From positions 1 through 64,000 of IMG/VR virus record IMGVR_UViG_3300025860_001451: 64,000 nucleotides of DNA; one strand, written 5' to 3'. This DNA is from a virus. Under the pieces are notes generated by a model that worked only from the letters and a program-made list of their open reading frames with translations, had not been told where the DNA came from and ran no database searches. Shown one piece after another: positions 1 through 64,000 of the stretch (the first letter of the stretch is position 1; each line of letters begins with the position of its first letter). The translations under genes and the position numbers were made by a program.

Positions 1-2
1 TA

Positions 3-3000
3 GGAAAAATAGGAAATAGCCTAACAGGAGGTTCTAAGCAGCCAGGTCAGCTTCCCCTCTTAGGCAGGGTCCTGCCTAGGGTTGTTGGTAGCTTTGCTAG
101 ATTGATACCCCTTTTAGGTATAGCAGCATTAAGTTATCAAGCATTAAATGTAGCGGTTACGGCGCTTGGTGGAGACCTGTCATTGTGGAGAAAACAGTTA
201 TTTGAAGGTTTAAGCGGTCCAGATAAAGCCGCCAAAAATTCTTTGGAGTCTTTTGCGGCCAACGTGGCCAAAGCTAACGAGAAAATATCAAAGGTAGTTT
301 TAGAAGGTAAGGGTGCTGGTGTGAATTTTGCACAACAAAGTTCTGAACAATTTCTAAAAAGAGAGAGAGCTAAACGTTTCGGGGTGAAATTAAAAGAAGG
401 GGAAGCTTTAACTAAAGAACAGGAGTTTCTTTCATCGACAAGACAATCAAAAGAAGGTATAAAATTTAAAGATCCAACTCGCACGGAGTCAATAGAAAGA
501 GAGAAAAGTGGAATTTTAGGCTTTCTTTCTCCTCTTCTTCCGAAGGCGGCTGATACTGAAACAGTAGAGGTCTTCCAAAATACTGAAGTTAAAGCAGACG
601 CGGATACAAGAAATTTAGCCAAAGAAGCAGTCCAAAAATTACAGGATTCAATAAATCTTGGAATTACCTCTTTGTTCACATCTAAAGAGTTTAAAAGTTT
701 TGGAGATTTATCAAAGCAGACCAATATAGATAAGTTGTTAAAAGAGGGTAGGGAAAGGTTGACTGTCGCTCAAATAGAAAGGTTAGAAGAGATACAAAAT
801 GACTTAGTGGCGCAAATTGTAAACCAGCCAGGTCAGGCCGAGTCATTGCAAGCTAATGCTAATAGAAAAATAGGTCGGACTTTCGACATACCTTTAAACA
901 AAACTAAAGAACTTGAAAAAGAAAACCAATTAATATCAAGACAGGCTTTAGCCAGCGCAAAAATAGTAACTCTATTAAGAGAACAAAAAATAGAACTATC
1001 ATCTAGACTTAATCTATTAAAAACAGAAGAAGAATTCCAAAAAGAGTTGGAAAATTCATTGTCAAGAGTAAGTACTTTAAAGAAAGCGCAGAATAGGATA
1101 GACCTGGCAGATATTGATTTCCAAAAAAAGAAGACGCAGGAGCTAATAAAGATATCAGAAAAAACTCTTGCCGATGATAAATTTCTTAAAAGAGACACCT
1201 CGGAAAACAAGGTTACTAACGAATTTAACGATGCGAGAGCAGCACAAAGGTTTTTTGATATAACTAAAAGCGTTAGAGATTTGCTTGAAGAAAACGGCAG
1301 GTTAACAGAGAAAGATTATAAAGATCTCCAGAAGAAGTATGAATTAAATAAAAAAACTGTAGATTTATTAAAAACTCAGTTAACAATAGGAGAATCGAAA
1401 CTGACGACGGAAGAAGCCTTAAGCCAACTAAAAAGATCAAATTTAGATTTAATAAAATTAGAAAGAAAAGAGGAAGAAAAGTCACTAAAAATAAGAGATA
1501 GAGCTTTAACTTCTGCAACTAGAGCTATTGACTTAAGAAAAGAGGGTTTAAGTCTTAAAGACGAAATAGAAATAAATCGAATAAATCTTGGCGCGGCTGG
1601 ATCTGGGTCTAGAGGTCAAAATTCAGCCCTACAAAGAACTCAGGAAGTACAGAGGGCTGCATTAACAAGAGCGCAAGAAGACGCTGTTTCTAAAGCCTCA
1701 GAAGCCCTTGTTCTTTCAGTTGTTAAAAAATTCAGAGCAGCTGGAGCTGGCGAACTTGATACAGGGACCACAAGCCGACTTCAATCTGCGGCAAGTTTAG
1801 CGGCTTCTTCGCCGACAGACGCTAACAAACAAGCACTTAAAACTATATTGGATGAAGTTGGCGGCGAGATAGAGAAGAATTTAACAGATCAAAAAGCGCT
1901 TGCTTTGACAGAAAAGAAAGAAGCGTTAGATATTCTAATCGCTGAATCTAAAAACATGACAAGCTTTACAAGTGCCAATGGGCAGTTTGCAAGCAGCGTA
2001 AAAGAGTTTGCGAATATTGTAAAAAATGGACCTCAACTAACTGAATTGTCTAGGGAGAAAACGAATAAAACCTTCGCTTTAGATGCTAATATTCAAGAAA
2101 GAAAGAGGCTGGAACAAGAGAGAGGAAGCTTGTTCCCATCAGGAGAAAACAGAAGAGAGACCGAGTCATCACTTACTCAACAGCAAAAAAGTATAAGAAC
2201 TAAAAGGGCTGCAGACATAGTGGCTCAAATAGGAAAAATAGACGCAAAGATAGCCCAGGCGCAACAAGCTATACAAGTTATTAATGACAAATCAACTTCT
2301 TTACTCCCTCAGAAAAGTCCCTCTGAAACAAGCCCAGAAGAAGAAAAGTCAATATTAGAAAACAACAAACGAATAGAAAAACTTATAGCTGAAAGAGCTG
2401 GCTTGGACAGTCAAATAACAAAAGCAGAAAAAAACACTGTCGGTAAACAAGGCGGAGGCTTGCCATCAATTCAATTTGGCGACGAAGCTGACAAGTTCTC
2501 TTCAACCGTTGAAAACGCTGGATTACAAACAAAAAAAAGTCTTGGAGATTTAGATATAGCTCTAAAAAATTCAGGTTTAGCTCTAACAACATTTGGAAAC
2601 TTAGTAAGAAATGCATTAAATGCTTTAGAGGATACTATAGAAACTAATACTTTCAATATAGCCACTTCTGCAGACCCGAGTCAAATTGTAAACTCAGCAC
2701 TAGGCAATATAGGAGCCAAAACAACACAAGAACTGTCGGCTTCTGGGTCTAGTGGGGCAGAAGCATTAAGAGGAGGTAATGAAGCGGAGTTTTCAGCTAA
2801 AAAAGAACTTGATTTAATAAAGGCCAAGGACACAGCCCAAAGAAGAAGTATCGAATTTGAGTACAAGAAAAGAATTAAAATACTATCTTTAAGAAACCAG
2901 CTGGTTTCAGCTTCTGCCGCAGAAACAGAAGAAATACTCAAGCAAATAGCCGCTATTGAATCTTATGAAGGCACCCTTGGTCAAAGAATAGCCAACAGTA

Positions 3001-4679
3001 TAGGGACAGACGCAAAAGGTGCCGCAGATAATTTAAACCAAACTATAGTAGAAGGAGCCGTAAACTTTAGAGATGCGTTGGTAAGTGGTATATCAGAAGC
3101 CGTTAAAGGTGGTCAAAGTTTAAAAACTACTCTTTTAGAGGCTGCTACATCTTTTCTGCAAAAAATAGCAGAGGCTAACATAGAAAATGCAATAGGTAGA
3201 ATAACCAACGCGTTCTCTCCCGCTGGAAACACTGAAGGGGGCGGAGGTTTTGGTGGTTTTGTGGGAGGAGTAGGAGATTACGTAGCGGGTCTTTTCGGCC
3301 TTAAAAACCCAAGGGGGTTTGCTAGCGGCGGTAAAATTAACGGGGGCTCTGGAACTAAGGATGATGTTCCAGCAATGCTTATGGGTGGCGAATACGTAAT
3401 GAGGAAAAGCTCTGTTGACAAATACGGTTCTGGAGTTATGGAAATGCTAAACAAAGGAGCCATACCTAAGTTTGCGGTAGGAGGTTCGGTTCAAAATCAA
3501 GAAGATTATCTTGCTAATTTGCCAAAGCAAAATGGAGATGGCGGGTTTTTTATTCCTGGTACACAAGGCAAAGGCACAATTAAAGGTCAGGGAAATTTAT
3601 TAAATTACGCAACACAAGCATTTACTAGCGGAAAAAATGATGTTATTACTGGTTCGTCAAATAAATTTGGCTCCAGATCTAAAATAGATTTAGAAACAGA
3701 AAGTGTTAGGTTAACAAATTTTGGTAGAAACTCAGGGACACAAGCACAACAACAATTAAAAGCCTCAAAAGGTCAAGCTTTAAATTTGTTTCAACGATCA
3801 GTGCAGCAAGACGAAGAATATAAAATAGAGAAAAAGAGAAGAAAGAAGGCTTTTTGGGATAGTCTTATCAATGCCGCTATTGGAGCTGTTGTCTCAGCTG
3901 GTGTAAATGCCGCCGCTAATGGGGCCGCAAATGCTGGAGCAGAATATGACGCGACAGTGCCAATAGCAGAACAAACAAAGCTTGGCAGATTCGGTGCCCA
4001 GACAAAGGGTGTATTTACAGGTGCACGTATTCCAGGAGGAGGCGGCCAAAACTACGGAGGTTTGGTTAATGTAGTTAATAGCAGAGGAAACGTCACGGCC
4101 TCTAATATTCAGGCTTATCAAGCCTCACAAGGAGTTACCAGAAACGTGTTTCAGTCTGATGTGTCAGGGTCTAATCTGTCGGGTTCTAATATAAGATCGG
4201 CAAGCGAAAGACCAAACATTTCAAGCTACGCTGATTTTAATGATGTTTCTAGGCTTCGGCCAATTAATAGGGCGACTGGAGGATCCATACCACAGGCTTC
4301 TGGGGTAGATACTGTACCTTCAATGTTGTCTGGTGGAGAGTTTGTAGTAAATAGCTCTGCAGCAAACAGAATAGGGGCTAATAGGCTGAATGATTTAAAT
4401 AGTGGATCAGATAGTGAGGATTCAAAAAATTCAGATTCATATTCAAAAGAAGTTATTGATAAGCTACAAGAACTAATAGAATCTAATACTGGTAAAGTTG
4501 GAGACATATCAATAACGGTGAATTCTGATGGTTCTGGAGAAACCCAACAAGGTGGAGAAGATTCGGAGGATACAGATAAAAAAGACCAATCAAGAATGGC
4601 GAAAATCATAAAAGCTCAGGTTCTACAGGTTATTGACGAAGAGCAAAGAATGGGCGGAAAACTTAGAAGAAAGTTATAA
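3..4679 (+). CDS. Tail tape measure protein (5' end cut by window edge)
   Basis: It is expected to set tail length and to be packed inside the tail tube before DNA ejection. The frame is open to the first bases, so the true start lies upstream; the first in-window start (TTG at 102) follows 33 in-frame sense codons. At least 1,558 residues are visible. A hydrophobic stretch lies near residues 20-56, followed by about 900 residues of charged, coiled-coil-like sequence. Two copies of a motif typical of tape measure C-terminal regions (D-x-VP-[AS]-ML-x-GGE-[YF]-V) occur near residues 1120 and 1440. A hydrophobic Ala/Gly segment lies near nt 3865-3945. The stop overlaps the next ATG by one base. 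By the usual ratio of about 0.15 nm per residue, the tail would be over 230 nm long (inference). Confidence 0.88.
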   Translation, partial: GKIGNSLTGGSKQPGQLPLLGRVLPRVVGSFARLIPLLGIAALSYQALNVAVTALGGDLSLWRKQLFEGLSGPDKAAKNSLESFAANVAKANEKISKVVLEGKGAGVNFAQQSSEQFLKRERAKRFGVKLKEGEALTKEQEFLSSTRQSKEGIKFKDPTRTESIEREKSGILGFLSPLLPKAADTETVEVFQNTEVKADADTRNLAKEAVQKLQDSINLGITSLFTSKEFKSFGDLSKQTNIDKLLKEGRERLTVAQIERLEEIQNDLVAQIVNQPGQAESLQANANRKIGRTFDIPLNKTKELEKENQLISRQALASAKIVTLLREQKIELSSRLNLLKTEEEFQKELENSLSRVSTLKKAQNRIDLADIDFQKKKTQELIKISEKTLADDKFLKRDTSENKVTNEFNDARAAQRFFDITKSVRDLLEENGRLTEKDYKDLQKKYELNKKTVDLLKTQLTIGESKLTTEEALSQLKRSNLDLIKLERKEEEKSLKIRDRALTSATRAIDLRKEGLSLKDEIEINRINLGAAGSGSRGQNSALQRTQEVQRAALTRAQEDAVSKASEALVLSVVKKFRAAGAGELDTGTTSRLQSAASLAASSPTDANKQALKTILDEVGGEIEKNLTDQKALALTEKKEALDILIAESKNMTSFTSANGQFASSVKEFANIVKNGPQLTELSREKTNKTFALDANIQERKRLEQERGSLFPSGENRRETESSLTQQQKSIRTKRAADIVAQIGKIDAKIAQAQQAIQVINDKSTSLLPQKSPSETSPEEEKSILENNKRIEKLIAERAGLDSQITKAEKNTVGKQGGGLPSIQFGDEADKFSSTVENAGLQTKKSLGDLDIALKNSGLALTTFGNLVRNALNALEDTIETNTFNIATSADPSQIVNSALGNIGAKTTQELSASGSSGAEALRGGNEAEFSAKKELDLIKAKDTAQRRSIEFEYKKRIKILSLRNQLVSASAAETEEILKQIAAIESYEGTLGQRIANSIGTDAKGAADNLNQTIVEGAVNFRDALVSGISEAVKGGQSLKTTLLEAATSFLQKIAEANIENAIGRITNAFSPAGNTEGGGGFGGFVGGVGDYVAGLFGLKNPRGFASGGKINGGSGTKDDVPAMLMGGEYVMRKSSVDKYGSGVMEMLNKGAIPKFAVGGSVQNQEDYLANLPKQNGDGGFFIPGTQGKGTIKGQGNLLNYATQAFTSGKNDVITGSSNKFGSRSKIDLETESVRLTNFGRNSGTQAQQQLKASKGQALNLFQRSVQQDEEYKIEKKRRKKAFWDSLINAAIGAVVSAGVNAAANGAANAGAEYDATVPIAEQTKLGRFGAQTKGVFTGARIPGGGGQNYGGLVNVVNSRGNVTASNIQAYQASQGVTRNVFQSDVSGSNLSGSNIRSASERPNISSYADFNDVSRLRPINRATGGSIPQASGVDTVPSMLSGGEFVVNSSAANRIGANRLNDLNSGSDSEDSKNSDSYSKEVIDKLQELIESNTGKVGDISITVNSDGSGETQQGGEDSEDTDKKDQSRMAKIIKAQVLQVIDEEQRMGGKLRRKL

Positions 4680-7600
4680 TGTTTGATGCAAAATTAAATT
4701 ATGAAACTAGGTTTTTTGCTGACGAGTATGAAATATTCGGAGCTTCGAACGTAGACCTACAATACAATAATAACCCGTCTGTATTAAAACCAATAGGGAC
4801 AAGCAGGGGGGTTACTGTGCCTTCTGGCCCTGTGAGTCAAACGCTATCTGTAAATAGGAGTTTGTTATACAAAGATCCAATTTTAGACTCCTACTTAAGA
4901 TGTAGCCCAATGCACCCTATGGCGGTTAGTGTTTATTACGAGGGCGAACATTATGGGTTTGAAAAAGGTTATTTAAACTCTCACTCTATAAACTGCGCTG
5001 TTGGCTCAGTGCCAAAAATAGCCACAAGCTTTTTGGTGTTCGACCAAATGGAAAAAGGCAAAGATGCAAGCAATAATTTAGATCCAAGAGAACACCCATT
5101 AATACAAATACCGAATCAAGGGTCAATATCAATAGACTGCGATGGGTCTTCTACTAATAGGGTTGTTGGTTTTAATCACAGTTTATCAATACAAAGAAAA
5201 ATCAGAAATGGTATAGGTTATGGAGGCTTTTCTTTTGTTGAGTTTTTACAGCCAATAGAATACTCGGCGTCTGTTGAAATAGATGTTGACGATGCTTTTT
5301 TGCAAAGCTCTTTTGCTTTTTTAGAAGACAGAGAAAATAAAACGGTAACACTCTCAATAAAAGATAGACATGGCGATATTATACAAACCGCCAGCATTCC
5401 AAATGCAAGCCTCGTATCGGAAAATTTAAAAATTTCAGAAGACGGCACAGCTAAACTTTTTCTTACTTATGTTGGACATGAAAAATGGGAGCAGGGCGAA
5501 GGTTGCGAAGCGTTACCAGAAAAGCCTTCTTTCATAGCTCCACCAAACCCAATCTTGCCGCCAGAAGGAGCTGAACTTATACCCCAAAAACCAGCAGAGT
5601 ATGATCCATCATCCCCCCCAGAGTCCTGTGTCTTTTCGGTAGTGTTGTATGACACTGGGGGAGATGGCTGGCAAGGGGGGAAGTTGGATATTCTTTTAGA
5701 TGGGCAATTAGTCGCAGCAGATTTAACGTTGGGTGGAAGCTCTGTTATTTATGATTTTTTTGTAACAGAAGGTTCTATTTTAACTGTTGAGTATACCGAG
5801 GGGTTATCATCAGAGCAAAATCATTATTCGGTTTTTAACTCTTATGGAGGAGGAGGAACACAGCTTTTTGCAAGCACCATAGGCCAAACTCCACCATTAT
5901 CACAAGAAATAAACAACTCTTGCGGGGTTATTTCTGTTGAATATGATTGCAATTTTTCAATTGGTTTATACGACCTTTTTGGAGAGGGTTGGTTTGGGGG
6001 TTCCGTGACTGTTTTGGTGAACGGAAATCAAGTTCCAGGTATAACATCCGCTACACTTGTAGATGGGTTTGGGCCTACGTTCTTCAACTTCGGGGTTAAT
6101 GAAGGAGACACCATTCAAGTTCAGTATTCGCCTGGAACTCAAGGATCGGAATTTAACTACTATAAAATTTTTAGCGGAACAGGAGGTTCTGGTGATGAAA
6201 TTTTTCAAAGCACAGAAGGTGTAGAGCCTGATGCTTTAAGTGTCATAACGAATACCTGTAATTATATAGCTCCTCCTACAACAGTATGCACATATTCAAT
6301 ATCTTTAACAACTGATTCATACCTTTCTTTTCCTACGTTCAACCCGACTTGGACGGACGATGAAGGAGGAACGGTTTACGCTACTATTTTGCTAGATGGA
6401 ATCCCGTCACCAACAGCGACAAACTTTACGTTATCTGGGCAGCAACCAGAAATTTTCAATTTTGAAGTGCTAGACACTCAGGAGATTAGTATTTCTTTTG
6501 TCACAAATGATAATGGCCGTTTATATGACCTTTTATATGAGATTTATGACGAAGCTGATGGGGCTGGAAATAAAAACGAGGAACATCATGTTGAAGATGG
6601 GAATATAATATTGAAAAATTATTGCGGAACACCATACGGCCCATTTGATTGTACTTATTCAATTAAATTAAATAAATTGGAGGACACGTTTGATGATGGT
6701 TGGGATGCTGGCGGGACGGTAACCGCTGTCGTCGATGGGTTGCCAGATAGGTTTTTGACCGAAGAATATATGGGTCCTGGGGAGGGTGGTAAAATATTAA
6801 ATTTTGGCGTCAACCAAGGAGATACGGTGTTTATAGAAGCAACTAAAAATCCAAATGGTTTTTCAGATAATAATGTTTATCAAGTTTATGACGGCCCAGA
6901 CGGTACAGGAACAGAGATTTTCTCAGTTTTTCCTTACGTTGGAATGGAACTAAATCAAGAAATATATAACGATTGTGGATTGACTCCTGTAGTTTATGAT
7001 TGCGTTTTTTCCATAACCTTATACCAAGATTCTCCTATTTCTGATAAGGGGTGGTATGGTTCGGTTTTAACCGTTCTTGTAAATGGCGTCGCGTTACCAT
7101 ACCTTACAAACAAAACACTTTATTTTAACGGATCTATAACTTATAACTTTAGCGTTAATGCTGGAGACATTATAACTGTAGAATACGATTATACAAATAA
7201 CCAGGCTGGGCTAAATAGGGTTTACGACGAGATAAATAATTATGTTGTTTTTAATGGTCCTGACGGAACTGGAGAAGAACTTTATAGAGGCAACGCTGGA
7301 GAGGTCCCACCTCTATCAAATACTTTGCAGAATAATTGTGGATTTGTGGGTCCGATAACCCCATCAGCACTAACAGCGGTAGCTCTTTCACAAACAGAAA
7401 TTCAATTAAATTGGACAGACAATTCTAACGATGAAAATGGTTTTGTTATACAAAGGTCTAATGATGGTTTAACATGGATAGAAATAGCAACAACAGCAGC
7501 AGATATAACTACATTTACTGATAATTCTTTATTTGGTAGCCAGCTGCGTTATTACAGGGTAGCTTCTTTTTATAGCCCTAATAGTGAAACAGATAGGTCT

Positions 7601-10600
7601 TTATATACAACGGCCGCTTCAGCAACCACAAACCCTGTTACTGGAGATTGTTTAATGTCTTTTGCATTATCTCACGACGATTTAGTTGGCTGGCTTGGGG
7701 GCGCTGTCGCTTGTACAATGACGGTTCTTGTCAATGATGTAGCGGTTCCTGGCTTGATTAATATTGGATCTCCAGATCAAGGGCCTGAAATATTCAATTT
7801 TGCCGTTTTAAAGACAGACGAAATAAAATATGAGTTTGTAGCGGGGACAGATAGCCAGCAAGGTTTAAAAATAGAACTATTTAACGCACTTGATGGGGGT
7901 GGGGACTTGATTTATTCTAGATTATCAAATCCTGGAGACCCTTTGTTAACTGGTACTTATGGCCCAATATTCACATGTGGGCCATCAGCACCTACTGGCT
8001 TAACGGCAACAGCTTTAACTGAGTCAACAATGAGTTTGTCTTGGACAGATAATTCTTCAGACGAAAACGGTTTCCGATTAGAGAGATCTACGGATCAAAC
8101 AAATTGGACCGTTGTGATTAATTTGCCAGCAAACACATTATCATTTAACGATTCTGGGTTGTCAGAGTTAACAACATATTATTATAGGGTTGCATCTATT
8201 TATACGGCTGGAGGCGAATCTTATTCTTTAATAGCTTCAGATACAACGCCAGCAGGAGTTTCAGAAGATTGTATAATGTCGGTTGCGATTTTTGATTCTT
8301 TTGGGGATGGTTCTAATGGCACAAATATTGACATCTTAATAAACGGCGTTGAAATTTTAACAGGTTTGCAATTATTATCAGGTTCTGGCCCAGAATATTG
8401 GGATTTTGCGATGAGCAACAATCAAGAGTTAACTGTTAGGGTTAACGAGGTGGCCTGGAGGAACGAGTTCTCTTATATAGTCTATGAGGGCTCTGCAGGT
8501 TCTGGTCCTATCGTTTATTCTGTAGGTGTAAACCCTCCTATTGGTTTGACTAGCGTTATATATACATGTGATTTAGGGATTTTTTATTCTACAACTCTTG
8601 GTTTTAATTCAATCCAATTAGATTGGATAGATTATGGCACCTCAGAAGATGGTTACGAAATTGAAAGGTCTATAGATCAAATCAGTTGGACACTAATAAC
8701 GACAACTGGACCAGATATAATTACGTTTACTGATATTGGATTAGCACCTGAAACCTTATATTATTATAGGATAACAGATTTTTATACAGGAGGAGGACCA
8801 AGCGTAAGCTATACAACAGAAAGTACAACCGACGCAGCATCTTTTAGCGCCACCCCAATTAGTTTTAATTTAATGCAATTAGATTGGGACGATTTTGGTG
8901 CAACGGAAGATGGTTATGAAATTGAAAGGTCTATCGATGAAACAAATTGGACGTTAATAACGACAACCGCTCAAGACGTAGTTACGTTTACTGACACTGG
9001 GCTCATATCTGAGACTTTATATTATTATAGAATAACATCTTTTTTTACAGGTGGGGGATCAGTCGCTAGCATTACGACACAAGCTACAACAAACCCAGTG
9101 TCGTTTACTGCCACTAGCCTTGGTATTAAGTCAATACAATTAGATTGGGAAGATTATAGCGCCTCAGAAGATGGTTATGAAATTGAAAGGTCTATCGACC
9201 AAACAAATTGGACGTTAATAACGACAACTGGACCAGACGTAATTACGTTTACTGATACTGGGTTAAACCCTGAAACATTATATTATTATAGGGTAACAGA
9301 TTTTTATACAGGAGGAGGACCAAGCGTAAGCTATACAGCCCAAGCGACAACAGACGTTATGTCATTTACTGCGACAACTATTGATTTTGCTACAATACAA
9401 TTAGATTGGGGCGATTTTGCAGACGGAGAAGATGGCTACTTTATAGAAAGATCTGATAGCGGAGGCTTTAACCCTTGGACACCAGTAACCACAACTGGAC
9501 CAGATGTAATTACGTTTACTGATACTGGACTAATTCAAGATAATTTATATGCTTATAGGATAACTTCTGTCCATACAACTGGAGGAACACCAGTTACATA
9601 TCCTCTTTCGGGTTTTGTTACGGCTACTACAGATGTTCTGGTAGCATCTGTTACCGCTGTTAAGGGTTCTTTCCCTTTATCTGCGGACGAAATGCAATTA
9701 AGTTGGACAGATTATGCGTCTGATGGAGATGGTTATGACGTAGAAGTTTCTACAGATCAAACAAACTGGACGTTATTGGGCTCAACAGCACAAGGCGTAA
9801 CTACGTTCACCGCCACTGGTTTATCATTTTTTACTTTAACTTATTTTAGAGTAACATCTATTTATATAGGAGGCGGACCAGTGGCTTCCGTCACAACAAG
9901 CGAGTATACTCAACCTGACCCCAATGAAAACTGCGTAATGTCGGTTGCGATTTTTGATACTTTTGGAGATGGTTCAAACGGAATTCGTGTCCAAGTCATC
10001 ACCAGACTCGATGGAACAGGCCCTTTCTTTTGGCCATTCAGTACTCAAGGTGTCCAGCTTTTTGATGGATTTGGTCCAGAATACTTCAATTTTCCATTAC
10101 CCGATGCTCACGAATTACAAACCCAGGTGCTATTCGGACAAAATCCAGAGCAATTCCGATATGTAGTTTATGACGGCGCAGACGGCTCTGGCAATGTGGT
10201 ATATGATTCTGGTCTTAACCCCACATTCAATCTCACTACTCCGCCCTTATATAAGTGCGGCGCACCCGCAACGCCTTCAAACTTCACGGCTTCAAGTGCA
10301 ACTCCAGCCATAGGACAAGTCCAATTAGATTGGACAGACAATTCTGGCGACGAAGATAGTTTTATTATAGAAAGATCATTACTGGGAGGAATATTCGATA
10401 CATGGGAGCAAGTAGCTACACTCGGCCCAAATGTAACAACTTATATAGACAACACATACACCCCTGGAACCTCTATGGAACACAGATGGCTGTATTATAG
10501 AGTATACTCGGTAAAAAACGGTGTTAAAAGTACTAGGTTAGATGGAATTGGTGCTGGTGGCAGCTTGGATTCATTCTATACTGGAGACTGCGAAATGTCA

Positions 10601-10891
10601 CTTTTACTCCAATACCAAGGACAAGACACATGTAATTTGGATGTTTTAGTTGATGGAGTCCAGATTATTACGGGAGCTACAGAATTAGCTTCCGCTACTG
10701 GCGAATGCTGGTATAATTTTGGAATGAATTCTTTTGAAGAACTCACCCTTTTCATTAACGGGTGCCTAAACAACTCATCTTTCTATTATAGATTATATAA
10801 TGGTAAGAATGGATCTGGGGGTCCAGTATCTCCAGGCGTTCTCGAACCGCCCGATGGGCTTACGCCAGTTATATTTACCTGCGGTCTTTAA
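4679..10891 (+). CDS. Giant tail protein with Cys/GDGW and FN3 repeats
   Basis: This 2,070-residue protein is translationally coupled to the tape measure gene (TAATG). Residues 1 to about 300 resemble the N-terminus of the large LRR tail protein at 40873-47091, and may be two tail-tube-like beta domains. From about residue 315 come nine domains that start with Cys and a hydrophobic strand; most carry GDGW or a related turn motif and end near another Cys. They are interleaved with eight fibronectin type III-like domains (pattern LxWTDxSxDExGFxIERSxDxxxW). Domains near nt 8580-9630 are almost identical in DNA. It is probably a virion adhesin or tail decoration protein. I do not recognise the Cys/GDGW domain by a family name; similar GDGWNG-type repeats are known from secreted bacterial proteins. 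Confidence 0.8.
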   Translation: MFDAKLNYETRFFADEYEIFGASNVDLQYNNNPSVLKPIGTSRGVTVPSGPVSQTLSVNRSLLYKDPILDSYLRCSPMHPMAVSVYYEGEHYGFEKGYLNSHSINCAVGSVPKIATSFLVFDQMEKGKDASNNLDPREHPLIQIPNQGSISIDCDGSSTNRVVGFNHSLSIQRKIRNGIGYGGFSFVEFLQPIEYSASVEIDVDDAFLQSSFAFLEDRENKTVTLSIKDRHGDIIQTASIPNASLVSENLKISEDGTAKLFLTYVGHEKWEQGEGCEALPEKPSFIAPPNPILPPEGAELIPQKPAEYDPSSPPESCVFSVVLYDTGGDGWQGGKLDILLDGQLVAADLTLGGSSVIYDFFVTEGSILTVEYTEGLSSEQNHYSVFNSYGGGGTQLFASTIGQTPPLSQEINNSCGVISVEYDCNFSIGLYDLFGEGWFGGSVTVLVNGNQVPGITSATLVDGFGPTFFNFGVNEGDTIQVQYSPGTQGSEFNYYKIFSGTGGSGDEIFQSTEGVEPDALSVITNTCNYIAPPTTVCTYSISLTTDSYLSFPTFNPTWTDDEGGTVYATILLDGIPSPTATNFTLSGQQPEIFNFEVLDTQEISISFVTNDNGRLYDLLYEIYDEADGAGNKNEEHHVEDGNIILKNYCGTPYGPFDCTYSIKLNKLEDTFDDGWDAGGTVTAVVDGLPDRFLTEEYMGPGEGGKILNFGVNQGDTVFIEATKNPNGFSDNNVYQVYDGPDGTGTEIFSVFPYVGMELNQEIYNDCGLTPVVYDCVFSITLYQDSPISDKGWYGSVLTVLVNGVALPYLTNKTLYFNGSITYNFSVNAGDIITVEYDYTNNQAGLNRVYDEINNYVVFNGPDGTGEELYRGNAGEVPPLSNTLQNNCGFVGPITPSALTAVALSQTEIQLNWTDNSNDENGFVIQRSNDGLTWIEIATTAADITTFTDNSLFGSQLRYYRVASFYSPNSETDRSLYTTAASATTNPVTGDCLMSFALSHDDLVGWLGGAVACTMTVLVNDVAVPGLINIGSPDQGPEIFNFAVLKTDEIKYEFVAGTDSQQGLKIELFNALDGGGDLIYSRLSNPGDPLLTGTYGPIFTCGPSAPTGLTATALTESTMSLSWTDNSSDENGFRLERSTDQTNWTVVINLPANTLSFNDSGLSELTTYYYRVASIYTAGGESYSLIASDTTPAGVSEDCIMSVAIFDSFGDGSNGTNIDILINGVEILTGLQLLSGSGPEYWDFAMSNNQELTVRVNEVAWRNEFSYIVYEGSAGSGPIVYSVGVNPPIGLTSVIYTCDLGIFYSTTLGFNSIQLDWIDYGTSEDGYEIERSIDQISWTLITTTGPDIITFTDIGLAPETLYYYRITDFYTGGGPSVSYTTESTTDAASFSATPISFNLMQLDWDDFGATEDGYEIERSIDETNWTLITTTAQDVVTFTDTGLISETLYYYRITSFFTGGGSVASITTQATTNPVSFTATSLGIKSIQLDWEDYSASEDGYEIERSIDQTNWTLITTTGPDVITFTDTGLNPETLYYYRVTDFYTGGGPSVSYTAQATTDVMSFTATTIDFATIQLDWGDFADGEDGYFIERSDSGGFNPWTPVTTTGPDVITFTDTGLIQDNLYAYRITSVHTTGGTPVTYPLSGFVTATTDVLVASVTAVKGSFPLSADEMQLSWTDYASDGDGYDVEVSTDQTNWTLLGSTAQGVTTFTATGLSFFTLTYFRVTSIYIGGGPVASVTTSEYTQPDPNENCVMSVAIFDTFGDGSNGIRVQVITRLDGTGPFFWPFSTQGVQLFDGFGPEYFNFPLPDAHELQTQVLFGQNPEQFRYVVYDGADGSGNVVYDSGLNPTFNLTTPPLYKCGAPATPSNFTASSATPAIGQVQLDWTDNSGDEDSFIIERSLLGGIFDTWEQVATLGPNVTTYIDNTYTPGTSMEHRWLYYRVYSVKNGVKSTRLDGIGAGGSLDSFYTGDCEMSLLLQYQGQDTCNLDVLVDGVQIITGATELASATGECWYNFGMNSFEELTLFINGCLNNSSFYYRLYNGKNGSGGPVSPGVLEPPDGLTPVIFTCGL
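8583..9626 (+). repeat. Four tandem 261-bp FN3 coding units
   Basis: A conserved AGATTGG landmark recurs at 8620, 8881, 9142 and 9403, exactly 261 bp (87 codons) apart. A second landmark, GATGG, recurs at 8648, 8909, 9170 and 9431 with the same period. Long stretches between copies are near-identical, including synonymous positions, which points to recent duplication or gene conversion inside the tail gene. Confidence 0.9.
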
Positions 10892-11058
10892 TTGTTGTTT
10901 TGAGGGTCTATCAAATCATTAAGTAATAAAAAGAAATTTTTTCTTAGACTTTTTGGGGTTTTTACGTATTGTTTTTTAGCTCTTCTGTAAACGCGGCGAG
11001 TAGTCGCGTCTTGAGGGTTTATTATTCTTCTTATTTTTTTTGCTATTCTGTTGTTCAT
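10888..11058 (-). CDS. Small basic protein, 56 residues
   Basis: This short reading frame starts at an ATG overlapping the stop of the upstream GNAT-like gene by four bases (ATGA), the same coupling used across the operon. It runs without a stop to a TAA that overlaps the end of the convergent giant tail gene. The protein is rich in Lys and Arg (NNRIAKKIRRI near the N-terminus, RRVYRRAKKQ in the middle), which suggests nucleic acid binding. I do not recognise the family. It fills a gap that would otherwise look empty. Confidence 0.7.
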   Translation of the reverse strand: MNNRIAKKIRRIINPQDATTRRVYRRAKKQYVKTPKSLRKNFFLLLNDLIDPQNNN

Positions 11059-11507
11059 AGTTTCGATATAAATAAAGTAGAGTCTTTTAAGAAACCAAGT
11101 TTTTTATAAAACTTTTCGTTTCTTTTGCAACAAGGGTTTTTTTCTACAGTGGTTAAAGTTATGTAATTGAATTTGTTTTTCCTTGCAAAAGAAATAGCTT
11201 CTTTTAAAAGCTTGTAACCAAATTTTGGATTCTTAGATAGCCATAAATATTCAGAAAATATATTCTCACCAAACTTTATGTTTTCATTTACAAAGCAAAT
11301 AATAGCATCATATTTATCTTCTGTTTTATTAGCCCAAACAAAAAAAGACCAGGTAAGTATTTTCCTATTAGCAAAACGCTTTTTGATTGATTCTTTATCG
11401 TGTTTTACTAGTTGATGAGCATTTTTTTCATCATCTTCTTTAAATAAGATGTGAATATCATCCAATAGCTTGCAGAACTCTTCTGGGTCTTTTATTCTTT
11501 TTATCAT
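11055..11507 (-). CDS. GNAT-like acetyltransferase
   Basis: This 150-residue protein has a GNAT-like layout. A beta strand (YDAIICFV) is followed by a LLKEAISFARKNKFNYITL helix-strand pair, then by the typical C-terminal NEKFYKKLGF segment, which in GNAT proteins follows the acetyl-CoA site. The substrate is unknown. It overlaps its neighbours on both sides by four bases (ATGA), so it sits inside the operon that starts near 17252. A clear Q/R-x-x-G-x-G/A pyrophosphate loop is not obvious, so assignment rests on overall pattern. Confidence 0.6.
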   Translation of the reverse strand: MIKRIKDPEEFCKLLDDIHILFKEDDEKNAHQLVKHDKESIKKRFANRKILTWSFFVWANKTEDKYDAIICFVNENIKFGENIFSEYLWLSKNPKFGYKLLKEAISFARKNKFNYITLTTVEKNPCCKRNEKFYKKLGFLKDSTLFISKL

Positions 11508-12322
11508 TTAGATATAATACCAATAAGCTTTCTTGCTTCTTTTGCTGGAATATCTTCGAAAGAAGCCCAATCTTTTACGTCTTCGTTAACATACTTCTTG
11601 TCTGTCCATAAAGCTCTTAGAAGCTCTTTAAACTCGTCGAAGCTGTTTACGTCGTGCTTTGCCGCCAAAGTCTTCTCAAGTAGCCCAGAAGGCGTTATAG
11701 GCTTAGAGGAGGCGGTTTGTGTACTGTTGCCAGTTGGTGTTGGATCTGACTTGTCAATCTCATCAGCACCAACGATGTGGATATTGAGGAAGTTGCGGAC
11801 GCAACGAACTAAAGCCCTGTTGCAAGCAATCGTCTCAAGAAACTTATCGCAGAACGCATTGGTGTTTTCTATTGTGGCGTTAGCGCAATCTTGATAGACA
11901 ATATGAGACATCTCGTTTTCATAATTGCCAATAAAGGAAATATTACAATTAGCCGTAACATAACCGTCACTGACATTTTCTACTTCGAAGCTAAGATGCT
12001 TGTAACCCCTTAAGCGAAGCAAGTCTTTAATGCCTCCAAGCATAACAAGCAACTGATTGTCTTTAAGCCCTTCAATAGAACGGGGAACTTCTTTGTTGCG
12101 CATTTCAAACCAGCCTTTGTTGGGATAAAGGAACTCTGATTTAATCATAGCCCTCCAATCAACAGATCCGTCTTCGTTGAAATGGTATTCGGTATTCTCT
12201 AATAGTCCATGCTCGTTTCTTTTGTAAACGTCTGGACCATAAAATGGTTTTGTTTCTACTGGCTTTTTTGCAACAGTTTTCTTGGCGGCTTTTTTGGCGG
12301 TTGTTTTTTTAGCTTTGCTCAT
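11504..12322 (-). CDS. Possible single-strand annealing protein with H1-like tail
   Basis: I chose the ATG at 12322 because it gives the basic N-terminus MSKAKKTTAKKAAKK; a longer frame reaches 12361 inside the upstream gene. The first ~25 residues are a lysine/alanine tail like histone H1. A central region (about residues 90-200) follows the pattern of a conserved phage family, ending in ETIACNRALVRCVRNFLNI and then GADEI. The RALxRCVRNF helix resembles the conserved helix of Rad52- or Erf-type annealing proteins. A Thr/Ser/Pro linker leads to a small acidic C-terminal domain. A role in recombination is inference; the protein may simply be a conserved virus protein. Confidence 0.5.
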   Translation of the reverse strand: MSKAKKTTAKKAAKKTVAKKPVETKPFYGPDVYKRNEHGLLENTEYHFNEDGSVDWRAMIKSEFLYPNKGWFEMRNKEVPRSIEGLKDNQLLVMLGGIKDLLRLRGYKHLSFEVENVSDGYVTANCNISFIGNYENEMSHIVYQDCANATIENTNAFCDKFLETIACNRALVRCVRNFLNIHIVGADEIDKSDPTPTGNSTQTASSKPITPSGLLEKTLAAKHDVNSFDEFKELLRALWTDKKYVNEDVKDWASFEDIPAKEARKLIGIISK

Positions 12323-13469
12323 AAATATAAAAGTAATCTGACTCTTCCCAGTAATCAGCATTATCCACTATATAATCCGAGTTGTCAATATTATTTTTCC
12401 AGTGGTATGTAGATTTGTAAGATTTACTGCCGTCAATAACCGTTTTAAAAGAAATAAATTTATCTTTTTTGCTTACATTTTTTGGTTTTTCTTTTTGAGG
12501 GTTGTAAATATCTACCTTCTCTTCGAAATATCTAAATCTCAAATTATCTAATATTTTCTCATCTTTGACCAAAAATAAAAACTTTATTCCTAGTGTCTTT
12601 AACATCAATAAGTATTCTTCTGGTATAATTTTTTGTTCGTTTTCTACTATAAGGGTTATGTTTTCTATATTATTAGAATAAGCTGTTATTATTTCTGCGT
12701 TAATTATAGAGTCTTTTAAGATTATATTACATTTATGATTTTTTAAATATTCTTGAAAAACTTTTTCTGGGAAATTTCCTAAATCGAGCCTTAAGTTTAT
12801 TACATTTTCTTTAAATTCGTGCATATTAAAATATTCTGTAGGCACAACATCAACACAGAATTCTTTATTTTTATTTGCTGCTTTTGTTTTGAAATTAACC
12901 TTTTCTTGTAGGGTCAATTTTTTACCTAATAGCTTTAAAATTGAGTTGGCTATTTCTTCAGCTGGTATTTTGTTTATGGCATCTTCTGGATCATAAACAT
13001 TCATGCATGGTTTGCAGTCCCAGTCTGGCTCAATATCTATCTTGTTATTTTTATTTGACCAGTAAGGAGTTGTTATTGAAGAATATATGTTGCCATAAAT
13101 ACAAATTGTTTTGATACCTTGACTGCTTGCATACTGAGACTCTGCGTTATCAACAGAAATAAACAGTAAAGACTTTGAAACTATGTAAGCATTTTTTCTA
13201 AAACTTAATCCTGAATAATAGTAATCCGCCCTATTTGTTATATTGTCTCCGTCTCCTATTATTACAACTTTTATGTCAAGAGAATTTAAAACGTTTTTTA
13301 TTAAATCTAAAACAAGAGCGTAATACCTGTATTTTTTTGCCTCTATTCCTTGTTCGTTATATATAACAATATATTTTTCTGGTATTACTGGAAAAAAATG
13401 TTTGTTTACAACAACCTTAGTTGGTTTAACTTCTAGGTTTTTTGAGTATTCTTTTAATAAGTGTGACAT
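12309..13469 (-). CDS. GT9-like glycosyltransferase, C-terminal half
   Basis: The first ~190 residues match the second Rossmann domain of GT9 (heptosyltransferase family): a strand with KYIVIYNEQG, then VVIIGDGDN, then FISVDNAESQYASSQG, which corresponds to the acceptor-site segment with conserved D and the later IYGN strand. The N-terminal Rossmann domain is missing and appears instead at the end of the preceding gene. The start lies two bases after that gene's stop, so translation is probably coupled. The last ~190 residues match nothing I recognise. It likely transfers a sugar together with the upstream protein; donor and acceptor are unknown. Confidence 0.65.
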   Translation of the reverse strand: MSHLLKEYSKNLEVKPTKVVVNKHFFPVIPEKYIVIYNEQGIEAKKYRYYALVLDLIKNVLNSLDIKVVIIGDGDNITNRADYYYSGLSFRKNAYIVSKSLLFISVDNAESQYASSQGIKTICIYGNIYSSITTPYWSNKNNKIDIEPDWDCKPCMNVYDPEDAINKIPAEEIANSILKLLGKKLTLQEKVNFKTKAANKNKEFCVDVVPTEYFNMHEFKENVINLRLDLGNFPEKVFQEYLKNHKCNIILKDSIINAEIITAYSNNIENITLIVENEQKIIPEEYLLMLKTLGIKFLFLVKDEKILDNLRFRYFEEKVDIYNPQKEKPKNVSKKDKFISFKTVIDGSKSYKSTYHWKNNIDNSDYIVDNADYWEESDYFYIYEQS

Positions 13470-13471
13470 AT

Positions 13472-15328
13472 TTATTTTCCGTTGTGAATGTAACAGGGGG
13501 TAATTTGAGTGGTTGCGGTTGGATAATAAGCCGCTTCAAAAAAGCCTTTATTTTCTCCAAAACCCTCCATAGAAATTGGGTTATCAATAACCTGAGAATA
13601 CTGAAGACACTTATAAACGTTTGGGTTGTCTTCTATATATTCAAAAAGTTCTAATTTTGTAAATACATATATATTATAGCCTTTGTGTTTTCTTTTTAGG
13701 TTTTTCATTAATGAGTTTATTAAAATCAAATCTGTACCAGATTCTGGAACAACAACAGCGATTCTTTGACCTTCATCATCTTTTGACAATAAATCCTCAA
13801 AGACAACGGGCTTGTTTAAATTCTCTTTTTTTGCTATTTCTATAAAGTGATGATATAATCTGTTTTTATCTAAAGACCCAGAATCAAGATCTGATAGCCA
13901 CTTTTTATATCCATCGGTATTTTCATCTACATCATCATTGAGTATATTTTTATATAAGTCTATAATAAATTCTCCGTTTTCTAAATGTTCTTTCATCTCA
14001 TAAAGTTCATTGTATACAACGTTTTCTATATCAACGTCATCTTCTAAGAATGGCATGTCGTCAATAATTTTCTCTAATTGGCTGCCTATTACTTCTATGC
14101 TAAAATTATTTACAACCCAATTTCTTGATTTAATTCCAAGAAGTGATCTTTCTTCTTCGGACATATCATAAACGTGTTGCAGTTGTTTATGGATGCTTTT
14201 TGCGTCTGTAGACGCCTTGATAAATTGTGTTCCTGGCTCTCTGTATTCGTGCCAGTCTAACGGGATACCTCCGCTTTCATCTGAACAACTATCTTCACCA
14301 CAGGAGTAGTCTGTAACTAAGGTTATTAATTCTACAAGTTTTGCTTCTTGAACTGGTATTTCTTGTCCGCCACTTGTAAATGGGTGGCAATAAACATCCA
14401 TTAAATTGTATATCTCGTTGAGCTGTTTTTCTGAGACTCCAGCTTTAACATTAGCCGTGTTAGATGTTTTCTTTTTGCAGCTGGGACACTCCAACTCTTG
14501 TCCAGAAAAGCTTTTTATTTCATAATTATTGCAAGAGCTGCAAAAATATGTTGTTAAAACATTATGCTTGTTAATTTCTTTTTCGTTTATAAGTCTAAGT
14601 ATATCCCAACCTTCACCCCAATGAGTGTGCAATAAAAGTTTTGAGTTCGGATTGTCTTTGTTAAAAGTTTTAAAACCATCTAAAATATTAGGAACAGATT
14701 TTCTCAACTGATTCCTAAATACAAAACCAACTATGAAATCTTTTTTATTTATGCTGTTTTTTTCTCTTAGTTCGGATTTTTTATTATCACTTAGTTTATA
14801 GAAATTATTTGTGTCAAGTGAGCCCCTTAACGTTTTTACGTTATCATAACCTATTTTCTTAAACGCTTTTTCTGCGAAGCTTGACCAAACATAGTAATTT
14901 TTTATTTTAGGGGCATATTGAATTGCTTGAGGCAAAATCGGCAAACTGTCCAGCGTAGTCCAAATCATGCTGTTTACTTTATTCCACCAAGGCTTATGAT
15001 GGAAGTTCGTAAAGGCCCATATATCTTCAACACCTATATAGACATCTGGTCTTTCAATTTTAACTATTTCATCTATCTCAAAAAAACCATATCCAGCCAT
15101 TTGCTTTTGTTCTGCTGGCAGACTGGCGTGGTTCTTAGGTATTGTCCCGTAGCATTTCCAAGGCAAAAAATCAAGCTCTGGGTCGTCTTTCATCTTCATG
15201 TTTGCCGCCTCAATTACATTATATTTACCAGTATTATAAAGATATTTTAATATATTTTTTTGGTTTTTGCCAAAACCAGTAAATGCCTTACACGAATTGG
15301 AGTGAAGTAATATGGTTTTTTTCTTCAT
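13472..15328 (-). CDS. GT4-like glycosyltransferase with fused GT9 N-terminal half
   Basis: In this 618-residue protein, residues 1 to about 430 have a GT-B, GT4-type layout: an N-terminal FTGFGKNQ segment, a central strand with FIVGFVFRNQLRK (the usual start of the second domain), and GGQEIPVQEAKLVE matching the conserved nucleotide-sugar EGxGLxxxEA motif. A four-cysteine zinc ribbon (CSSC and CPSC) is inserted near residues 265-295. After a helical linker, residues from about 515 look like the N-terminal half of a GT9 enzyme (IAVVVPESGTDLILINSLMK, then a DNPNVY segment). The start overlaps the previous stop by one base (TAATG). Confidence 0.75.
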   Translation of the reverse strand: MKKKTILLHSNSCKAFTGFGKNQKNILKYLYNTGKYNVIEAANMKMKDDPELDFLPWKCYGTIPKNHASLPAEQKQMAGYGFFEIDEIVKIERPDVYIGVEDIWAFTNFHHKPWWNKVNSMIWTTLDSLPILPQAIQYAPKIKNYYVWSSFAEKAFKKIGYDNVKTLRGSLDTNNFYKLSDNKKSELREKNSINKKDFIVGFVFRNQLRKSVPNILDGFKTFNKDNPNSKLLLHTHWGEGWDILRLINEKEINKHNVLTTYFCSSCNNYEIKSFSGQELECPSCKKKTSNTANVKAGVSEKQLNEIYNLMDVYCHPFTSGGQEIPVQEAKLVELITLVTDYSCGEDSCSDESGGIPLDWHEYREPGTQFIKASTDAKSIHKQLQHVYDMSEEERSLLGIKSRNWVVNNFSIEVIGSQLEKIIDDMPFLEDDVDIENVVYNELYEMKEHLENGEFIIDLYKNILNDDVDENTDGYKKWLSDLDSGSLDKNRLYHHFIEIAKKENLNKPVVFEDLLSKDDEGQRIAVVVPESGTDLILINSLMKNLKRKHKGYNIYVFTKLELFEYIEDNPNVYKCLQYSQVIDNPISMEGFGENKGFFEAAYYPTATTQITPCYIHNGK

Positions 15329-15801
15329 TAAGTAGATTTTTTTTGGTTTTCTTCATCCCTGTAAATGAAGATTTTATTTAATACATATTTAAAGTATTGT
15401 ATTAAAAGATAAGCTTCTGACATTTCCATGCCCATTCCAAATTTATTAGCCGAGTTTCTTGTGACGGTAAAAGAGAATGCTTTAGAGCCATCGTTTTTTG
15501 TATATGGGTTGAATGATATAGCTGTTTTATTATCGTCGAAGCTATGAAAAGCCCCAAACTTTTCGTAGTTTTCTACAGCGTAAATAAAACCACCTAACTC
15601 GCTCTCGTTAAACTTTATGGATATTGATTTTTCTGGGTCTTTAGCGTTTTCAGCAAAAGAGCCGCTTCTTTTATCTGAATTCCAAGAGTGTTGTTTTACA
15701 GCGGACATATAAAGGCAAGGCTCTTCGCTTTTGCCTTGTATACCAATTCTGAAGCCAAATGCGCTTCCCGTATTTTTAGAGTTCGGTTTATAAAACTGCA
15801 T
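15328..15801 (-). CDS. Putative ssDNA-binding protein (Whirly/PC4-like)
   Basis: This 157-residue protein has a beta-rich core, including LGGFIYAVENYEKFGAFHSF followed by strands TAISFNPY and FSFTVTRN and a C-terminal helix (SEAYLLIQYFKYVLNKI). The order and spacing resemble the repeat unit of Whirly and PC4-type ssDNA-binding folds, where SPxE-hG precedes a FHDP-like turn. Neighbouring recombination genes fit such a role. Assignment is by pattern only. An OB-fold SSB is encoded separately at 38388-38777, so this would be a second ssDNA or RNA binder. Confidence 0.45.
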   Translation of the reverse strand: MQFYKPNSKNTGSAFGFRIGIQGKSEEPCLYMSAVKQHSWNSDKRSGSFAENAKDPEKSISIKFNESELGGFIYAVENYEKFGAFHSFDDNKTAISFNPYTKNDGSKAFSFTVTRNSANKFGMGMEMSEAYLLIQYFKYVLNKIFIYRDEENQKKST

Positions 15802-15806
15802 AATTT

Positions 15807-17252
15807 TTATTTTTTGTTTTTGTTTTTTGTTTTTACTGGAAGGTCATTTATATTTATAACATTAACAGAATATTCTGAATCTTTGCTAACTGAAGACAAA
15901 GACCTAACTCCGACGCCATAATGACCTATTAAGTCAATATTGTCAAACTCAGTGGATAAATCTCTTGTGTTTGGTTTTTCAATAACAAGCCCATTTGGTT
16001 TTTTAATATAAGGCGAGTAACCAGTGGCCGAAAAAACCCTTTCCCAAGAAAGGTTTATTTTTAAATTTTTGTTTTTGTCAAAGCTTTTAGATACGTTTAA
16101 CTTAGGTTTATCTAGCGGTTGAGTTCTATTTTCAACGTTCATTAATTGCTCTTCGCTTTCTTCTTTGTTGGCGACGGGAGGGGGTATCGTAACGTCACAT
16201 TGAGCATCGGCGATTGGTTTTACAATTAAAGTTTGAATTATTTTTTTTGTTTTAGGTAATTTTGATAAGTGGTGGTAATTTGATGTCGCTAAACCGCCCA
16301 AGCTTATAAATTTTTCACCTCTTTGGTTTTGAAAAAACTTTTGTTCTATGAAAGCTTCATAAAGCAGGTCAAGATAAAATATTGGGACAGCTAATTTCAT
16401 TACCCTATTGAATGCCTTTAGAGTATCACTCTCTTCTAATTTTGTAAATTCAGAGTATTTTTTAATTATATCAGTCATTTGATTTTCATTAAATCCAACA
16501 TTCAAACATAAATTACAAATACTAAATAAACTTGTGCCAGAGAATATGTCGCAACAATTTATAAATTTAAAAAGGCCGTTTCTTGTTATTACGTTTTGTT
16601 TTTTTAAATTTACATGGCAAGCCTGTCCAATATCAAACATCTTTTTGTCATAGTTTTTTAATATTTGAGTTTTAATTTCTTTAAGGCAGTCCAAAATTTC
16701 GTCTTTGTTTTTAAAATCTTTTAAAAGTTCAGAATCATCTATAATTTTCTCACTTAATAGTTTTTCTATGTAGAAATCAAAACTATACCTGCATTCTAAC
16801 TCAGAAAAACAGTCTACCAAAGAAAGCAAGGAGTCAAAGTTTTCGAATAAATATCCAGCACCAACTTCGTTTATATCTTGTGCGTATTCATAAGACGTCA
16901 CAATATATATAATATCAGAACCACCTATTCTTTTTAAGCCTTGATGAATGTGTCTATTTGTAAAAATAGATTTATTTTTATGTAAAAACCTACCTTCAAT
17001 TTTTAACGGTAAAGATTCTTTATCAAGAGATATTTTTACATTAAAAGATAACCCCGTTTCTTTTTGAGTTACTTTATAACTATCAAAGTTTTCGTTTTCT
17101 TCGAGAACTTCTATTTCACTTATTTCTTTTTCATTTTTAAATTCAGAAAATATATCCCTTATGACCCCAAACAAGAATTTATCTTCTCCTTCTGTTAAGG
17201 TTTTCTTAGCAGTGATAAAGGCTTTATCTTTAAAAACCTGGCTGGAATTCAT
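15807..17252 (-). CDS. APH-like pseudokinase with C-terminal FN3 domain
   Basis: This 481-residue protein has two parts. Residues ~50-335 follow the aminoglycoside/choline kinase fold: the HxDLxxxN catalytic loop reads HVNLKKQNV, with Asn in place of the catalytic Asp, and the metal-binding D-[FW]-E segment reads NCCD. The usual downstream DLA segment corresponds to SLFSICNL. A Pro-rich linker (about 340-385) leads to an FN3-like domain (LKINLSWERV, then YGVGVRSL). The missing Asp suggests it does not phosphorylate substrates in the usual way. It begins the operon of glycosyltransferase genes. The last residues are basic (TKNKNKK). Confidence 0.55.
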   Translation of the reverse strand: MNSSQVFKDKAFITAKKTLTEGEDKFLFGVIRDIFSEFKNEKEISEIEVLEENENFDSYKVTQKETGLSFNVKISLDKESLPLKIEGRFLHKNKSIFTNRHIHQGLKRIGGSDIIYIVTSYEYAQDINEVGAGYLFENFDSLLSLVDCFSELECRYSFDFYIEKLLSEKIIDDSELLKDFKNKDEILDCLKEIKTQILKNYDKKMFDIGQACHVNLKKQNVITRNGLFKFINCCDIFSGTSLFSICNLCLNVGFNENQMTDIIKKYSEFTKLEESDTLKAFNRVMKLAVPIFYLDLLYEAFIEQKFFQNQRGEKFISLGGLATSNYHHLSKLPKTKKIIQTLIVKPIADAQCDVTIPPPVANKEESEEQLMNVENRTQPLDKPKLNVSKSFDKNKNLKINLSWERVFSATGYSPYIKKPNGLVIEKPNTRDLSTEFDNIDLIGHYGVGVRSLSSVSKDSEYSVNVININDLPVKTKNKNKK

Positions 17253-17256
17253 ATAA

Positions 17257-17287
17257 ACTATACTATGAAAAATATAGTGTTTTTCAA
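17257..17287 (-). promoter_or_regulatory. Possible promoter for the 17252 operon
   Basis: On the minus strand TTGAAA (17282-17287) and TATAGT (17257-17262) are separated by 19 bases, and the -10 element ends four bases before the ATG at 17252. The spacer is longer than ideal, so this is weaker than the other promoters. A terminator for the upstream gene lies directly before it, so some promoter is needed here. Confidence 0.4.
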
Positions 17288-17290
17288 GAA

Positions 17291-17327
17291 AAAAAGCGGT
17301 ACGTCAATTAAGAACGTACCGCTTTTT
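17291..17327. terminator. Rho-independent terminator, 14-bp perfect stem
   Basis: AAAAAGCGGTACGT (17291-17304) pairs perfectly with ACGTACCGCTTTTT (17314-17327) around a nine-base loop. On the minus strand the stem is followed by a run of seven T, so it ends transcription of the small gene at 17348-17575. The symmetric A/T flanks could also let it act on the plus strand. Confidence 0.9.
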
Positions 17328-17347
17328 ATTGTTTGGTTGATATTAAA

Positions 17348-17575
17348 TTAAGCTACAGATCCGATTTTAACTCCTTTTGTCCTTAGCCCAGAAATACTTG
17401 ACTTAGCGAGCTTTTTGTTTTCTTTGTTGTTTCTGTCGTAGACGACAACGTAAGAAGGGCTTTCGGATACAAACTGAGCGTTAATGGAACTCCCGTGTTT
17501 TGTATATAGTCCGAAGAAACGGCCTTTTGTTGAACGGATGGCTTTCATTATTTTATTTTGATTACGTGTACTCAT
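17348..17575 (-). CDS. Small conserved-looking protein, 75 residues
   Basis: I chose the ATG at 17575 because it lies eight bases after a strong -10 element; an upstream in-frame start at 17593 lies upstream of that -10 element. The protein is basic, with MSTRNQNKIMKAIRSTKGR at the N-terminus and strand-rich patterns (FFGLYTKHG, SYVVVYDRNN) that suggest a small beta barrel such as an SH3-like fold. It is alone between a promoter and a strong terminator, so it is a single-gene transcript, probably made in large amount. Its function is unknown. Confidence 0.75.
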   Translation of the reverse strand: MSTRNQNKIMKAIRSTKGRFFGLYTKHGSSINAQFVSESPSYVVVYDRNNKENKKLAKSSISGLRTKGVKIGSVA

Positions 17576-17583
17576 AAGACTTG

Positions 17584-17612
17584 ATATTAGCATACATTTA
17601 CTTTGTTGTCAA
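17584..17612 (-). promoter_or_regulatory. Sigma70-like promoter, leaderless type
   Basis: TTGACA (17607-17612), 17-base spacer, TAATAT (17584-17589) on the minus strand, with only eight bases between the -10 element and the ATG at 17575. It lies inside and just past the 3' end of the ClpA-like gene. Transcription would begin at or within two bases of the start codon. Confidence 0.75.
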
Positions 17613-20052
17613 CATTTTTTATCGATATTTCTAATGTATTTTTATTTTCTACTATTATTTTGGCGGCTGGAACCTGAATTTTTTCTCTTATGTAGTTTTT
17701 TATATCTCTGGCGTGTAGGTTTTTATTTTTAATGTCATTGAATATACAATCAATAGATTTGGCTGTATAGTTAATGTTTATATTTGACAAAGATAGTTTT
17801 GACTTAATGATTGATAATTCGTAGTTAATTATTCTTTTTATATCATCTCCGCACAAGTCATTAAAAACAATTATTTCATTTATTCTGGCTATAAGTTCGG
17901 GTTTTAGTTTGCTTTTAACAGACTTCTTGAAACTATCAGACTTTGGTTCTTCGTCTTGAATGAAGCCCATGCTTTTTTTAGAAGCTTTTTCGTTTCCTAT
18001 ATTGCTAGTCAATATAACAATTGACTTAGAAAAGTTTATTTTATCATGTTTGTTATCTTCTATATAACCTTCGTCTAAAATGTTAAGCAATATATTTAAT
18101 ACCTGGGGGTCAGCCTTCTCAATCTCGTCAAATAGCACAACACAATTTGGATTGTTTTTTACAAATTTAGTTAGGGAGCCACCTTCTTCGTAACCGACGT
18201 ATCCAGAATTAGCTCCTATAAGCTTGTTTATCCCAGTTTTATCATGAAGTTCTCCCATATTTATTTGTATAATGGCTTTTTCATTACCAAAAAAATGCTT
18301 GGCTATTTTTTTTGCTGTATAGGTTTTACCGACACTAGTTGGCCCAACAAAGAACATGCTGGCTAAGGGTTTGTTTTCGTCAGACAAACCAACTTTAGCA
18401 CAAGATAATAAGTCGTTTATTTTTTGAAGCTCTTCGTTTTGGCCAAAAACTTCTTTTGAAATTCTATTAAGAAAAGAGCTAAAGCCTCCTTTATTATTCT
18501 GTATTTGTTTTATGGACACATTGCTTTGCTCTGAAACAATAGATATAATATCTGATTTTTTCATGTTTATTACCTCAACAGTATTTTCTTTATTTGCTTG
18601 TTTAATGTCCTCCATAAAAGATTCGAAATTTTCTTTTATTTTTATTTCATCAGTTTCGCCAGACATAAAAAACTTCATTAGTTTGTCATGCGAGTTTACT
18701 ATTTTTCTAGGCGTTTTAAAGTTTTTGATTTTAACTCTCGCGCCAGCCTGATCCATTATATCAAAAGCTTTGTCTGGGAATTTTTTGTCACTAATTAAAT
18801 TGGCCGATATATCTACTATATAATCTATGCATGGCTTACTAAACTTTACATTATGAAATTTTTCATATTTTTTCTTGCAACTGTATAGTATTTTCTTTGT
18901 TTCTTCTTTTGAAGGTTCTTCTACCTTTATATTTAGAAACCTTCTCTTCATAGCGCCATCTTTTTCAAAAATTTTTGTATATTCTTTGCTTGTGGTAGCC
19001 CCAATGCATTTTATTTCACCTCTAGCTAAAAATGGTTTTAGCATATTGGCCGCGTCTAAGCCTCCCTCCTGGTTTCCTCCAGCGCCAAAAATGGTATGAA
19101 TTTCATCAAAAAACAATATCATGTGCGGGTTCTCTTTTGCCATGTTTAAAAGGCTTTTGAATTTTTGCTCAAACTGACCTCTGTATTGTGTACCAGCAAG
19201 CATAGAACCTAAATCTATACCTAGAACTTCTGCCCCTATTAAATTGGTAGGGATATCAGCTTTGCAAATTCTGGAGGCTAGAGCTTCTATTATTGAGGTT
19301 TTACCAACTCCAGCGTCACCAGTAAGAATTGCATTGCATTTATTTTTCTTGGATATAGTCTCAATTAAAACGTCAACTTCTTTTTCTCTTCCGTATATAT
19401 CTGGTAGTTTACCTTCTATGTATAAACTGTTAAAATTTGTTATAAACTCCATAGGAGAGTTTTGAGACTGAGCCTCTTCTCCTGAATTATTTAAATCTTT
19501 TTCAATGTCTTCTAAATCTAATCCAGAACTGTCCACAACATCTTCAAGTCTTTTGCCTTTATTTTCTTTTACAAAATCAAAACAAACGAAGTTTTCAAGA
19601 TCTTTTTTGAAATCTTCAACGTCGAAAACAAAATCATCGAATTCGCCAAAGACATATGGAGAGGTATTTATGATGCCCAATAGTATATGTTCTATGCCAA
19701 TATAATGCTGACCAAGTTCATTTGATATTTTGTTTGCATGGCCTACAGCATCGAGAACTTCTAAATGCCAAGGATCTGAGTTTGGGTTTGCAAAAAATTT
19801 CTCATCGTTTTTTAATTTTGCTTTTTTGATTATAGAAAGAAACTCTTTTTTTCGTGCTGTATCTACACCACACTCTTGCATAAAGAGATCAAAGTCTTCA
19901 GATGCGTTTTTTATACATCCGTAAAAAACGTGCATATTATTTATATTTGAATGCCCTATTTTTTTTGCCGTTTCATGAGCATCCTTATAAGCTTTTTTAG
20001 CTCTAGGGGTAAGATTAAAATCTTTAAATATCACAGGATTATATACACTCAT
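17587..20052 (-). CDS. ClpA/ClpC-like AAA+ unfoldase
   Basis: This 821-residue Hsp100 protein would unfold proteins with ATP. It has a Clp N-domain (residues ~1-150), a first AAA+ module with Walker A GDAGVGKT near 240 and Walker B ILFFDEIHTIFG near 313, a short middle region without the long ClpB coiled coil, and a second AAA+ module with Walker A GPTSVGKT near 567 and Walker B VVLFDEIEKA near 640. After sensor I a MGF tripeptide sits where ClpA has IGL and ClpC has VGF, the loop that docks ClpP. No ClpP is encoded nearby, so it may use the host protease (inference). It overlaps the polymerase gene by four bases. Confidence 0.85.
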   Translation of the reverse strand: MSVYNPVIFKDFNLTPRAKKAYKDAHETAKKIGHSNINNMHVFYGCIKNASEDFDLFMQECGVDTARKKEFLSIIKKAKLKNDEKFFANPNSDPWHLEVLDAVGHANKISNELGQHYIGIEHILLGIINTSPYVFGEFDDFVFDVEDFKKDLENFVCFDFVKENKGKRLEDVVDSSGLDLEDIEKDLNNSGEEAQSQNSPMEFITNFNSLYIEGKLPDIYGREKEVDVLIETISKKNKCNAILTGDAGVGKTSIIEALASRICKADIPTNLIGAEVLGIDLGSMLAGTQYRGQFEQKFKSLLNMAKENPHMILFFDEIHTIFGAGGNQEGGLDAANMLKPFLARGEIKCIGATTSKEYTKIFEKDGAMKRRFLNIKVEEPSKEETKKILYSCKKKYEKFHNVKFSKPCIDYIVDISANLISDKKFPDKAFDIMDQAGARVKIKNFKTPRKIVNSHDKLMKFFMSGETDEIKIKENFESFMEDIKQANKENTVEVINMKKSDIISIVSEQSNVSIKQIQNNKGGFSSFLNRISKEVFGQNEELQKINDLLSCAKVGLSDENKPLASMFFVGPTSVGKTYTAKKIAKHFFGNEKAIIQINMGELHDKTGINKLIGANSGYVGYEEGGSLTKFVKNNPNCVVLFDEIEKADPQVLNILLNILDEGYIEDNKHDKINFSKSIVILTSNIGNEKASKKSMGFIQDEEPKSDSFKKSVKSKLKPELIARINEIIVFNDLCGDDIKRIINYELSIIKSKLSLSNININYTAKSIDCIFNDIKNKNLHARDIKNYIREKIQVPAAKIIVENKNTLEISIKNVDNKVNVC

Positions 20053-22592
20053 TTTAGTTCGGATAGTTTCATATAAATTTTTTCTTCTATAGTCTTGATT
20101 GAGTCAACGAAGACGATGTCATCTCCGACAGACCCAGTTATGATGGCGATATCGCCCTTCTTGGGCAAGGTTTTACCAGAGTTCAAGTATTCTGTCAACC
20201 TTTCATTTGAATTGCTGTCTAAAAACAAACCGCATACAGAACCCAGTTCATCTTGCATCTCAAGTCTTGCATATTTGTTTCCATTTCTGCTAGTTCTTTT
20301 GTTTATATCTGTTATCTGACCTACAAATTTAACATTTCTTCTAGCTAACGAGTTTCTAATTGTTTCTGATGTGTGAAAACTTCTAGAGTCGCCATCGCAG
20401 AATATATCTCTAATAGTGTATGAATAGCTATAACCTAACAGTTTGGTTTCAAAAAACCAGTTGGCGAACTTTATGTGGCTTGCGTTTTGTTCATATATAC
20501 TTTTGTAAGGTAGGTATCTTTTCTTGAACGTCTCGAACCTACTATCAGAAAACAATACTCTGCCATCATCAGCTGGGGTCTGCTCTTTCTTGCAAGAGTG
20601 TATTGTATTAAGTATGTCGTAATTAAACTTATCCCCAAGTTCTATGACATTTCTTTTCTCTCTATCGGTTAGTATGTTGAATGTTTGAGCTTCCAAAACA
20701 AGCCTACAGCGGTCAGTTGTTACTAAAGAGTCAAGCATACCAGCCTGAATAAAGGCTGACATAGTTCCAATATTAACGTGGCAATCTTTAGCCGCCATAA
20801 ATACATCATATTTATGGTCAAACTTATTCTCTCTGAATTCAATTAAGGATTCTATAACCTTTCCAGACACTCCTTTGATGGAATTTAATCCATATCTGAT
20901 GTTTTCGCCATCAATTTTGAAGTCAAAACCCGATAGATTTAGGTCTGGAGGTAGTAATTCTATACCAAAGTATGAAAGCTCTTGAGATATTTTAGCGATC
21001 TCCTCATGAGAGTTGGGCTCAAACCTAGCCATCTTAAGCAAGCTAAGAAAAAACTCTTTAGGATGGTTAAATTTTAAATAAATCGTAATAGCCGCTAAGT
21101 AAGCGTAGGATATGCTGTGAGATTTATTGAATGAATAGTTGGCAGAGTCTTCTGCGACCTTCCAAAGAACATCTCCAATTGCTGGGTCTAAATTGTTTTC
21201 TTTAATTTTCTCTTCAATCTTAGCCTTCCAAGCTGGCATGTCCTCAACCTTCTTCTTGCCAACGATGCGGCGAAGCTGTTCTGACTCGTCGAGACTAAAT
21301 CCGACCTTAACGGCCATCTTCATTAACTGCTCTTGGTAGAGGGGAATGCCCCCTGTATAACTTAAGATATCATCAAAGAATTCATGGACGCAGTTGAACT
21401 CTCCAGACCTAACATACTCAGAGTAGCTATCTTTGAAGTCTAATGCTCCAGGTCTTGCGATAGCAACAACAGCAGACAGCTGCTCAAGGTTTCGCGGCGC
21501 GACCTGTTTACAAACCTTGAAGTTTACGTCAGCCTCAATTTGGAACAAACCCTTGGGTTGTTGCAGACAGGATAGCGCAGTATAGATGCTTTCGTGATTA
21601 GGATCGATCTCAGCGGCTTTTAACCCAAGTTGGTCACAAGTATCATGAACAACCGAAAGCGTCCTCAGACCAAGGATATCAAACTTAACACTAAGACTAG
21701 CGACATCGTCCATATCGTAACCAGAAACTAAAGATCCATCGTTGGTTTTTTGAAGAGGCATAATGTCCTCCTGCTTGTAATAACTGATTGAAATTCCAGA
21801 TGGGTGAACGCCAGAATTTTTAATTAAGCCTTCAAGTTTTTGAGCAATGACAAAGGACTTCTTGTGTTTTTCTGCAAAGCCTTTAAAAGCTTCGCTTTCT
21901 TCAACAGCTACTTTAAGTTTCACTACTTTACCAAAATGCTTCGGTATGCTATCGCTAATCTGATTAACGTCAGTTTCAGATAACTCAGCAACAATTTTAC
22001 CGCACTCCTTCATACAGAGTTTAGAGCTTAACGAGTTTAGTGTGAGGATTTTTGATGTTCTTCCTTTGTATTTTTCCTCAATGTATTTAATAACCTCGAC
22101 CCTTCGATCATAAGAGATATCGTTATCAACATCAGCAAGTAGAGAGCCGTCAAGAAATACCTCGCCGTTATGTTCAATCTTTCTAGCCCTGCTTTTAGAT
22201 ACAAAACGCTCAAAGAACAAGCCGTGTTCAATAGGGTCAATGTTTGTTACTCCTAGCAGATATAAAACCAAGCTGCCAGCAGCACTACCTCTTCCAGCAC
22301 CAGTTGGGATTTCTTTCTTTTTACAGAAATCAAGAATGTCCCAATTCAAAAGAATATAATCAACAAAGCCAAGATCATCAAGAACTTCAATTTCCATGAT
22401 CGTTCTATCGAAGTATTCTTTCTTGTTTTCTTTTCCTCTTAAACCTCTGTCGCGTAAACCTTTTCTGCAAAGCTCCTTGAGAATATCAATACTACTGCTA
22501 CCATGAGACAAACCAAGAGAGAGCAGGGTTTTGTCTGGGACAACAATTTCTGGGAGTTTAACTCCTACTGGGAATGGGTTCTTGTATCTCAT
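20049..22592 (-). CDS. dnaE: DNA polymerase III alpha core (DnaE type, no PHP domain)
   Basis: This is the C-family replicative polymerase core. In 847 residues it shows GRGSAAGSLV (palm), the two catalytic aspartates in ADVDND near residue 150 (PDFDVD in E. coli), the third in KFDILGLRTL near 300, then fingers, a tandem helix-hairpin-helix region and a C-terminal OB domain (about 750-845). The domain order after the palm is that of DnaE, not PolC. The N-terminal PHP domain is absent and is encoded two genes upstream; the proofreading exonuclease lies between them. Four-base overlaps on both sides imply coupled translation of the set. Confidence 0.92.
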   Translation of the reverse strand: MRYKNPFPVGVKLPEIVVPDKTLLSLGLSHGSSSIDILKELCRKGLRDRGLRGKENKKEYFDRTIMEIEVLDDLGFVDYILLNWDILDFCKKKEIPTGAGRGSAAGSLVLYLLGVTNIDPIEHGLFFERFVSKSRARKIEHNGEVFLDGSLLADVDNDISYDRRVEVIKYIEEKYKGRTSKILTLNSLSSKLCMKECGKIVAELSETDVNQISDSIPKHFGKVVKLKVAVEESEAFKGFAEKHKKSFVIAQKLEGLIKNSGVHPSGISISYYKQEDIMPLQKTNDGSLVSGYDMDDVASLSVKFDILGLRTLSVVHDTCDQLGLKAAEIDPNHESIYTALSCLQQPKGLFQIEADVNFKVCKQVAPRNLEQLSAVVAIARPGALDFKDSYSEYVRSGEFNCVHEFFDDILSYTGGIPLYQEQLMKMAVKVGFSLDESEQLRRIVGKKKVEDMPAWKAKIEEKIKENNLDPAIGDVLWKVAEDSANYSFNKSHSISYAYLAAITIYLKFNHPKEFFLSLLKMARFEPNSHEEIAKISQELSYFGIELLPPDLNLSGFDFKIDGENIRYGLNSIKGVSGKVIESLIEFRENKFDHKYDVFMAAKDCHVNIGTMSAFIQAGMLDSLVTTDRCRLVLEAQTFNILTDREKRNVIELGDKFNYDILNTIHSCKKEQTPADDGRVLFSDSRFETFKKRYLPYKSIYEQNASHIKFANWFFETKLLGYSYSYTIRDIFCDGDSRSFHTSETIRNSLARRNVKFVGQITDINKRTSRNGNKYARLEMQDELGSVCGLFLDSNSNERLTEYLNSGKTLPKKGDIAIITGSVGDDIVFVDSIKTIEEKIYMKLSELK

Positions 22593-23221
22593 AATTCAAT
22601 ATCGTAAAGTTGTTTTTTGAAAATCTTAAAGTTCATTTCAATGTCGTATAAAGCATCATGGAGTCTCTTTTTATCGAAGTCAATCTCATACTTCTTAAGT
22701 AGCGAGAGCTGGGAGGTTTTCAAGCCCCTCTGCCTGTAGTCTAACCATCTGTATTGCCAGTAGATGAAGTTGTCTTTGTCAACTGGAGACTCTTTAGCTA
22801 TCGCCATCGCTAAACATTTGGTGTCTATAATTCTTTCTATATAAGATTGGTCTAGTTTTTCACCAATCAATTTACGCCAAACATCCACCATGTAAACATC
22901 AAAACCCAAAAGGTTTTGTCCAATAATAAGATAGTCTTCGTCGTATAAATACTTGGAGAGTTCTTTCCAAACAGAAAAGGGATCTTCCGCGTTTCTGTTA
23001 TAGAATTTTCTGTCGAAGCCTGTTATTCTGGCAGCATCCCTTGAAACATTTAAATCTTTCCACATGATAAGTTTGTCATACTTCTTGATGATTTTATCTC
23101 CTTCAATTACCAGCCAAGCCGCTTGCCAAGGTTTAGACTTAATTAGATTTAAGCCCTCGGTTTCAGTATCGAAAACAATATACTTTTGCTTTTTGTTGTA
23201 TCTTAGTAGGTTGTCGTTCAT
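22589..23221 (-). CDS. DEDDh proofreading exonuclease (DnaQ/ExoI-like)
   Basis: This 210-residue 3'-5' exonuclease carries the DEDDh motifs: FDTETEG near residue 18 (Exo I, D and E), GQNLLGFD near 105 (Exo II, D) and HDALYDIEMN near 190 (Exo III, H and D). It lies between the PHP and polymerase genes with ATGA overlaps on both sides, so it almost certainly serves as the proofreading subunit of the split polymerase. Confidence 0.88.
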   Translation of the reverse strand: MNDNLLRYNKKQKYIVFDTETEGLNLIKSKPWQAAWLVIEGDKIIKKYDKLIMWKDLNVSRDAARITGFDRKFYNRNAEDPFSVWKELSKYLYDEDYLIIGQNLLGFDVYMVDVWRKLIGEKLDQSYIERIIDTKCLAMAIAKESPVDKDNFIYWQYRWLDYRQRGLKTSQLSLLKKYEIDFDKKRLHDALYDIEMNFKIFKKQLYDIEL

Positions 23222-23958
23222 TTTGTTTTTTCTAAATAAGATTCGAAACAGAACTCGTCGCTTCCGAAGTGACTGAGGTTAGGACATGATAGGGTGGCTT
23301 GTCTACCGAATGTTCGGTTGCACAAAATTTTATATGTCTGCAAGGCTTCTACGTCATCTTTGTTTTTATAGTAGATAGTTTTCACCAAAGACGTTGAATA
23401 TTCTTTACCCACAAATTCAACAACCTTCTTCTCTAGCAGGGAATCAAACGGCAGGTTATTTCTTTCAATCCAGAACTTAGGATTCAGTCCTTTAAGATAT
23501 GGAATACAATTCTTTAACAAAAAGTTGTTCTTATGGATGAAGCTATCGTAGAATGGGACAACAAAAGAAAGGTGGTTTTTATTCCAAAGCTTAGACAGTT
23601 CTTTATAAGTTATCCTTCCTTCATGCTCAACAAACGCACATGAATAAATCTTGTTTAATAACTTACACCCTTCATCGTTCTTTGCAAAGATTACGCTTTT
23701 ATGATCAGAGTCGGAATCTTCGTCTCCGTCGTTGCACATGGTAATGCGCAATCCATAAATAAGATCAATGTCGTTCTTCTCGCAAACGTGAAAAGCTTTC
23801 ATAAAACTCGTTAGGTTGTCTTCAACCAATACAAGATTTTTGATCCCGTTGTCTTTACAAATACTAATGATTGAGTCTGGTCCCCCCTCAACTTGTGAAT
23901 CACTTAAGGTTAGGATACTTTTTCCAAATGAGTATGTCGATTTAAATACTGGCGTCAT
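23218..23958 (-). CDS. PHP domain of DNA polymerase III alpha, as separate gene
   Basis: This 246-residue protein aligns by pattern with the PHP domain at the N-terminus of DnaE: an opening strand, a helix (PDSIISICKDNGIKNLVLVEDN), the strand LIYGLRITM where DnaE has IGxE, the VIFAKNDEGCKLLNKIYSC segment (LLAKNxxGYxNLxxLxS in DnaE), and the C-terminal DDVEALQTYKIL helix. The metal-binding HxH motif of active PHP enzymes is missing, so it is likely structural. It is the first gene of a four-gene operon (PHP, exonuclease, polymerase, ClpA-like) behind a strong promoter. Confidence 0.75.
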   Translation of the reverse strand: MTPVFKSTYSFGKSILTLSDSQVEGGPDSIISICKDNGIKNLVLVEDNLTSFMKAFHVCEKNDIDLIYGLRITMCNDGDEDSDSDHKSVIFAKNDEGCKLLNKIYSCAFVEHEGRITYKELSKLWNKNHLSFVVPFYDSFIHKNNFLLKNCIPYLKGLNPKFWIERNNLPFDSLLEKKVVEFVGKEYSTSLVKTIYYKNKDDVEALQTYKILCNRTFGRQATLSCPNLSHFGSDEFCFESYLEKTK

Positions 23959-23967
23959 TGTGTTATA

Positions 23968-23995
23968 ATTATAACAACAATATGAAAGGTGTCAA
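23968..23995 (-). promoter_or_regulatory. Consensus sigma70-like promoter for polymerase operon
   Basis: TTGACA (23990-23995), 16-base spacer and TATAAT (23968-23973) on the minus strand match the consensus exactly. The -10 element is nine bases from the ATG at 23958, leaving room for two or three transcribed bases at most. Confidence 0.85.
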
Positions 23996-25017
23996 GAATT
24001 ATGTGCTGGGCAGCCAGCATAATACTTCATTTCAAACGATCCTCCTTTGGGGACTAAGTCTTCTGAGAATTCATCATCAAAATAAGAGCGGACAACATTA
24101 CCTTCTGCATCTTTAACTTCATAATAAAAAAAATCAAACTTCATACCGCAATGCCACATTGGTGTACCGTCTTTTTTGAGCTGTCCTTTTTCTTTTGCAA
24201 ACCCGCATAGCAATTTACAGCTGAATGACCCGTCACTTGGAAACCCTTTGTAAGCTGCCATGTTTTTTGTAGCCATACCCTCGGTAAAGTTGTCAAGGTA
24301 GTGTTGCATCTCTGTGAGGTGATGCTCAAAACCGTGAAGATCATGCTCGTCAAGAGGTTCCATTCTAACAATACCACTCTTTTTTATATCAGGGATAAGG
24401 TCGAACTTAAGAAACAAAAATTCGCTTTGCTTGGTTTTATATTCTGGGAACATGTGTTTGACCGCTAGGCTATACATAAGATCCTGCATATTGTCTTCTG
24501 CGTCCTTACCCTTAAAAGTTTCCTTGCTGGTTTTAAAATCCCTGATAAGTGCATATTTCTTATCTTTATAAAGAAACAGTTTGTCAATAAAACCTCTAAT
24601 TTTATACTTAACAACACCATCGTTTACAACAATGTGAAAGTCTTTTTCAGAATGTTCCTCTGTCGGCTCTCCATCTTTATCCCCGAAGAAGTCATACATC
24701 AAACCGTTAAGGGTCATCTCTTTCATCATTCGGATGTTGTCCTCATCGTCAACACCCTCTCTAAAAGCGTGTTTAAACATAAGCCTTTTGATGGAGGGTA
24801 CACTGAAAATATCAAGCGTTCTGATTATCTCATCAAAATAATGCCTCCTCCTGCTATCCCCAAGAAGTTCAAAAATCAAGTGACAAATAGAACCCCTTCT
24901 GGCTCCATCATTGCTTCTGTCTGGAAGTTTTAGTTTGTACTTGGTCCAATACAACCAAGAACAACTCTCCGCGGTCTTGATTCTGCTGGCGGATAACGGG
25001 GTTTGTGGTTCACTCAT
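23992..25017 (-). CDS. PD-(D/E)XK nuclease, RecB/Cas4-like
   Basis: This 341-residue protein has the RecB-nuclease motif series: LSASRIKTAESCSWLYWTKY at the N-terminus, RRGSICHLIFE near 41-51, IRGFIDKLF near 140 (the D ligand), RDFKTSKE near 160 (D-x-K) and NMQDLMYSLAV near 175 (QxxxY). Cysteines around residues 265-295 and near the C-terminus could bind a metal cluster as in Cas4 and AddB, but this is uncertain. It closes the recombination and replication operon and probably processes DNA ends or recombination intermediates. Confidence 0.8.
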   Translation of the reverse strand: MSEPQTPLSASRIKTAESCSWLYWTKYKLKLPDRSNDGARRGSICHLIFELLGDSRRRHYFDEIIRTLDIFSVPSIKRLMFKHAFREGVDDEDNIRMMKEMTLNGLMYDFFGDKDGEPTEEHSEKDFHIVVNDGVVKYKIRGFIDKLFLYKDKKYALIRDFKTSKETFKGKDAEDNMQDLMYSLAVKHMFPEYKTKQSEFLFLKFDLIPDIKKSGIVRMEPLDEHDLHGFEHHLTEMQHYLDNFTEGMATKNMAAYKGFPSDGSFSCKLLCGFAKEKGQLKKDGTPMWHCGMKFDFFYYEVKDAEGNVVRSYFDDEFSEDLVPKGGSFEMKYYAGCPAHNS

Positions 25018-26035
25018 TTAATTTTCTCGCTTTCTTGATATCTGACTTTGAAAATTTTTGGCTTTGTTCTGCGACAAAATTAGAGATAAATTGCCTTTGT
25101 TTTTTAATGTCCACCTCCTCTTTAGACCAAGCAACAAGATCGCAAGAGTTTTCGTGTGCGTCGCCCATGTCGTTTTGTTTATTTGGCGGTAGCTTGATAG
25201 ACAAAACATCAAGATCGAAATAACGGGAGAGTTTTAAATAGTTTTTAATAGAGCCTGTTAAACCCCTATTATCTTTTGATGATAGATCGTTGTTCCCAGC
25301 TATAATGATTTTATCCAAAGTAATACCTGATAGATAAGATATTATGTTGGGGCTAGCAGACAACCCAAAAATTACTATTACATTTTTGATGCCTTGATCG
25401 TACAAAGCCATTGCATCACCAATGCTTTCCGTTAAATAAACAGATTTTTTAGAGTGAATAATAGAATCTACAGTTTCTTCATTAGGTATAAAACTTGGGT
25501 AAATCCAATTATTTTTCTTACCTATGTGTTTCCATTTAGCATAATCATTGTCGTCAACTCTTCTGCCAGAAAAACCAACAATTTGTTTGTGTATATTGTA
25601 TATGGGAAACACCATTCTTCTATACATGTTCCCAGCTCCAGCCAAGCCAACCTTGAAGTCTTTTTGGGTTTGTTCTGATATTTTTCTTTTTGAATAAAAA
25701 TTATAATTTGGGAACAGTTTTTCTAGTATGCTATTGTCGTAAATTTTTTCCATTTCTATTAATGTTTTAGTCTTATGCACAGAAAGACCCGCGTCACCAG
25801 AGCTTATTGATTTAAGGGTGTCTTCTAATTTTTGAGGTTGTCCGCGAAGAGTAAGTTTTATTAAAGCTTCAAACGGTTTGGGTTTTGAGTCGTTAACATA
25901 GTCCTTCCAAACTCCGCTATCTTTATATATTTGCAACGCTGTTGCATTATCTCCATCACGATATAACGCGCTTGTTCGCCAATGGTTACCATTGTCGATA
26001 AGCTTGTAGCCAAGGTTTTCTAATACCTCTTTCAT
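25010..26035 (-). CDS. DnaG-like primase with degenerate zinc domain
   Basis: I prefer the ATG at 26035 (MKEVLENLGYK), four bases after the DnaB stop, over an in-frame start at 26068 inside dnaB. Residues 1-65 look like a CHC2 primase zinc-binding domain in outline (WRTSALYRDGDN, YKDSGVWKDYV) but have no Cys or His metal ligands. Residues ~105-175 resemble the primase N-terminal catalytic subdomain (FPIYNIHKQIVGFSGRR). A toprim domain follows: VYLTESIGDAMAL near 198 and AGNNDLSSKDN near 245, where N replaces the first Asp of the usual DxD pair. It sits just downstream of dnaB. Confidence 0.8.
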   Translation of the reverse strand: MKEVLENLGYKLIDNGNHWRTSALYRDGDNATALQIYKDSGVWKDYVNDSKPKPFEALIKLTLRGQPQKLEDTLKSISSGDAGLSVHKTKTLIEMEKIYDNSILEKLFPNYNFYSKRKISEQTQKDFKVGLAGAGNMYRRMVFPIYNIHKQIVGFSGRRVDDNDYAKWKHIGKKNNWIYPSFIPNEETVDSIIHSKKSVYLTESIGDAMALYDQGIKNVIVIFGLSASPNIISYLSGITLDKIIIAGNNDLSSKDNRGLTGSIKNYLKLSRYFDLDVLSIKLPPNKQNDMGDAHENSCDLVAWSKEEVDIKKQRQFISNFVAEQSQKFSKSDIKKARKLNE

Positions 26036-26039
26036 GCTT

Positions 26040-27554
26040 TTAGATTCCGCCGAAGTCTGGGATTTCATCTGTTTCTGAGCCTTCTAATGGTGGTACTCCA
26101 TCTATAGATCTTACAATATCGCGTAGGTCGCCCCTTTCTGTAATCTTAAAGTTATTAAATTCTAAGTTTACAAAATTCTTTCTCAGTGAATCTCCCATTT
26201 GAACTGGTTGTATTGCGCCAGCAACATCTTTTCCCAGGTGTCTAGACTTGACATTAACGAGTTTATGAGTTCCAAACTGAGCGCCTTCAATCTCTATCTC
26301 GTCAGCGGTTTTGTTTCTAAGTATAAACATGTGAGAACAGAACTGAATAATTCTATCAGAAAGAGAAACGGTGCTTTCGTCATCAACGACGTTCTGTGCA
26401 TTTCTGTTGTTCGTAATTCCTAGTCTGTTAGATTGAACGGAAGTAATCATGGCTATGATTGGTTCTCCATCGTGCAAAATTTCTTTCTGTACACACTTTT
26501 TAAATTTGTCAACCATCTCTCCAACAATCTGCCACTCGTTTTTGTTAGCGGAAGATTCGCTGGTTGTTTTAATATAGTCAAAGGAAAATACCATTCTGTT
26601 ACCGCGGCCAACTTTAGATAAGTAAAAGCGCTTAAGGGTGTTTACCATAGCATCTACATCCATGCCCCCTACGTTATAATAATAAAATTTAAGTTTTTTT
26701 ATTTTGCCCCAAGTATCTCTTACTTTTTGAACGACACCTTCTCCAGCTTTCCTCCAGTCACCGCTTTCTAGCAAATGCATTGGGACTCCAGACAATGAGG
26801 AACATTGCCTCATAATCAACTCCTCTTTACTCATTTCCCCATTATCAAAGTGCAAAACAGGGACATCATATTCTGAACCAACGCAAGTTGCGTAGTGCAT
26901 ACAGAATTGTGTTTTACCAACGCCAGATCTAGCCACTACTACGGTTATGTTGCCTGGTCTCAGAAGTGAACCATACATCTCATTAACCTTCTTATGGGGA
27001 CCCATCATGCCGAAATCAGTAATGGGGTTGTTACCTCTGTCCTCGACTAAATATTCCATCTCATCATAAATATTAACAGGAGAATCTTCTCCTGTTTCAT
27101 ATAAATTAATTTTGGAATTATAAACATGGTCTGCTTTTTCTACAATTTCATGATATGGAGTATCTGGAGAAATATTTTTCATTTCTCTAGCTATGTCTTG
27201 CGCGGCTTTATAAATGCCTCTTCTTACCGAAATCTTTTTTAATTCCTTGGCTGTCTTTATAACGTTACCGCTAGGAACCTTTCTTAAAGCTAGGGATTTT
27301 ATATAATCAGATGGATTTAAATTGTCTTCAAAAGAGAGTCCGACACTCATTATCCTTTGGCCAACAATTATCTCATCTATTTCTTCACCGCTTTGGACGG
27401 CTTGCTTAATAATCGTAAAGATTGTTTTATGTAAGTTGCTATCTTGAGAATAAAAATCATCACTATCTATAAAGTTAGATATCTCGGCAAAAACATCTGG
27501 GTCTTTTATTAAACCAGCTAAGAGTTGTTTCTCTAATTCTAAATTGTATATCAT
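26040..27554 (-). CDS. dnaB: Replicative DNA helicase, DnaB family
   Basis: This 504-residue hexameric helicase has the N-terminal DnaB domain (NLELEKQLLAGLIKDP, residues 4-19) and a RecA-like motor with Walker A ARSGVGKTQFC near 207-217, a following LHFDNGEMSKEEL segment (H1a, catalytic Glu) and Walker B MVFSFDYIK near 325. It overlaps the preceding stop by one base and is followed closely by the primase gene, so both would form the primosome. Confidence 0.92.
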   Translation of the reverse strand: MIYNLELEKQLLAGLIKDPDVFAEISNFIDSDDFYSQDSNLHKTIFTIIKQAVQSGEEIDEIIVGQRIMSVGLSFEDNLNPSDYIKSLALRKVPSGNVIKTAKELKKISVRRGIYKAAQDIAREMKNISPDTPYHEIVEKADHVYNSKINLYETGEDSPVNIYDEMEYLVEDRGNNPITDFGMMGPHKKVNEMYGSLLRPGNITVVVARSGVGKTQFCMHYATCVGSEYDVPVLHFDNGEMSKEELIMRQCSSLSGVPMHLLESGDWRKAGEGVVQKVRDTWGKIKKLKFYYYNVGGMDVDAMVNTLKRFYLSKVGRGNRMVFSFDYIKTTSESSANKNEWQIVGEMVDKFKKCVQKEILHDGEPIIAMITSVQSNRLGITNNRNAQNVVDDESTVSLSDRIIQFCSHMFILRNKTADEIEIEGAQFGTHKLVNVKSRHLGKDVAGAIQPVQMGDSLRKNFVNLEFNNFKITERGDLRDIVRSIDGVPPLEGSETDEIPDFGGI

Positions 27555-27793
27555 TAAATCCCTTTTATAATTTTATTCGAATCCAAATCAACATAATCCT
27601 TTACCGCTTTTATTATCCCCATTTCAATAACTGAAGATTCGTGTCTAGAGTATATGTTTGGGTCTCCTTTTTCGTTGCAAACTGCCAATATGAAACCTTT
27701 GTTTTTATCAGCCGAACCGCTGAATTCATAAATCTTATCTAAGAAGTTGTCTGGGATTAAAAATTCTGTGTCCTCGTCTTTATTTTTTTTCAT
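27554..27793 (-). CDS. Small protein of unknown function, 79 residues
   Basis: This short protein lies between the nuclease gene and dnaB with overlaps of four and one bases, which strongly supports expression. It starts with charged residues (MKKNKDEDTE), then a strand-helix-strand pattern (KGFILAVCNEKGDPNIY, then MGIIKAVKDYV). I do not recognise the family. Position in the replisome operon suggests a helper role, without direct evidence. Confidence 0.7.
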   Translation of the reverse strand: MKKNKDEDTEFLIPDNFLDKIYEFSGSADKNKGFILAVCNEKGDPNIYSRHESSVIEMGIIKAVKDYVDLDSNKIIKGI

Positions 27794-28197
27794 AAATGTA
27801 TATCTTGGTCTGTGAAAAATGACGCTGTTATAACGTCGTTTTTGTATATTTCTACCAGCTTTATACCATTAAGTTCACAGAAGTCAAGTTTTTTTTGATC
27901 TCTTTTTAGTTGTTCTAAATATTTTAATCTTGTCTTGTGAAAATGCTTAACAAACTTAACATGCTGATCCCCCTGAACTTCTATTGCTATTTTTTTGTTG
28001 GCATTATAGAAATCTAAAGACAACATAGTACCTGCTATTCTAAATTCTTCAAAAACAATATCGTTTTTCCAGCTGTCGGCAAGGAAGTCCTTTATTTTTT
28101 TTTGAAACTTACTTCTGCTATTAGCATTCCAATCAATGAGGTATTTTTTAGCATTTTTTAAATTCCTTGGGTTACCATACGGATCTAAGAATTTCAT
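27790..28197 (-). CDS. Vsr/DUF559-like PD-(D/E)XK endonuclease
   Basis: This 135-residue protein has the core of small Vsr-like nucleases: LSLDFYNANKKIAIEVQGDQH (D, then E-x-Q in place of E-x-K), a basic helix (QLKRDQKKLDFCELNG) and the final KLVEIYKND strand. In phages such enzymes often act on recombination or mismatch intermediates. ATGA overlaps couple it to recA upstream and the 79-residue gene downstream. Its exact substrate cannot be read from sequence. Confidence 0.7.
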   Translation of the reverse strand: MKFLDPYGNPRNLKNAKKYLIDWNANSRSKFQKKIKDFLADSWKNDIVFEEFRIAGTMLSLDFYNANKKIAIEVQGDQHVKFVKHFHKTRLKYLEQLKRDQKKLDFCELNGIKLVEIYKNDVITASFFTDQDIHL

Positions 28198-29333
28198 GAG
28201 AGTTCGCCAATGGCGTTCTTGAAGTAAGAAACCAAGAATGCCGATAGTCTTGCATCATCTTCAATTGTTTTAAAAACGTTAGTTTCTCCTTGGAGGCTAT
28301 CTGGAAACTCAAGTTTGTTTTCTGCAAGAAGTTCTTTGAACTCTTCGGTGGTTTTATACCAAGATCCGCTTTTCTTGACAAACTCCCAAGCATAAAGCAA
28401 ATCAACCACTTCTTTTTCAATCCAGATAGAGTTGCCTCCGCTCCTTCCATATCTAATCGGATAGCTGACCTTTGTATTTGTCTTTTCGTTTGGTGATTTC
28501 TTAATCGTTACTTGGGCAAAGTGACCAATAGGGGGATTGGTTTGGGCATCCATCTTTTTTACAGATGGGTTTTGTAGTATTATATCTTTGTTAAATCTTG
28601 GTTCGAATTCAATTATCCAGTTTGCAAAGTGTAAGAGGGCATTTCCTCCAGTAGCTGTAGTTTGTCTTACTGGAGCCTTGCTGTATGGGTCTAGTTTAAT
28701 ATCTGCTCTGACCTGAGAGATGAAAATTGCCATGTGTCCACGTTTAGCCAAAGCAATGGACATCTTTTTCATGAACGCCCCAGCGATAACTGCTCCACCA
28801 GCAATCTTCGCCGAGTCTTCAAACCCCTTGTCAATATCATTTCTTGGCAATAAACCATCCACAGAATCTAAGGCAAAACAATATTTAACTTTCTCCTTGT
28901 TTTCTACTATCAGTTTGCGCATTAAATCAACGCAGGTTTCATAAATATTAGATTCAAAAACAAAACATGTTCCATCGAGCCAATCTTCAGCCTTGAATAC
29001 AAATCTAATGCCAGATCTTTTTCTCATTTCTGGAGAGAGTCTTCCTTCAGCTTTGATGTAAACACCTTTAGAATTACGATTTGTTATTAAGAAGTTTTTC
29101 ATTACTTCAAGAGCCTCTGACGTTTTACCGCCCTCATTCATCCCAGTGAATCTATGTAAACCTGGCCCGAAACCTCCCCCAAGCTGCAAATCAAACTGTA
29201 AAGATCCACTTGAAATCTTATAGTCTGTGTCGTCTTCAAAGTTATAATGATCCTCTTTGTTGCTTTTTAAAAAATTTCCAAGCAGGTTTATGGACTCTTC
29301 TTTTTCTTCTTTTTCTTCTTTTATTTTACTCAT
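28194..29333 (-). CDS. recA: RecA/UvsX-type recombinase
   Basis: This 379-residue strand-exchange ATPase has a P-loop GMNEGGKT near residues 62-69, a Walker B CFALDSVDGLLPR near 155, a DNA-contacting segment ISQVRADI near 205 and the L2-type TATGGNALLHFANWI. The first 20 residues are highly charged. It overlaps the zinc-ribbon gene by eight bases and the nuclease gene by four. Confidence 0.9.
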   Translation of the reverse strand: MSKIKEEKEEKEESINLLGNFLKSNKEDHYNFEDDTDYKISSGSLQFDLQLGGGFGPGLHRFTGMNEGGKTSEALEVMKNFLITNRNSKGVYIKAEGRLSPEMRKRSGIRFVFKAEDWLDGTCFVFESNIYETCVDLMRKLIVENKEKVKYCFALDSVDGLLPRNDIDKGFEDSAKIAGGAVIAGAFMKKMSIALAKRGHMAIFISQVRADIKLDPYSKAPVRQTTATGGNALLHFANWIIEFEPRFNKDIILQNPSVKKMDAQTNPPIGHFAQVTIKKSPNEKTNTKVSYPIRYGRSGGNSIWIEKEVVDLLYAWEFVKKSGSWYKTTEEFKELLAENKLEFPDSLQGETNVFKTIEDDARLSAFLVSYFKNAIGELS

Positions 29334-29763
29334 CTAAAAAATCTCTAATTGTTTTTGTTTTGTTTATCTCTTTGTTCTCTCCGAACTTCTCTCCTATATT
29401 ATAGGTTGGATATTTAGAGTTGTCAACCACATAATTAAAAGCTCTGAATTTTTGATCCATAGTATTTTTTAATTTCGGGCTTGCTAAATAAGCCAGAGAA
29501 TCAAATTGCTTTCCAAAGTTAACAATATTCATAAACTCCAGACTGTATCTATCACACAGGGAGTTGAGAATTTTCATCTCTCTCATAAAAAATAGCCTTA
29601 CGTCTTTTTCTGGACGCAAGACTATTCTTTTGAGAATAGAATGTTTGCTTATCTTTTTTTTCTTGTTCTTTTTGAAAAGAAAATTATGGCCACACTCACA
29701 TGTAGAAGTTCTTAATCCGACAAAGCTGTTACAAGAGGGGCATTGCTTTTTACCTCTAGGCAT
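29326..29763 (-). CDS. Zinc-ribbon protein of unknown function
   Basis: This 145-residue protein starts with a compact four-cysteine zinc ribbon (CPSC near residue 8, CECGH near 23) followed by a lysine patch (KKNKKKK). The rest is helical, with a FFMREMKILNSLC segment and a C-terminal acidic end. It is the first gene of the RecA-DnaB-primase operon, behind its own promoter. A role in recombination or transcription is possible, but I do not recognise the family. Confidence 0.75.
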   Translation of the reverse strand: MPRGKKQCPSCNSFVGLRTSTCECGHNFLFKKNKKKKISKHSILKRIVLRPEKDVRLFFMREMKILNSLCDRYSLEFMNIVNFGKQFDSLAYLASPKLKNTMDQKFRAFNYVVDNSKYPTYNIGEKFGENKEINKTKTIRDFLDE

Positions 29764-29769
29764 AGAACA

Positions 29770-29798
29770 AGAATATCACATCCTTATATCATTGTCAA
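29770..29798 (-). promoter_or_regulatory. Sigma70-like promoter for RecA-DnaB operon
   Basis: TTGACA (29793-29798), 17-base spacer and TATTCT (29770-29775) on the minus strand. The -10 element ends six bases before the ATG at 29763, so the transcript should be leaderless. It overlaps the 3' end of gmd. Confidence 0.75.
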
Positions 29799-30804
29799 CC
29801 ATTTTTTTCACCAGACCTAAAAAGTCTGTCTTTCTTTCCCAGTAAAGTTCTGTTTCAGCCAAGGTTGGATCGCCAAGCAAAAGATCAACTTCTGCGGGTC
29901 TATAGAATTCTGAATTTACTTGAACAAGAAGTTTGTCACAGCAATAATATTTAGAGTGTATACCTTCTCCTTCCCAATAACACTCGTCTGTATTGAAGCC
30001 AGCAAATCCAAAAGCTATTTCTACAAACTCTCTAATGGTATGTGTTTCCCCAGAGGCGAGAACGTATTCTTTTGGCTTCTCTTGGTTGAGCATCAACCAG
30101 ATACCTTCCACAAAATCTTCAGCATCAGACCAGTCTCTTTTTGCTTCTAGATTTCCTAGTTCTAGAGGTTTGAATTCATCTCCTATGCTGTTTTTCCAAA
30201 AAATATCTGCAACTCCTTTTGTTACTTTACGGGTAAGAAACTCTTCTCCGCGACGAACTCCTTCGTGGTTAAAAAGCCATCCTTGAATTGCGTAAAGACC
30301 ATAAGATTCCCTCCACACCTTCACCAAGTGTCTCGCGGAAGCCTTAGAAGCTCCGTAAGGGCTTCTAGGGCGCAATGGGTGAGTCTCATCCTGTGGAGCG
30401 GTAACAACGTCACCAAACTCTTCCGAGCTGCCAGCGTTGTAATAACGGCAATTGGGACAATGTTTCCGAATCGCTTCCAGTTGATAAAGAACAGCCATAC
30501 AGTTTGTGTTCATGTGGTTTTCTGGCATATTCCAGCTAATACCCACAAATGAGTTCGCGGCGAAGTTAATAAAATAGTCTGGCATCTCTTCCGCAATAAC
30601 ACGGTCAACATTTGATTGGTCTGTAATGTCGAGGTCTATTAATTTGAAGCGAGGGTTGTCAGCTAAGTGTTTGATGTTATCGTGGTTTTTTACGCTAAGT
30701 CGGCGCACACCAGCAATGATGTAATTGTCGGTATTTGCCAACAAATAGTCTGCCATGTGACTTCCATCTTGCCCCGTTACTCCTGTGATTATTACTTTCT
30801 TCAT
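29776..30804 (-). CDS. gmd: GDP-mannose 4,6-dehydratase
   Basis: It converts GDP-mannose to GDP-4-keto-6-deoxymannose, the precursor of GDP-fucose and other deoxysugars. The 342 residues show the NADP-binding signature TGVTGQDGSHMADYLL (6-21), SSEEFGDV, SPYGASK with the catalytic Tyr and Lys, and the GMD hallmark NHEGVRRGEEFLTRKV. It is the last gene of the operon starting at 33301. No partner GDP-fucose synthase is visible in the window, so the final sugar depends on a host enzyme or a gene elsewhere. Confidence 0.9.
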   Translation of the reverse strand: MKKVIITGVTGQDGSHMADYLLANTDNYIIAGVRRLSVKNHDNIKHLADNPRFKLIDLDITDQSNVDRVIAEEMPDYFINFAANSFVGISWNMPENHMNTNCMAVLYQLEAIRKHCPNCRYYNAGSSEEFGDVVTAPQDETHPLRPRSPYGASKASARHLVKVWRESYGLYAIQGWLFNHEGVRRGEEFLTRKVTKGVADIFWKNSIGDEFKPLELGNLEAKRDWSDAEDFVEGIWLMLNQEKPKEYVLASGETHTIREFVEIAFGFAGFNTDECYWEGEGIHSKYYCCDKLLVQVNSEFYRPAEVDLLLGDPTLAETELYWERKTDFLGLVKKMVDNDIRM

Positions 30805-30819
30805 TGTATATTGCGTGTT

Positions 30820-31392
30820 TTAAAAAGTGTAATTGAATTTCTCTAGGTCCTTCTTGTATATTTTTTCCAAAGACAATCTCTGTTTGGAGGTTAGTATTTC
30901 GCTGTAATGCTTGTTGTTGTTTAGGGATTTGTTTGTGTGTCTCATTTTTACGTCTTTCCCTAGTTTGTCGCATATGTCATGATAGGCATCCGAGTAGGAC
31001 TCAAACCTATATATAGTTTCAGCATAGGATATACAATTAAAAGGATGGGTAATTGGAATCGTATGGTGTTTTATGTTAGACTCTATTGAACCTTGATGAG
31101 AATGGCTTATGTTTTTGTCGAGAAGTATTTCTATCGTTTTATCTATGGTCAGATTTTTACTTGTAGGAGTATTACAATCTAATCCTCCATATTTGAACAT
31201 CCTAAACGCGCTGCAAAATCTATCAAAGGGGTTTCTTACAAAAGCAAATGAAAAATCATAAGACCAATTTTGGGGGACAGAGCCAAAGCTTCTCCCAGAG
31301 GGCTTTAGTAGATTGTGTCGTATACCCCATCCCCCTGTTTTTGGTATGTGAATGAATAAGGTTTTGTCTTTTTTAAAGTAGAAGTTTGACAT
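30820..31392 (-). CDS. Sulfotransferase-like protein
   Basis: This 190-residue protein shows the sulfotransferase type 2 pattern: LFIHIPKTGG (residues 12-21, binds the PAPS 5'-phosphosulfate) and FAFVRNPFDRFCSAF near 50 (3'-phosphate loop). It would transfer sulfate from PAPS to a glycan. It is shorter than most family members. It sits one base downstream of a methyltransferase gene and is followed by gmd, which points to glycan modification. Confidence 0.8.
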   Translation of the reverse strand: MSNFYFKKDKTLFIHIPKTGGWGIRHNLLKPSGRSFGSVPQNWSYDFSFAFVRNPFDRFCSAFRMFKYGGLDCNTPTSKNLTIDKTIEILLDKNISHSHQGSIESNIKHHTIPITHPFNCISYAETIYRFESYSDAYHDICDKLGKDVKMRHTNKSLNNNKHYSEILTSKQRLSLEKIYKKDLEKFNYTF

Positions 31393-31393
31393 C

Positions 31394-31933
31394 TTATTTC
31401 AATATCAGAGTGAAGATTACGGAAGGCGCTCCGCTTGGGGATATTTCTTTATTGATTATTTTGAAATCTTGAAAGGATTCTTTTATTTTATCCTCCCACC
31501 AAGAGTGGTTTTTCACAATAGTATGACAATTCATTCCGTTCGGCAATTTGTTAATGGCAGATTGAGTGGCGACATTAAAATACAAAAACTTCGGATTGGC
31601 TTTTTTTATTAAATTAAAATCCTCATGCATACAATCTTCGTTTAGATGTTCAAAGACGTCAGTAGAGACTACAAGGTCTACGTCTTCGATATCTTCTGGA
31701 AACTCTTTGAATTCTTCAATAGCGGGATCATACCCACTACACTTCACACCAGATTGTTTTATCTTGTCAATCAAGAAACCTTTGCCGCAACCAAAATCAA
31801 GAACATGTTTAATATCGTTAGAATTGATCAGCTCTAACAGTTCTTCTAGATACTTAAAAGAGTCCGAACCGCTTCCATAGTCGCCTTTTAATTGGTGCAG
31901 TATTTTATATTGATTTATTAGTTCTTTATCCAT
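31394..31933 (-). CDS. SAM-dependent methyltransferase
   Basis: This 179-residue class I methyltransferase has motif I VLDFGCGKGFL near residue 41 and a motif IV region VDLVVSTDVFEHL near 85. It overlaps the preceding gene by eight bases. Glycan or nucleotide-sugar methylation would fit its neighbours, but the substrate is unknown. Confidence 0.8.
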   Translation of the reverse strand: MDKELINQYKILHQLKGDYGSGSDSFKYLEELLELINSNDIKHVLDFGCGKGFLIDKIKQSGVKCSGYDPAIEEFKEFPEDIEDVDLVVSTDVFEHLNEDCMHEDFNLIKKANPKFLYFNVATQSAINKLPNGMNCHTIVKNHSWWEDKIKESFQDFKIINKEISPSGAPSVIFTLILK

Positions 31934-32546
31934 GATATTCTTTAAACAACCCTTTTAAACCCACAGGCTTAAATAGTTCTATGTCGAGGTTGGGGTATGA
32001 TTTTTTGAATTGTTCCCATCTAAATAATAGTTTTTCTTTTTTGTAACCGTTATGTTCTTTGGTTTCACCTATTCTTATGTTGTTGGTTATGTCACACCCA
32101 ACAACAATAACTTTCGAGGCTCCGCATAAATTGGCGAATTGCAAACATGAGAAAATTACCGAATGAAATTCAATAAAAAGGTTGCCATAGTTATTAAACC
32201 CGATAGCGCCACCGTCTTCAACATCTTTTTCGGTCAAAGAAAACGGGGTGTATTGTCCGCCAAATTTTGATATTCCGTAGAATTTAGAACAAGAAGGTTG
32301 GTAATTGTCATATTTTTCCTTAAAGAGAAAATAACCGTTTTGACTTTTGTTCTCAAAACCAGTATCCTTTACAAAGTAATAGTCTATATCTGGTTTGTGA
32401 ATGAATACGGTATTACACCCAACCTTTATTGCGTCTTCACAGAAGGAATCTTCCCACTCTGAAAGGGTTGGACCAGAACCAAAAACAACAAAAGTTTTTC
32501 CCTTGTGTTTATTTTTAAAGTTTTCTATTATTGATGAATCTGTCAT
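31926..32546 (-). CDS. DUF115/sialyltransferase-like Rossmann protein
   Basis: This 206-residue protein opens with TFVVFGSGPTLSEWE (residues 18-32), the GxGPSL motif shared by DUF115 proteins and GT42-type sialyltransferases. A strand with KVIVVGCDIT follows near residue 150. It probably handles a nucleotide sugar. It lies in the sugar and sulfate operon, five bases after the previous stop. Confidence 0.6.
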   Translation of the reverse strand: MTDSSIIENFKNKHKGKTFVVFGSGPTLSEWEDSFCEDAIKVGCNTVFIHKPDIDYYFVKDTGFENKSQNGYFLFKEKYDNYQPSCSKFYGISKFGGQYTPFSLTEKDVEDGGAIGFNNYGNLFIEFHSVIFSCLQFANLCGASKVIVVGCDITNNIRIGETKEHNGYKKEKLLFRWEQFKKSYPNLDIELFKPVGLKGLFKEYHG

Positions 32547-32551
32547 GGTTT

Positions 32552-33301
32552 TTACTTATGTATGAAATAGACATCTTCTCTTTCTTCTTCATATTTTTTG
32601 TATTCGCTACAAAAAGGGTTTCCTATCAATAGTTTTTTATCTTTAAGAACCCTTCTAAAGATATACTGACCAACAAACATGTCCGCTTGTCCAAACTCCT
32701 TATTTTTTAAACCCTCTCTTACTGTCTTATAAGAATCGAGGAAGGTTTTTATGTTTTTATAAGAACCTCCGATCACCCCCATATTAATTAGTTCTAATTT
32801 GTTTTGATTTATTAAAAACCAAACTTTGTCTTCTAGGTTAAATGAATCATGAAAATTAATATAAGGAAACTGATTTAGCATGATTGAGTCTTTGCAAAGA
32901 AAGATATCAACTTCTGGAAACTCATCAAAAATTAAAGATGGTTTTTTTACTATTTTAACATCTGAACAATCAGTTAGGAAGACGTTTTCAAATTGATTGT
33001 TGTCTAGGAAATCTTTGTAGCAAAACCACCTGTAATCTAAGTTAGACCACTCTGAGTCTTCTACTTGTATAAACTTTACATTATCTGTCTCATAAGTAGA
33101 TACAAATTCACTAGATAAACCATCGTGAAATATATATCCCGATAATTTTAAACTATTAACAGAGTTATACCAAGGCTCTATATATGAAAAATCGTCGTTA
33201 GAAATAAACCCGTCTTTATTACGACCGACAACATGATTGTCTTCTGGGCTATTGGGATGTTTCTTTTTTGTAAAGTAAGAACTAAGTATTACTGTTGACA
33301 T
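32552..33301 (-). CDS. GT-A type glycosyltransferase-like protein
   Basis: This 249-residue protein shows a GT-A-like pattern: VFLTDCSDVKIV near residue 107 (a DxxD where DxD metal motifs occur), LELINMGVIGGSY near 168, a DMFVGQYIFRR helix near 205 and a terminal HK, as in several small glycosyltransferases. It is the first gene of the glycan operon and lies directly behind a strong promoter. Donor and acceptor are unknown. Confidence 0.6.
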   Translation of the reverse strand: MSTVILSSYFTKKKHPNSPEDNHVVGRNKDGFISNDDFSYIEPWYNSVNSLKLSGYIFHDGLSSEFVSTYETDNVKFIQVEDSEWSNLDYRWFCYKDFLDNNQFENVFLTDCSDVKIVKKPSLIFDEFPEVDIFLCKDSIMLNQFPYINFHDSFNLEDKVWFLINQNKLELINMGVIGGSYKNIKTFLDSYKTVREGLKNKEFGQADMFVGQYIFRRVLKDKKLLIGNPFCSEYKKYEEEREDVYFIHK

Positions 33302-33306
33302 GTTAT

Positions 33307-33334
33307 ATTATATATAACACGTAGAATTATTCAA
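33307..33334 (-). promoter_or_regulatory. Sigma70-like promoter for the glycan operon
   Basis: TTGAAT (33329-33334), 16-base spacer and TATAAT (33307-33312) on the minus strand, five bases from the ATG at 33301. The layout is identical to the promoter at 40231-40258. It overlaps the 3' end of the upstream gene. Confidence 0.8.
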
Positions 33335-34151
33335 CTTTTTCGTCAGGGTGTATTAATTTAGAAACATCTGGATCAATTTTGAAGATCTCATCGTATTCAG
33401 TAAATGAGCTTTCGTCCCAATACCATTGAGTAACAACTTCATTGTCGTCCCACTCTACTGCGTCTGATGAAATTGATTCGCTAATTGGTTTTTTGGTCCA
33501 GAACTTAGCTCTCCAATAATCAGGAGATGTGATGTCAGCGGTACTTTCCTCAACCATAGATGGCCCAGATTCAAAATTTACCAGTAAGGTTTTACCATTT
33601 TCTGGATTTTTAACAAAAACTCCAAACTGTTCAGAAGATCCCAACAACATTTTAAAAGGTTTACCTATCGTTTTATTTTCTTCTTCGGTATATTCTAAAT
33701 CAAAACAATCAAAGTTTTGGTCCCATTTTTCTATGCCAGCTTTAATAAGCTCTATACAAGCCAGATCTAACTCTAGATCAGTGAAAGCGACAAAAGCTTT
33801 GGCCGCGCTTTCTACATAATAGGTTTCTTCACCATCAACTATATCTTTATCTGCGAGTCTATAAGACTCGCTAACCTCTCTGCCTTTAACTAGCTTTAAA
33901 AAGTTATTTACCCTGGCTAATGCAAGCTGTCCTCTTGTCTTATTGATTAGATGAGCGTGGGAATAAACCGCAGAGCCACGACGATAAACTTTTTTAAGTT
34001 GGTCCGAGGTAATTTTACTCTCGTTTTCTTCGTTGTGTTCTTTAGTTTTTGCCTCTAAAACAGAAGAAATACATTCCGAAAAAGATACACAAGAATTCCT
34101 TTTAGAGTTCTTTACTAAATCTTTAATTTGTTCGGAGAAATCTAGTTCCAT
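33327..34151 (-). CDS. Phage protein with RRGSAVYSHAH motif
   Basis: This 274-residue protein is not assigned to a function. Residues ~52-85 read KKVYRRGSAVYSHAHLINKTRG and then QLALARVNNFLKLV, which resembles a conserved phage motif (YRRGxGAY...QWAxARVxxFL) seen in virion-related proteins. The remainder is acidic and includes many Glu, Asp and Trp residues (YWRAKFWTKKP, TQWYWDESSF). It stands between nrdA and the glycan operon. I would not infer more. Confidence 0.6.
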   Translation of the reverse strand: MELDFSEQIKDLVKNSKRNSCVSFSECISSVLEAKTKEHNEENESKITSDQLKKVYRRGSAVYSHAHLINKTRGQLALARVNNFLKLVKGREVSESYRLADKDIVDGEETYYVESAAKAFVAFTDLELDLACIELIKAGIEKWDQNFDCFDLEYTEEENKTIGKPFKMLLGSSEQFGVFVKNPENGKTLLVNFESGPSMVEESTADITSPDYWRAKFWTKKPISESISSDAVEWDDNEVVTQWYWDESSFTEYDEIFKIDPDVSKLIHPDEKVE

Positions 34152-34189
34152 ATTAATTCATTACACTAAAATTTTAAAATAATGAAACC

Positions 34190-35845
34190 TTAACCTTCGC
34201 AAGAAGAGCATTGGTTTATTGATCTAGAAAGCTCTTGGGCTGGGTTTGCACCTCTTTGATAGTATAAAGATTTAATTCCTTGTTCCCAAGCAAAAATCAT
34301 AAGTTGATTAACCTCTTTAGGTTTTACACCAGGAGGGACAACAATATTAAGGGATTGTCCTTGGTCTATATGTTTCTGACGTTGAGCTGCCTGTATGATT
34401 ACCTCTTTCTGGGAAATTTCACCAAATGTTTTAAATACATCCTTCTCGTTTTGGTCTAGAAAGTCAAGATGTTGGACTGAACCTCCATGAACAAGAATAG
34501 ACCTCCATACTTCTTTTTTGTTTTTTTTGTGACTAGAAAGGAGTTTGCGTAGGTATGGGTTTTTATATGTGAATTTTCCCTTGGCTAAGTCCTTAACAAA
34601 ATAATTGGATTTCAAGGGCTCTATGCTGGGAGATACTTGGCCAAGTATAAAAGAACTAGAAGTAGTTGGGGCAATAGCCAGGGTTGTAACATTTCTGCGC
34701 CCATATCCTTTAAGTAATTCTGGCTCTCCAAATTTTATAGCCATTTCTTCTGTGGCTTTATCTGCCCTCTCTCTGATTGTATGCCATATAGAGGCGTTTA
34801 GCATTTTAGAATCCATAGATTCAAACGGAACCATTTTAGATTGGAGGTATGAGTGCCAACCTAAAGCCCCCATTCCTAATGCCCTTTGTCTTATTGCAAA
34901 GTTTCTTGGGGCATCCATATATCTTACTCCGTCTGTCTTATCAATAAATTCAGTCATGACGGCATCAAGAAAATAAACCATTGTCTCAATAGCGTCTGTC
35001 TCAACTATTTCATCCCACCTTTCTAGGTTTAAACTCGACAAACAACAAACAAAACTTTCGTCCTCCTCTGAAGAAAGCATTATTTCACTGCATAAATTTG
35101 AAGCATTGATTTTTTTGCCCTTATCTTTGTAGACTTGAGGTGCTTGATTGTTGGCATTGTCAGAATAAAATATATATGGATACCCGCTTTCAAATTTCTT
35201 TTTTAATACAAGACCCCAGATTCTTCTGTTTTCTTTATCCCCATCTATCATCGCTTCCATGAAATTATCTGGAACACAGACACCAATGCTCATTTTTTGT
35301 ATCTCATGCCCTTCTCCACGAATCTTAAGAAACTCCTCTATGTCCGTGTGATCGATAGGGAGATAGGCAGCAAAGCTTCCCCTTCTTACGTTACCCTGCG
35401 ATACGACCTCCATCAACTTTTCATAAAGCTCCATAAAATGAACTGAGCCAGTGCTAGTTCCTTCTTGATCTCCAATTTTAGAACCGCGACCCCTAAGAGA
35501 ACCAAAGAAACCAGATGTTCCTCCTCCATGTTTTGTCATCATTGAAACCTCTGCTAGTTTATCGCCAGTAATAGATTCCAAAGTGTCTTCAATATAAGAA
35601 CCAAAGCAAGAAATGGGCAACCCTCTTTTGCGCCCGAAGTTACTCCATACTGGCGAACTCAAAGAATAAAACCCACTGTGCATATATCCAGTGAATTTTT
35701 TAGCAAAGCCTTTAATACCTAATGTTTTTTCGGCGTTTTTGGCTATGTCTTCTATTCTTGATTCCGCAGTTTCGCCTTCTGTTAAATAACCCCTACTTAA
35801 GTATTGACGAGAGTTTCGATTTAGCCAGTATATTTTTTGATCCAT
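34190..35845 (-). CDS. nrdA: Ribonucleotide reductase, class I large subunit
   Basis: It reduces ribonucleotides to deoxyribonucleotides. I chose the ATG at 35845 (MDQKIYW), 13 bases after nrdB. The 551-residue protein has PISCFGSYIED (first redox Cys), NLCSEIM (N-x-C-x-E active site with the thiyl Cys), CCLSSLNL (second redox Cys), SLYYQRG (radical-transfer Tyr pair) and a C-terminal CSSC. It is shorter than E. coli NrdA (761 residues) and lacks the N-terminal ATP-cone, so dATP feedback control is probably absent. Confidence 0.9.
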   Translation of the reverse strand: MDQKIYWLNRNSRQYLSRGYLTEGETAESRIEDIAKNAEKTLGIKGFAKKFTGYMHSGFYSLSSPVWSNFGRKRGLPISCFGSYIEDTLESITGDKLAEVSMMTKHGGGTSGFFGSLRGRGSKIGDQEGTSTGSVHFMELYEKLMEVVSQGNVRRGSFAAYLPIDHTDIEEFLKIRGEGHEIQKMSIGVCVPDNFMEAMIDGDKENRRIWGLVLKKKFESGYPYIFYSDNANNQAPQVYKDKGKKINASNLCSEIMLSSEEDESFVCCLSSLNLERWDEIVETDAIETMVYFLDAVMTEFIDKTDGVRYMDAPRNFAIRQRALGMGALGWHSYLQSKMVPFESMDSKMLNASIWHTIRERADKATEEMAIKFGEPELLKGYGRRNVTTLAIAPTTSSSFILGQVSPSIEPLKSNYFVKDLAKGKFTYKNPYLRKLLSSHKKNKKEVWRSILVHGGSVQHLDFLDQNEKDVFKTFGEISQKEVIIQAAQRQKHIDQGQSLNIVVPPGVKPKEVNQLMIFAWEQGIKSLYYQRGANPAQELSRSINQCSSCEG

Positions 35846-35858
35846 TTTGTTTTTTGTT

Positions 35859-36833
35859 TTAAAAGAGCTCGTCTTCAGAGAACGATTTATCTTTTTTAGA
35901 ATACTCAACAGGCCTCCCGTGAAAAAAGTCCGTCATGTTGTCTCCCAAGAGCTCCTCGTCAAACCACATTGTAGAAGATATCAGCTTTTTGTCAACATTA
36001 AAAACACTATCAAAACCAATCATATCAAGAGACTCGTTGATTCTGTTTTTAACAAACTCTTTTAAAATATCAGCAGAAAGGCCTTCTTCGTTAATCCCAT
36101 TAACCATCCAATCAATGATTTTAGCTTCAGCCATATACGCTTGCTCTGCTTCTTGCATAATCCGATCTCTTAATTCTTGATCAAAAAGATCTGGGTATTC
36201 GGCCCTGATTGTATTGATAATACGAGCTCCAACTTTAGCATGAATATCTTCTTCGTTACGAGTATACTTTACCTGCTGGTCTGTATCTTTAAGGACATTC
36301 TTAAATCTAGCGAACCAATTTATAACATAAAACTGGCTAAACAAAGAAACATTCTCTACAAACAAGGTAAACAAAATAAGGGCGTAGAGATATTGTTTCT
36401 TGCTGTCTTTGTAAAAGCGATGGGTGTATTTCTTAAGATATTTAACCCGACCCTGTATGAAGTCTAATTTGAGATTTTCTTCAAAAATATCTTCCATATC
36501 TAGAATAGATATTAACCTTTCATATGCATTATTGTGAATAACTTCAGTGTTTGCCATCACATAACCAAGATCTTGTAGTGATGGGTGGGGTAGGTTGTCT
36601 CCAAGTTTGGCCCAAAATGTCTTAACGGCCACTTCAATTTGCCCAATAGCACTTAATGTTCTAACTACAATCTCCCTTTCTTGGTCGTTTAGTGATGTTT
36701 TAAAGTTGTGTATATCAGACTTAAAATCAAATTCCTTATCGGTCCAAAAACCATTATGCATAGATTGTATAAACATTTCAGTCCATGGGTATAGATTGGG
36801 CTTCCTTGATGTTTGTTCGTCGAATATACTCAT
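35859..36833 (-). CDS. nrdB: Ribonucleotide reductase, class I small subunit
   Basis: This makes the radical cofactor for NrdA. The ATG at 36833 (MSIFDEQTSRKP) is chosen; the longer frame needs a TTG. The ferritin-like fold shows EVIHNNAY (E, H and the radical Tyr), NVSLFSQFY, and NEEDIHAKVG (E and H ligands). By alignment the first metal ligand, usually Asp, is Glu in QIEVAV; Glu is typical of class Ic enzymes, which however lack the Tyr. The small-subunit gene precedes the large one. The upstream region is A-rich with no Shine-Dalgarno. Confidence 0.9.
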   Translation of the reverse strand: MSIFDEQTSRKPNLYPWTEMFIQSMHNGFWTDKEFDFKSDIHNFKTSLNDQEREIVVRTLSAIGQIEVAVKTFWAKLGDNLPHPSLQDLGYVMANTEVIHNNAYERLISILDMEDIFEENLKLDFIQGRVKYLKKYTHRFYKDSKKQYLYALILFTLFVENVSLFSQFYVINWFARFKNVLKDTDQQVKYTRNEEDIHAKVGARIINTIRAEYPDLFDQELRDRIMQEAEQAYMAEAKIIDWMVNGINEEGLSADILKEFVKNRINESLDMIGFDSVFNVDKKLISSTMWFDEELLGDNMTDFFHGRPVEYSKKDKSFSEDELF

Positions 36834-37095
36834 TTTTATTGTTTTTTGTTTGTTGTTAATTTGATTTTGGCCGCGACTATGCCACAAAGTTATCGCTGTA
36901 ACAAATTACACCTTATATCTTTTTTAAATCCCAGTCAACAGAAAATTAAGTTAATTATTTATGTGGAAAAAAATAATAATCTTTTTGTGGAAAAAAAATA
37001 GAATGATTTATATAATAAGACGGGAAGGAGAGAGAATTCGAAGAAGTTTACTTCAGCGATTTAATCATATACGATACTCTACCAATTAACTTCTC

Positions 37096-37190
37096 GATTT
37101 TAAAAAACACTTATCGTTAAGTATATGTATTCGAAGAAGTATACTTAACCGTATAGTATATACTTAACGATGAAGTATGTTTTTTAAATC
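37096..37190. repeat. Long imperfect inverted repeat
   Basis: The left arm 37096-37126 (GATTTTAAAAAACACTT...GTTAAGTATAT) matches the reverse complement of about 37158-37190, with two extra bases in one arm and few mismatches. The loop holds a second TATACTTAAC copy. Too long and too distant from a gene end to be a simple terminator. Confidence 0.75.
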
Positions 37191-37224
37191 TCGAAGTGTT
37201 TTTTTACAAGTTAATAATATTTTC

Positions 37225-37252
37225 TTGACTTCTTCGGAATATAACTTATCAT
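37225..37252 (+). promoter_or_regulatory. Sigma70-like promoter for dNMP kinase operon
   Basis: TTGACT (37225-37230), 16-base spacer and TATCAT (37247-37252). The -10 element ends one base before the ATG at 37254 and seven before the ATG at 37260, so 37260 is the more likely start. An inverted CGAAGAAGT repeat covers the -35 edge, which suggests repression or activation through it. Confidence 0.75.
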
Positions 37253-37259
37253 TATGGGA

Positions 37260-37844
37260 ATGGAACTAGATTACAAAATAATAGGGATTTGTGGAAATGC
37301 CAGATCTGGAAAAGATACTCTTGGGAAGAACATCAAAAAGATTTTAAATGACAACGGAATAAAATCAGAAATTTATTCTTTTGCAAATGAGTTAAAAAAA
37401 TCTGTAGATGAATTTTTGATAGAACAATTAAAAATATCTGCTTTCACAGAAGATGAGGAAGAGAAAAAATTGATCAGGCCATTCCTTGTTTTTTGGGGCA
37501 CTGACGTAATGAGAAAAATAAATCACAATATTTGGGTTGAAAAAGTTGAAGATAAACTACATGATAGTCATGTAAACATTATTACTGATGTGAGATTTAT
37601 TAACGAGATAGATTGGGTTAAGAGAAAAAAAGGCTTATCCATAATGATTAAAAGAGAAAATAATGAACCAGCTAATGCTTATGAAAAATATAACAACGAA
37701 AAATTGTCTTTAATTGTTGACAATAGTTTTGATGTGTTGCATACTGAAGACGATAAGATGTTAGAACTAACAGCTAACGAAATTTTAAACTCAACAATCA
37801 ATAACGAAATCTTTGAATTATGGAAAGCGACCTGTCCCTTATAA
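37260..37844 (+). CDS. Deoxynucleoside monophosphate kinase (T4 gp1-like)
   Basis: It phosphorylates dNMPs to dNDPs for DNA synthesis. The 194-residue protein (start 37260; an ATG at 37254 is in frame but too near the promoter) has a P-loop GNARSGKDT at residues 12-20 and the segment TDVRFINEIDWV typical of phage dNMP kinases. It heads the plus-strand operon opposite ribonucleotide reductase, so both supply nucleotides from one divergent control region. Confidence 0.85.
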   Translation: MELDYKIIGICGNARSGKDTLGKNIKKILNDNGIKSEIYSFANELKKSVDEFLIEQLKISAFTEDEEEKKLIRPFLVFWGTDVMRKINHNIWVEKVEDKLHDSHVNIITDVRFINEIDWVKRKKGLSIMIKRENNEPANAYEKYNNEKLSLIVDNSFDVLHTEDDKMLELTANEILNSTINNEIFELWKATCPL

Positions 37845-38395
37845 AAAAAATACAATCAACACAAGATAAGAATTGCTTGGACGAATTAATAAATAGGCAT
37901 TCTGGTATTTATATTTATATAGTGGACAAATTTACTAAAAATAAAGATTACAACGTAGACAGGGAAACTATATTAAGTGAGAAAGATTATATGATATATA
38001 AGAGTGCCCTTGATTACGACCCAAACAAAAACAGTAAATTTTCCACATACCTAGCTAATCAAACAAAGTGGAAGTGCTTGAATGAAATTAACGCCATAAG
38101 GAACAAGAGGATGGTAAGTATAGATACTTTATATAGCACAGCTTCGGGAGACGAAACTAGTCACGAAATCTTATGTAAAATAGAGGCTTTTGATATATTT
38201 AATAGTGTTCTTGAAGAAGAAACAGACTTAAGGGTAAAAAAAATCATTGACATCCGATTCAATACAGATAATAATAGATTAAGACCTTGGAGAGAGGTCT
38301 CAAAAGAACTAAACATGAGCATACAAGGTTGCATAAATATATACAACAGGTTCATAAACAAAGTAAAAAATAAATTCGATAAAAATTATGTTTAA
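37820..38395 (+). CDS. Phage sigma factor-like protein
   Basis: This 191-residue protein looks like a compact sigma70-family factor. A region 2 helix set (ELINRHSGIYIYIVDKFTK, DYDPNKNSKFSTYLANQTKW, KCLNEINAIRNKR) corresponds to the core-binding and -10 recognition helices; the FSTYLANQTKWK segment is the strongest signal. A C-terminal region 4-like helix-turn-helix follows (RPWREVSKELNMSIQGCINIYNRF). It would direct host RNA polymerase to a class of phage promoters, like T4 gp55 (inference). It overlaps the kinase gene by 25 bases and ssb by eight. Confidence 0.72.
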   Translation: MESDLSLIKKIQSTQDKNCLDELINRHSGIYIYIVDKFTKNKDYNVDRETILSEKDYMIYKSALDYDPNKNSKFSTYLANQTKWKCLNEINAIRNKRMVSIDTLYSTASGDETSHEILCKIEAFDIFNSVLEEETDLRVKKIIDIRFNTDNNRLRPWREVSKELNMSIQGCINIYNRFINKVKNKFDKNYV

Positions 38396-38777
38396 TACAA
38401 TAACAGCAGCAGGACATCTAGTTAAAGATCCAGAGACTAGAGAAGTAGGAGATAAGAAGGTTTGCAAAATGAGACTTTGCATTTCTGGAAACCGAGTTCA
38501 AGACAAAGAAAAACTATTCATTGACGTTGAGTTCTGGAATAGACAAGCAGAAATTGCTCAAGAGTACCTAAAAAAAGGCAGGTCGATCATTGTACAAGGA
38601 GAGCTTAGGCGCAATACATGGGAAAAAGAAGGAAAGGAATATCAGAAAGACTTTATTTCTGGTCAAAGCTTTCAATTCCTAAACACTGGAGGCTCAGATG
38701 GAAACAAAGAATCTTCAGAACCATCCAAAGAAACAGAAAAGGTTTCCGCCCCTGTAGATGAAGATATTCCGTTTTAA
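38388..38777 (+). CDS. ssb: Single-stranded DNA-binding protein
   Basis: This 129-residue OB-fold SSB has the bacterial pattern: MFNTITAAGHLVKDPETREV, FIDVEFWNRQAEIAQEYLKKG and SIIVQGELRRNTWEKEGKEY. A Ser/Glu-rich tail ends in DEDIPF, the conserved tip that binds SSB partner proteins. It overlaps the sigma-like gene by eight bases and the next gene by one (TAATG). Confidence 0.93.
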   Translation: MFNTITAAGHLVKDPETREVGDKKVCKMRLCISGNRVQDKEKLFIDVEFWNRQAEIAQEYLKKGRSIIVQGELRRNTWEKEGKEYQKDFISGQSFQFLNTGGSDGNKESSEPSKETEKVSAPVDEDIPF

Positions 38778-39832
38778 TGAAAATACTATTAGAGGCACCT
38801 CTAAATTCTTTAAGCCTCGGCAACGTTGGTTATAACGTTGTCCGAGAGCTTATAGACAAAGGGCATGATGTTGGTTTTTGGCCAATTGGTAATGTAGATT
38901 TATCTGCTTACAATATAGAAAGCGACTTTCTCGCTAAATTGCAAGAATCAATAGACAAGAGGTATGATTTTTTGCATGAAGACATCCCGTCTTTAAAAAT
39001 ATGGCATTTAAACGGTTCCGAAGACAGAAAAAACAAAAATCAATACCTATATACCTTTTATGAATGCAGCGAACCAACAGATATAGAAGTTAAGCTTTGT
39101 AACGCGCAAACGAAAACTATATTTTCGTCTTCTTACGCAGCTAATAAATTCAATTCACCTTCTGTACCGCTTGGTTTTGATAAAGACTTCAAAGAAACTA
39201 ACAAAACATACTTAACTGGAGTAACTCACTTCGGATTAATGGGTAAATTTGAAAAAAGAAAACACACAAGAAAAATAATCAAGGCTTGGATTAAAAAATA
39301 TGGCAACAACAATAAGTATCAGCTTACATGTTGTGTTTCGAACCCGTTTTTTAAGCAAGATGAAATGGCTCATATTTTAAACGAAGCTCTCGAAGGCAAA
39401 AACTACACTAACGTTAATATATTACCCTTCTTGGGTAAAAATAGCGAGGTTAACGAGTTGTTAAACTCAATAGACATAGATTTGACTGGCCTATCAGGAG
39501 GAGAAGGTTGGAACCTTCCCTCTTTTAACTCCACCTGTCTTGGTAAATGGAGTGTAGTTTTAAACGAAACCTCTCATAAAGATTGGGCATCTGATAAAAA
39601 CTCTATATTAGTAGAGCCTAGCTCTAAAATAGATTGTTATGACAATAAGTTTTTTGCTAAGGGTTCAAACTTTAATCAAGGTTTCTTTTTTGATTTTGAA
39701 GAAGACGAAGCTATTTCGGCGATGGAAAAAGCGGAAGGAAAAGTAGGACAAATTAACACTGAGGGTCAAAAATTGGCGGACAAAATGTCCTATTCTAAAA
39801 CCGTGGATTCTATCATTTCCCATATTTGCTAG
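38777..39832 (+). CDS. GT4-like glycosyltransferase
   Basis: This 351-residue GT-B enzyme starts with MKILLEAPLNSLSLGNVG, has a domain 2 opening strand HFGLMGKFEKRKHTRKI near residue 155 and GGEGWNLPSFNS near 240, matching the EGfGLpxxEa donor site. A sugar nucleotide is the likely donor. The gene is placed with DNA metabolism genes rather than the minus-strand glycan operon. Confidence 0.78.
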   Translation: MKILLEAPLNSLSLGNVGYNVVRELIDKGHDVGFWPIGNVDLSAYNIESDFLAKLQESIDKRYDFLHEDIPSLKIWHLNGSEDRKNKNQYLYTFYECSEPTDIEVKLCNAQTKTIFSSSYAANKFNSPSVPLGFDKDFKETNKTYLTGVTHFGLMGKFEKRKHTRKIIKAWIKKYGNNNKYQLTCCVSNPFFKQDEMAHILNEALEGKNYTNVNILPFLGKNSEVNELLNSIDIDLTGLSGGEGWNLPSFNSTCLGKWSVVLNETSHKDWASDKNSILVEPSSKIDCYDNKFFAKGSNFNQGFFFDFEEDEAISAMEKAEGKVGQINTEGQKLADKMSYSKTVDSIISHIC

Positions 39833-39842
39833 CTTTTAAAGC

Positions 39843-39858
39843 TGGCACACAAAATGCA
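39843..39858 (+). promoter_or_regulatory. Possible sigma54-like promoter before hsp20
   Basis: TGGCAC-ACAAA-ATGCA fits the -24/-12 pattern (GG, ten bases, GC) and lies 12 bases before the ATG at 39871, so transcription would start next to it. No good -35/-10 pair is seen here. A single match can arise by chance and no activator site is visible. Confidence 0.3.
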
Positions 39859-39870
39859 ATAATAAATATT

Positions 39871-40191
39871 ATGACTACATTATTCGAAGAGTTATTCAAA
39901 CAAGATAGCAGGGTTGACCAAAAAGACTACAAATGGATTAAAAGTAGCGATGACGTATATACAGCTGAAATTGAGTTAGCTGGATTTTCTAAAAAAGACG
40001 TTGAAGTTACAGCTAATCAGGAAGTTTTAAGGGTAAGCGCTAAAAAAGGTGAGAAATCTAAAAGTTTTTCAATAGCACTAAATGATTTAGTTTGTCCGTC
40101 CGACATCAAATCGAAGATGACAAACGGCTTACTAATTATTACAATGCCAAAAAAACAAGTTAGAGAATCTTTTGCAGTTAAGATCGAATAG
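39871..40191 (+). CDS. Hsp20/alpha-crystallin small heat shock protein
   Basis: This 106-residue chaperone starts at the ATG at 39871 (MTTLFEEL); a TTG-started frame reaches 39826 inside the upstream gene. The alpha-crystallin domain is clear: YTAEIELAGFSKKDVEVTA, VLRVSAKKG and NGLLIITMPKK. The usual C-terminal I-x-I/V motif is not obvious. Hsp20 proteins are known in several phages and may help virion assembly. A terminator follows. Confidence 0.88.
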   Translation: MTTLFEELFKQDSRVDQKDYKWIKSSDDVYTAEIELAGFSKKDVEVTANQEVLRVSAKKGEKSKSFSIALNDLVCPSDIKSKMTNGLLIITMPKKQVRESFAVKIE

Positions 40192-40217
40192 TCTTGCTGT
40201 TGTTCGTTACAAAAAAT

Positions 40218-40253
40218 CAAACGGGGTTAGTTGAATACTAGCCCCGTTTGTTT
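40218..40253 (+). terminator. Rho-independent terminator after hsp20
   Basis: CAAACGGGGTTAGT (40218-40231) pairs with ACTAGCCCCGTTTG (40237-40250), with one G-U wobble and a five-base loop, followed by TTT. The -35 element of the next promoter lies in its loop. Confidence 0.85.
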
Positions 40254-40258
40254 ATAAT
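40231..40258 (+). promoter_or_regulatory. Sigma70-like promoter nested in a terminator
   Basis: TTGAAT (40231-40236), 16-base spacer and TATAAT (40253-40258), five bases before the ATG at 40264. The -35 element spans the loop of the hsp20 terminator hairpin, so termination and initiation signals overlap. Confidence 0.78.
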
Positions 40259-40263
40259 CTATT

Positions 40264-40656
40264 ATGCCGATGTATATTTATAAACACCCAGATGAAGAAG
40301 TTTACACAGAGGTTCTTCAAACAATGATTGAGGATCACGTATACTTCGATTCTGACGGGCTTGAATGGAAGAGGGTATTTACCACCCCAAATATGTCCAT
40401 CGATTCCTCTATAGACCCATATAACGAAAGACAGTTCCATGATAAAACCAACTCGAAAAAAGGGACTTTTGGTGATGTCATGGATTATAGCAAGGAATTA
40501 AGCCAAGAAAGAGCTGAAAAAAATGGAGGGATAGACCCAATTCAAAAAAAATACTATAAAGATTATTCAAAGAAAAGAGAAGGGGCCAAGCACTTTAATG
40601 AAATAAAATCTAAAGGCTATGAGAGTAAAAACGTAAAAATCGATTTTGAAAAATAA
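40264..40656 (+). CDS. Cysteine-free FmdB-like protein
   Basis: This 130-residue protein has an N-terminal MPMYIYKHPDEE...YTEVLQTMIEDHVY pattern like the FmdB zinc-ribbon family (MPIYEYxCxxCGxxFExLQSMSD), but the metal-binding cysteines are missing. Phage versions without cysteines are plausible. The C-terminal ~80 residues are charged and likely disordered, with many Lys and Glu. The start at 40264 is placed by the promoter; an ATG at 40270 is the alternative. It is a single-gene unit. Function unknown. Confidence 0.65.
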   Translation: MPMYIYKHPDEEVYTEVLQTMIEDHVYFDSDGLEWKRVFTTPNMSIDSSIDPYNERQFHDKTNSKKGTFGDVMDYSKELSQERAEKNGGIDPIQKKYYKDYSKKREGAKHFNEIKSKGYESKNVKIDFEK

Positions 40657-40676
40657 AGCAAACTGCTTTAATTTTT
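40654..40676. terminator. Possible bidirectional terminator between convergent genes
   Basis: TAAAGCA and TGCTTTA form a seven-base stem with a three-base loop (40654-40670), followed by ATTTTT. It lies between the ends of convergent genes at 40656 and 40683. The stem is short, so it is a weak candidate. Confidence 0.5.
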
Positions 40677-40682
40677 ATTACA

Positions 40683-40868
40683 TCATCCGCCTTGAGTTTT
40701 TATACCTAGAGTTATTGCATACATATTATACCAACTCCTAATCGCTATATTTAGATTCGGATGTTGGCACTCGTAAACCTTGCCTTTTTCATCTATATAG
40801 GAAACATTCCAGCATTCCTGTCCCATTAAATCTTTAATCTTTCTTGAAGATGGTTTTATTTTTTTCAT
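40683..40868 (-). CDS. Small protein after the LRR gene, 61 residues
   Basis: The ATG at 40868 (MKKIKPSSRKIKDL) lies four bases after the stop of the giant LRR gene; a longer frame overlaps it. The protein has a basic N-terminus and then strand-like segments (CWNVSYIDEKGKVYECQ, AIRSWYNMYAI). It is the last gene of the tail tip operon. It could be a chaperone or virion part, but I do not recognise it. Confidence 0.65.
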   Translation of the reverse strand: MKKIKPSSRKIKDLMGQECWNVSYIDEKGKVYECQHPNLNIAIRSWYNMYAITLGIKTQGG

Positions 40869-40872
40869 AATA

Positions 40873-43800
40873 TTATACAATTGGGTAAGTTGGATAATTA
40901 GACCATAGCTTGACAGTCATATTATCGTATTGTATTCCAGTTCCTCCATAGGAACCAGTTACATTATTTTCTACATATAAATCTCCAGTTGGTCCATTGA
41001 AAGAGTTTAAGCCTAAGTTCGAGGCATCTAATGATATATAAACATCTCCAATGCCAGTGCAACCAGCAAAACACTCTGAACCTATAGAGGATATATTGTT
41101 TGGAATAACTAAATAATCACTAAACCCATCGCAATTCTTGAAGCAGGAATTTCCTAAATTATAAAATGTGTTTGGTAACGACAACTGCCCAGTAAACGAA
41201 CAGTTTATGAAAGACTCGTCTCCAATAGATTGTAAATTATCTGGAAAAACAAGAGCCCCACTTAAAAGATTACAGTCAGCAAAGGCTCTGTTCCCTATAC
41301 TCACAAGATTAGGGGGTAGTTCAAAGATTTTTGGAGCAAATATATTATCGTCAGTTTTTAACTTGCAATTTTCAAACGCGCTATCGCCTATCGTTGTTAG
41401 GCTTGATATATATAGTGGATTGCCAATATCTCTTTCTTCAAACAACAGGTTTTCAAGTTCTGTGCAATTATAAAAAGCCTTGCTTCCTATTTCGTTCAAA
41501 TTTTTTGGTAAGATTAAAGAGTTGATCTTAAATCCCTGGAAGCTATTATCTCCTATCTTGTTAAGCAGACCGCTTCCATATTCGAATGTTAAACTAGCAG
41601 TATCAGAAAAATTCCTAAAGAATGCATAATCTTGTTGTTTTGTTTCTGTCACCCAAGATCCTACCTTCAAAGCAGAAAAATTAGTATTTTGAAATTTTTG
41701 CTCATTCAAAGCTAAACCCGTTCCAATTGTCAGGGTTCCATCTAAACTACTACAACCTGCAAAAGCCTGGTCACCTATAGAGGTACAATAGGGACCTATA
41801 GCAAGATCACCAGATATGTAGGAGTTTTTAAAAGCCGAAGACCCGATGGTTTCGATATTCACTAGATCAGTCAATTGCGTTGAGCCAGGAAAAGGAGACC
41901 CATAATTTTCATAAGACCCTATACCTATATTTTTTAATAATTTTACATAATTCAAATCTTTAAATTTTGTATTTTTAAATGCATAATCTCCTATATTTAT
42001 TAGCGAATCTGGATAAATAGATTGAGAAGTAAATTCACAATTTTCGAAAGCACTAGCCCCTACGCTTGTTATGTTTGATGGAAAGTTTAAAGATCCCGTA
42101 AATCTAAAATCTTTGAAAGATGCATAACCAATTCCAGTGACATCATCTTCAATAATCAAAGAACCACCAACGTCTAAATTTAAACCGCTATAAAAACTAT
42201 AATCACCAGAATTTAATTGATTAATACACCCTGGAACCACTAAGGTTTTTAAAGAGTTGCAACCAGTAAATGCTGTTTGAGATATAGAACAACCTGTTCC
42301 TATTTTTAAAGAATCTAATTGAGTACAGCCGCTAAATGCATATTCTTCTATAGTCACGTTATTACAGTCAAACGAAATTCTTCCTAACATTGAACTACAT
42401 CCTTGAAAGGCAGATTGGCCAATAGCAACAATCTCTGGATTAAAGCTAGGTGCTGAAACAAGTGAATAATCTTTAAAAGCCTGGCTGCCTATACCAGTAA
42501 TACTAGAGTTTAAATTCAAAAATTGAGTAGAACCTGATATATAATCATAATCTCCCTGTTCTATTGTTAAAATATCGTCTGTTACATTAAGAGTGTTAAA
42601 CGGAATAGATATACTATTAAATCCGCAATTTTCAAAAGCATAAGGCCCTAATTTTGTAAATTCTGGGATCTCTAATGAACCAGTTAAGCCAGCACAATTA
42701 TAAAAAGCGTAGCTATTTATTTTTTGTAAAGATTCTGGTAGTAAAAGGTTACCACTAACTTTATAGTCGTTGAATGAATAGTCTCCAATTTCTTCTAAAT
42801 CGATGTTTAATATAATAGGAGTCTCAAAACCGCTATAGAAATCAAAGTCACCATCGTTTATTATAGTGGTTCCGTTTTGTATAAACAAACTGTCAAAAGA
42901 AACCCCGCTAAATGCTGTATCTGAGATTACTGTATTGTTGCCTACTGTTAAACTTCCTTTAAGTCCAGTACAATTTGCGAAAGCAAAATCTCCTACTGTA
43001 TTAATACTTGCGGATATGTTTAGAAAACCATTAAATCCAGTACAATCATAAAACGCTGCATCCCCTATTTCTGTTAGGAAGTTGCTGCTTAAGTCTAAAT
43101 CCCCAGTAAAGTTATAACCAGAGAAAGTTTCAGTTCCAATAATAGTTACGCTTTCATCAAAAGTCAAAATGCTTTGGTCGTCAAAATTATAAGGTTCGTT
43201 TTTATACCACTCATAATCTGCCTTAACTAACGGACTATTATAGCCCTGATAAACACAAAGCTCTTTGAAGTTACATCCAGAAAAAGAATTAACTCCAGGT
43301 TGAATATTGTTGCTTATGCATAATGTATCAAAACCAGAACAGTTTGCAAATGCATAATCCCCAATAGATACACTGTTAACTGGACCATCCTGATAAAGCT
43401 CAAGCTTCCCATTAAAATTACTACAATTATGAAATGCTGATTTTCCTATTGTGCGCGGGAACCAATAACTCAAACCTTTTAAAGTAAGATTCCCATTAAA
43501 GCCGCTACAATTTTTAAAAGCCTCCTCCTCTATTCCCGTGAAAAAAGGAGAAAATGTCAAGTCACCAGTAAAACCACAGTTTTTGAACGCAATAGGGCCC
43601 GTTCTTTGAACACCGTTCATGCTTAAATCTTTATTAAAACCAGTGCAGTTATAAAACGCCCCAGAGCGTACATCTTTACAAGCCCAAGGCAATGTCAAGC
43701 CTCCAGTAAAACCAGTACAATTATAAAAAGCCTCAGCTCCAATATCTTCCAAATCAGAAGAATTTGGACGACTTACATTTATGCCGCCAATAAGAACAGG

Positions 43801-46800
43801 TTCCGTTTCTACATTTTCAATTTTAAATTCTCCTCCAAATGGAACATTTTTAAACGCCTTTTCATATATAAATTTTAAACCAGAGCCAATAACTAAATTC
43901 CCATTAAATAATGAATCTTCAAAAGATGAAATTCCAACACTATTAATGCTTTCTGGTATCCTAAAGTCTCCAGTAAAACCGTAACCACTAAAAGCATAAT
44001 CCTCTATTGTTATTGGCCCGTTTCTAATATCTAAAGAGCTTGAATTTACAAAGCTATCATAATATGAAAAATCTGAAGAGTTTATATTTTCTACAAACCC
44101 ATTGATTGTTAAATTAGTAAAAGAACAACCAGAAAAAACTTGAGAACCTACATTATGACCAGTTCCAATTATTAGACTTTTGTTTAGACTTTCACAATCA
44201 TAAAATGCAGCGTCACCTATTCCAGTAACGGATTCTGGTATTTCAAGATTTCCGTTAAATCCAGAACAACCAGAAAACGCAGCGTCGCCTATAGAAATTA
44301 GCGTATTCGGGAAAATTAATGATCCAGTTAAACTATCTGATTTAGCAAAAGAGTTACTGCCTATTTGATCTATTATTAAAGGTCTATTAGAATTGTCTAT
44401 ATCTAATATACCGTTAAGACTCTCACAATTATAAAAAGCATAATCTTTAATCCTTGTAACATTATTAGGTATAATTAAATTTCCAGTCAATTTATTACAT
44501 TCATAAAAAGAATATTCATTTATAATATTAATTTTTTCATTTAAAATCAAACGCCCATCAAATCCAGAACAGCCATAAAAAGAACCATTACCAACATAAT
44601 CGGTATTAACACCTATATTTAAATCCCCACTAAAACCGTCGCAACCAGAAAAAGCATAATCTCCTATATTTTTATTTTTCAAGGGTATATATAGATAACC
44701 TTTGAAATCGAAACCATCAAATGAACCGCTGTTTATACCAGTAACGTTTTTCCCAATTTCTAAAGAAGCGTTTAATTTTGATAAGCTGTCGAAGTCTTGG
44801 TCTTCTATTAATATAACATTATTGCTGATTCTGATGTTGTTGAAGTTACAACCAGAAAAAGTGTCACTGCCAACTTCTGTATTTTGGTTACTGCTTATTG
44901 TTAAAGTCCCAGTTAATCCAGAACAGTTTGCAAAAGACTTATCGCCCAACCGTTTTATACTATCGTGAATCTTTAAGTCTCCTATAAGACCAGAGCAGTT
45001 ATAGAAAGCTTCAGAACCTATACCTGTGGTAGCTGTTGAAAGTAGAATTTCTCCTTCTAAATTATGACAATTATAAAAACCAGAGTTTCCTATATTTTTT
45101 AATGTAAGAGGAAAAACCAAGCCACCATTAAGATTTTTACAGTTTGAAAAAGAACCGTCACCTATTCCTGTAAGGTTCGAACCTAATTTTATCAACCCAT
45201 TAAACCCAGAACAGTTTAAGAATGCACCATCTCCAACATAATCTGCGTACCTTGGTATTTTTAAGTCGCCAGTAAAATTATAATTATCAAAAGAATAGTT
45301 TCCTATTGTTTCCAAACTACTTGGCATAGTTAATTTAACTTCGCTTTCACTCCAATAATCAAATGATGAATCCTGAATGTTTTTTACAGATTCGCTTATT
45401 GCTAGCTCATTAAAATTACACAGTAAAAATGCATCGGGTCCTATGGATGTATTATCGCTTATTGTTATTTTAGAATCAAATCCAGTACATCCATAAAAAG
45501 CCTCTTTACCAACATTAGTGACATCGTCTTTTATTATTAGATCTCCCTTGAATTGATTGCAGTTATAAAAAGCTCCAGAAGGTATTGTTTTTATACCATC
45601 ACCCAAACTCAAATCATTAAATCCAGAACAGTTATAAAAAGCGCCTTTTTTGATCCCCGTAACACCCCTACCAAGATAAAGTCTGCCAGTGAGATTATAA
45701 CAATTTTTGAAGGCATCATTTCCTATACTTTCTAACTCATCAGAAAGGTTTAAAAACCCACCTAAATTATAACAATTATTAAAAGCATCATTTCCTATAT
45801 TTTTAACATCACTCCCAATAATTAAACTATATGCATTTTGATCATCAAAACTCCAATTGTTTGGTATGTCTTCACTTGTAGTCCTTATTAATATTTTATT
45901 TTCATCAAAAACCTCAGTAGGACCAAAGTTATATAAAAGCGCGTTTAAACCTCCATTTCTATGTTCGTCTAATGGGTTTGCAAAACTTGCTTTTTTTCTA
46001 CCCAATTCATTTATATCATAACAGTTAAAACTAAAAGACGCTGAATAAGCTATTTCGTCATTTACTTCCATTTGATGATTCATAGACTCCAGCTTTACAC
46101 CATCGAAAAAATATTTGATAGCATAAGAAGAACCGTTTGAATCTAACGCTCTTAAACTAAAACTATAATCTTTTTCTGATGCTAACAAACCAGAAATAAA
46201 ACCACCCTCATATTTGCTAACTCTAGATGAAATTGATATATTACCATTAATTGGATATTTTAATTTTCTATCATACGGATAATTAGACCCCATTCCATAT
46301 AAATCTACTCTATTTATTGGAATTGTAACAGAAAAGTTTTGAAGTATATGTTTTTCATTAACTATACTTTGACCTCCTACTTGAATATCCTCCAAATATA
46401 AATCCAAACCACATACAGGACTGTGTAGATTAGGATTTGTTCTGTCTATTTCTCTAAGAAGCCTACTGCCGCTTATAAATGTTTCTTCCAAATTTAGTTT
46501 TCCAGCGCCTATATTATTACCTTCATTAAGATTTATAGCTGGAGAATTTATCATTCCGCTATATATAGAAGCTTCCGTGTTTGAGCATTTATATTTTGTC
46601 TTTACGGTTGGCACGGACCCGTTGCTTAAAGAAAATCCATATTCAGTTAAATAAGCGTTTCCAAAAGCAATAATTTCCCCGCTATTTGGTGTTGAAAGAT
46701 CGCTGGACTTGAAATATTCAATTCCGTCCTCTCCTTGGTCTGGGTGATTATAAAAGTAAAAGTTGTAACTTTTATCTTTTATTCCGTCAAGAAGGCCTAT

Positions 46801-47091
46801 TGGCTCATAACCCCCCTCCTCTAAAAAATTAAAACCCATTAGGTATTCATTTTCCATATGTGGAGAAAACAGATAATCTATGTTTAAATCAACATCTGGG
46901 TGCCTATTTATGTCGTCTATTTGATAAAAAGAAGAGCCAACCTGTTTACCCTTTTCCCTACTCATTGAAAAACCAAAAGACGCAGCTTGTACGCCGCCAA
47001 AGACATAACCAGTTTCAGTCCCTGGTTTGAATGCTGGAGACGGAGTTATTAATACTAATGTATTGTTGCTCTTTAATGTTAACCTACTCAT
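40873..47091 (-). CDS. Giant BspA-type leucine-rich repeat tail adhesin
   Basis: Residues 1 to about 395 share layout with the N-terminus of the FN3 tail protein at 4679 (YLTEYGFSLSNGSVPTVKT; FSVTIPINRVDLYGMGS), perhaps tail-tube-like carrier domains. From about 395, SEDIPNNWSFDD leads into dozens of 23-residue LRR_5 units, pattern IGxxAFxxCxxLxGxLxIPxxVTx, with a C-terminal end LWSNYPTYP. BspA repeats are known from surface adhesins that bind host proteins or glycans, so it likely acts as a receptor-binding or decorating fibre. 2,072 residues is very large for a phage adhesin. It follows the M-like gene by three bases. Confidence 0.85.
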   Translation of the reverse strand: MSRLTLKSNNTLVLITPSPAFKPGTETGYVFGGVQAASFGFSMSREKGKQVGSSFYQIDDINRHPDVDLNIDYLFSPHMENEYLMGFNFLEEGGYEPIGLLDGIKDKSYNFYFYNHPDQGEDGIEYFKSSDLSTPNSGEIIAFGNAYLTEYGFSLSNGSVPTVKTKYKCSNTEASIYSGMINSPAINLNEGNNIGAGKLNLEETFISGSRLLREIDRTNPNLHSPVCGLDLYLEDIQVGGQSIVNEKHILQNFSVTIPINRVDLYGMGSNYPYDRKLKYPINGNISISSRVSKYEGGFISGLLASEKDYSFSLRALDSNGSSYAIKYFFDGVKLESMNHQMEVNDEIAYSASFSFNCYDINELGRKKASFANPLDEHRNGGLNALLYNFGPTEVFDENKILIRTTSEDIPNNWSFDDQNAYSLIIGSDVKNIGNDAFNNCYNLGGFLNLSDELESIGNDAFKNCYNLTGRLYLGRGVTGIKKGAFYNCSGFNDLSLGDGIKTIPSGAFYNCNQFKGDLIIKDDVTNVGKEAFYGCTGFDSKITISDNTSIGPDAFLLCNFNELAISESVKNIQDSSFDYWSESEVKLTMPSSLETIGNYSFDNYNFTGDLKIPRYADYVGDGAFLNCSGFNGLIKLGSNLTGIGDGSFSNCKNLNGGLVFPLTLKNIGNSGFYNCHNLEGEILLSTATTGIGSEAFYNCSGLIGDLKIHDSIKRLGDKSFANCSGLTGTLTISSNQNTEVGSDTFSGCNFNNIRISNNVILIEDQDFDSLSKLNASLEIGKNVTGINSGSFDGFDFKGYLYIPLKNKNIGDYAFSGCDGFSGDLNIGVNTDYVGNGSFYGCSGFDGRLILNEKINIINEYSFYECNKLTGNLIIPNNVTRIKDYAFYNCESLNGILDIDNSNRPLIIDQIGSNSFAKSDSLTGSLIFPNTLISIGDAAFSGCSGFNGNLEIPESVTGIGDAAFYDCESLNKSLIIGTGHNVGSQVFSGCSFTNLTINGFVENINSSDFSYYDSFVNSSSLDIRNGPITIEDYAFSGYGFTGDFRIPESINSVGISSFEDSLFNGNLVIGSGLKFIYEKAFKNVPFGGEFKIENVETEPVLIGGINVSRPNSSDLEDIGAEAFYNCTGFTGGLTLPWACKDVRSGAFYNCTGFNKDLSMNGVQRTGPIAFKNCGFTGDLTFSPFFTGIEEEAFKNCSGFNGNLTLKGLSYWFPRTIGKSAFHNCSNFNGKLELYQDGPVNSVSIGDYAFANCSGFDTLCISNNIQPGVNSFSGCNFKELCVYQGYNSPLVKADYEWYKNEPYNFDDQSILTFDESVTIIGTETFSGYNFTGDLDLSSNFLTEIGDAAFYDCTGFNGFLNISASINTVGDFAFANCTGLKGSLTVGNNTVISDTAFSGVSFDSLFIQNGTTIINDGDFDFYSGFETPIILNIDLEEIGDYSFNDYKVSGNLLLPESLQKINSYAFYNCAGLTGSLEIPEFTKLGPYAFENCGFNSISIPFNTLNVTDDILTIEQGDYDYISGSTQFLNLNSSITGIGSQAFKDYSLVSAPSFNPEIVAIGQSAFQGCSSMLGRISFDCNNVTIEEYAFSGCTQLDSLKIGTGCSISQTAFTGCNSLKTLVVPGCINQLNSGDYSFYSGLNLDVGGSLIIEDDVTGIGYASFKDFRFTGSLNFPSNITSVGASAFENCEFTSQSIYPDSLINIGDYAFKNTKFKDLNYVKLLKNIGIGSYENYGSPFPGSTQLTDLVNIETIGSSAFKNSYISGDLAIGPYCTSIGDQAFAGCSSLDGTLTIGTGLALNEQKFQNTNFSALKVGSWVTETKQQDYAFFRNFSDTASLTFEYGSGLLNKIGDNSFQGFKINSLILPKNLNEIGSKAFYNCTELENLLFEERDIGNPLYISSLTTIGDSAFENCKLKTDDNIFAPKIFELPPNLVSIGNRAFADCNLLSGALVFPDNLQSIGDESFINCSFTGQLSLPNTFYNLGNSCFKNCDGFSDYLVIPNNISSIGSECFAGCTGIGDVYISLDASNLGLNSFNGPTGDLYVENNVTGSYGGTGIQYDNMTVKLWSNYPTYPIV

Positions 47092-47094
47092 TTT

Positions 47095-48075
47095 TTAATA
47101 ATTTTTATTTGGTAATACCCCCAATGGATCTTCGATCATTGACACCGACAAATTATGAGAATTTTTCCCATTCCATTTGTGACTCCATTCTGTAGCTATA
47201 AGTACTTTCGGCAAGTTATATAGAGATGGAACATTATGAGGGAACCTCATGTAACCCCCGTGAGACTCTAAAAAATGCAACATTGACTTAAGTTGCTTTG
47301 TGTCTATTGATGAAAATTCGTAAGTTATTGGGAAAACGGCAGAATTTTTCCCTTTTTGCATTCTAGTAGAATAAAATCTGCCCAATTTTTCTATTTTAAA
47401 CTCTACTTCATTTTGCCAAAGAGAGTCTGGACACCAATGGAAATCCTGATCCCAATTTGAGTACCAAGATTTAGGATCTTTTGAACCCTCAGAAATATGA
47501 TCGCTTGTGCAATAATAATAATTTGTTATCTTTTTGTTATTACCAGCAAAATAGACAACATCATTTTTTTTGTATTCTTTATTTGTTTGCCAATCTTGCG
47601 CTTGATAATTTAAAAAATTCAAACTTCTCCAATTAAAAAGGTTTGCTTCTTCTTCTATAGAAAATTTTATTGTCAACTGGTAGTCATTGTTTGTTCTGTG
47701 TATCACAGAATAACCATCACAATATCCGCTCAAACTATTATAAATTTTATCTTCATTTGAAGATGTATATTCAGCATCTATATAAAAGCTGACAACACCC
47801 TTGGTATCCTCTAAAAATTTAATTATTTTTTGTATTGTTTCTTTGTTATATTTATAAACAAGAACGAAATTAGCTACCATGCTATTTATTCCACGCGGTT
47901 TATATGAAAACAAACTATCTTCATAATCCATTTTTATTACATTAGAACTAAAAGATGCTTTTGATCCATATGTTGGAGGGTATATATTAAATATACTATC
48001 ATTTGAAGTTTCAGCTTCAATATTATTAGATCTGTCATACCAAAGATCCGATTTATTTATTCTGCTTTGTGCCAT
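47095..48075 (-). CDS. Minor tail protein (lambda M-like) with inserted CBM
   Basis: Start at 48075 (MAQSRINKSDLWYD), five bases after the J-like stop. The 326-residue protein has two similar halves of the phage minor tail family: YPPTYGSKASFSSNVIKMDY... at the N-terminus and a second half with EFKIEKLGRFYSTRM and a LKSMLHFLESHGG segment. Between them, residues ~158-210 look like a CBM5/12-type carbohydrate-binding module (DWQTNKEYKKNDVVYF, then YYYCTSDH). The insert could help bind host polysaccharide at the tail tip (inference). Lambda has M upstream of L, not after J. Confidence 0.65.
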   Translation of the reverse strand: MAQSRINKSDLWYDRSNNIEAETSNDSIFNIYPPTYGSKASFSSNVIKMDYEDSLFSYKPRGINSMVANFVLVYKYNKETIQKIIKFLEDTKGVVSFYIDAEYTSSNEDKIYNSLSGYCDGYSVIHRTNNDYQLTIKFSIEEEANLFNWRSLNFLNYQAQDWQTNKEYKKNDVVYFAGNNKKITNYYYCTSDHISEGSKDPKSWYSNWDQDFHWCPDSLWQNEVEFKIEKLGRFYSTRMQKGKNSAVFPITYEFSSIDTKQLKSMLHFLESHGGYMRFPHNVPSLYNLPKVLIATEWSHKWNGKNSHNLSVSMIEDPLGVLPNKNY

Positions 48076-48080
48076 GAGTA

Positions 48081-51000
48081 TTATATATTTTCCTTGTAAT
48101 ACCAGCCCCACCATGAAGCGGTTGTATCGCACCATACATCTGGGGCTCCAGGGATCGTATTAACTAGGTTGTAATATTCCCCAACGTATCGTGCTGGATT
48201 AATTATTAAATAAGGAGGTTCGGCATATTTTGTTTCTAGTACGAATGAATCGCCGTTGTCATCAACAAAATCTGTTGGGTTCTGATTAGAAGGCAATAAA
48301 TAACTCCCTGGAAAGACCTCTTGCGAGCCAAAACCGATACCAATTCCTTCATCTGCTGGTGGCGAAGCCTCAAATCCTCCTCCTTCATCACACGATGTTG
48401 ATTCATTATCTAGTATAACCTCAGGATTTCCCATAGGGTTATTTTCATCAAATCCATATCCAAACTGATTGTCAGATAAAATCCAGGCCATTTTACGAGA
48501 GGTTTTTTCATATTGAGGGTTAGCAGAGTAAGTACAAACACCCTCTATCCACCATGTTTTATCATAATTAATACCATTACTATACGTTGTTTTTCCATCT
48601 TTATATCTCTGGTTTCCAGCCGAATCTATAAGTTTGACTGGCACTGGATTTATAACGCAATCAGGCGTTTCTCTATAGGATAAAGTAAAATCCCATTTTG
48701 ACAACAAGGTTACAGTGACATCGCCAAAGAATTCACTCTCTCTTACATAAGATGTATTCCAACTATATTTGCCGTTTTGATTTGCCCCGTACGTAGACGT
48801 TGAAAGTCGGTAATTTGGGTAGCTTGTAAGGTCACTAGTCCAGGAGAAAACATAATTTGGTAGGTCCGAAGTATAAAAAGGCTTAAGTTCATCACCCGCA
48901 ACAATTTCAGTATAAGGAACCTCTTGACCCGCTTCTAGCGCCTCTATCTCGTCATATTTGGTTTCTAAATACTTATGGGCTGTTACTTCATATGCGTCTT
49001 CAGAATCTGATATTGATAATATTTTATAAACATCTGAACTTCTATTTATTAATCTTGATCTGTAAGCAGAGCCCTTGGGAATAAACTCTATTAAATTAGA
49101 ATTAATTGAGTTCTCTTTTATGAATAAAGTACAACCGAAATCATCGTTTACATAAGATTCAATTTCTAACTCTTTTATTTGAGAAGAACTGCCTAGATAA
49201 CCTGAATTAAAAGAGCTTTCTTCTACAGGTATATATACTTTTATTTTCTTTTCATAATCTGATGAAAATGGGTTGTTTATTTTAATCCAATAATTGTCTT
49301 GATCAATTTCCATAACCCTTCCATAGTTTATGGATCCAGTTTTTAGTTCGTCTTCTATATGAATGAAGTCTCCAGGTCTACAAAGTAGAATTTCATTCCC
49401 ACATTCAAAAGAAACAATCTGATTTTCTTTTGTGGTTTGATAAATAACATGCCAAGCAGCCCTTCTGGCTTGGGCTTTTGAAGTCACCCCAATAACATCA
49501 AGTGTTTTTTTAAAAACGCCTCTTTTTCTTATATCTTGGGAATCTTCAACAAGTTCGGTTTTTGTTTTAAAATCCTCGTTTTGGTCTATATATATAACTT
49601 CTATAGTATTAAATTGCTCTTCTCTTTTATAGGTAGAATAACTAAAGGCTCCGTTCCTTACATTTTGATTATTAAACAAAGCAACAGCATCCTTTGGTCT
49701 GTCGTCTGTAAATTCAACAGAATCCTTTGAATAATAAATGGACCCCCTAAATATTGCTGTTATTGTATTTAAAGCGTCGTATATTTTAGTTTCTGCAGAA
49801 AACATAATATTACATGAAAATCTTGGTTCCAAACCGCCGTCGTTGTTTTGAACCCCAACAAAGTTTCCATTATCATCAACAGCGTCGCAATACCTTGCTA
49901 TGTTATAAAGATCCCATTTATTTATCGTTTCCGCTTCTATATGATTTCCCAAACCATATCTAAAATCGGTCAACATATCATATAAAATCCAAGCTGGATT
50001 ATCTGTCCATCCCCAATTAAAATTCCCATTCCAATCTCCTTCGTATATGTTTGTATCTATTTGGCCTAATTGGCAAGCTTTTTTATAACGTCTTTTATCA
50101 TAACCGTTTGGCAGTGTCGGGCTATAGTTAGATGGTATTCTAACCTGCTTTAATTTGCAATCAAAAGTCCTTATTGGTATACTGGAAAACACCCTAGCAT
50201 CAACTACAGTCGCTACCGTTGCTGAATAAGGGTAGTTTAGAACAAACTCTTGAACTTCTGATATTTTTTCAACAGAAACCTCCTTATCAACTAAAGTAGA
50301 GTTTGATTCGTGTGAAAATTTTGTTACCCTAATAAACCTGTTTAAGGTTGAGGTGTACATAGAGCTAGTGTTATACCTTTCATCAGGTATACCGCGATCT
50401 CTAATAAAAGGCGATTCTAGCTCGAAATACTCATACAAACCCCCTCTTCCAGTTCCAATTCCTCCTAAAACCTCCTTAATATCACACCCCAAAATTTCTT
50501 GTCCATCATCAGCCCTAGGGTTGCCAAGGTCAATTGATACACCGTTTTCAACAAGGGCCGATATTTGGAAATTTGTTGCATATGTTACTGTCTCAATACC
50601 ATTTACATCAATGGCTCCAGTTTCTACTCTTATGTTTAAAACTGCAGGTATTCTAGCTCCAGCTTCAAGTTCAGGGTCTTCAACATCACCAATAGACTTT
50701 TCTACCATGTCCGCCAATCTATCTATTTTTATAGTAAGATTAACTTTTGTTACATTTGGATTATAAATTACATGCGTTAATGGGATAGCCTTTTCATCAT
50801 AGTCTTGATAATTTTTATCCCAGTCTGAGTATGATTTTTCTGTTCTATCCCTATAGTCGTTACTTCCTTCTTCGCCAGGATTTGGAAACCTAGATTTTGC
50901 AAAGTTAACACTCGGATACGAGCACTCCCCCCCCGATTTAAGGAGGAAGCCGCCCCCACTTGGCTTTATTTTTTGTACCTGACCCGATGTGGAAAAAGGC

Positions 51001-51158
51001 CCAAAAAGTCTATAATTATATACGTAATCAACAGGAACTATTTGTCCAAAACTTACCCCTAAGCTGCTCTCATACCCTTTAGAAAAGCGCACATCCGCAT
51101 TAGACCAATTATATTTGGCCGTAGCGTTTTCATTAAAATCTATTTGTTCGCAATTCAT
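48081..51158 (-). CDS. J: Tail tip host-specificity protein J, main part
   Basis: This 1,025-residue protein is the tail hub that contacts the receptor. The best match to lambda J is IPSNYSP followed by GDWNGNFNWGWTDNPAWILYDMLTDFRYGLGNHI, and then a YNIARYCD segment. Later, ARRAAWHVIYQ and CRPGDFIHIEDE match the Phage-tail_3 region. The start of J is missing here and is encoded at 52162-52425. The open frame begins MNCEQIDFNENATAKYNW and overlaps the preceding gene by four bases. The C-terminal ~300 residues have no clear FN3 domain and are rich in aromatic residues. Confidence 0.88.
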   Translation of the reverse strand: MNCEQIDFNENATAKYNWSNADVRFSKGYESSLGVSFGQIVPVDYVYNYRLFGPFSTSGQVQKIKPSGGGFLLKSGGECSYPSVNFAKSRFPNPGEEGSNDYRDRTEKSYSDWDKNYQDYDEKAIPLTHVIYNPNVTKVNLTIKIDRLADMVEKSIGDVEDPELEAGARIPAVLNIRVETGAIDVNGIETVTYATNFQISALVENGVSIDLGNPRADDGQEILGCDIKEVLGGIGTGRGGLYEYFELESPFIRDRGIPDERYNTSSMYTSTLNRFIRVTKFSHESNSTLVDKEVSVEKISEVQEFVLNYPYSATVATVVDARVFSSIPIRTFDCKLKQVRIPSNYSPTLPNGYDKRRYKKACQLGQIDTNIYEGDWNGNFNWGWTDNPAWILYDMLTDFRYGLGNHIEAETINKWDLYNIARYCDAVDDNGNFVGVQNNDGGLEPRFSCNIMFSAETKIYDALNTITAIFRGSIYYSKDSVEFTDDRPKDAVALFNNQNVRNGAFSYSTYKREEQFNTIEVIYIDQNEDFKTKTELVEDSQDIRKRGVFKKTLDVIGVTSKAQARRAAWHVIYQTTKENQIVSFECGNEILLCRPGDFIHIEDELKTGSINYGRVMEIDQDNYWIKINNPFSSDYEKKIKVYIPVEESSFNSGYLGSSSQIKELEIESYVNDDFGCTLFIKENSINSNLIEFIPKGSAYRSRLINRSSDVYKILSISDSEDAYEVTAHKYLETKYDEIEALEAGQEVPYTEIVAGDELKPFYTSDLPNYVFSWTSDLTSYPNYRLSTSTYGANQNGKYSWNTSYVRESEFFGDVTVTLLSKWDFTLSYRETPDCVINPVPVKLIDSAGNQRYKDGKTTYSNGINYDKTWWIEGVCTYSANPQYEKTSRKMAWILSDNQFGYGFDENNPMGNPEVILDNESTSCDEGGGFEASPPADEGIGIGFGSQEVFPGSYLLPSNQNPTDFVDDNGDSFVLETKYAEPPYLIINPARYVGEYYNLVNTIPGAPDVWCDTTASWWGWYYKENI

Positions 51159-52012
51159 AAAACACTCTCATCCCTTATCATCACTATTTCTACACCATAT
51201 TTAAAGAAATCTATTAAATAATGGTCTACAATCATTTCATTAAACAACACCGTCTTTCCATCTTTCGTTGTCTTATGTTTCATATTTGAAATCACAGGAA
51301 GCCTCATAAAATAAAAGCCCTTAACCTTACCTGCCCAAAATCCATTTTTATCTAAAGATGGATAAAGAAGAGATAATGAATTTTTTCTAAAAACAGAACC
51401 AATCTTATCTCCTTTTGATTTCAGCTTAAAACTCAACTCATTTTGCTCTTTAAAAATATTTCCATGTTCTTCTTTTGAGTAGCCTTGTATTTCCTCATTT
51501 ATATAAATAGACATGTAAGGGGAAAAGTAATTAAGGCCATCCAAAATCCAACCTCTAGATATTTTTTCGTCAGAATTATAACCGAACTTTTCGCAGATAT
51601 AATCCTTTAGAGAATTCAGTGTAATGTTTTCAACAGGAAAGGTTTTTAAGCCAAGGTTTTTGACAGCTATTTTTTTAGCTACTTTAGATTCTATTTTGTT
51701 TTCATTCGTCTCGCTTATAGAATTCAAAAGCTCTTTGGATCCTCTATACAAATTAGACAAGTAACAAAAAACATCATCCTTATGCTTGACTCCCAGACAC
51801 AAATTAATATTATATATACCTCTGTAATCAGAAAAATCCTTTATTGGTACAGATGTATTTTCAAAAGAAGAGTTTCCATAAATATTCTTACCAAGCTCGA
51901 CGTCCAACGATTCGCTTTTAAAATCTCTTATGTCATCAAGAATTCTTTGCGTAGAATTAATATATTTTTCTTCTTCTATATATTGAGAAAATATTATTTT
52001 GTTTTGTTTCAT
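51155..52012 (-). CDS. Unknown protein inserted inside split J
   Basis: This 285-residue protein is not recognised. It is mostly alpha/beta, with helical N-terminus (EEEKYINSTQRILDDIRDF), a middle SLYRGSKELLNSI-type segment and a C-terminal FNEMIVDHYLIDFFKYGVEIVMI. No endonuclease motif (LAGLIDADG, GIY-YIG, HNH) and no transposase motif is seen. It lies between the two parts of the J homologue, overlapping the second by four bases. It may be a tail tip component. Confidence 0.75.
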   Translation of the reverse strand: MKQNKIIFSQYIEEEKYINSTQRILDDIRDFKSESLDVELGKNIYGNSSFENTSVPIKDFSDYRGIYNINLCLGVKHKDDVFCYLSNLYRGSKELLNSISETNENKIESKVAKKIAVKNLGLKTFPVENITLNSLKDYICEKFGYNSDEKISRGWILDGLNYFSPYMSIYINEEIQGYSKEEHGNIFKEQNELSFKLKSKGDKIGSVFRKNSLSLLYPSLDKNGFWAGKVKGFYFMRLPVISNMKHKTTKDGKTVLFNEMIVDHYLIDFFKYGVEIVMIRDESVL

Positions 52013-52021
52013 TCTTTGAAT

Positions 52022-52153
52022 TTATTTTTCAGAAGATAAATCATTAAGCTTCATATTGGTATGAAGTATTTTCATTATAGCTTCTCTCAAACATAAGCCA
52101 ATAAGATTTTTACGAACAGGCTTGAGTTGTTTTATTTTTGTGTTTTTTTCCAT
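52022..52153 (-). CDS. Small protein, 43 residues, inside split J
   Basis: A short frame starts at an ATG eight bases after the stop of the J N-terminal gene and ends nine bases before the 285-residue gene. It is basic (MEKNTKIKQLKPVRKN) with a helix-like LREAIMKILH. The tight spacing supports expression, but a frame this short could still be chance. Confidence 0.45.
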   Translation of the reverse strand: MEKNTKIKQLKPVRKNLIGLCLREAIMKILHTNMKLNDLSSEK

Positions 52154-52161
52154 TTATTTTT

Positions 52162-52425
52162 TTAAGTAAGTGTTCTTGTCTCCTGTACAGCGACCCCATT
52201 TAAATAAACCCCTTGTAAAATATCGCCCCCCTCAACAACTATCCCTAATTTATTACAAATACCCTCTATCGGGCCCTCGCAAAGTACGTCTAGGCATTCT
52301 GCGTTAGAATAAGAAGACAAGTGGTTATACTGACCTAATTTAGGAGGAGTTAACTGCGGGGGCTTTGGTTTCGGTGGTCCACCACCAGCTCCAGCCACCA
52401 TTTGCTTTTTTTGTAAATGTTTCAT
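52162..52425 (-). CDS. J protein N-terminal fragment, as separate gene
   Basis: This 87-residue protein matches the start of lambda J: a Gly/Pro-rich lead, PPKLGQYNHLSSYSNAECLD, VLCEGPIEGI and VYLNGVAVQETR. Lambda J has SEGPIEGP and VLLNSTPVLD at the same point. The gene then stops. The continuation, with NATAKYNW and then VRF, lies 1 kb downstream. The break falls exactly in the loop after VLLN. Confidence 0.8.
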   Translation of the reverse strand: MKHLQKKQMVAGAGGGPPKPKPPQLTPPKLGQYNHLSSYSNAECLDVLCEGPIEGICNKLGIVVEGGDILQGVYLNGVAVQETRTLT

Positions 52426-52445
52426 ATTTTTATTGTAATTTATAA

Positions 52446-53027
52446 CTACAAGACGCTTGAAGAACCGTTGGGGCCATCATCATTCAACTCCATTGGTTTG
52501 TATGATTGAGGGAAGTTTTTTGTAGTATATTGTACGGTATAAGTTCCTACCTTCAATCTACCATAGCCCAGCGGGACACCAGATCCCTGAGTAGCGATAT
52601 TAGCTTTGTTTGAAAAGGAAAAAGACTGGTCTATAGCTCTGGTTGAAGCCTCTACAGTTGGGGGTTCTGGTTCTTTTGGGGCTAACAGGAGCATTAACCC
52701 ATAAGATATTGCTGCTACCACAACAGCTATGGCCACTTGAGTGGCTATATAAGCTATTGTACCCCAACCACTACCCATTATAATGGGTAATATATCTATA
52801 TTTTTTGGAGTTTTTTGTAAATCAGATTCAGTTAGTTGTTTTAAATCTACACCATCAACAATTATAGTATAAATAAAACCCTGCTCATGTAAATTTTTTA
52901 TTCTTTTTAAAAATCCTTTTTTATTTGAGTTTATAGCATGTAAAGCTTCCTTGGGTTTAGATATTCCATATTCAAAATACTCACCAAATTCCAACGCCAA
53001 TATGCCGTGTAATCTTATCGTTGTCAT
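52446..53027 (-). CDS. I: Tail assembly protein I
   Basis: This 193-residue protein matches lambda I by layout: an N-terminal ubiquitin-like domain (IRLHGILALEFG, SKPKEALHAI), a hydrophobic membrane-like segment near residues 88-115 (YIATQVAIAVVVAAISYGLML), and the conserved VPLGYGRLKVGT near 150. It lies between K and the J fragment, as in lambda. Confidence 0.82.
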   Translation of the reverse strand: MTTIRLHGILALEFGEYFEYGISKPKEALHAINSNKKGFLKRIKNLHEQGFIYTIIVDGVDLKQLTESDLQKTPKNIDILPIIMGSGWGTIAYIATQVAIAVVVAAISYGLMLLLAPKEPEPPTVEASTRAIDQSFSFSNKANIATQGSGVPLGYGRLKVGTYTVQYTTKNFPQSYKPMELNDDGPNGSSSVL

Positions 53028-53452
53028 ATATTATTTTTTATATCTTCTATTAAATCTTTTTCAAATTCCAGATTACTAGGAACATAAAAACCAATCTTAT
53101 CTGTTATTACAGAATAAATCATAAACGGCACACAGCAGTTTTCTGAAATAAGTATGTCATACTCGGAAGGTTTTTCATCAATATCTATATGACTATGATA
53201 TACAGATATTAATTTATTTTTATCTTTAAAAGACAAGTAATCCAAAGGGTCAACTAAAAACTCTTCGCGTGGGTTAGTCGATATATTTTTTGCATTTTGA
53301 ACAATGTACCTATTGTTTTTTATACCCACGAATCCGCAACTCTCTAAAAACTTATTATTCAAACAGTTTTTCCTTACCGTCTCAAAAACTTCTTCCACGT
53401 TGTCGCATAAATCTTCTTCGTAAACTTCTTTTATTTTTTTTAAATTTTTCAT
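53024..53452 (-). CDS. K: Tail tip protein K, JAMM metalloprotease only
   Basis: This 142-residue protein has the JAMM/MPN signature ESCGFVGI, then YHSHIDIDEKPSEYDI (HxH, S and D ligands). In lambda K the JAMM domain is followed by an NlpC/P60 domain, which is absent here. It may process tail or host proteins during tail tip assembly. ATGA overlaps join it to L and I. Confidence 0.82.
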   Translation of the reverse strand: MKNLKKIKEVYEEDLCDNVEEVFETVRKNCLNNKFLESCGFVGIKNNRYIVQNAKNISTNPREEFLVDPLDYLSFKDKNKLISVYHSHIDIDEKPSEYDILISENCCVPFMIYSVITDKIGFYVPSNLEFEKDLIEDIKNNI

Positions 53453-54465
53453 ACTGTTCTTTTGAATTGAAATCCGTCGGTCCCAGGGAAACCACCAAAC
53501 GGTAACGCAACCTTGTCATCGTTAAAATCTCTAAAGTGTTCCTGGCAAGATTCTATAGATTTATTGCAACCATCTAGCTGCCAAAAATCTGGGTTTTCTC
53601 TTGGTAGTCTATTTATATTATTATCTCTTCTTGAAACGTAAACTTCTACATGAATGTCATCAGCTCCAGTGATAACTGATCCCTCATAATTTGTGGTACC
53701 AATGTTTTTGCTTCGTCCGTAATGCAGCAATCTAACTGTATCGCCCTTAGAATAGGACTGATTATAATCAAAAAGAATACCTGGGTCAGTGCTTTGATTA
53801 ATAACAACTCCATTTTCATCTGTAAAAGGTAAACCCGACTCTGTATTTATCGCCCTTTGAGAATACCTACACCCTGGGCCCCTATAAGTCCAACTGCAAT
53901 ACTTTGACATTATTCTCCTTCCATTCAAATATATAGTATCCATATCTAACGGAGAAGTTAATTCAAGCAACACAGAATATTTATTTTCTTGAATTTTTCT
54001 CGAAACTAAAAATCTCTGGTTTGAAATTTGAGCAGAGCTGTCAGCTTCTCCCCAAGGATTTTCAAGACCCTCAAAATTAGCATCATCCAAAAACCTAACA
54101 AATGTTTTTTGCCTGTATATAACAGCCGCCCTTAGATCGTTATACTGCTTCATTATGTCTGAAATAATATAATCAGGATTGGCTACTGTTAGTTTAGGCC
54201 TATTCAGACCAGCTGTCACCGAGGATTCGTTATCTTCTATTTCCAACGCCAACGGGGCGTACAACCTGCCCTGCCACCATATACTGCCTCCAAAAAGAGA
54301 CCCACTATGAAAATAATAAACACCAGCAGTACTAGGCAGCTCACCATTAGTACCTTCTTTTAAATAAATTTCTCCCTGAGATTTCAAAGTGAAAAATTCA
54401 ATCATTGCCGTTGGTTCCAACGACATTAATTCTTGAGACACCTTTTCCGAGAAACCTTCAGCCAT
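53449..54465 (-). CDS. L: Minor tail protein L, four-cysteine type
   Basis: This 338-residue protein resembles lambda L: a N-terminal domain with FTLKSQGEIYLKEG, a middle with NPDYIISDIMK, and four C-terminal-half cysteines (SKYC, GPGC near 190-203; DGCN, ESCQ near 297-309) that in lambda L bind an iron-sulfur cluster. It is the first gene of the tail tip operon. The upstream region is A/T-rich with no Shine-Dalgarno; a TAAATA lies six bases before the ATG, without a clear -35. Confidence 0.85.
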   Translation of the reverse strand: MAEGFSEKVSQELMSLEPTAMIEFFTLKSQGEIYLKEGTNGELPSTAGVYYFHSGSLFGGSIWWQGRLYAPLALEIEDNESSVTAGLNRPKLTVANPDYIISDIMKQYNDLRAAVIYRQKTFVRFLDDANFEGLENPWGEADSSAQISNQRFLVSRKIQENKYSVLLELTSPLDMDTIYLNGRRIMSKYCSWTYRGPGCRYSQRAINTESGLPFTDENGVVINQSTDPGILFDYNQSYSKGDTVRLLHYGRSKNIGTTNYEGSVITGADDIHVEVYVSRRDNNINRLPRENPDFWQLDGCNKSIESCQEHFRDFNDDKVALPFGGFPGTDGFQFKRTV

Positions 54466-54531
54466 AACAATTATTTACACATTTACTAATGTTTTATGAT
54501 ATTAAAAAAAAATAAATAGCAATAAAAAAAA

Positions 54532-54562
54532 TTGACATTATATACTCAAGCTATACTATAAT
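54532..54562 (+). promoter_or_regulatory. Sigma70-like promoter with short palindrome
   Basis: TTGACA (54532-54537) and TATAAT (54557-54562) have a 19-base spacer. The -10 region lies in the dyad-like CTATACTATAATATAG. The mRNA leader would be about 28-30 bases. This is the only plus-strand promoter seen for the small-gene and fibre region up to 60495. Confidence 0.6.
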
Positions 54563-54597
54563 ATAGTAAAAGCAACAAGCTTCTTTTCTTTAAAAAA

Positions 54598-54795
54598 ATG
54601 AAAAATATAATTTATAGGGTATACAATTCGAAAAACAAATACCAAGCAAGCTATTCGTCAAAACTAAAAGGATCTAAAGAATGGGCCATTTCTTGTGCGG
54701 ACCTTACAAAAGGTAAGGTTTATGAGGTTAATATTGTTGATAGAGGCCTTTCTGAATCTTCTAAGTTAATATATTCAAGCGAAAATGCCAATTAA
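54598..54795 (+). CDS. Small protein, 65 residues
   Basis: The first gene after the promoter. It is basic and beta-like (NIIYRVYNSKNKYQASYSSK, KGKVYEVNIVDR). It overlaps the next gene by 11 bases. No family recognised. Confidence 0.65.
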   Translation: MKNIIYRVYNSKNKYQASYSSKLKGSKEWAISCADLTKGKVYEVNIVDRGLSESSKLIYSSENAN

Positions 54796-55300
54796 ACAAA
54801 TAGATTTAAACGATTCAGACTTTAATAATTGCTTGATGTCTTTTTTTTATCTGTCGAATCCATACGACTTAAAAAAAGGCTCCTCTTTATCCTCTATAGA
54901 AGCATCTAAGAGGGTTCTGTTTGATGATATTGGCCATTTTGATTTTGGCATATGTCATTACGAAAATGACGGAACACCCAGCCTTTATTCTTTTTTCTCT
55001 ATCGGCGAAAGAGGGGAGTCAATTTATTTAAATTATATTTTCCCAAATACAAATTTTCCTCCTAATAGAAACATTAAAAAGTATAAAATAGCTTTTTGTA
55101 AGTCATTTTTATATATATATGAAAAGACTGGCTTATCTCTGGTAAAAGCCGATATAAGAAGAAAAAATAGAGTAAGTTCTTTCATTAAACTTATAGACAG
55201 GTTCCTTCCTCCAGTCGATTTATTTAAAGATGAAAACGGAGAAATGTCAATCGTTAGGATAGAAAAAGAAAAAGTTTTAGATTTTTATGAAAAAATGTGA
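54785..55300 (+). CDS. Possible GNAT-like protein
   Basis: This 171-residue protein has strands (IYLNYIFPNTNFPPN), then a long helix (YKIAFCKSFLYIYEKTG) and RRKNRVSSFIKLIDRF, a layout seen in some GNAT enzymes. Without a clear acetyl-CoA motif the assignment is weak. It overlaps both neighbours. Confidence 0.5.
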   Translation: MPIKQIDLNDSDFNNCLMSFFYLSNPYDLKKGSSLSSIEASKRVLFDDIGHFDFGICHYENDGTPSLYSFFSIGERGESIYLNYIFPNTNFPPNRNIKKYKIAFCKSFLYIYEKTGLSLVKADIRRKNRVSSFIKLIDRFLPPVDLFKDENGEMSIVRIEKEKVLDFYEKM

Positions 55301-55535
55301 ATTTAAAGTTATGGGGACAAACTCCGCTACAAAACATCTTGATGGTCAGATCCTAAACTTTGGTTATATTGATTTTTCTGGAAAAAAAAGAGTCTTTCAG
55401 GTTGAATTTAATAATAACGGCTATTTGCTGGATATAAAATCCGTTACTTTTGACCCTGATGGAGTTTTCATTACCGCATTTCTTTCCGACGAAAAGAAAA
55501 ATGTTGGGAGAGTTGTCATGAAATATTTGCCATAA
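55287..55535 (+). CDS. Small protein, 82 residues
   Basis: It overlaps the preceding gene by 14 bases. Strands such as LDIKSVTFDPDGVFITAFL suggest a small beta protein. No family recognised; a virion-associated role is possible from position. Confidence 0.6.
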   Translation: MKKCEFKVMGTNSATKHLDGQILNFGYIDFSGKKRVFQVEFNNNGYLLDIKSVTFDPDGVFITAFLSDEKKNVGRVVMKYLP

Positions 55536-55560
55536 TAATGTTTTTTGTGTATGTATTGTT

Positions 55561-55812
55561 ATGTCAACATCAACACAATCAAGTCTTTTAAAGCAAGTAG
55601 GACACTACGGAGGAGAAAGAGTCGGGATCGGTACCCACACTGGTAAATTCATGGCTATTCACGCCCTTGATGACTGCACTATCGGTGCTGGCACGGTAGG
55701 CAGTATATCTAATTTTGCTGGTGCAGCTATAGCTCTTGGCGATGTTATCGTTGGAGAGTGGTCCGCTATTGAACTTACCGCTGGAGACGCAATCATCTAT
55801 TATACCGACTAA
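55561..55812 (+). CDS. Small virion-like beta protein
   Basis: This 83-residue protein is rich in Gly, Ala and small residues with alternating hydrophobics (AIHALDDCTIGAGTVGSISNFAGAAIALGDVI), the style of small phage head or tail decoration proteins. It ends in a tyrosine pair. Its upstream region has no Shine-Dalgarno. Confidence 0.6.
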   Translation: MSTSTQSSLLKQVGHYGGERVGIGTHTGKFMAIHALDDCTIGAGTVGSISNFAGAAIALGDVIVGEWSAIELTAGDAIIYYTD

Positions 55813-55814
55813 TA

Positions 55815-56009
55815 ATGAAACTTCTTCGCATAGCTGGCAACGCACTTCTGAATGGAGCTTTACGCAACAAAGCCATAATAGGTTGTTGCAATGTATTTTG
55901 GAAGGATTCTTTTTTATGGGATGATCTTTGCTTTTGGAAAGAGCCAGATTGTGAAGGTGGCATTTGGGTTAATAGCGAAATCTGGGAAAACGAATGCCCT
56001 TGGACTTAA
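55815..56009 (+). CDS. Trp/Cys-rich small protein
   Basis: This 64-residue protein starts two bases after the previous stop (TAATAATG). It has seven Trp and five Cys, clustered in its second half (NVFWKDSFLWDDLCFWKE). Such composition suggests a tail or fibre tip part. I do not recognise it. Confidence 0.6.
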   Translation: MKLLRIAGNALLNGALRNKAIIGCCNVFWKDSFLWDDLCFWKEPDCEGGIWVNSEIWENECPWT

Positions 56010-56024
56010 TTTCAAACAATAAAC

Positions 56025-56318
56025 ATGAGCCTACTAAATGAAACACCAAAACAAATCACTGAAGCTCAGAAAAAAGCATCAAGGATTAGATATATAAACT
56101 TAGCAATAATAAAAGAAATAACAAGAGTCTGGAACGAAAGCAACGATTTAATATGGAAAGATCAAAACCCCCAAAACATTCTTGATGAGTTGGGAGAAGA
56201 TGTAGATGAAATTTTAGAAATAGATGAAGAAATACTAAACTTACTCTCAAACATATTAGGAGGTCGTCGGCAATCAGAACTTGATTCTATTTTAGCCAAG
56301 AAATCTCAAAGACAATAA
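56025..56318 (+). CDS. Small helical protein
   Basis: This 97-residue acidic protein is helical (ITEAQKKASRIRYINLAIIKEI; DVDEILEIDEEILNLLSN) and ends with basic residues. In similar fibre clusters such proteins often help assemble fibres, but no match is recognised. Confidence 0.6.
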   Translation: MSLLNETPKQITEAQKKASRIRYINLAIIKEITRVWNESNDLIWKDQNPQNILDELGEDVDEILEIDEEILNLLSNILGGRRQSELDSILAKKSQRQ

Positions 56319-56330
56319 AAATTTAATAAC

Positions 56331-56759
56331 ATGTCCCAAAATCAAATAGTAATCACAAGCGGAGTAACCACTCATGAGAATGTGTTGGATGGTATGAACT
56401 CTAATTTTTCGGATGCAGAAACAAGAACCTCTTCTTTGGAGGATAAAACCTTACAACAATCAATAAGTTCTTCAGCTGGTTCACTTGCTTTTGATACATC
56501 CCTTGGAGGTAATGCTACAACCACCCTCACCGAGGACGTAACTACCTTTTCCATTACAAACGCTGCGTCTGGAGATTCTGGCTTGATTCTTTTCGAGCAA
56601 GACAACACAGCTGGCTGGACATTCACTAGCACATATGACGTTCTTGCTGGCGATCTCGCAGATATAGCTTCGATTACAGCCTCTGGCATTGGAGCGGCTT
56701 CTGTTGGTTGGTATCACGACGGTACAGATAATTATCTTTATGTTAGCGAAGCAACCTAA
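56331..56759 (+). CDS. Tail fibre-like protein, 142 residues
   Basis: The N-terminus resembles fibre base regions (ITSGVTTHENVLDGMNSNF). It continues with TFSITNAASGDSGLILFEQDN and a typical fibre end (VGWYHDGTDNYLYV). Likely a virion surface protein. Confidence 0.65.
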   Translation: MSQNQIVITSGVTTHENVLDGMNSNFSDAETRTSSLEDKTLQQSISSSAGSLAFDTSLGGNATTTLTEDVTTFSITNAASGDSGLILFEQDNTAGWTFTSTYDVLAGDLADIASITASGIGAASVGWYHDGTDNYLYVSEAT

Positions 56760-56771
56760 ACACTTTTTAAA

Positions 56772-57236
56772 ATGAAAACTTATCAACTAATAAACCTTAG
56801 CCCTCTTAAACTCCGCTACAAGAGTTTAAATGGTCTGCCGTCATCCATTACCCGTGAAGCTGCGGCCCCGCAAACACCAGATGGTTACAAATACGTTGAA
56901 AACCTTACCGTCCCAAACGATGCTCCAGAAGGTCAGCGTTACGTTAGAGAACTTACTGCTGATTCTTATGGTTGGAAGCTTGAGGATGTTCCCGTTCAAG
57001 TAATTAACGAGGTAACAAACTATCAGATCAAACAAGCCCTCAACACGGTCCCTGCTGATCGTGCTGCTGTAGATGCTTTTGTTGCTGGCAGTGGCGACCA
57101 AAATGTTATTGATGGTTGGGCTCATGCTGCTGTATTCAAAAGAGACAATGCATTATTTCTTGGTGCTGTTGCTTATCTTGGTTGGACTCAAGAAAAAGTA
57201 GACGGTTATATTGAGCTTGCTGCGACCTTCGATTAA
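56772..57236 (+). CDS. Fibre cluster protein, 154 residues
   Basis: An alpha/beta protein with a short N-terminal strand, KYVENLTVPNDAPEGQRYV and a helix-rich C-terminus (INEVTNYQIKQALNTVPADR). No family recognised; it lies in the fibre cluster and may support assembly. Confidence 0.6.
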   Translation: MKTYQLINLSPLKLRYKSLNGLPSSITREAAAPQTPDGYKYVENLTVPNDAPEGQRYVRELTADSYGWKLEDVPVQVINEVTNYQIKQALNTVPADRAAVDAFVAGSGDQNVIDGWAHAAVFKRDNALFLGAVAYLGWTQEKVDGYIELAATFD

Positions 57237-57257
57237 TAAATTTAAAAATAAAAAATA

Positions 57258-57848
57258 ATGGCACTAAATCCTTTCATACCCGCAAGTGAATCGACTCACT
57301 TGACATTCCGCAACAATTATAATGCCAATATATTAGAGATCGAATCTCGTATATCTGGTCTTGAGGCGGCTCCACCAAGTCACACCCATGCAGTAACAGA
57401 TATTGATTCTACGACAGCTGTAAGCGGTTACGTTATCACTGCAGATGGCGGTGGAAACGCAACCTGGGAAGAAGCTCAAGGCGGTGGAGGTGCCGCTAAT
57501 TTTAGCGTTGTCACGGTAGACACCCCAACTTATACACAAATCCCACAGCACACACATCACCTTTACGATGACACAGATCTTGGTGGTGGTAGTGGTAGTG
57601 GTAGTGGTAGTGGTAGTGGTGGCGGCGGAGCTTGTATAGTAGTTGATCTTCTCGACCCGACATTACATGAGGCGGTTACAACACATAAGAAGATCGGTGA
57701 TTCGTGCGATGTTCTGCTTCTTCCTCCTAGTGGTTGCACTATTGACGGTGTTGTAAGTGATGGTCTTGTAAGCGGTTATACCTTAACATCTCAAAACGAA
57801 GCTATCTCTATATTCAGTGATGGAGTATCTGGTTACTATATAGAATAA
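57258..57848 (+). CDS. Tail fibre with HTH motif and Gly-Ser linker
   Basis: This 196-residue protein has a coiled start (LEIESRISGLE), SHTHAVTDI (a fibre motif in which His pairs bind metal ions in trimers), and a long Gly-Ser linker of hexanucleotide repeats. A C-terminal beta region follows the GGGGACIVVD segment. It overlaps the next fibre gene by one base. Confidence 0.75.
   Translation: MALNPFIPASESTHLTFRNNYNANILEIESRISGLEAAPPSHTHAVTDIDSTTAVSGYVITADGGGNATWEEAQGGGGAANFSVVTVDTPTYTQIPQHTHHLYDDTDLGGGSGSGSGSGSGGGGACIVVDLLDPTLHEAVTTHKKIGDSCDVLLLPPSGCTIDGVVSDGLVSGYTLTSQNEAISIFSDGVSGYYIE
57588..57617 (+). repeat. Hexanucleotide repeat GGTAGT x5
   Basis: Five copies of GGTAGT encode Gly-Ser pairs, flanked by further GGT and GGC codons (57582-57628). 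Copy number changes would keep the frame and alter linker length. Confidence 0.95.
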
Positions 57849-58474
57849 TGAGTCACACTGCAAAAACTCCTCCAACATCTAATGCAATTGCAGATCTTCC
57901 AGATGCGAAAGATGGCACTGTTGCTTATGATACTGCTGCGGGTAAGCCAGTAGCAAGAATAAATGGCGCATGGGAGAGTATTGCTGGTGGTGGTGGTGGT
58001 GGCACACCTACCGTTGTTTATGATGATGGTGCTGCTGTTGGTAATACAGACCAAATCCAAGGTGATATACCAGATAACTGGAAATCTACGGATTCAAGCT
58101 TAAAAGGATTAGTAATTGGCACAAGTTGCACAAGTATTGGGAGTAATGCTTTTTATTATTGCGCTGGCTTAACTGGTTCATTAGTCATTCCAGATAGTGT
58201 TACAACTATTGGACCAAATGCGTTTGCGCAAAGCGTTTTTGGTTCTGGTAGCATAACCAGTTTAACCATTGGAAGCGGCATTACGAGTATCGGGAGTGCT
58301 GCTTTTTATTATAACGCTAATATAACTAGAATAGAAATTTATGCTACAACTGCTCCTACGATTGGTAGTGATGCGTTTCTTAGCATCCCTTCTCCCGCAG
58401 AAATACACGTTCCAGCTGGAGCGACAGGCTATGCAGCGTCGTATGATGGTTTAACAGTAGTTTACGATCTATAA
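57848..58474 (+). CDS. LRR tail fibre, paralogue 1
   Basis: This 208-residue protein has a conserved fibre N-terminus (MSHTAKTPPTSN, GTVAYD) and a Gly-rich linker, then GDIPDNWKSTDSSLKGLVIG and LRR_5 repeats (SIGSNAFYYCAGLTGSLVIPD). It shares both parts with the genes at 59061 and 59779, and the LRR part with the giant adhesin. Confidence 0.8.
   Translation: MSHTAKTPPTSNAIADLPDAKDGTVAYDTAAGKPVARINGAWESIAGGGGGGTPTVVYDDGAAVGNTDQIQGDIPDNWKSTDSSLKGLVIGTSCTSIGSNAFYYCAGLTGSLVIPDSVTTIGPNAFAQSVFGSGSITSLTIGSGITSIGSAAFYYNANITRIEIYATTAPTIGSDAFLSIPSPAEIHVPAGATGYAASYDGLTVVYDL
58102..58162 (+). repeat. LRR coding segment shared by three fibre genes
   Basis: A ~61-bp segment starting AAAAGGATT is near-identical at 58102, 59312 and about 60027, covering the GLVIGTSC to AFYYC region. 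DNA-level similarity shows recent duplication or conversion. Confidence 0.85.
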
Positions 58475-58495
58475 AAATTTTAACTAAATAATAAT

Positions 58496-59059
58496 ATGAA
58501 ATACGCAATCACAGGCCCAAGAGGGGCAATCTTTAACATAGTAGAGGTAGAGCCAACAGAAGCTCCGCACTATAGCGAAATCTCTGATGCTGATGCAGCT
58601 ACAGTAGAAGCTAGTGAGGATAGATTCTTTATCATTGATGGTGTTCTACTGACACAAGAAGAAAGCTTCCAAAAGATGAGAAGAAGCTTTATTGATGAAA
58701 AAATAGACAACAGCTCCGATCTTGATGCGGGTAAAGAGATCCTTAGAGATCATTTCGCAGAAAGAAGATATGATTTTGAGATTGGAGGCATAGTTTGGAA
58801 CGGTCTTGACGTAAGAACTGATAGGTTTACAGTTGAGAGAATTTACCAAGCAAGATTCTTGGCAAAAGAAGATGCCGCATTTACTACAGAGTGGAAACTC
58901 GGCAATGGAACATTCATGACAATCGATGCCCCAACTATAATTGCTCTATCTGATGCCGTTACCACACACCTTAAAGATGCTTTCTTAAAAGAAAAAACAG
59001 TAAATACATCAATCGATGCCGCAACTACTGTCGCAGAATTAAAAGCCGTTCAATGGTAA
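58496..59059 (+). CDS. DUF4376-like tail fibre assembly protein
   Basis: This 187-residue protein ends with a DUF4376-like domain: RYDFEIGGIVWNGLDVRTDRFT, TTEWKLGNGTFMTIDAPTIIALSDAVTTHL. Such proteins serve as fibre chaperones or fibre bases in phages. The N-terminus is a short fibre-like region. It lies between two LRR fibre genes. Confidence 0.75.
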   Translation: MKYAITGPRGAIFNIVEVEPTEAPHYSEISDADAATVEASEDRFFIIDGVLLTQEESFQKMRRSFIDEKIDNSSDLDAGKEILRDHFAERRYDFEIGGIVWNGLDVRTDRFTVERIYQARFLAKEDAAFTTEWKLGNGTFMTIDAPTIIALSDAVTTHLKDAFLKEKTVNTSIDAATTVAELKAVQW

Positions 59060-59060
59060 T

Positions 59061-59777
59061 ATGAGCCACACAAGTAAAGAGCCACCTAGCCAATATGCAG
59101 CTGGCGACCTTCCTAGCAACCCGCCAGAAGGAACAGTTGCTTATGATAAAACCAACCAAAAGATGGTTGCGTTTAAGAATAGTTCTTGGGGTGACTTCGG
59201 GGGTTCTGGAGGTGTAGGATCTACTACTTATGTTAGAGACAATGTGGCTGGGGTTATTGACCAAATCCAAGGTGATATACCAGATAGCTGGAAAAATTCC
59301 GACACCTCTTTAAAAGGATTGGTTATTGGAACGAGTTGCACAAGTATTGGGAATAATGCTTTTTATTATTGCGATGGCTTAACTGGTGACTTAGTCATTC
59401 CAGATAGTGTTACAAGTATTGGGAGCAGCGCTTTTTATTATTGCACTGGCTTAACTGGTGATTTAGTCATTCCAGATAGTGTGACGACTATTGAGGATTA
59501 TCCTTTTTGGTTTTGTAATAATATTACAACTGTAGTTCTTGGTAGCGGACTAACCTCTATAGGGGAAGAAGGCTTTGGTTTAATGCTTGGATTAACTACA
59601 GCTTATATTAATTGCCCAGCCTCAAGTTTTACAGGTGAGGGTGGTTTCTATTCTTCCCCTGTAGCAAATATATATGTTCACGCTGATTATGTTGCTGGTT
59701 ATGATGCTACTTGGAAGACAGCACAAAACACAACAGCTACAGTATCAACTTGGACAAACTACCCTAACATACCATAA
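59061..59777 (+). CDS. LRR tail fibre, paralogue 2
   Basis: This 238-residue protein has the same N-terminus (MSHTSKEPP, GTVAYD) and LRR_5 repeats. A 69-bp unit (23 codons, one LRR) is duplicated internally near 59363-59500, with near-identical DNA. It ends STWTNYPNIP, like the giant adhesin and paralogue 3. It starts two bases after the DUF4376-like gene. Confidence 0.8.
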   Translation: MSHTSKEPPSQYAAGDLPSNPPEGTVAYDKTNQKMVAFKNSSWGDFGGSGGVGSTTYVRDNVAGVIDQIQGDIPDSWKNSDTSLKGLVIGTSCTSIGNNAFYYCDGLTGDLVIPDSVTSIGSSAFYYCTGLTGDLVIPDSVTTIEDYPFWFCNNITTVVLGSGLTSIGEEGFGLMLGLTTAYINCPASSFTGEGGFYSSPVANIYVHADYVAGYDATWKTAQNTTATVSTWTNYPNIP

Positions 59778-59778
59778 G

Positions 59779-60495
59779 ATGTCACACACAACTAAAATAC
59801 CACCAGCTAAATACGCAACTTCAGATCTTCCAACTGACGTTGCCGTTGGGACTATTGTGTTTGATGAAACAACAAGCGAACACAAATCATTTAACGGATC
59901 ATCATGGGACGCTATAGAAGGCGGCGGTATTGGAACTCAAACTATTGTTTTTGATTCTACTGGTCCATCTTATGACCAAATCCAAGGAGATATTCCTGCC
60001 AACTGGAAAAATTTTGACTCCTCTTTAAAAGGATTGGTTATTGGAACGAGTTGTACGAGTATTGGGAGTAATGCTTTTTATTTTTGCACTGCCTTAACTG
60101 GTGATTTAGTGATCCCAAATAGTGTTACGAGTATTGGGTCTTTTGCGTTTGATGAGTGCAATGGCTTAACTTCATTAACCATTGGAAATAGCGTTACGAG
60201 TATTGAGAATCGGGCTTTTGGTGGTTGCTCTGGCTTAAGTGATTCATTAATTATTCCAAATAATGTGACAAGTATTGGTAGTTATGCGTTTTTGAATTGC
60301 ATTGGCTTATATACAGCATATCTAGCGCCGCCACTAGCAAACGTTGGTAGTAATGCATTTCAAGCCTCTGGATTAAGTACCATCTATGCTAAAGATGCGG
60401 TAGCCAATGGCTGGACATTGGGCGCTGGTCAAACAGTCGGTGGTAAACCCAATGTCACCGTAATAGACTGGACAAACTACCCTGTGACACCATAA
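59779..60495 (+). CDS. LRR tail fibre, paralogue 3
   Basis: I chose the ATG at 59779 because it gives the shared MSHTTKIPP start; an in-frame ATG at 59674 lies inside the previous gene. LRR_5 repeats (SIGSNAFYFCTALTGDLVIP) fill the middle, and the protein ends IDWTNYPVTP. 238 residues, same length as paralogue 2. Confidence 0.8.
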   Translation: MSHTTKIPPAKYATSDLPTDVAVGTIVFDETTSEHKSFNGSSWDAIEGGGIGTQTIVFDSTGPSYDQIQGDIPANWKNFDSSLKGLVIGTSCTSIGSNAFYFCTALTGDLVIPNSVTSIGSFAFDECNGLTSLTIGNSVTSIENRAFGGCSGLSDSLIIPNNVTSIGSYAFLNCIGLYTAYLAPPLANVGSNAFQASGLSTIYAKDAVANGWTLGAGQTVGGKPNVTVIDWTNYPVTP

Positions 60496-60501
60496 TTTTT
60501 G

Positions 60502-60529
60502 TTGACTTTTTTTTATTAGTATATATAAT
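60502..60529 (+). promoter_or_regulatory. Sigma70-like promoter for sulfotransferase operon
   Basis: TTGACT (60502-60507), 16-base spacer, TATAAT (60524-60529), eight bases before the ATG at 60538. Leaderless layout again. Confidence 0.8.
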
Positions 60530-60537
60530 ACTAGTAT

Positions 60538-61335
60538 ATGAAAACAGTTCACTTCACATCTGGTCTTCCTAGAGCTTGCTCTACTCTCCTTCAAAATCTA
60601 TTAGCCCAAAACCCGAAAGTTCATGCCACTGCCACATCTGGCGTTCATGAGATGGGATATATTGCTAGAGACTTCTTTGAAACAGAGGAATTTAAAACAT
60701 TTAAAAACCCATTAGATGGTGAAAGACAATACATTAATTTTGTAAAAGGCGGCGTTCAAAATGCTTTTAATGATGACACCGATCGACCAGTTGTGGTAGA
60801 TAAATGCAGAAGTTGGGTCGGTCATTTGGATCAATTGTTTAAAGTATTTCCAGATGCAAAAGTATTAGTGCCAGTAAGGGATATTCGTGGTATTTTATCT
60901 AGTTTTGAGAAACTAAGAATCAAGCATCCGTCAAGGTTTGTGGGTATTGAAAAACAGAATCCTCAGAACTGGACAACCATTGAAAAGAGATCACAAGGAT
61001 GGTTACAAACTCCTCCTCTTGGTATTGCGGTTGAAAGACTTCACGATGCTATTAAACGCCACAAAGATAAATTATACTTTGTTCACGCAGAAAAACTCAC
61101 TAGCAATCCAGTAGAAGAGATGAATAAAATCTGGGATTACCTTGAAATGGATAGGTTTGAAGTTAATCCAATGAATGTCGAGCAATATACTGAAGAACAT
61201 GAGCTTGGATGGCCGTATGGTGAGCATAAAATCCGCAATGTCGTTAAACCTCTTGAACCAGACTGGCATGATGTTTTGGGCAGAGAGTTCTCAGAACAGA
61301 TCAAACAAAGCTTTGACTGGATAAATGAGCTTTAA
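60538..61335 (+). CDS. Sulfotransferase
   Basis: This 265-residue protein has the PAPS-binding pattern TSGLPRACSTLLQNLLAQNP (residues 6-25; phosphosulfate loop) and VLVPVRDIRGILSSF near 110 (3'-phosphate loop). It would sulfate a glycan or small molecule. First gene after its own promoter. Confidence 0.85.
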   Translation: MKTVHFTSGLPRACSTLLQNLLAQNPKVHATATSGVHEMGYIARDFFETEEFKTFKNPLDGERQYINFVKGGVQNAFNDDTDRPVVVDKCRSWVGHLDQLFKVFPDAKVLVPVRDIRGILSSFEKLRIKHPSRFVGIEKQNPQNWTTIEKRSQGWLQTPPLGIAVERLHDAIKRHKDKLYFVHAEKLTSNPVEEMNKIWDYLEMDRFEVNPMNVEQYTEEHELGWPYGEHKIRNVVKPLEPDWHDVLGREFSEQIKQSFDWINEL

Positions 61336-61365
61336 TTTTTTTGCTTATAATATTTGTGTTCATAT

Positions 61366-62085
61366 ATGAATGAAGCTAAAAAATACCCACTAGATAAGTA
61401 TAAGTGGTATCACAAGATACAAGTAGATGAAAACACATATACCCCTTCCACTAGGAAGAATAATGTGAATCCCCATACCATTAAACATTTTGACAACATA
61501 GATTTTAATGGTAAAAAAGTATTAGACATAGGGTGCAGAGACGGCTTTTATTGTTTCGAAGCAGAAAAAAGAGGAGCCAAAGAAATACTAGGCATTGATA
61601 CATGTCTTAGTCTTGGGGCAGTAGAGTTTCTTATCCCTCACTTCAAGTCTAAAGTAAAAATGGAAGAAAAATCCATATACGACATAGATGGTGAATTTGA
61701 TGTGATTATATTTGCGGGTGTTCTTTACCATTTGAAGTATCCATTCCTCGCTTTAAAGAAAATATCAGAATCCATTGTCGATGGTGGTCATCTAATAATA
61801 GAAACCGCAATCTGGCAGAACAAAGAGGAAAAATCTTTACTTTGGTGTCCTAAAGCAGAAGAAGCTCCTAATGGTCCCACCAGTCTAACCTTTTTTAATT
61901 ACAAAGGATTAAAGGATAATTTAGAGTTGTTTGGTTTTGATTTTAAAGAAAGCAATTGGATTCATACAAAAGTAGATACTGGCGACATAGGAAGAACCAC
62001 AACAACTTGCGTCAAGAACAAAAAACTAGGCAAAAAGCTAGATGAGTATTGGGACGGGCAACCACATAAACACTGGCAACTATAA
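61366..62085 (+). CDS. SAM-dependent methyltransferase, CmoB-like
   Basis: Start at the ATG at 61366 (MNEAKKYP). The 239 residues include motif I KVLDIGCRDGFYCFEAEKRG near 48, DVIIFAGVLYHLKYPFLALKKI, and the C-terminal W-rich end (DEYWDGQPHKHWQ). The layout is close to CmoB/DUF1698 methyltransferases, but neighbours suggest a glycan or lipid substrate instead. A TATAAT at 61346-61351 lies 14 bases upstream, without a clear -35. Confidence 0.75.
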   Translation: MNEAKKYPLDKYKWYHKIQVDENTYTPSTRKNNVNPHTIKHFDNIDFNGKKVLDIGCRDGFYCFEAEKRGAKEILGIDTCLSLGAVEFLIPHFKSKVKMEEKSIYDIDGEFDVIIFAGVLYHLKYPFLALKKISESIVDGGHLIIETAIWQNKEEKSLLWCPKAEEAPNGPTSLTFFNYKGLKDNLELFGFDFKESNWIHTKVDTGDIGRTTTTCVKNKKLGKKLDEYWDGQPHKHWQL

Positions 62086-62094
62086 CGTAGAGCT

Positions 62095-63816
62095 ATGAAT
62101 AAAAAAATACCAGTATTCTTTCATGTCCCAAAATGTGCGGGGACATATACTTTCAATAAAATTTTTTACGTTATTAGAAATTATATATGCGGTCCAGACA
62201 TAAGACACATAATAGTAAAAAGGGGCGAATATATTCTTTATCGTTTGTTGTGTTCTTCAGAAGAAGAACTCGCAGGGAAATATAAATGCATCAATGACCG
62301 CTGGACATACTCTGTTGATTATGATGATTTGGATCTTAATGATTTGAATTTATTATTTATTGAGGTTTGTGCGAGAAGTTTGAATGATTACAAAGATTAC
62401 ATATACAAAAATCTTCCAGACAATCTAGACCCTTATGAGTTTATATTTTTGAGAGAACCGTATGAAAGAACGTTGTCCTTGTACAACTACTTGTCATCAG
62501 AACACTCTGACCACGAACCTACAGCAAAAGGATTTGACTACAAATCTTTCTCTGATTATCTAAAGTCGTATGATCTAGAAGAGTCATGGCTAATTAGAGA
62601 GATGCTTAAATTGTCTGATGAAACAATTGTTACTGAAGAACATTTTGATGAAATATGTGAAATACTGGATGGTATGTTAGTATCCAACTTATCAGACGTA
62701 GATTCAATTATCTTAAAAGTTTGTAAGGAATGTTTCAAGTTAAAAGATTTTGATCTGACAATAGAAGACAAACAAGAAAGAAGAAACGAAAACAGCAGCA
62801 AACAAGTTACACCATACAAAGACTTAGATAAAGACGCTCAAAAACATTTCGACAACAAAACAAAATGGGACAAACTTTTATATGACAAGTATGCCAACAA
62901 CAAGATAATAAGCCCTTCACAAAAACGAGGCAAATTAATTAATTGTTTTTATGATGGTGCGAATGGCGGCTTCGGAGATTTCTTGAGAGGCTCGGTTCAT
63001 TTATTCAATCACTGTATGAGTAAAGGTCGTAATTTTGATGTAAATATAAACAGGCATCCAATTAAAAAATATTTTAGACCATTAAAAAACCTCCACAAAC
63101 AATTTAAAATACAGGATCTAGCTTTAGAAGCGATAGACGGGAAACAATATATTTATTCATTAAAAAAACTGACAGAAAGCTCTATCATTTTAACGAAACC
63201 AAAAGAAACAAAATACATTTTCTCAAATTATCATCCATGCTTAACAGATGCCAATGATATCATAAATTATTTAAATGTAATGCCCCCAATTAATAATAGA
63301 TGCTGTGCTTTCTTGAAAAACAGACTGCAGTTTTCTGATGAAATTAATCACGCTGTCCATAATGCTTTGAAAGAAGAAGGTTTTAAACCCGCTGGTTATA
63401 ACGTTATTCATTTCAGATTGGGAGATCAAAACAGCTTCTCTGATCACTCTAAAAACCTAGAAGATTTATATAAAGATTGTCTATCTCGGTGTTTCATAGC
63501 TACTCTTGAAGACAAAAAACCAATTATTGTTCTATCTGACTCCAACGGACTTAAAGATTTTCTCTCTAAAAACAAAAAAGATTTACCAATTCACATACTT
63601 CACTTAGAAAGTAATCATATGCAAAGCAAGCCTTCTGGATTTTCTGGTGAAATTGAAACCACTGATGAGGGTCTTTTTTATGCTGTATTTGATATGAAAT
63701 TAGTGACCTTGGCAAATTCTGTGGAATCCTACAGCATATATAATCATGGGTCTGGTTTTGTTTATTGGATAGCTAAGATTTTTGGGGTCCCAGTTAAACT
63801 AAACCTCATTAAATGA
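62095..63816 (+). CDS. Sulfotransferase-fucosyltransferase-like fusion
   Basis: Residues 1 to about 260 are a type 2 sulfotransferase (IPVFFHVPKCAGTYTFNKI, FIFLREPYERTLSLYNYL near 120). From about 280 the protein looks like a GT-B glycosyltransferase of the NodZ/FUT8 class: GGFGDFLRGSVHLFNHC, YNVIHFRLGDQ near 440 (HxRxGD donor loop) and SIYNHGSGFVYWIA near the end. A GDP-fucose or related donor is plausible and would link to gmd at 29776. The two activities may act in turn on one glycan. The next gene overlaps by four bases (ATGA). Confidence 0.75.
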   Translation: MNKKIPVFFHVPKCAGTYTFNKIFYVIRNYICGPDIRHIIVKRGEYILYRLLCSSEEELAGKYKCINDRWTYSVDYDDLDLNDLNLLFIEVCARSLNDYKDYIYKNLPDNLDPYEFIFLREPYERTLSLYNYLSSEHSDHEPTAKGFDYKSFSDYLKSYDLEESWLIREMLKLSDETIVTEEHFDEICEILDGMLVSNLSDVDSIILKVCKECFKLKDFDLTIEDKQERRNENSSKQVTPYKDLDKDAQKHFDNKTKWDKLLYDKYANNKIISPSQKRGKLINCFYDGANGGFGDFLRGSVHLFNHCMSKGRNFDVNINRHPIKKYFRPLKNLHKQFKIQDLALEAIDGKQYIYSLKKLTESSIILTKPKETKYIFSNYHPCLTDANDIINYLNVMPPINNRCCAFLKNRLQFSDEINHAVHNALKEEGFKPAGYNVIHFRLGDQNSFSDHSKNLEDLYKDCLSRCFIATLEDKKPIIVLSDSNGLKDFLSKNKKDLPIHILHLESNHMQSKPSGFSGEIETTDEGLFYAVFDMKLVTLANSVESYSIYNHGSGFVYWIAKIFGVPVKLNLIK

Positions 63817-64000
63817 TAATATCCCACAAACATAAATTTCTAGTTTCTGTCCCTCAGAAAACTGGCAGTGCTACTTTAAGGAGAACATTAATAGAATCTG
63901 ATTTGTATGATTATATTGGTGGTTCCTCTATGGACTCTGGATATCTATGGCAACATGCTTCTATGGAAGAATGTAAAATAGGATTTACAAACAACGGTTG
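63813..64000 (+). CDS. Sulfotransferase family protein (3' end cut by window)
   Basis: The ATG overlaps the previous stop (ATGA). The visible 62 residues start MIISHKHKFLVSVPQKTGSA, the phosphosulfate-binding pattern of sulfotransferases (xPKTGSTxL). The rest lies outside the window. Confidence 0.7.
   Translation, partial: MIISHKHKFLVSVPQKTGSATLRRTLIESDLYDYIGGSSMDSGYLWQHASMEECKIGFTNNG

Follow-up and report, generated by a model that had tools for sequence, protein, structure and literature searches.

Apparent fission of a lambda J-type phage tail hub gene, with its insertion domain encoded as a separate gene

The stretch of DNA analyzed here, i.e., the first 64,000 nucleotides of the 67.6-kb IMG/VR record IMGVR_UViG_3300025860_001451 (hereafter the window), encodes a tail hub protein of the lambda J family not in one gene but in three, namely an N-terminal piece (J1), a middle gene (orf285), and a piece with the remaining hub (J2). 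The reading we favor, at a probability of roughly 0.65, is that this is a fission of a lambda-J-type hub gene and that the resulting non-covalent three-chain hub works.

The three genes lie on the minus strand of a tail operon (Table 1), which shares with lambda the gene order L-K-I-J, with J1 in the position of lambda J, as well as the order of the HDII-insertion, FNIII, and hub domains. The first-pass annotation had recognized lambda-J homology in two separate frames, with a 43-codon and a 285-codon frame in-between, and a tightly packed run ending in an ATGA overlap; all of this stands, with the four frames lying at the coordinates in Table 1, gaps of 8-9 nt both between J1 and orf43 and between orf43 and orf285, and the overlap of orf285 with J2 in place. 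orf43 and orf285 share one reading frame with a single TAA between them. The -4 (ATGA) overlap recurs between many neighboring genes of this phage, and no clear Shine-Dalgarno sequence was found at the 23 gene starts examined in the window. Many of these starts are instead preceded by A-rich leaders which, together with the lack of Shine-Dalgarno sequences, may indicate a Bacteroidota-type host. Further 3' in the tail operon is a gene for a 2072-aa protein (40873-47091) with BspA-like leucine-rich repeats recognizable by eye; short proteins with similar repeats (also by eye) are encoded at 57848-58474, 59061-59777, and 59674-60495. These leucine-rich-repeat proteins are probably receptor-binding proteins with a variable set downstream. 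The phage additionally carries a GDP-mannose dehydratase-like and two sulfotransferase-like genes (29776-30804; 60538-61335; 62095-63816).

Table 1. Features of the J locus, of the second group of split J genes, and of the polymerase III alpha region (window coordinates unless a contig is named)
Feature	Coordinates	Strand	Basis
L homolog (minor tail protein L)	53449..54465	-	Pfam Phage_tail_L 7.6e-34
K-like JAB protein	53024..53452	-	PHROG_30/2635 minor tail protein; weak Pfam Prok-JAB
I homolog (tail tip assembly protein), immediately 5' of J1	52446..53027	-	PHROG_32 2.1e-25
J1, N-terminal J tail hub piece, 87 aa	52162..52425	-	identity to N-termini of intact J of relatives
orf43, 43 codons; probably eroded junction or small leader frame	52022..52153	-	
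orf285, J insertion domain as separate gene, 285 aa	51155..52012	-	phmmer homology to in-chain inserts
ATGA overlap of orf285 stop and J2 start, putative translational coupling junction	51155..51158	-	sequence
J2, remaining J hub, 1025 aa	48081..51158	-	PHROG_31; Pfam Phage-tail_3
Minor-tail-protein homolog, 3' of J2	47095-48135	-	
Second-clade split J region, L055	4423-11487		
Second-clade split J region, L053	4332-11733		
Second-clade split J region, L065	4471-11547		
Polymerase III alpha piece, PHP domain	23218-23958		
Polymerase III alpha piece, RNase T-like exonuclease	22589-23221		
Polymerase III alpha piece, core without PHP	20049-22592		

By sequence, the window J belongs to the same family as lambda gpJ (PHROG_31; PDB 8iyk, 8k35, 8xcg). 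J2, comprised of an FNIII-like insert, hub domains, an NPAW block, and a C-terminal part, matches PHROG_31 (central tail fiber J; E 2.9e-99) and Pfam Phage-tail_3 (PF13550; 1.4e-15), and a profile of A4 recovers lambda J (8iyk) at 9.9e-69. J1 in turn has matches among the J families (PHROG_1727, E 1.2e-3; also PHROG_31) and is 40-59% identical to the N-termini of intact J in the relatives. When seven intact J proteins of phage isolates are aligned with the two pieces, the break maps to one β-hairpin, inside which J1 stops and after which J2 restarts, with no J core residues missing across J1 and J2 taken together. The C-terminus of J1 comprises the hairpin strand GVYLNGVAVQET and four further codons (RTLT) before the stop, and J2 restarts at ..NATAKYNWSNADVRF, the place of a short turn in the intact isolate J. 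Given that J1 corresponds to about lambda J residues 23-46 (a weak but colinear sequence match) and that J2 residues 84-270 overlap by sequence the FNIII-A insertion (lambda 72-215; PMC10721106), the cut is placed by these matches in the N-terminal portion of the HDII-insertion domain. No single reading frame of the window phage spans J from its N-terminal strands through to the hub core; the protein is spread over three frames.

A search of the entire 67.6-kb record with the intact J of a related locus, L096, yields exactly three colinear matches, namely of residues 1-86 to J1 (E 4e-22), 156-386 to orf285 (E 1e-15), and 618-1274 to J2 (E 7e-185); hence, the three-piece arrangement is not a chance one, and no second copy of J was found by this search. 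The middle gene is related to the in-chain insert of the same L096 J (phmmer 52 bits, E 1.4e-16) and to those of L092 (1.3e-11), L117 (1e-10), and L119 (2.5e-10), with which it is colinear up to its last residue and whose hairpin it shares by its location between J1 and J2. Homology to orf285 was detected in 16 other loci, in every one of them (16/16) inside the J frame, and in the order J1-insert-J2 wherever the contig shows both flanks (L212 lacks the 5' end). The first HMM, which was built over all the diverse inserts, retrieved orf285 only at E 0.0045, and it was the sister inserts that made the homology decisive. Since it is homologous to the domain inserted at the same position in the intact J of relatives, orf285 is, on these comparisons, J's own insertion domain and not a foreign gene. 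The first-pass annotation had J split in two with two foreign genes inside; the split itself holds, but there are three pieces of J rather than two and an intruder, and orf285 has to be struck from the foreign genes.

The same homology bears on whether a mobile gene of the homing endonuclease type, as mobE in nrdA of phage Aeh1, inserted in J and thereby split it. Split phage genes that keep their function are indeed known (PMC2988022), Stenotrophomonas phage CUB19, with a related J locus, has annotated HNH endonucleases directly 5' of J, and the GC content of orf285 is lower, at 0.296. However, orf285 has neither an endonuclease family match nor a fold match at E<=1e-3, and its homolog occupies the same place in uninterrupted J genes. 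The homology thus refutes a mobile nature for orf285, for which we rejected the foreign or homing gene candidacy, and we consider this rival as a whole very unlikely; orf43, or the break as such, might still have come from a mobile element. No Pfam or PHROG match was obtained for orf285, and the insert profile has no sequence match in PDB. Its AlphaFold2 model (33 relatives; mean pLDDT 71.7, pTM 0.70) is unconfident over the first ~65 residues and confident over most of the remainder (from about residue 66), and predicts an α/β fold with helices followed by a strand set, a helix, and a final strand. This fold found no PDB or BFVD match at E<=1e-3, which is partly attributable to the unconfident residues 1-65. 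By eye, the secondary structure of the L110 insert resembles this model. orf43 has no Pfam or PHROG match and no detectable relative, and its codon signal is ambiguous with the +2 frame being equally good; its candidacy as a remnant of the N-terminal part of the insert was rejected, as its similarity to the inserts of relatives does not rise above that of shuffled sequences.

The J homologs were collected by profile-guided (alignment-based) scans of IMG/VR, and many are 38-53% identical to J2; single-sequence pattern scans for relatives of orf285 or J2 returned only the twin contig discussed below, and bacterial genomes yielded no relative. J occupies a single unbroken frame in about 97 related loci, not all of them on separate contigs, and more such loci were found besides. 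The close group among them has an intact J in which ~250-900 residues are inserted in frame; the insert follows the J1-like start and precedes the KYNFSN strand, precisely where the window J is broken. Thus, related phages do possess an intact J, but with this domain fused to it and not accompanied by a distinct small gene. The model of the intact L110 J, which is of modest quality (pLDDT 67.8, pTM 0.45), matches the lambda tail tip (8k35) with E 5e-23. In the J-core tree, the window J forms a long branch beside L092/L096 (SH-aLRT 89) with intact genes around it. Given this grouping among intact J genes, the split is derived in the window lineage, with its exact position in the tree uncertain because of the long branch. 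The homology of orf285 to the insert, the three colinear pieces without a second copy, and the uniformly fused state of the homologous domain together argue that J underwent fission to J1, insertion domain, and J2, and not invasion.

One other record, IMGVR_UViG_3300025621_001340, has an identical J arrangement, with 9 mismatches and 0 indels over 15 kb and junctions free of mismatches; the two may come from related samples and are perhaps not fully independent. Among the loci collected, only these two near-identical records show the break, leaving the split at this site private to one phage. Of the nine mismatches, eight fall within 31 nt (48320-48350) near the C-terminus of J2, where EGIGIGFGSQE in one record corresponds to QGLGIGFQSDQ in the other. 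No repeat that might be a DGR-type template for this patch was found; it is not obviously DGR-derived and may reflect either local recombination or a mixture arising in assembly. The second record also makes it very unlikely that a normal single J was disrupted by a sequencing or assembly error: at the junction of orf285 and J2, a one-frame offset, a single indel is conceivable, but several changes would be required at that of J1 and orf285, and the second record has the same sequence. Also very unlikely is a rejoining of the pieces into a single chain by RNA splicing, protein splicing, or recoding. Searches for Rfam group I/II introns gave only chance hits up to E 10, no intein family was matched, and fold matches to PI-SceI are weak and non-significant (E ~1-2, TM ~0.08). 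Moreover, the J1 and orf43 frames never overlap while open and a second TAA lies between orf43 and orf285, so that at least three recoding events would be required ahead of the orf285-J2 junction.

The main rival to a working split hub, which we judge unlikely, is that J is broken, with frameshifts and stops having left a defective or recently inactivated hub in a dying lineage or in a minority variant captured by the assembly. It is in keeping with a split private to one phage, with the lack of recognizable insert sequence in the region 52162-52012, and with J1, orf285, and J2 frames that do not form a single reading. The gap between J1 and orf285, with its 43-codon frame and several disabling changes relative to the intact frame, would also be expected from erosion after loss of function, and the variable hub insert might be dispensable. 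However, the three long frames are still open with phage-like in-frame codon usage (J1 z 3.7; orf285 z 6.5, including its first 65 codons; J2 z 12.7), and, on the family regression of J1 versus J2 divergence, the window has a residual of -0.09 SD (664 relative-relative pairs), so that J1 evolves no faster than the hub core. Further, the breaks coincide with domain borders, J2 starts in an ATGA, the second record carries the same arrangement, and there is no other J copy to compensate. The tail hub is essential in lambda-like phages, which we also count against a broken J. The codon usage, the rate of J1, and the ATGA start favor separately translated genes under selection; a recent inactivation would look similar.

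Accommodating these features, we propose that the ancestor had a single J chain comprising two N-terminal strands of the HDII-insertion domain, a large domain in the hairpin loop, and the remaining hub, and that this chain would have been cut in the window lineage at both borders of the inserted domain to give J1, orf285, and J2. These would be translated one after another from a tightly packed operon, in which termination-reinitiation at the ATGA would couple the translation of J2 to that of orf285. The three chains most likely fold together. J1 would then complete the HDII-insertion domain of J2 with its own strands (strand complementation), and orf285 would occupy, non-covalently, the position that the insert normally has on the hub. 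Presumably, all three products are made and assemble, and the phage would be infectious. The earlier suggestion of a hub made from two chains plus an extra protein would hold, probably, as far as several chains are concerned, but not for the extra protein, orf285 apparently being a domain of J itself.

Scans for related loci also uncovered a second clade with split J genes (9 contigs: L046, L053, L054, L055, L065, and L202-L205). As in the window, J1, an extra gene, and J2 are encoded in one operon; however, the split site is different, being located after the FNIII-like region and before J2 residue 273 without any hairpin insert, and the extra gene codes for a 187-aa protein apparently unrelated to orf285. 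Among the members compared, J2 is 57-95% identical (to L055) and the 187-aa gene 35-86%, and J1 is also conserved across the contigs. The split in this clade is an independent event, J having thus been split at least twice, and the clade demonstrates that a divided J can be stable and persist. In L053 and L065, J1 and J2 both start with MKILNxxRFxxG, as if J2 had acquired a copy of the N-terminus. In J2 of L055 (5896-11487), a von Willebrand A-like sequence (..DVVFMVDQNMNF..) was noticed by eye between the PSNY and GDWDG blocks of the hub core.

Redistribution of the siphophage hub between chains is known: T5 pb3 combines in one chain what lambda distributes over gpL + gpI + gpJ, the HDII-insertion domain is shared by two chains in gpL + gpJ as well as in RcGTA gp13 + gp15, and the plug domain of T5, which is inserted in its chain, has its counterpart in the separate gpI (PMC10721106). 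The T5 pb3/lambda pair and the window locus are alike in that what one phage has as an in-chain hub insertion, another encodes as a protein of its own. However, the cut distinguishing T5 pb3 from lambda lies between gpL/gpI and gpJ, whereas that of the window lies inside gpJ, ~80 residues from its start, and sets free another domain, one without a name. Likewise, lambda J is one chain without a large hairpin insertion, whereas the window J is three chains with the insertion domain in the middle. Thus, the window locus is the same principle of redistribution at a new place, inside gpJ, and a further step in it. NrdA of phage Aeh1 (mobE) and the gene 43 product of phage 25 are comparable in being encoded in pieces that reassemble non-covalently with function kept (PMC2988022); in those cases the splits are put down to insertions of mobile or other additional DNA, whereas the middle gene of the window locus encodes J's own domain. 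A search for split J or hub genes found no described case in the literature covered. Elsewhere in the window, DNA polymerase III alpha is also in pieces, in three overlapping genes (20049-23958; Table 1).

We consider the chances about even that a working hub is formed, with a separate 87-residue chain completing the HDII-insertion domain of gpJ by strand complementation and with the insertion domain as a free, exchangeable, clipped-on subunit. The locus, together with its intact single-chain relatives, offers a test of whether gpJ tolerates a cut in the HDII-insertion domain and of the way in which an inserted domain turns into a tail-tip protein of its own. The locus further draws attention to a J insertion domain that is widespread in environmental phages (~250-900 aa, without a PDB match in the searches run). 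If the proposed arrangement is true, then, taken with the second clade, the loops of J would be recurrent fission points through which hub insertion domains become separate tail-tip proteins.
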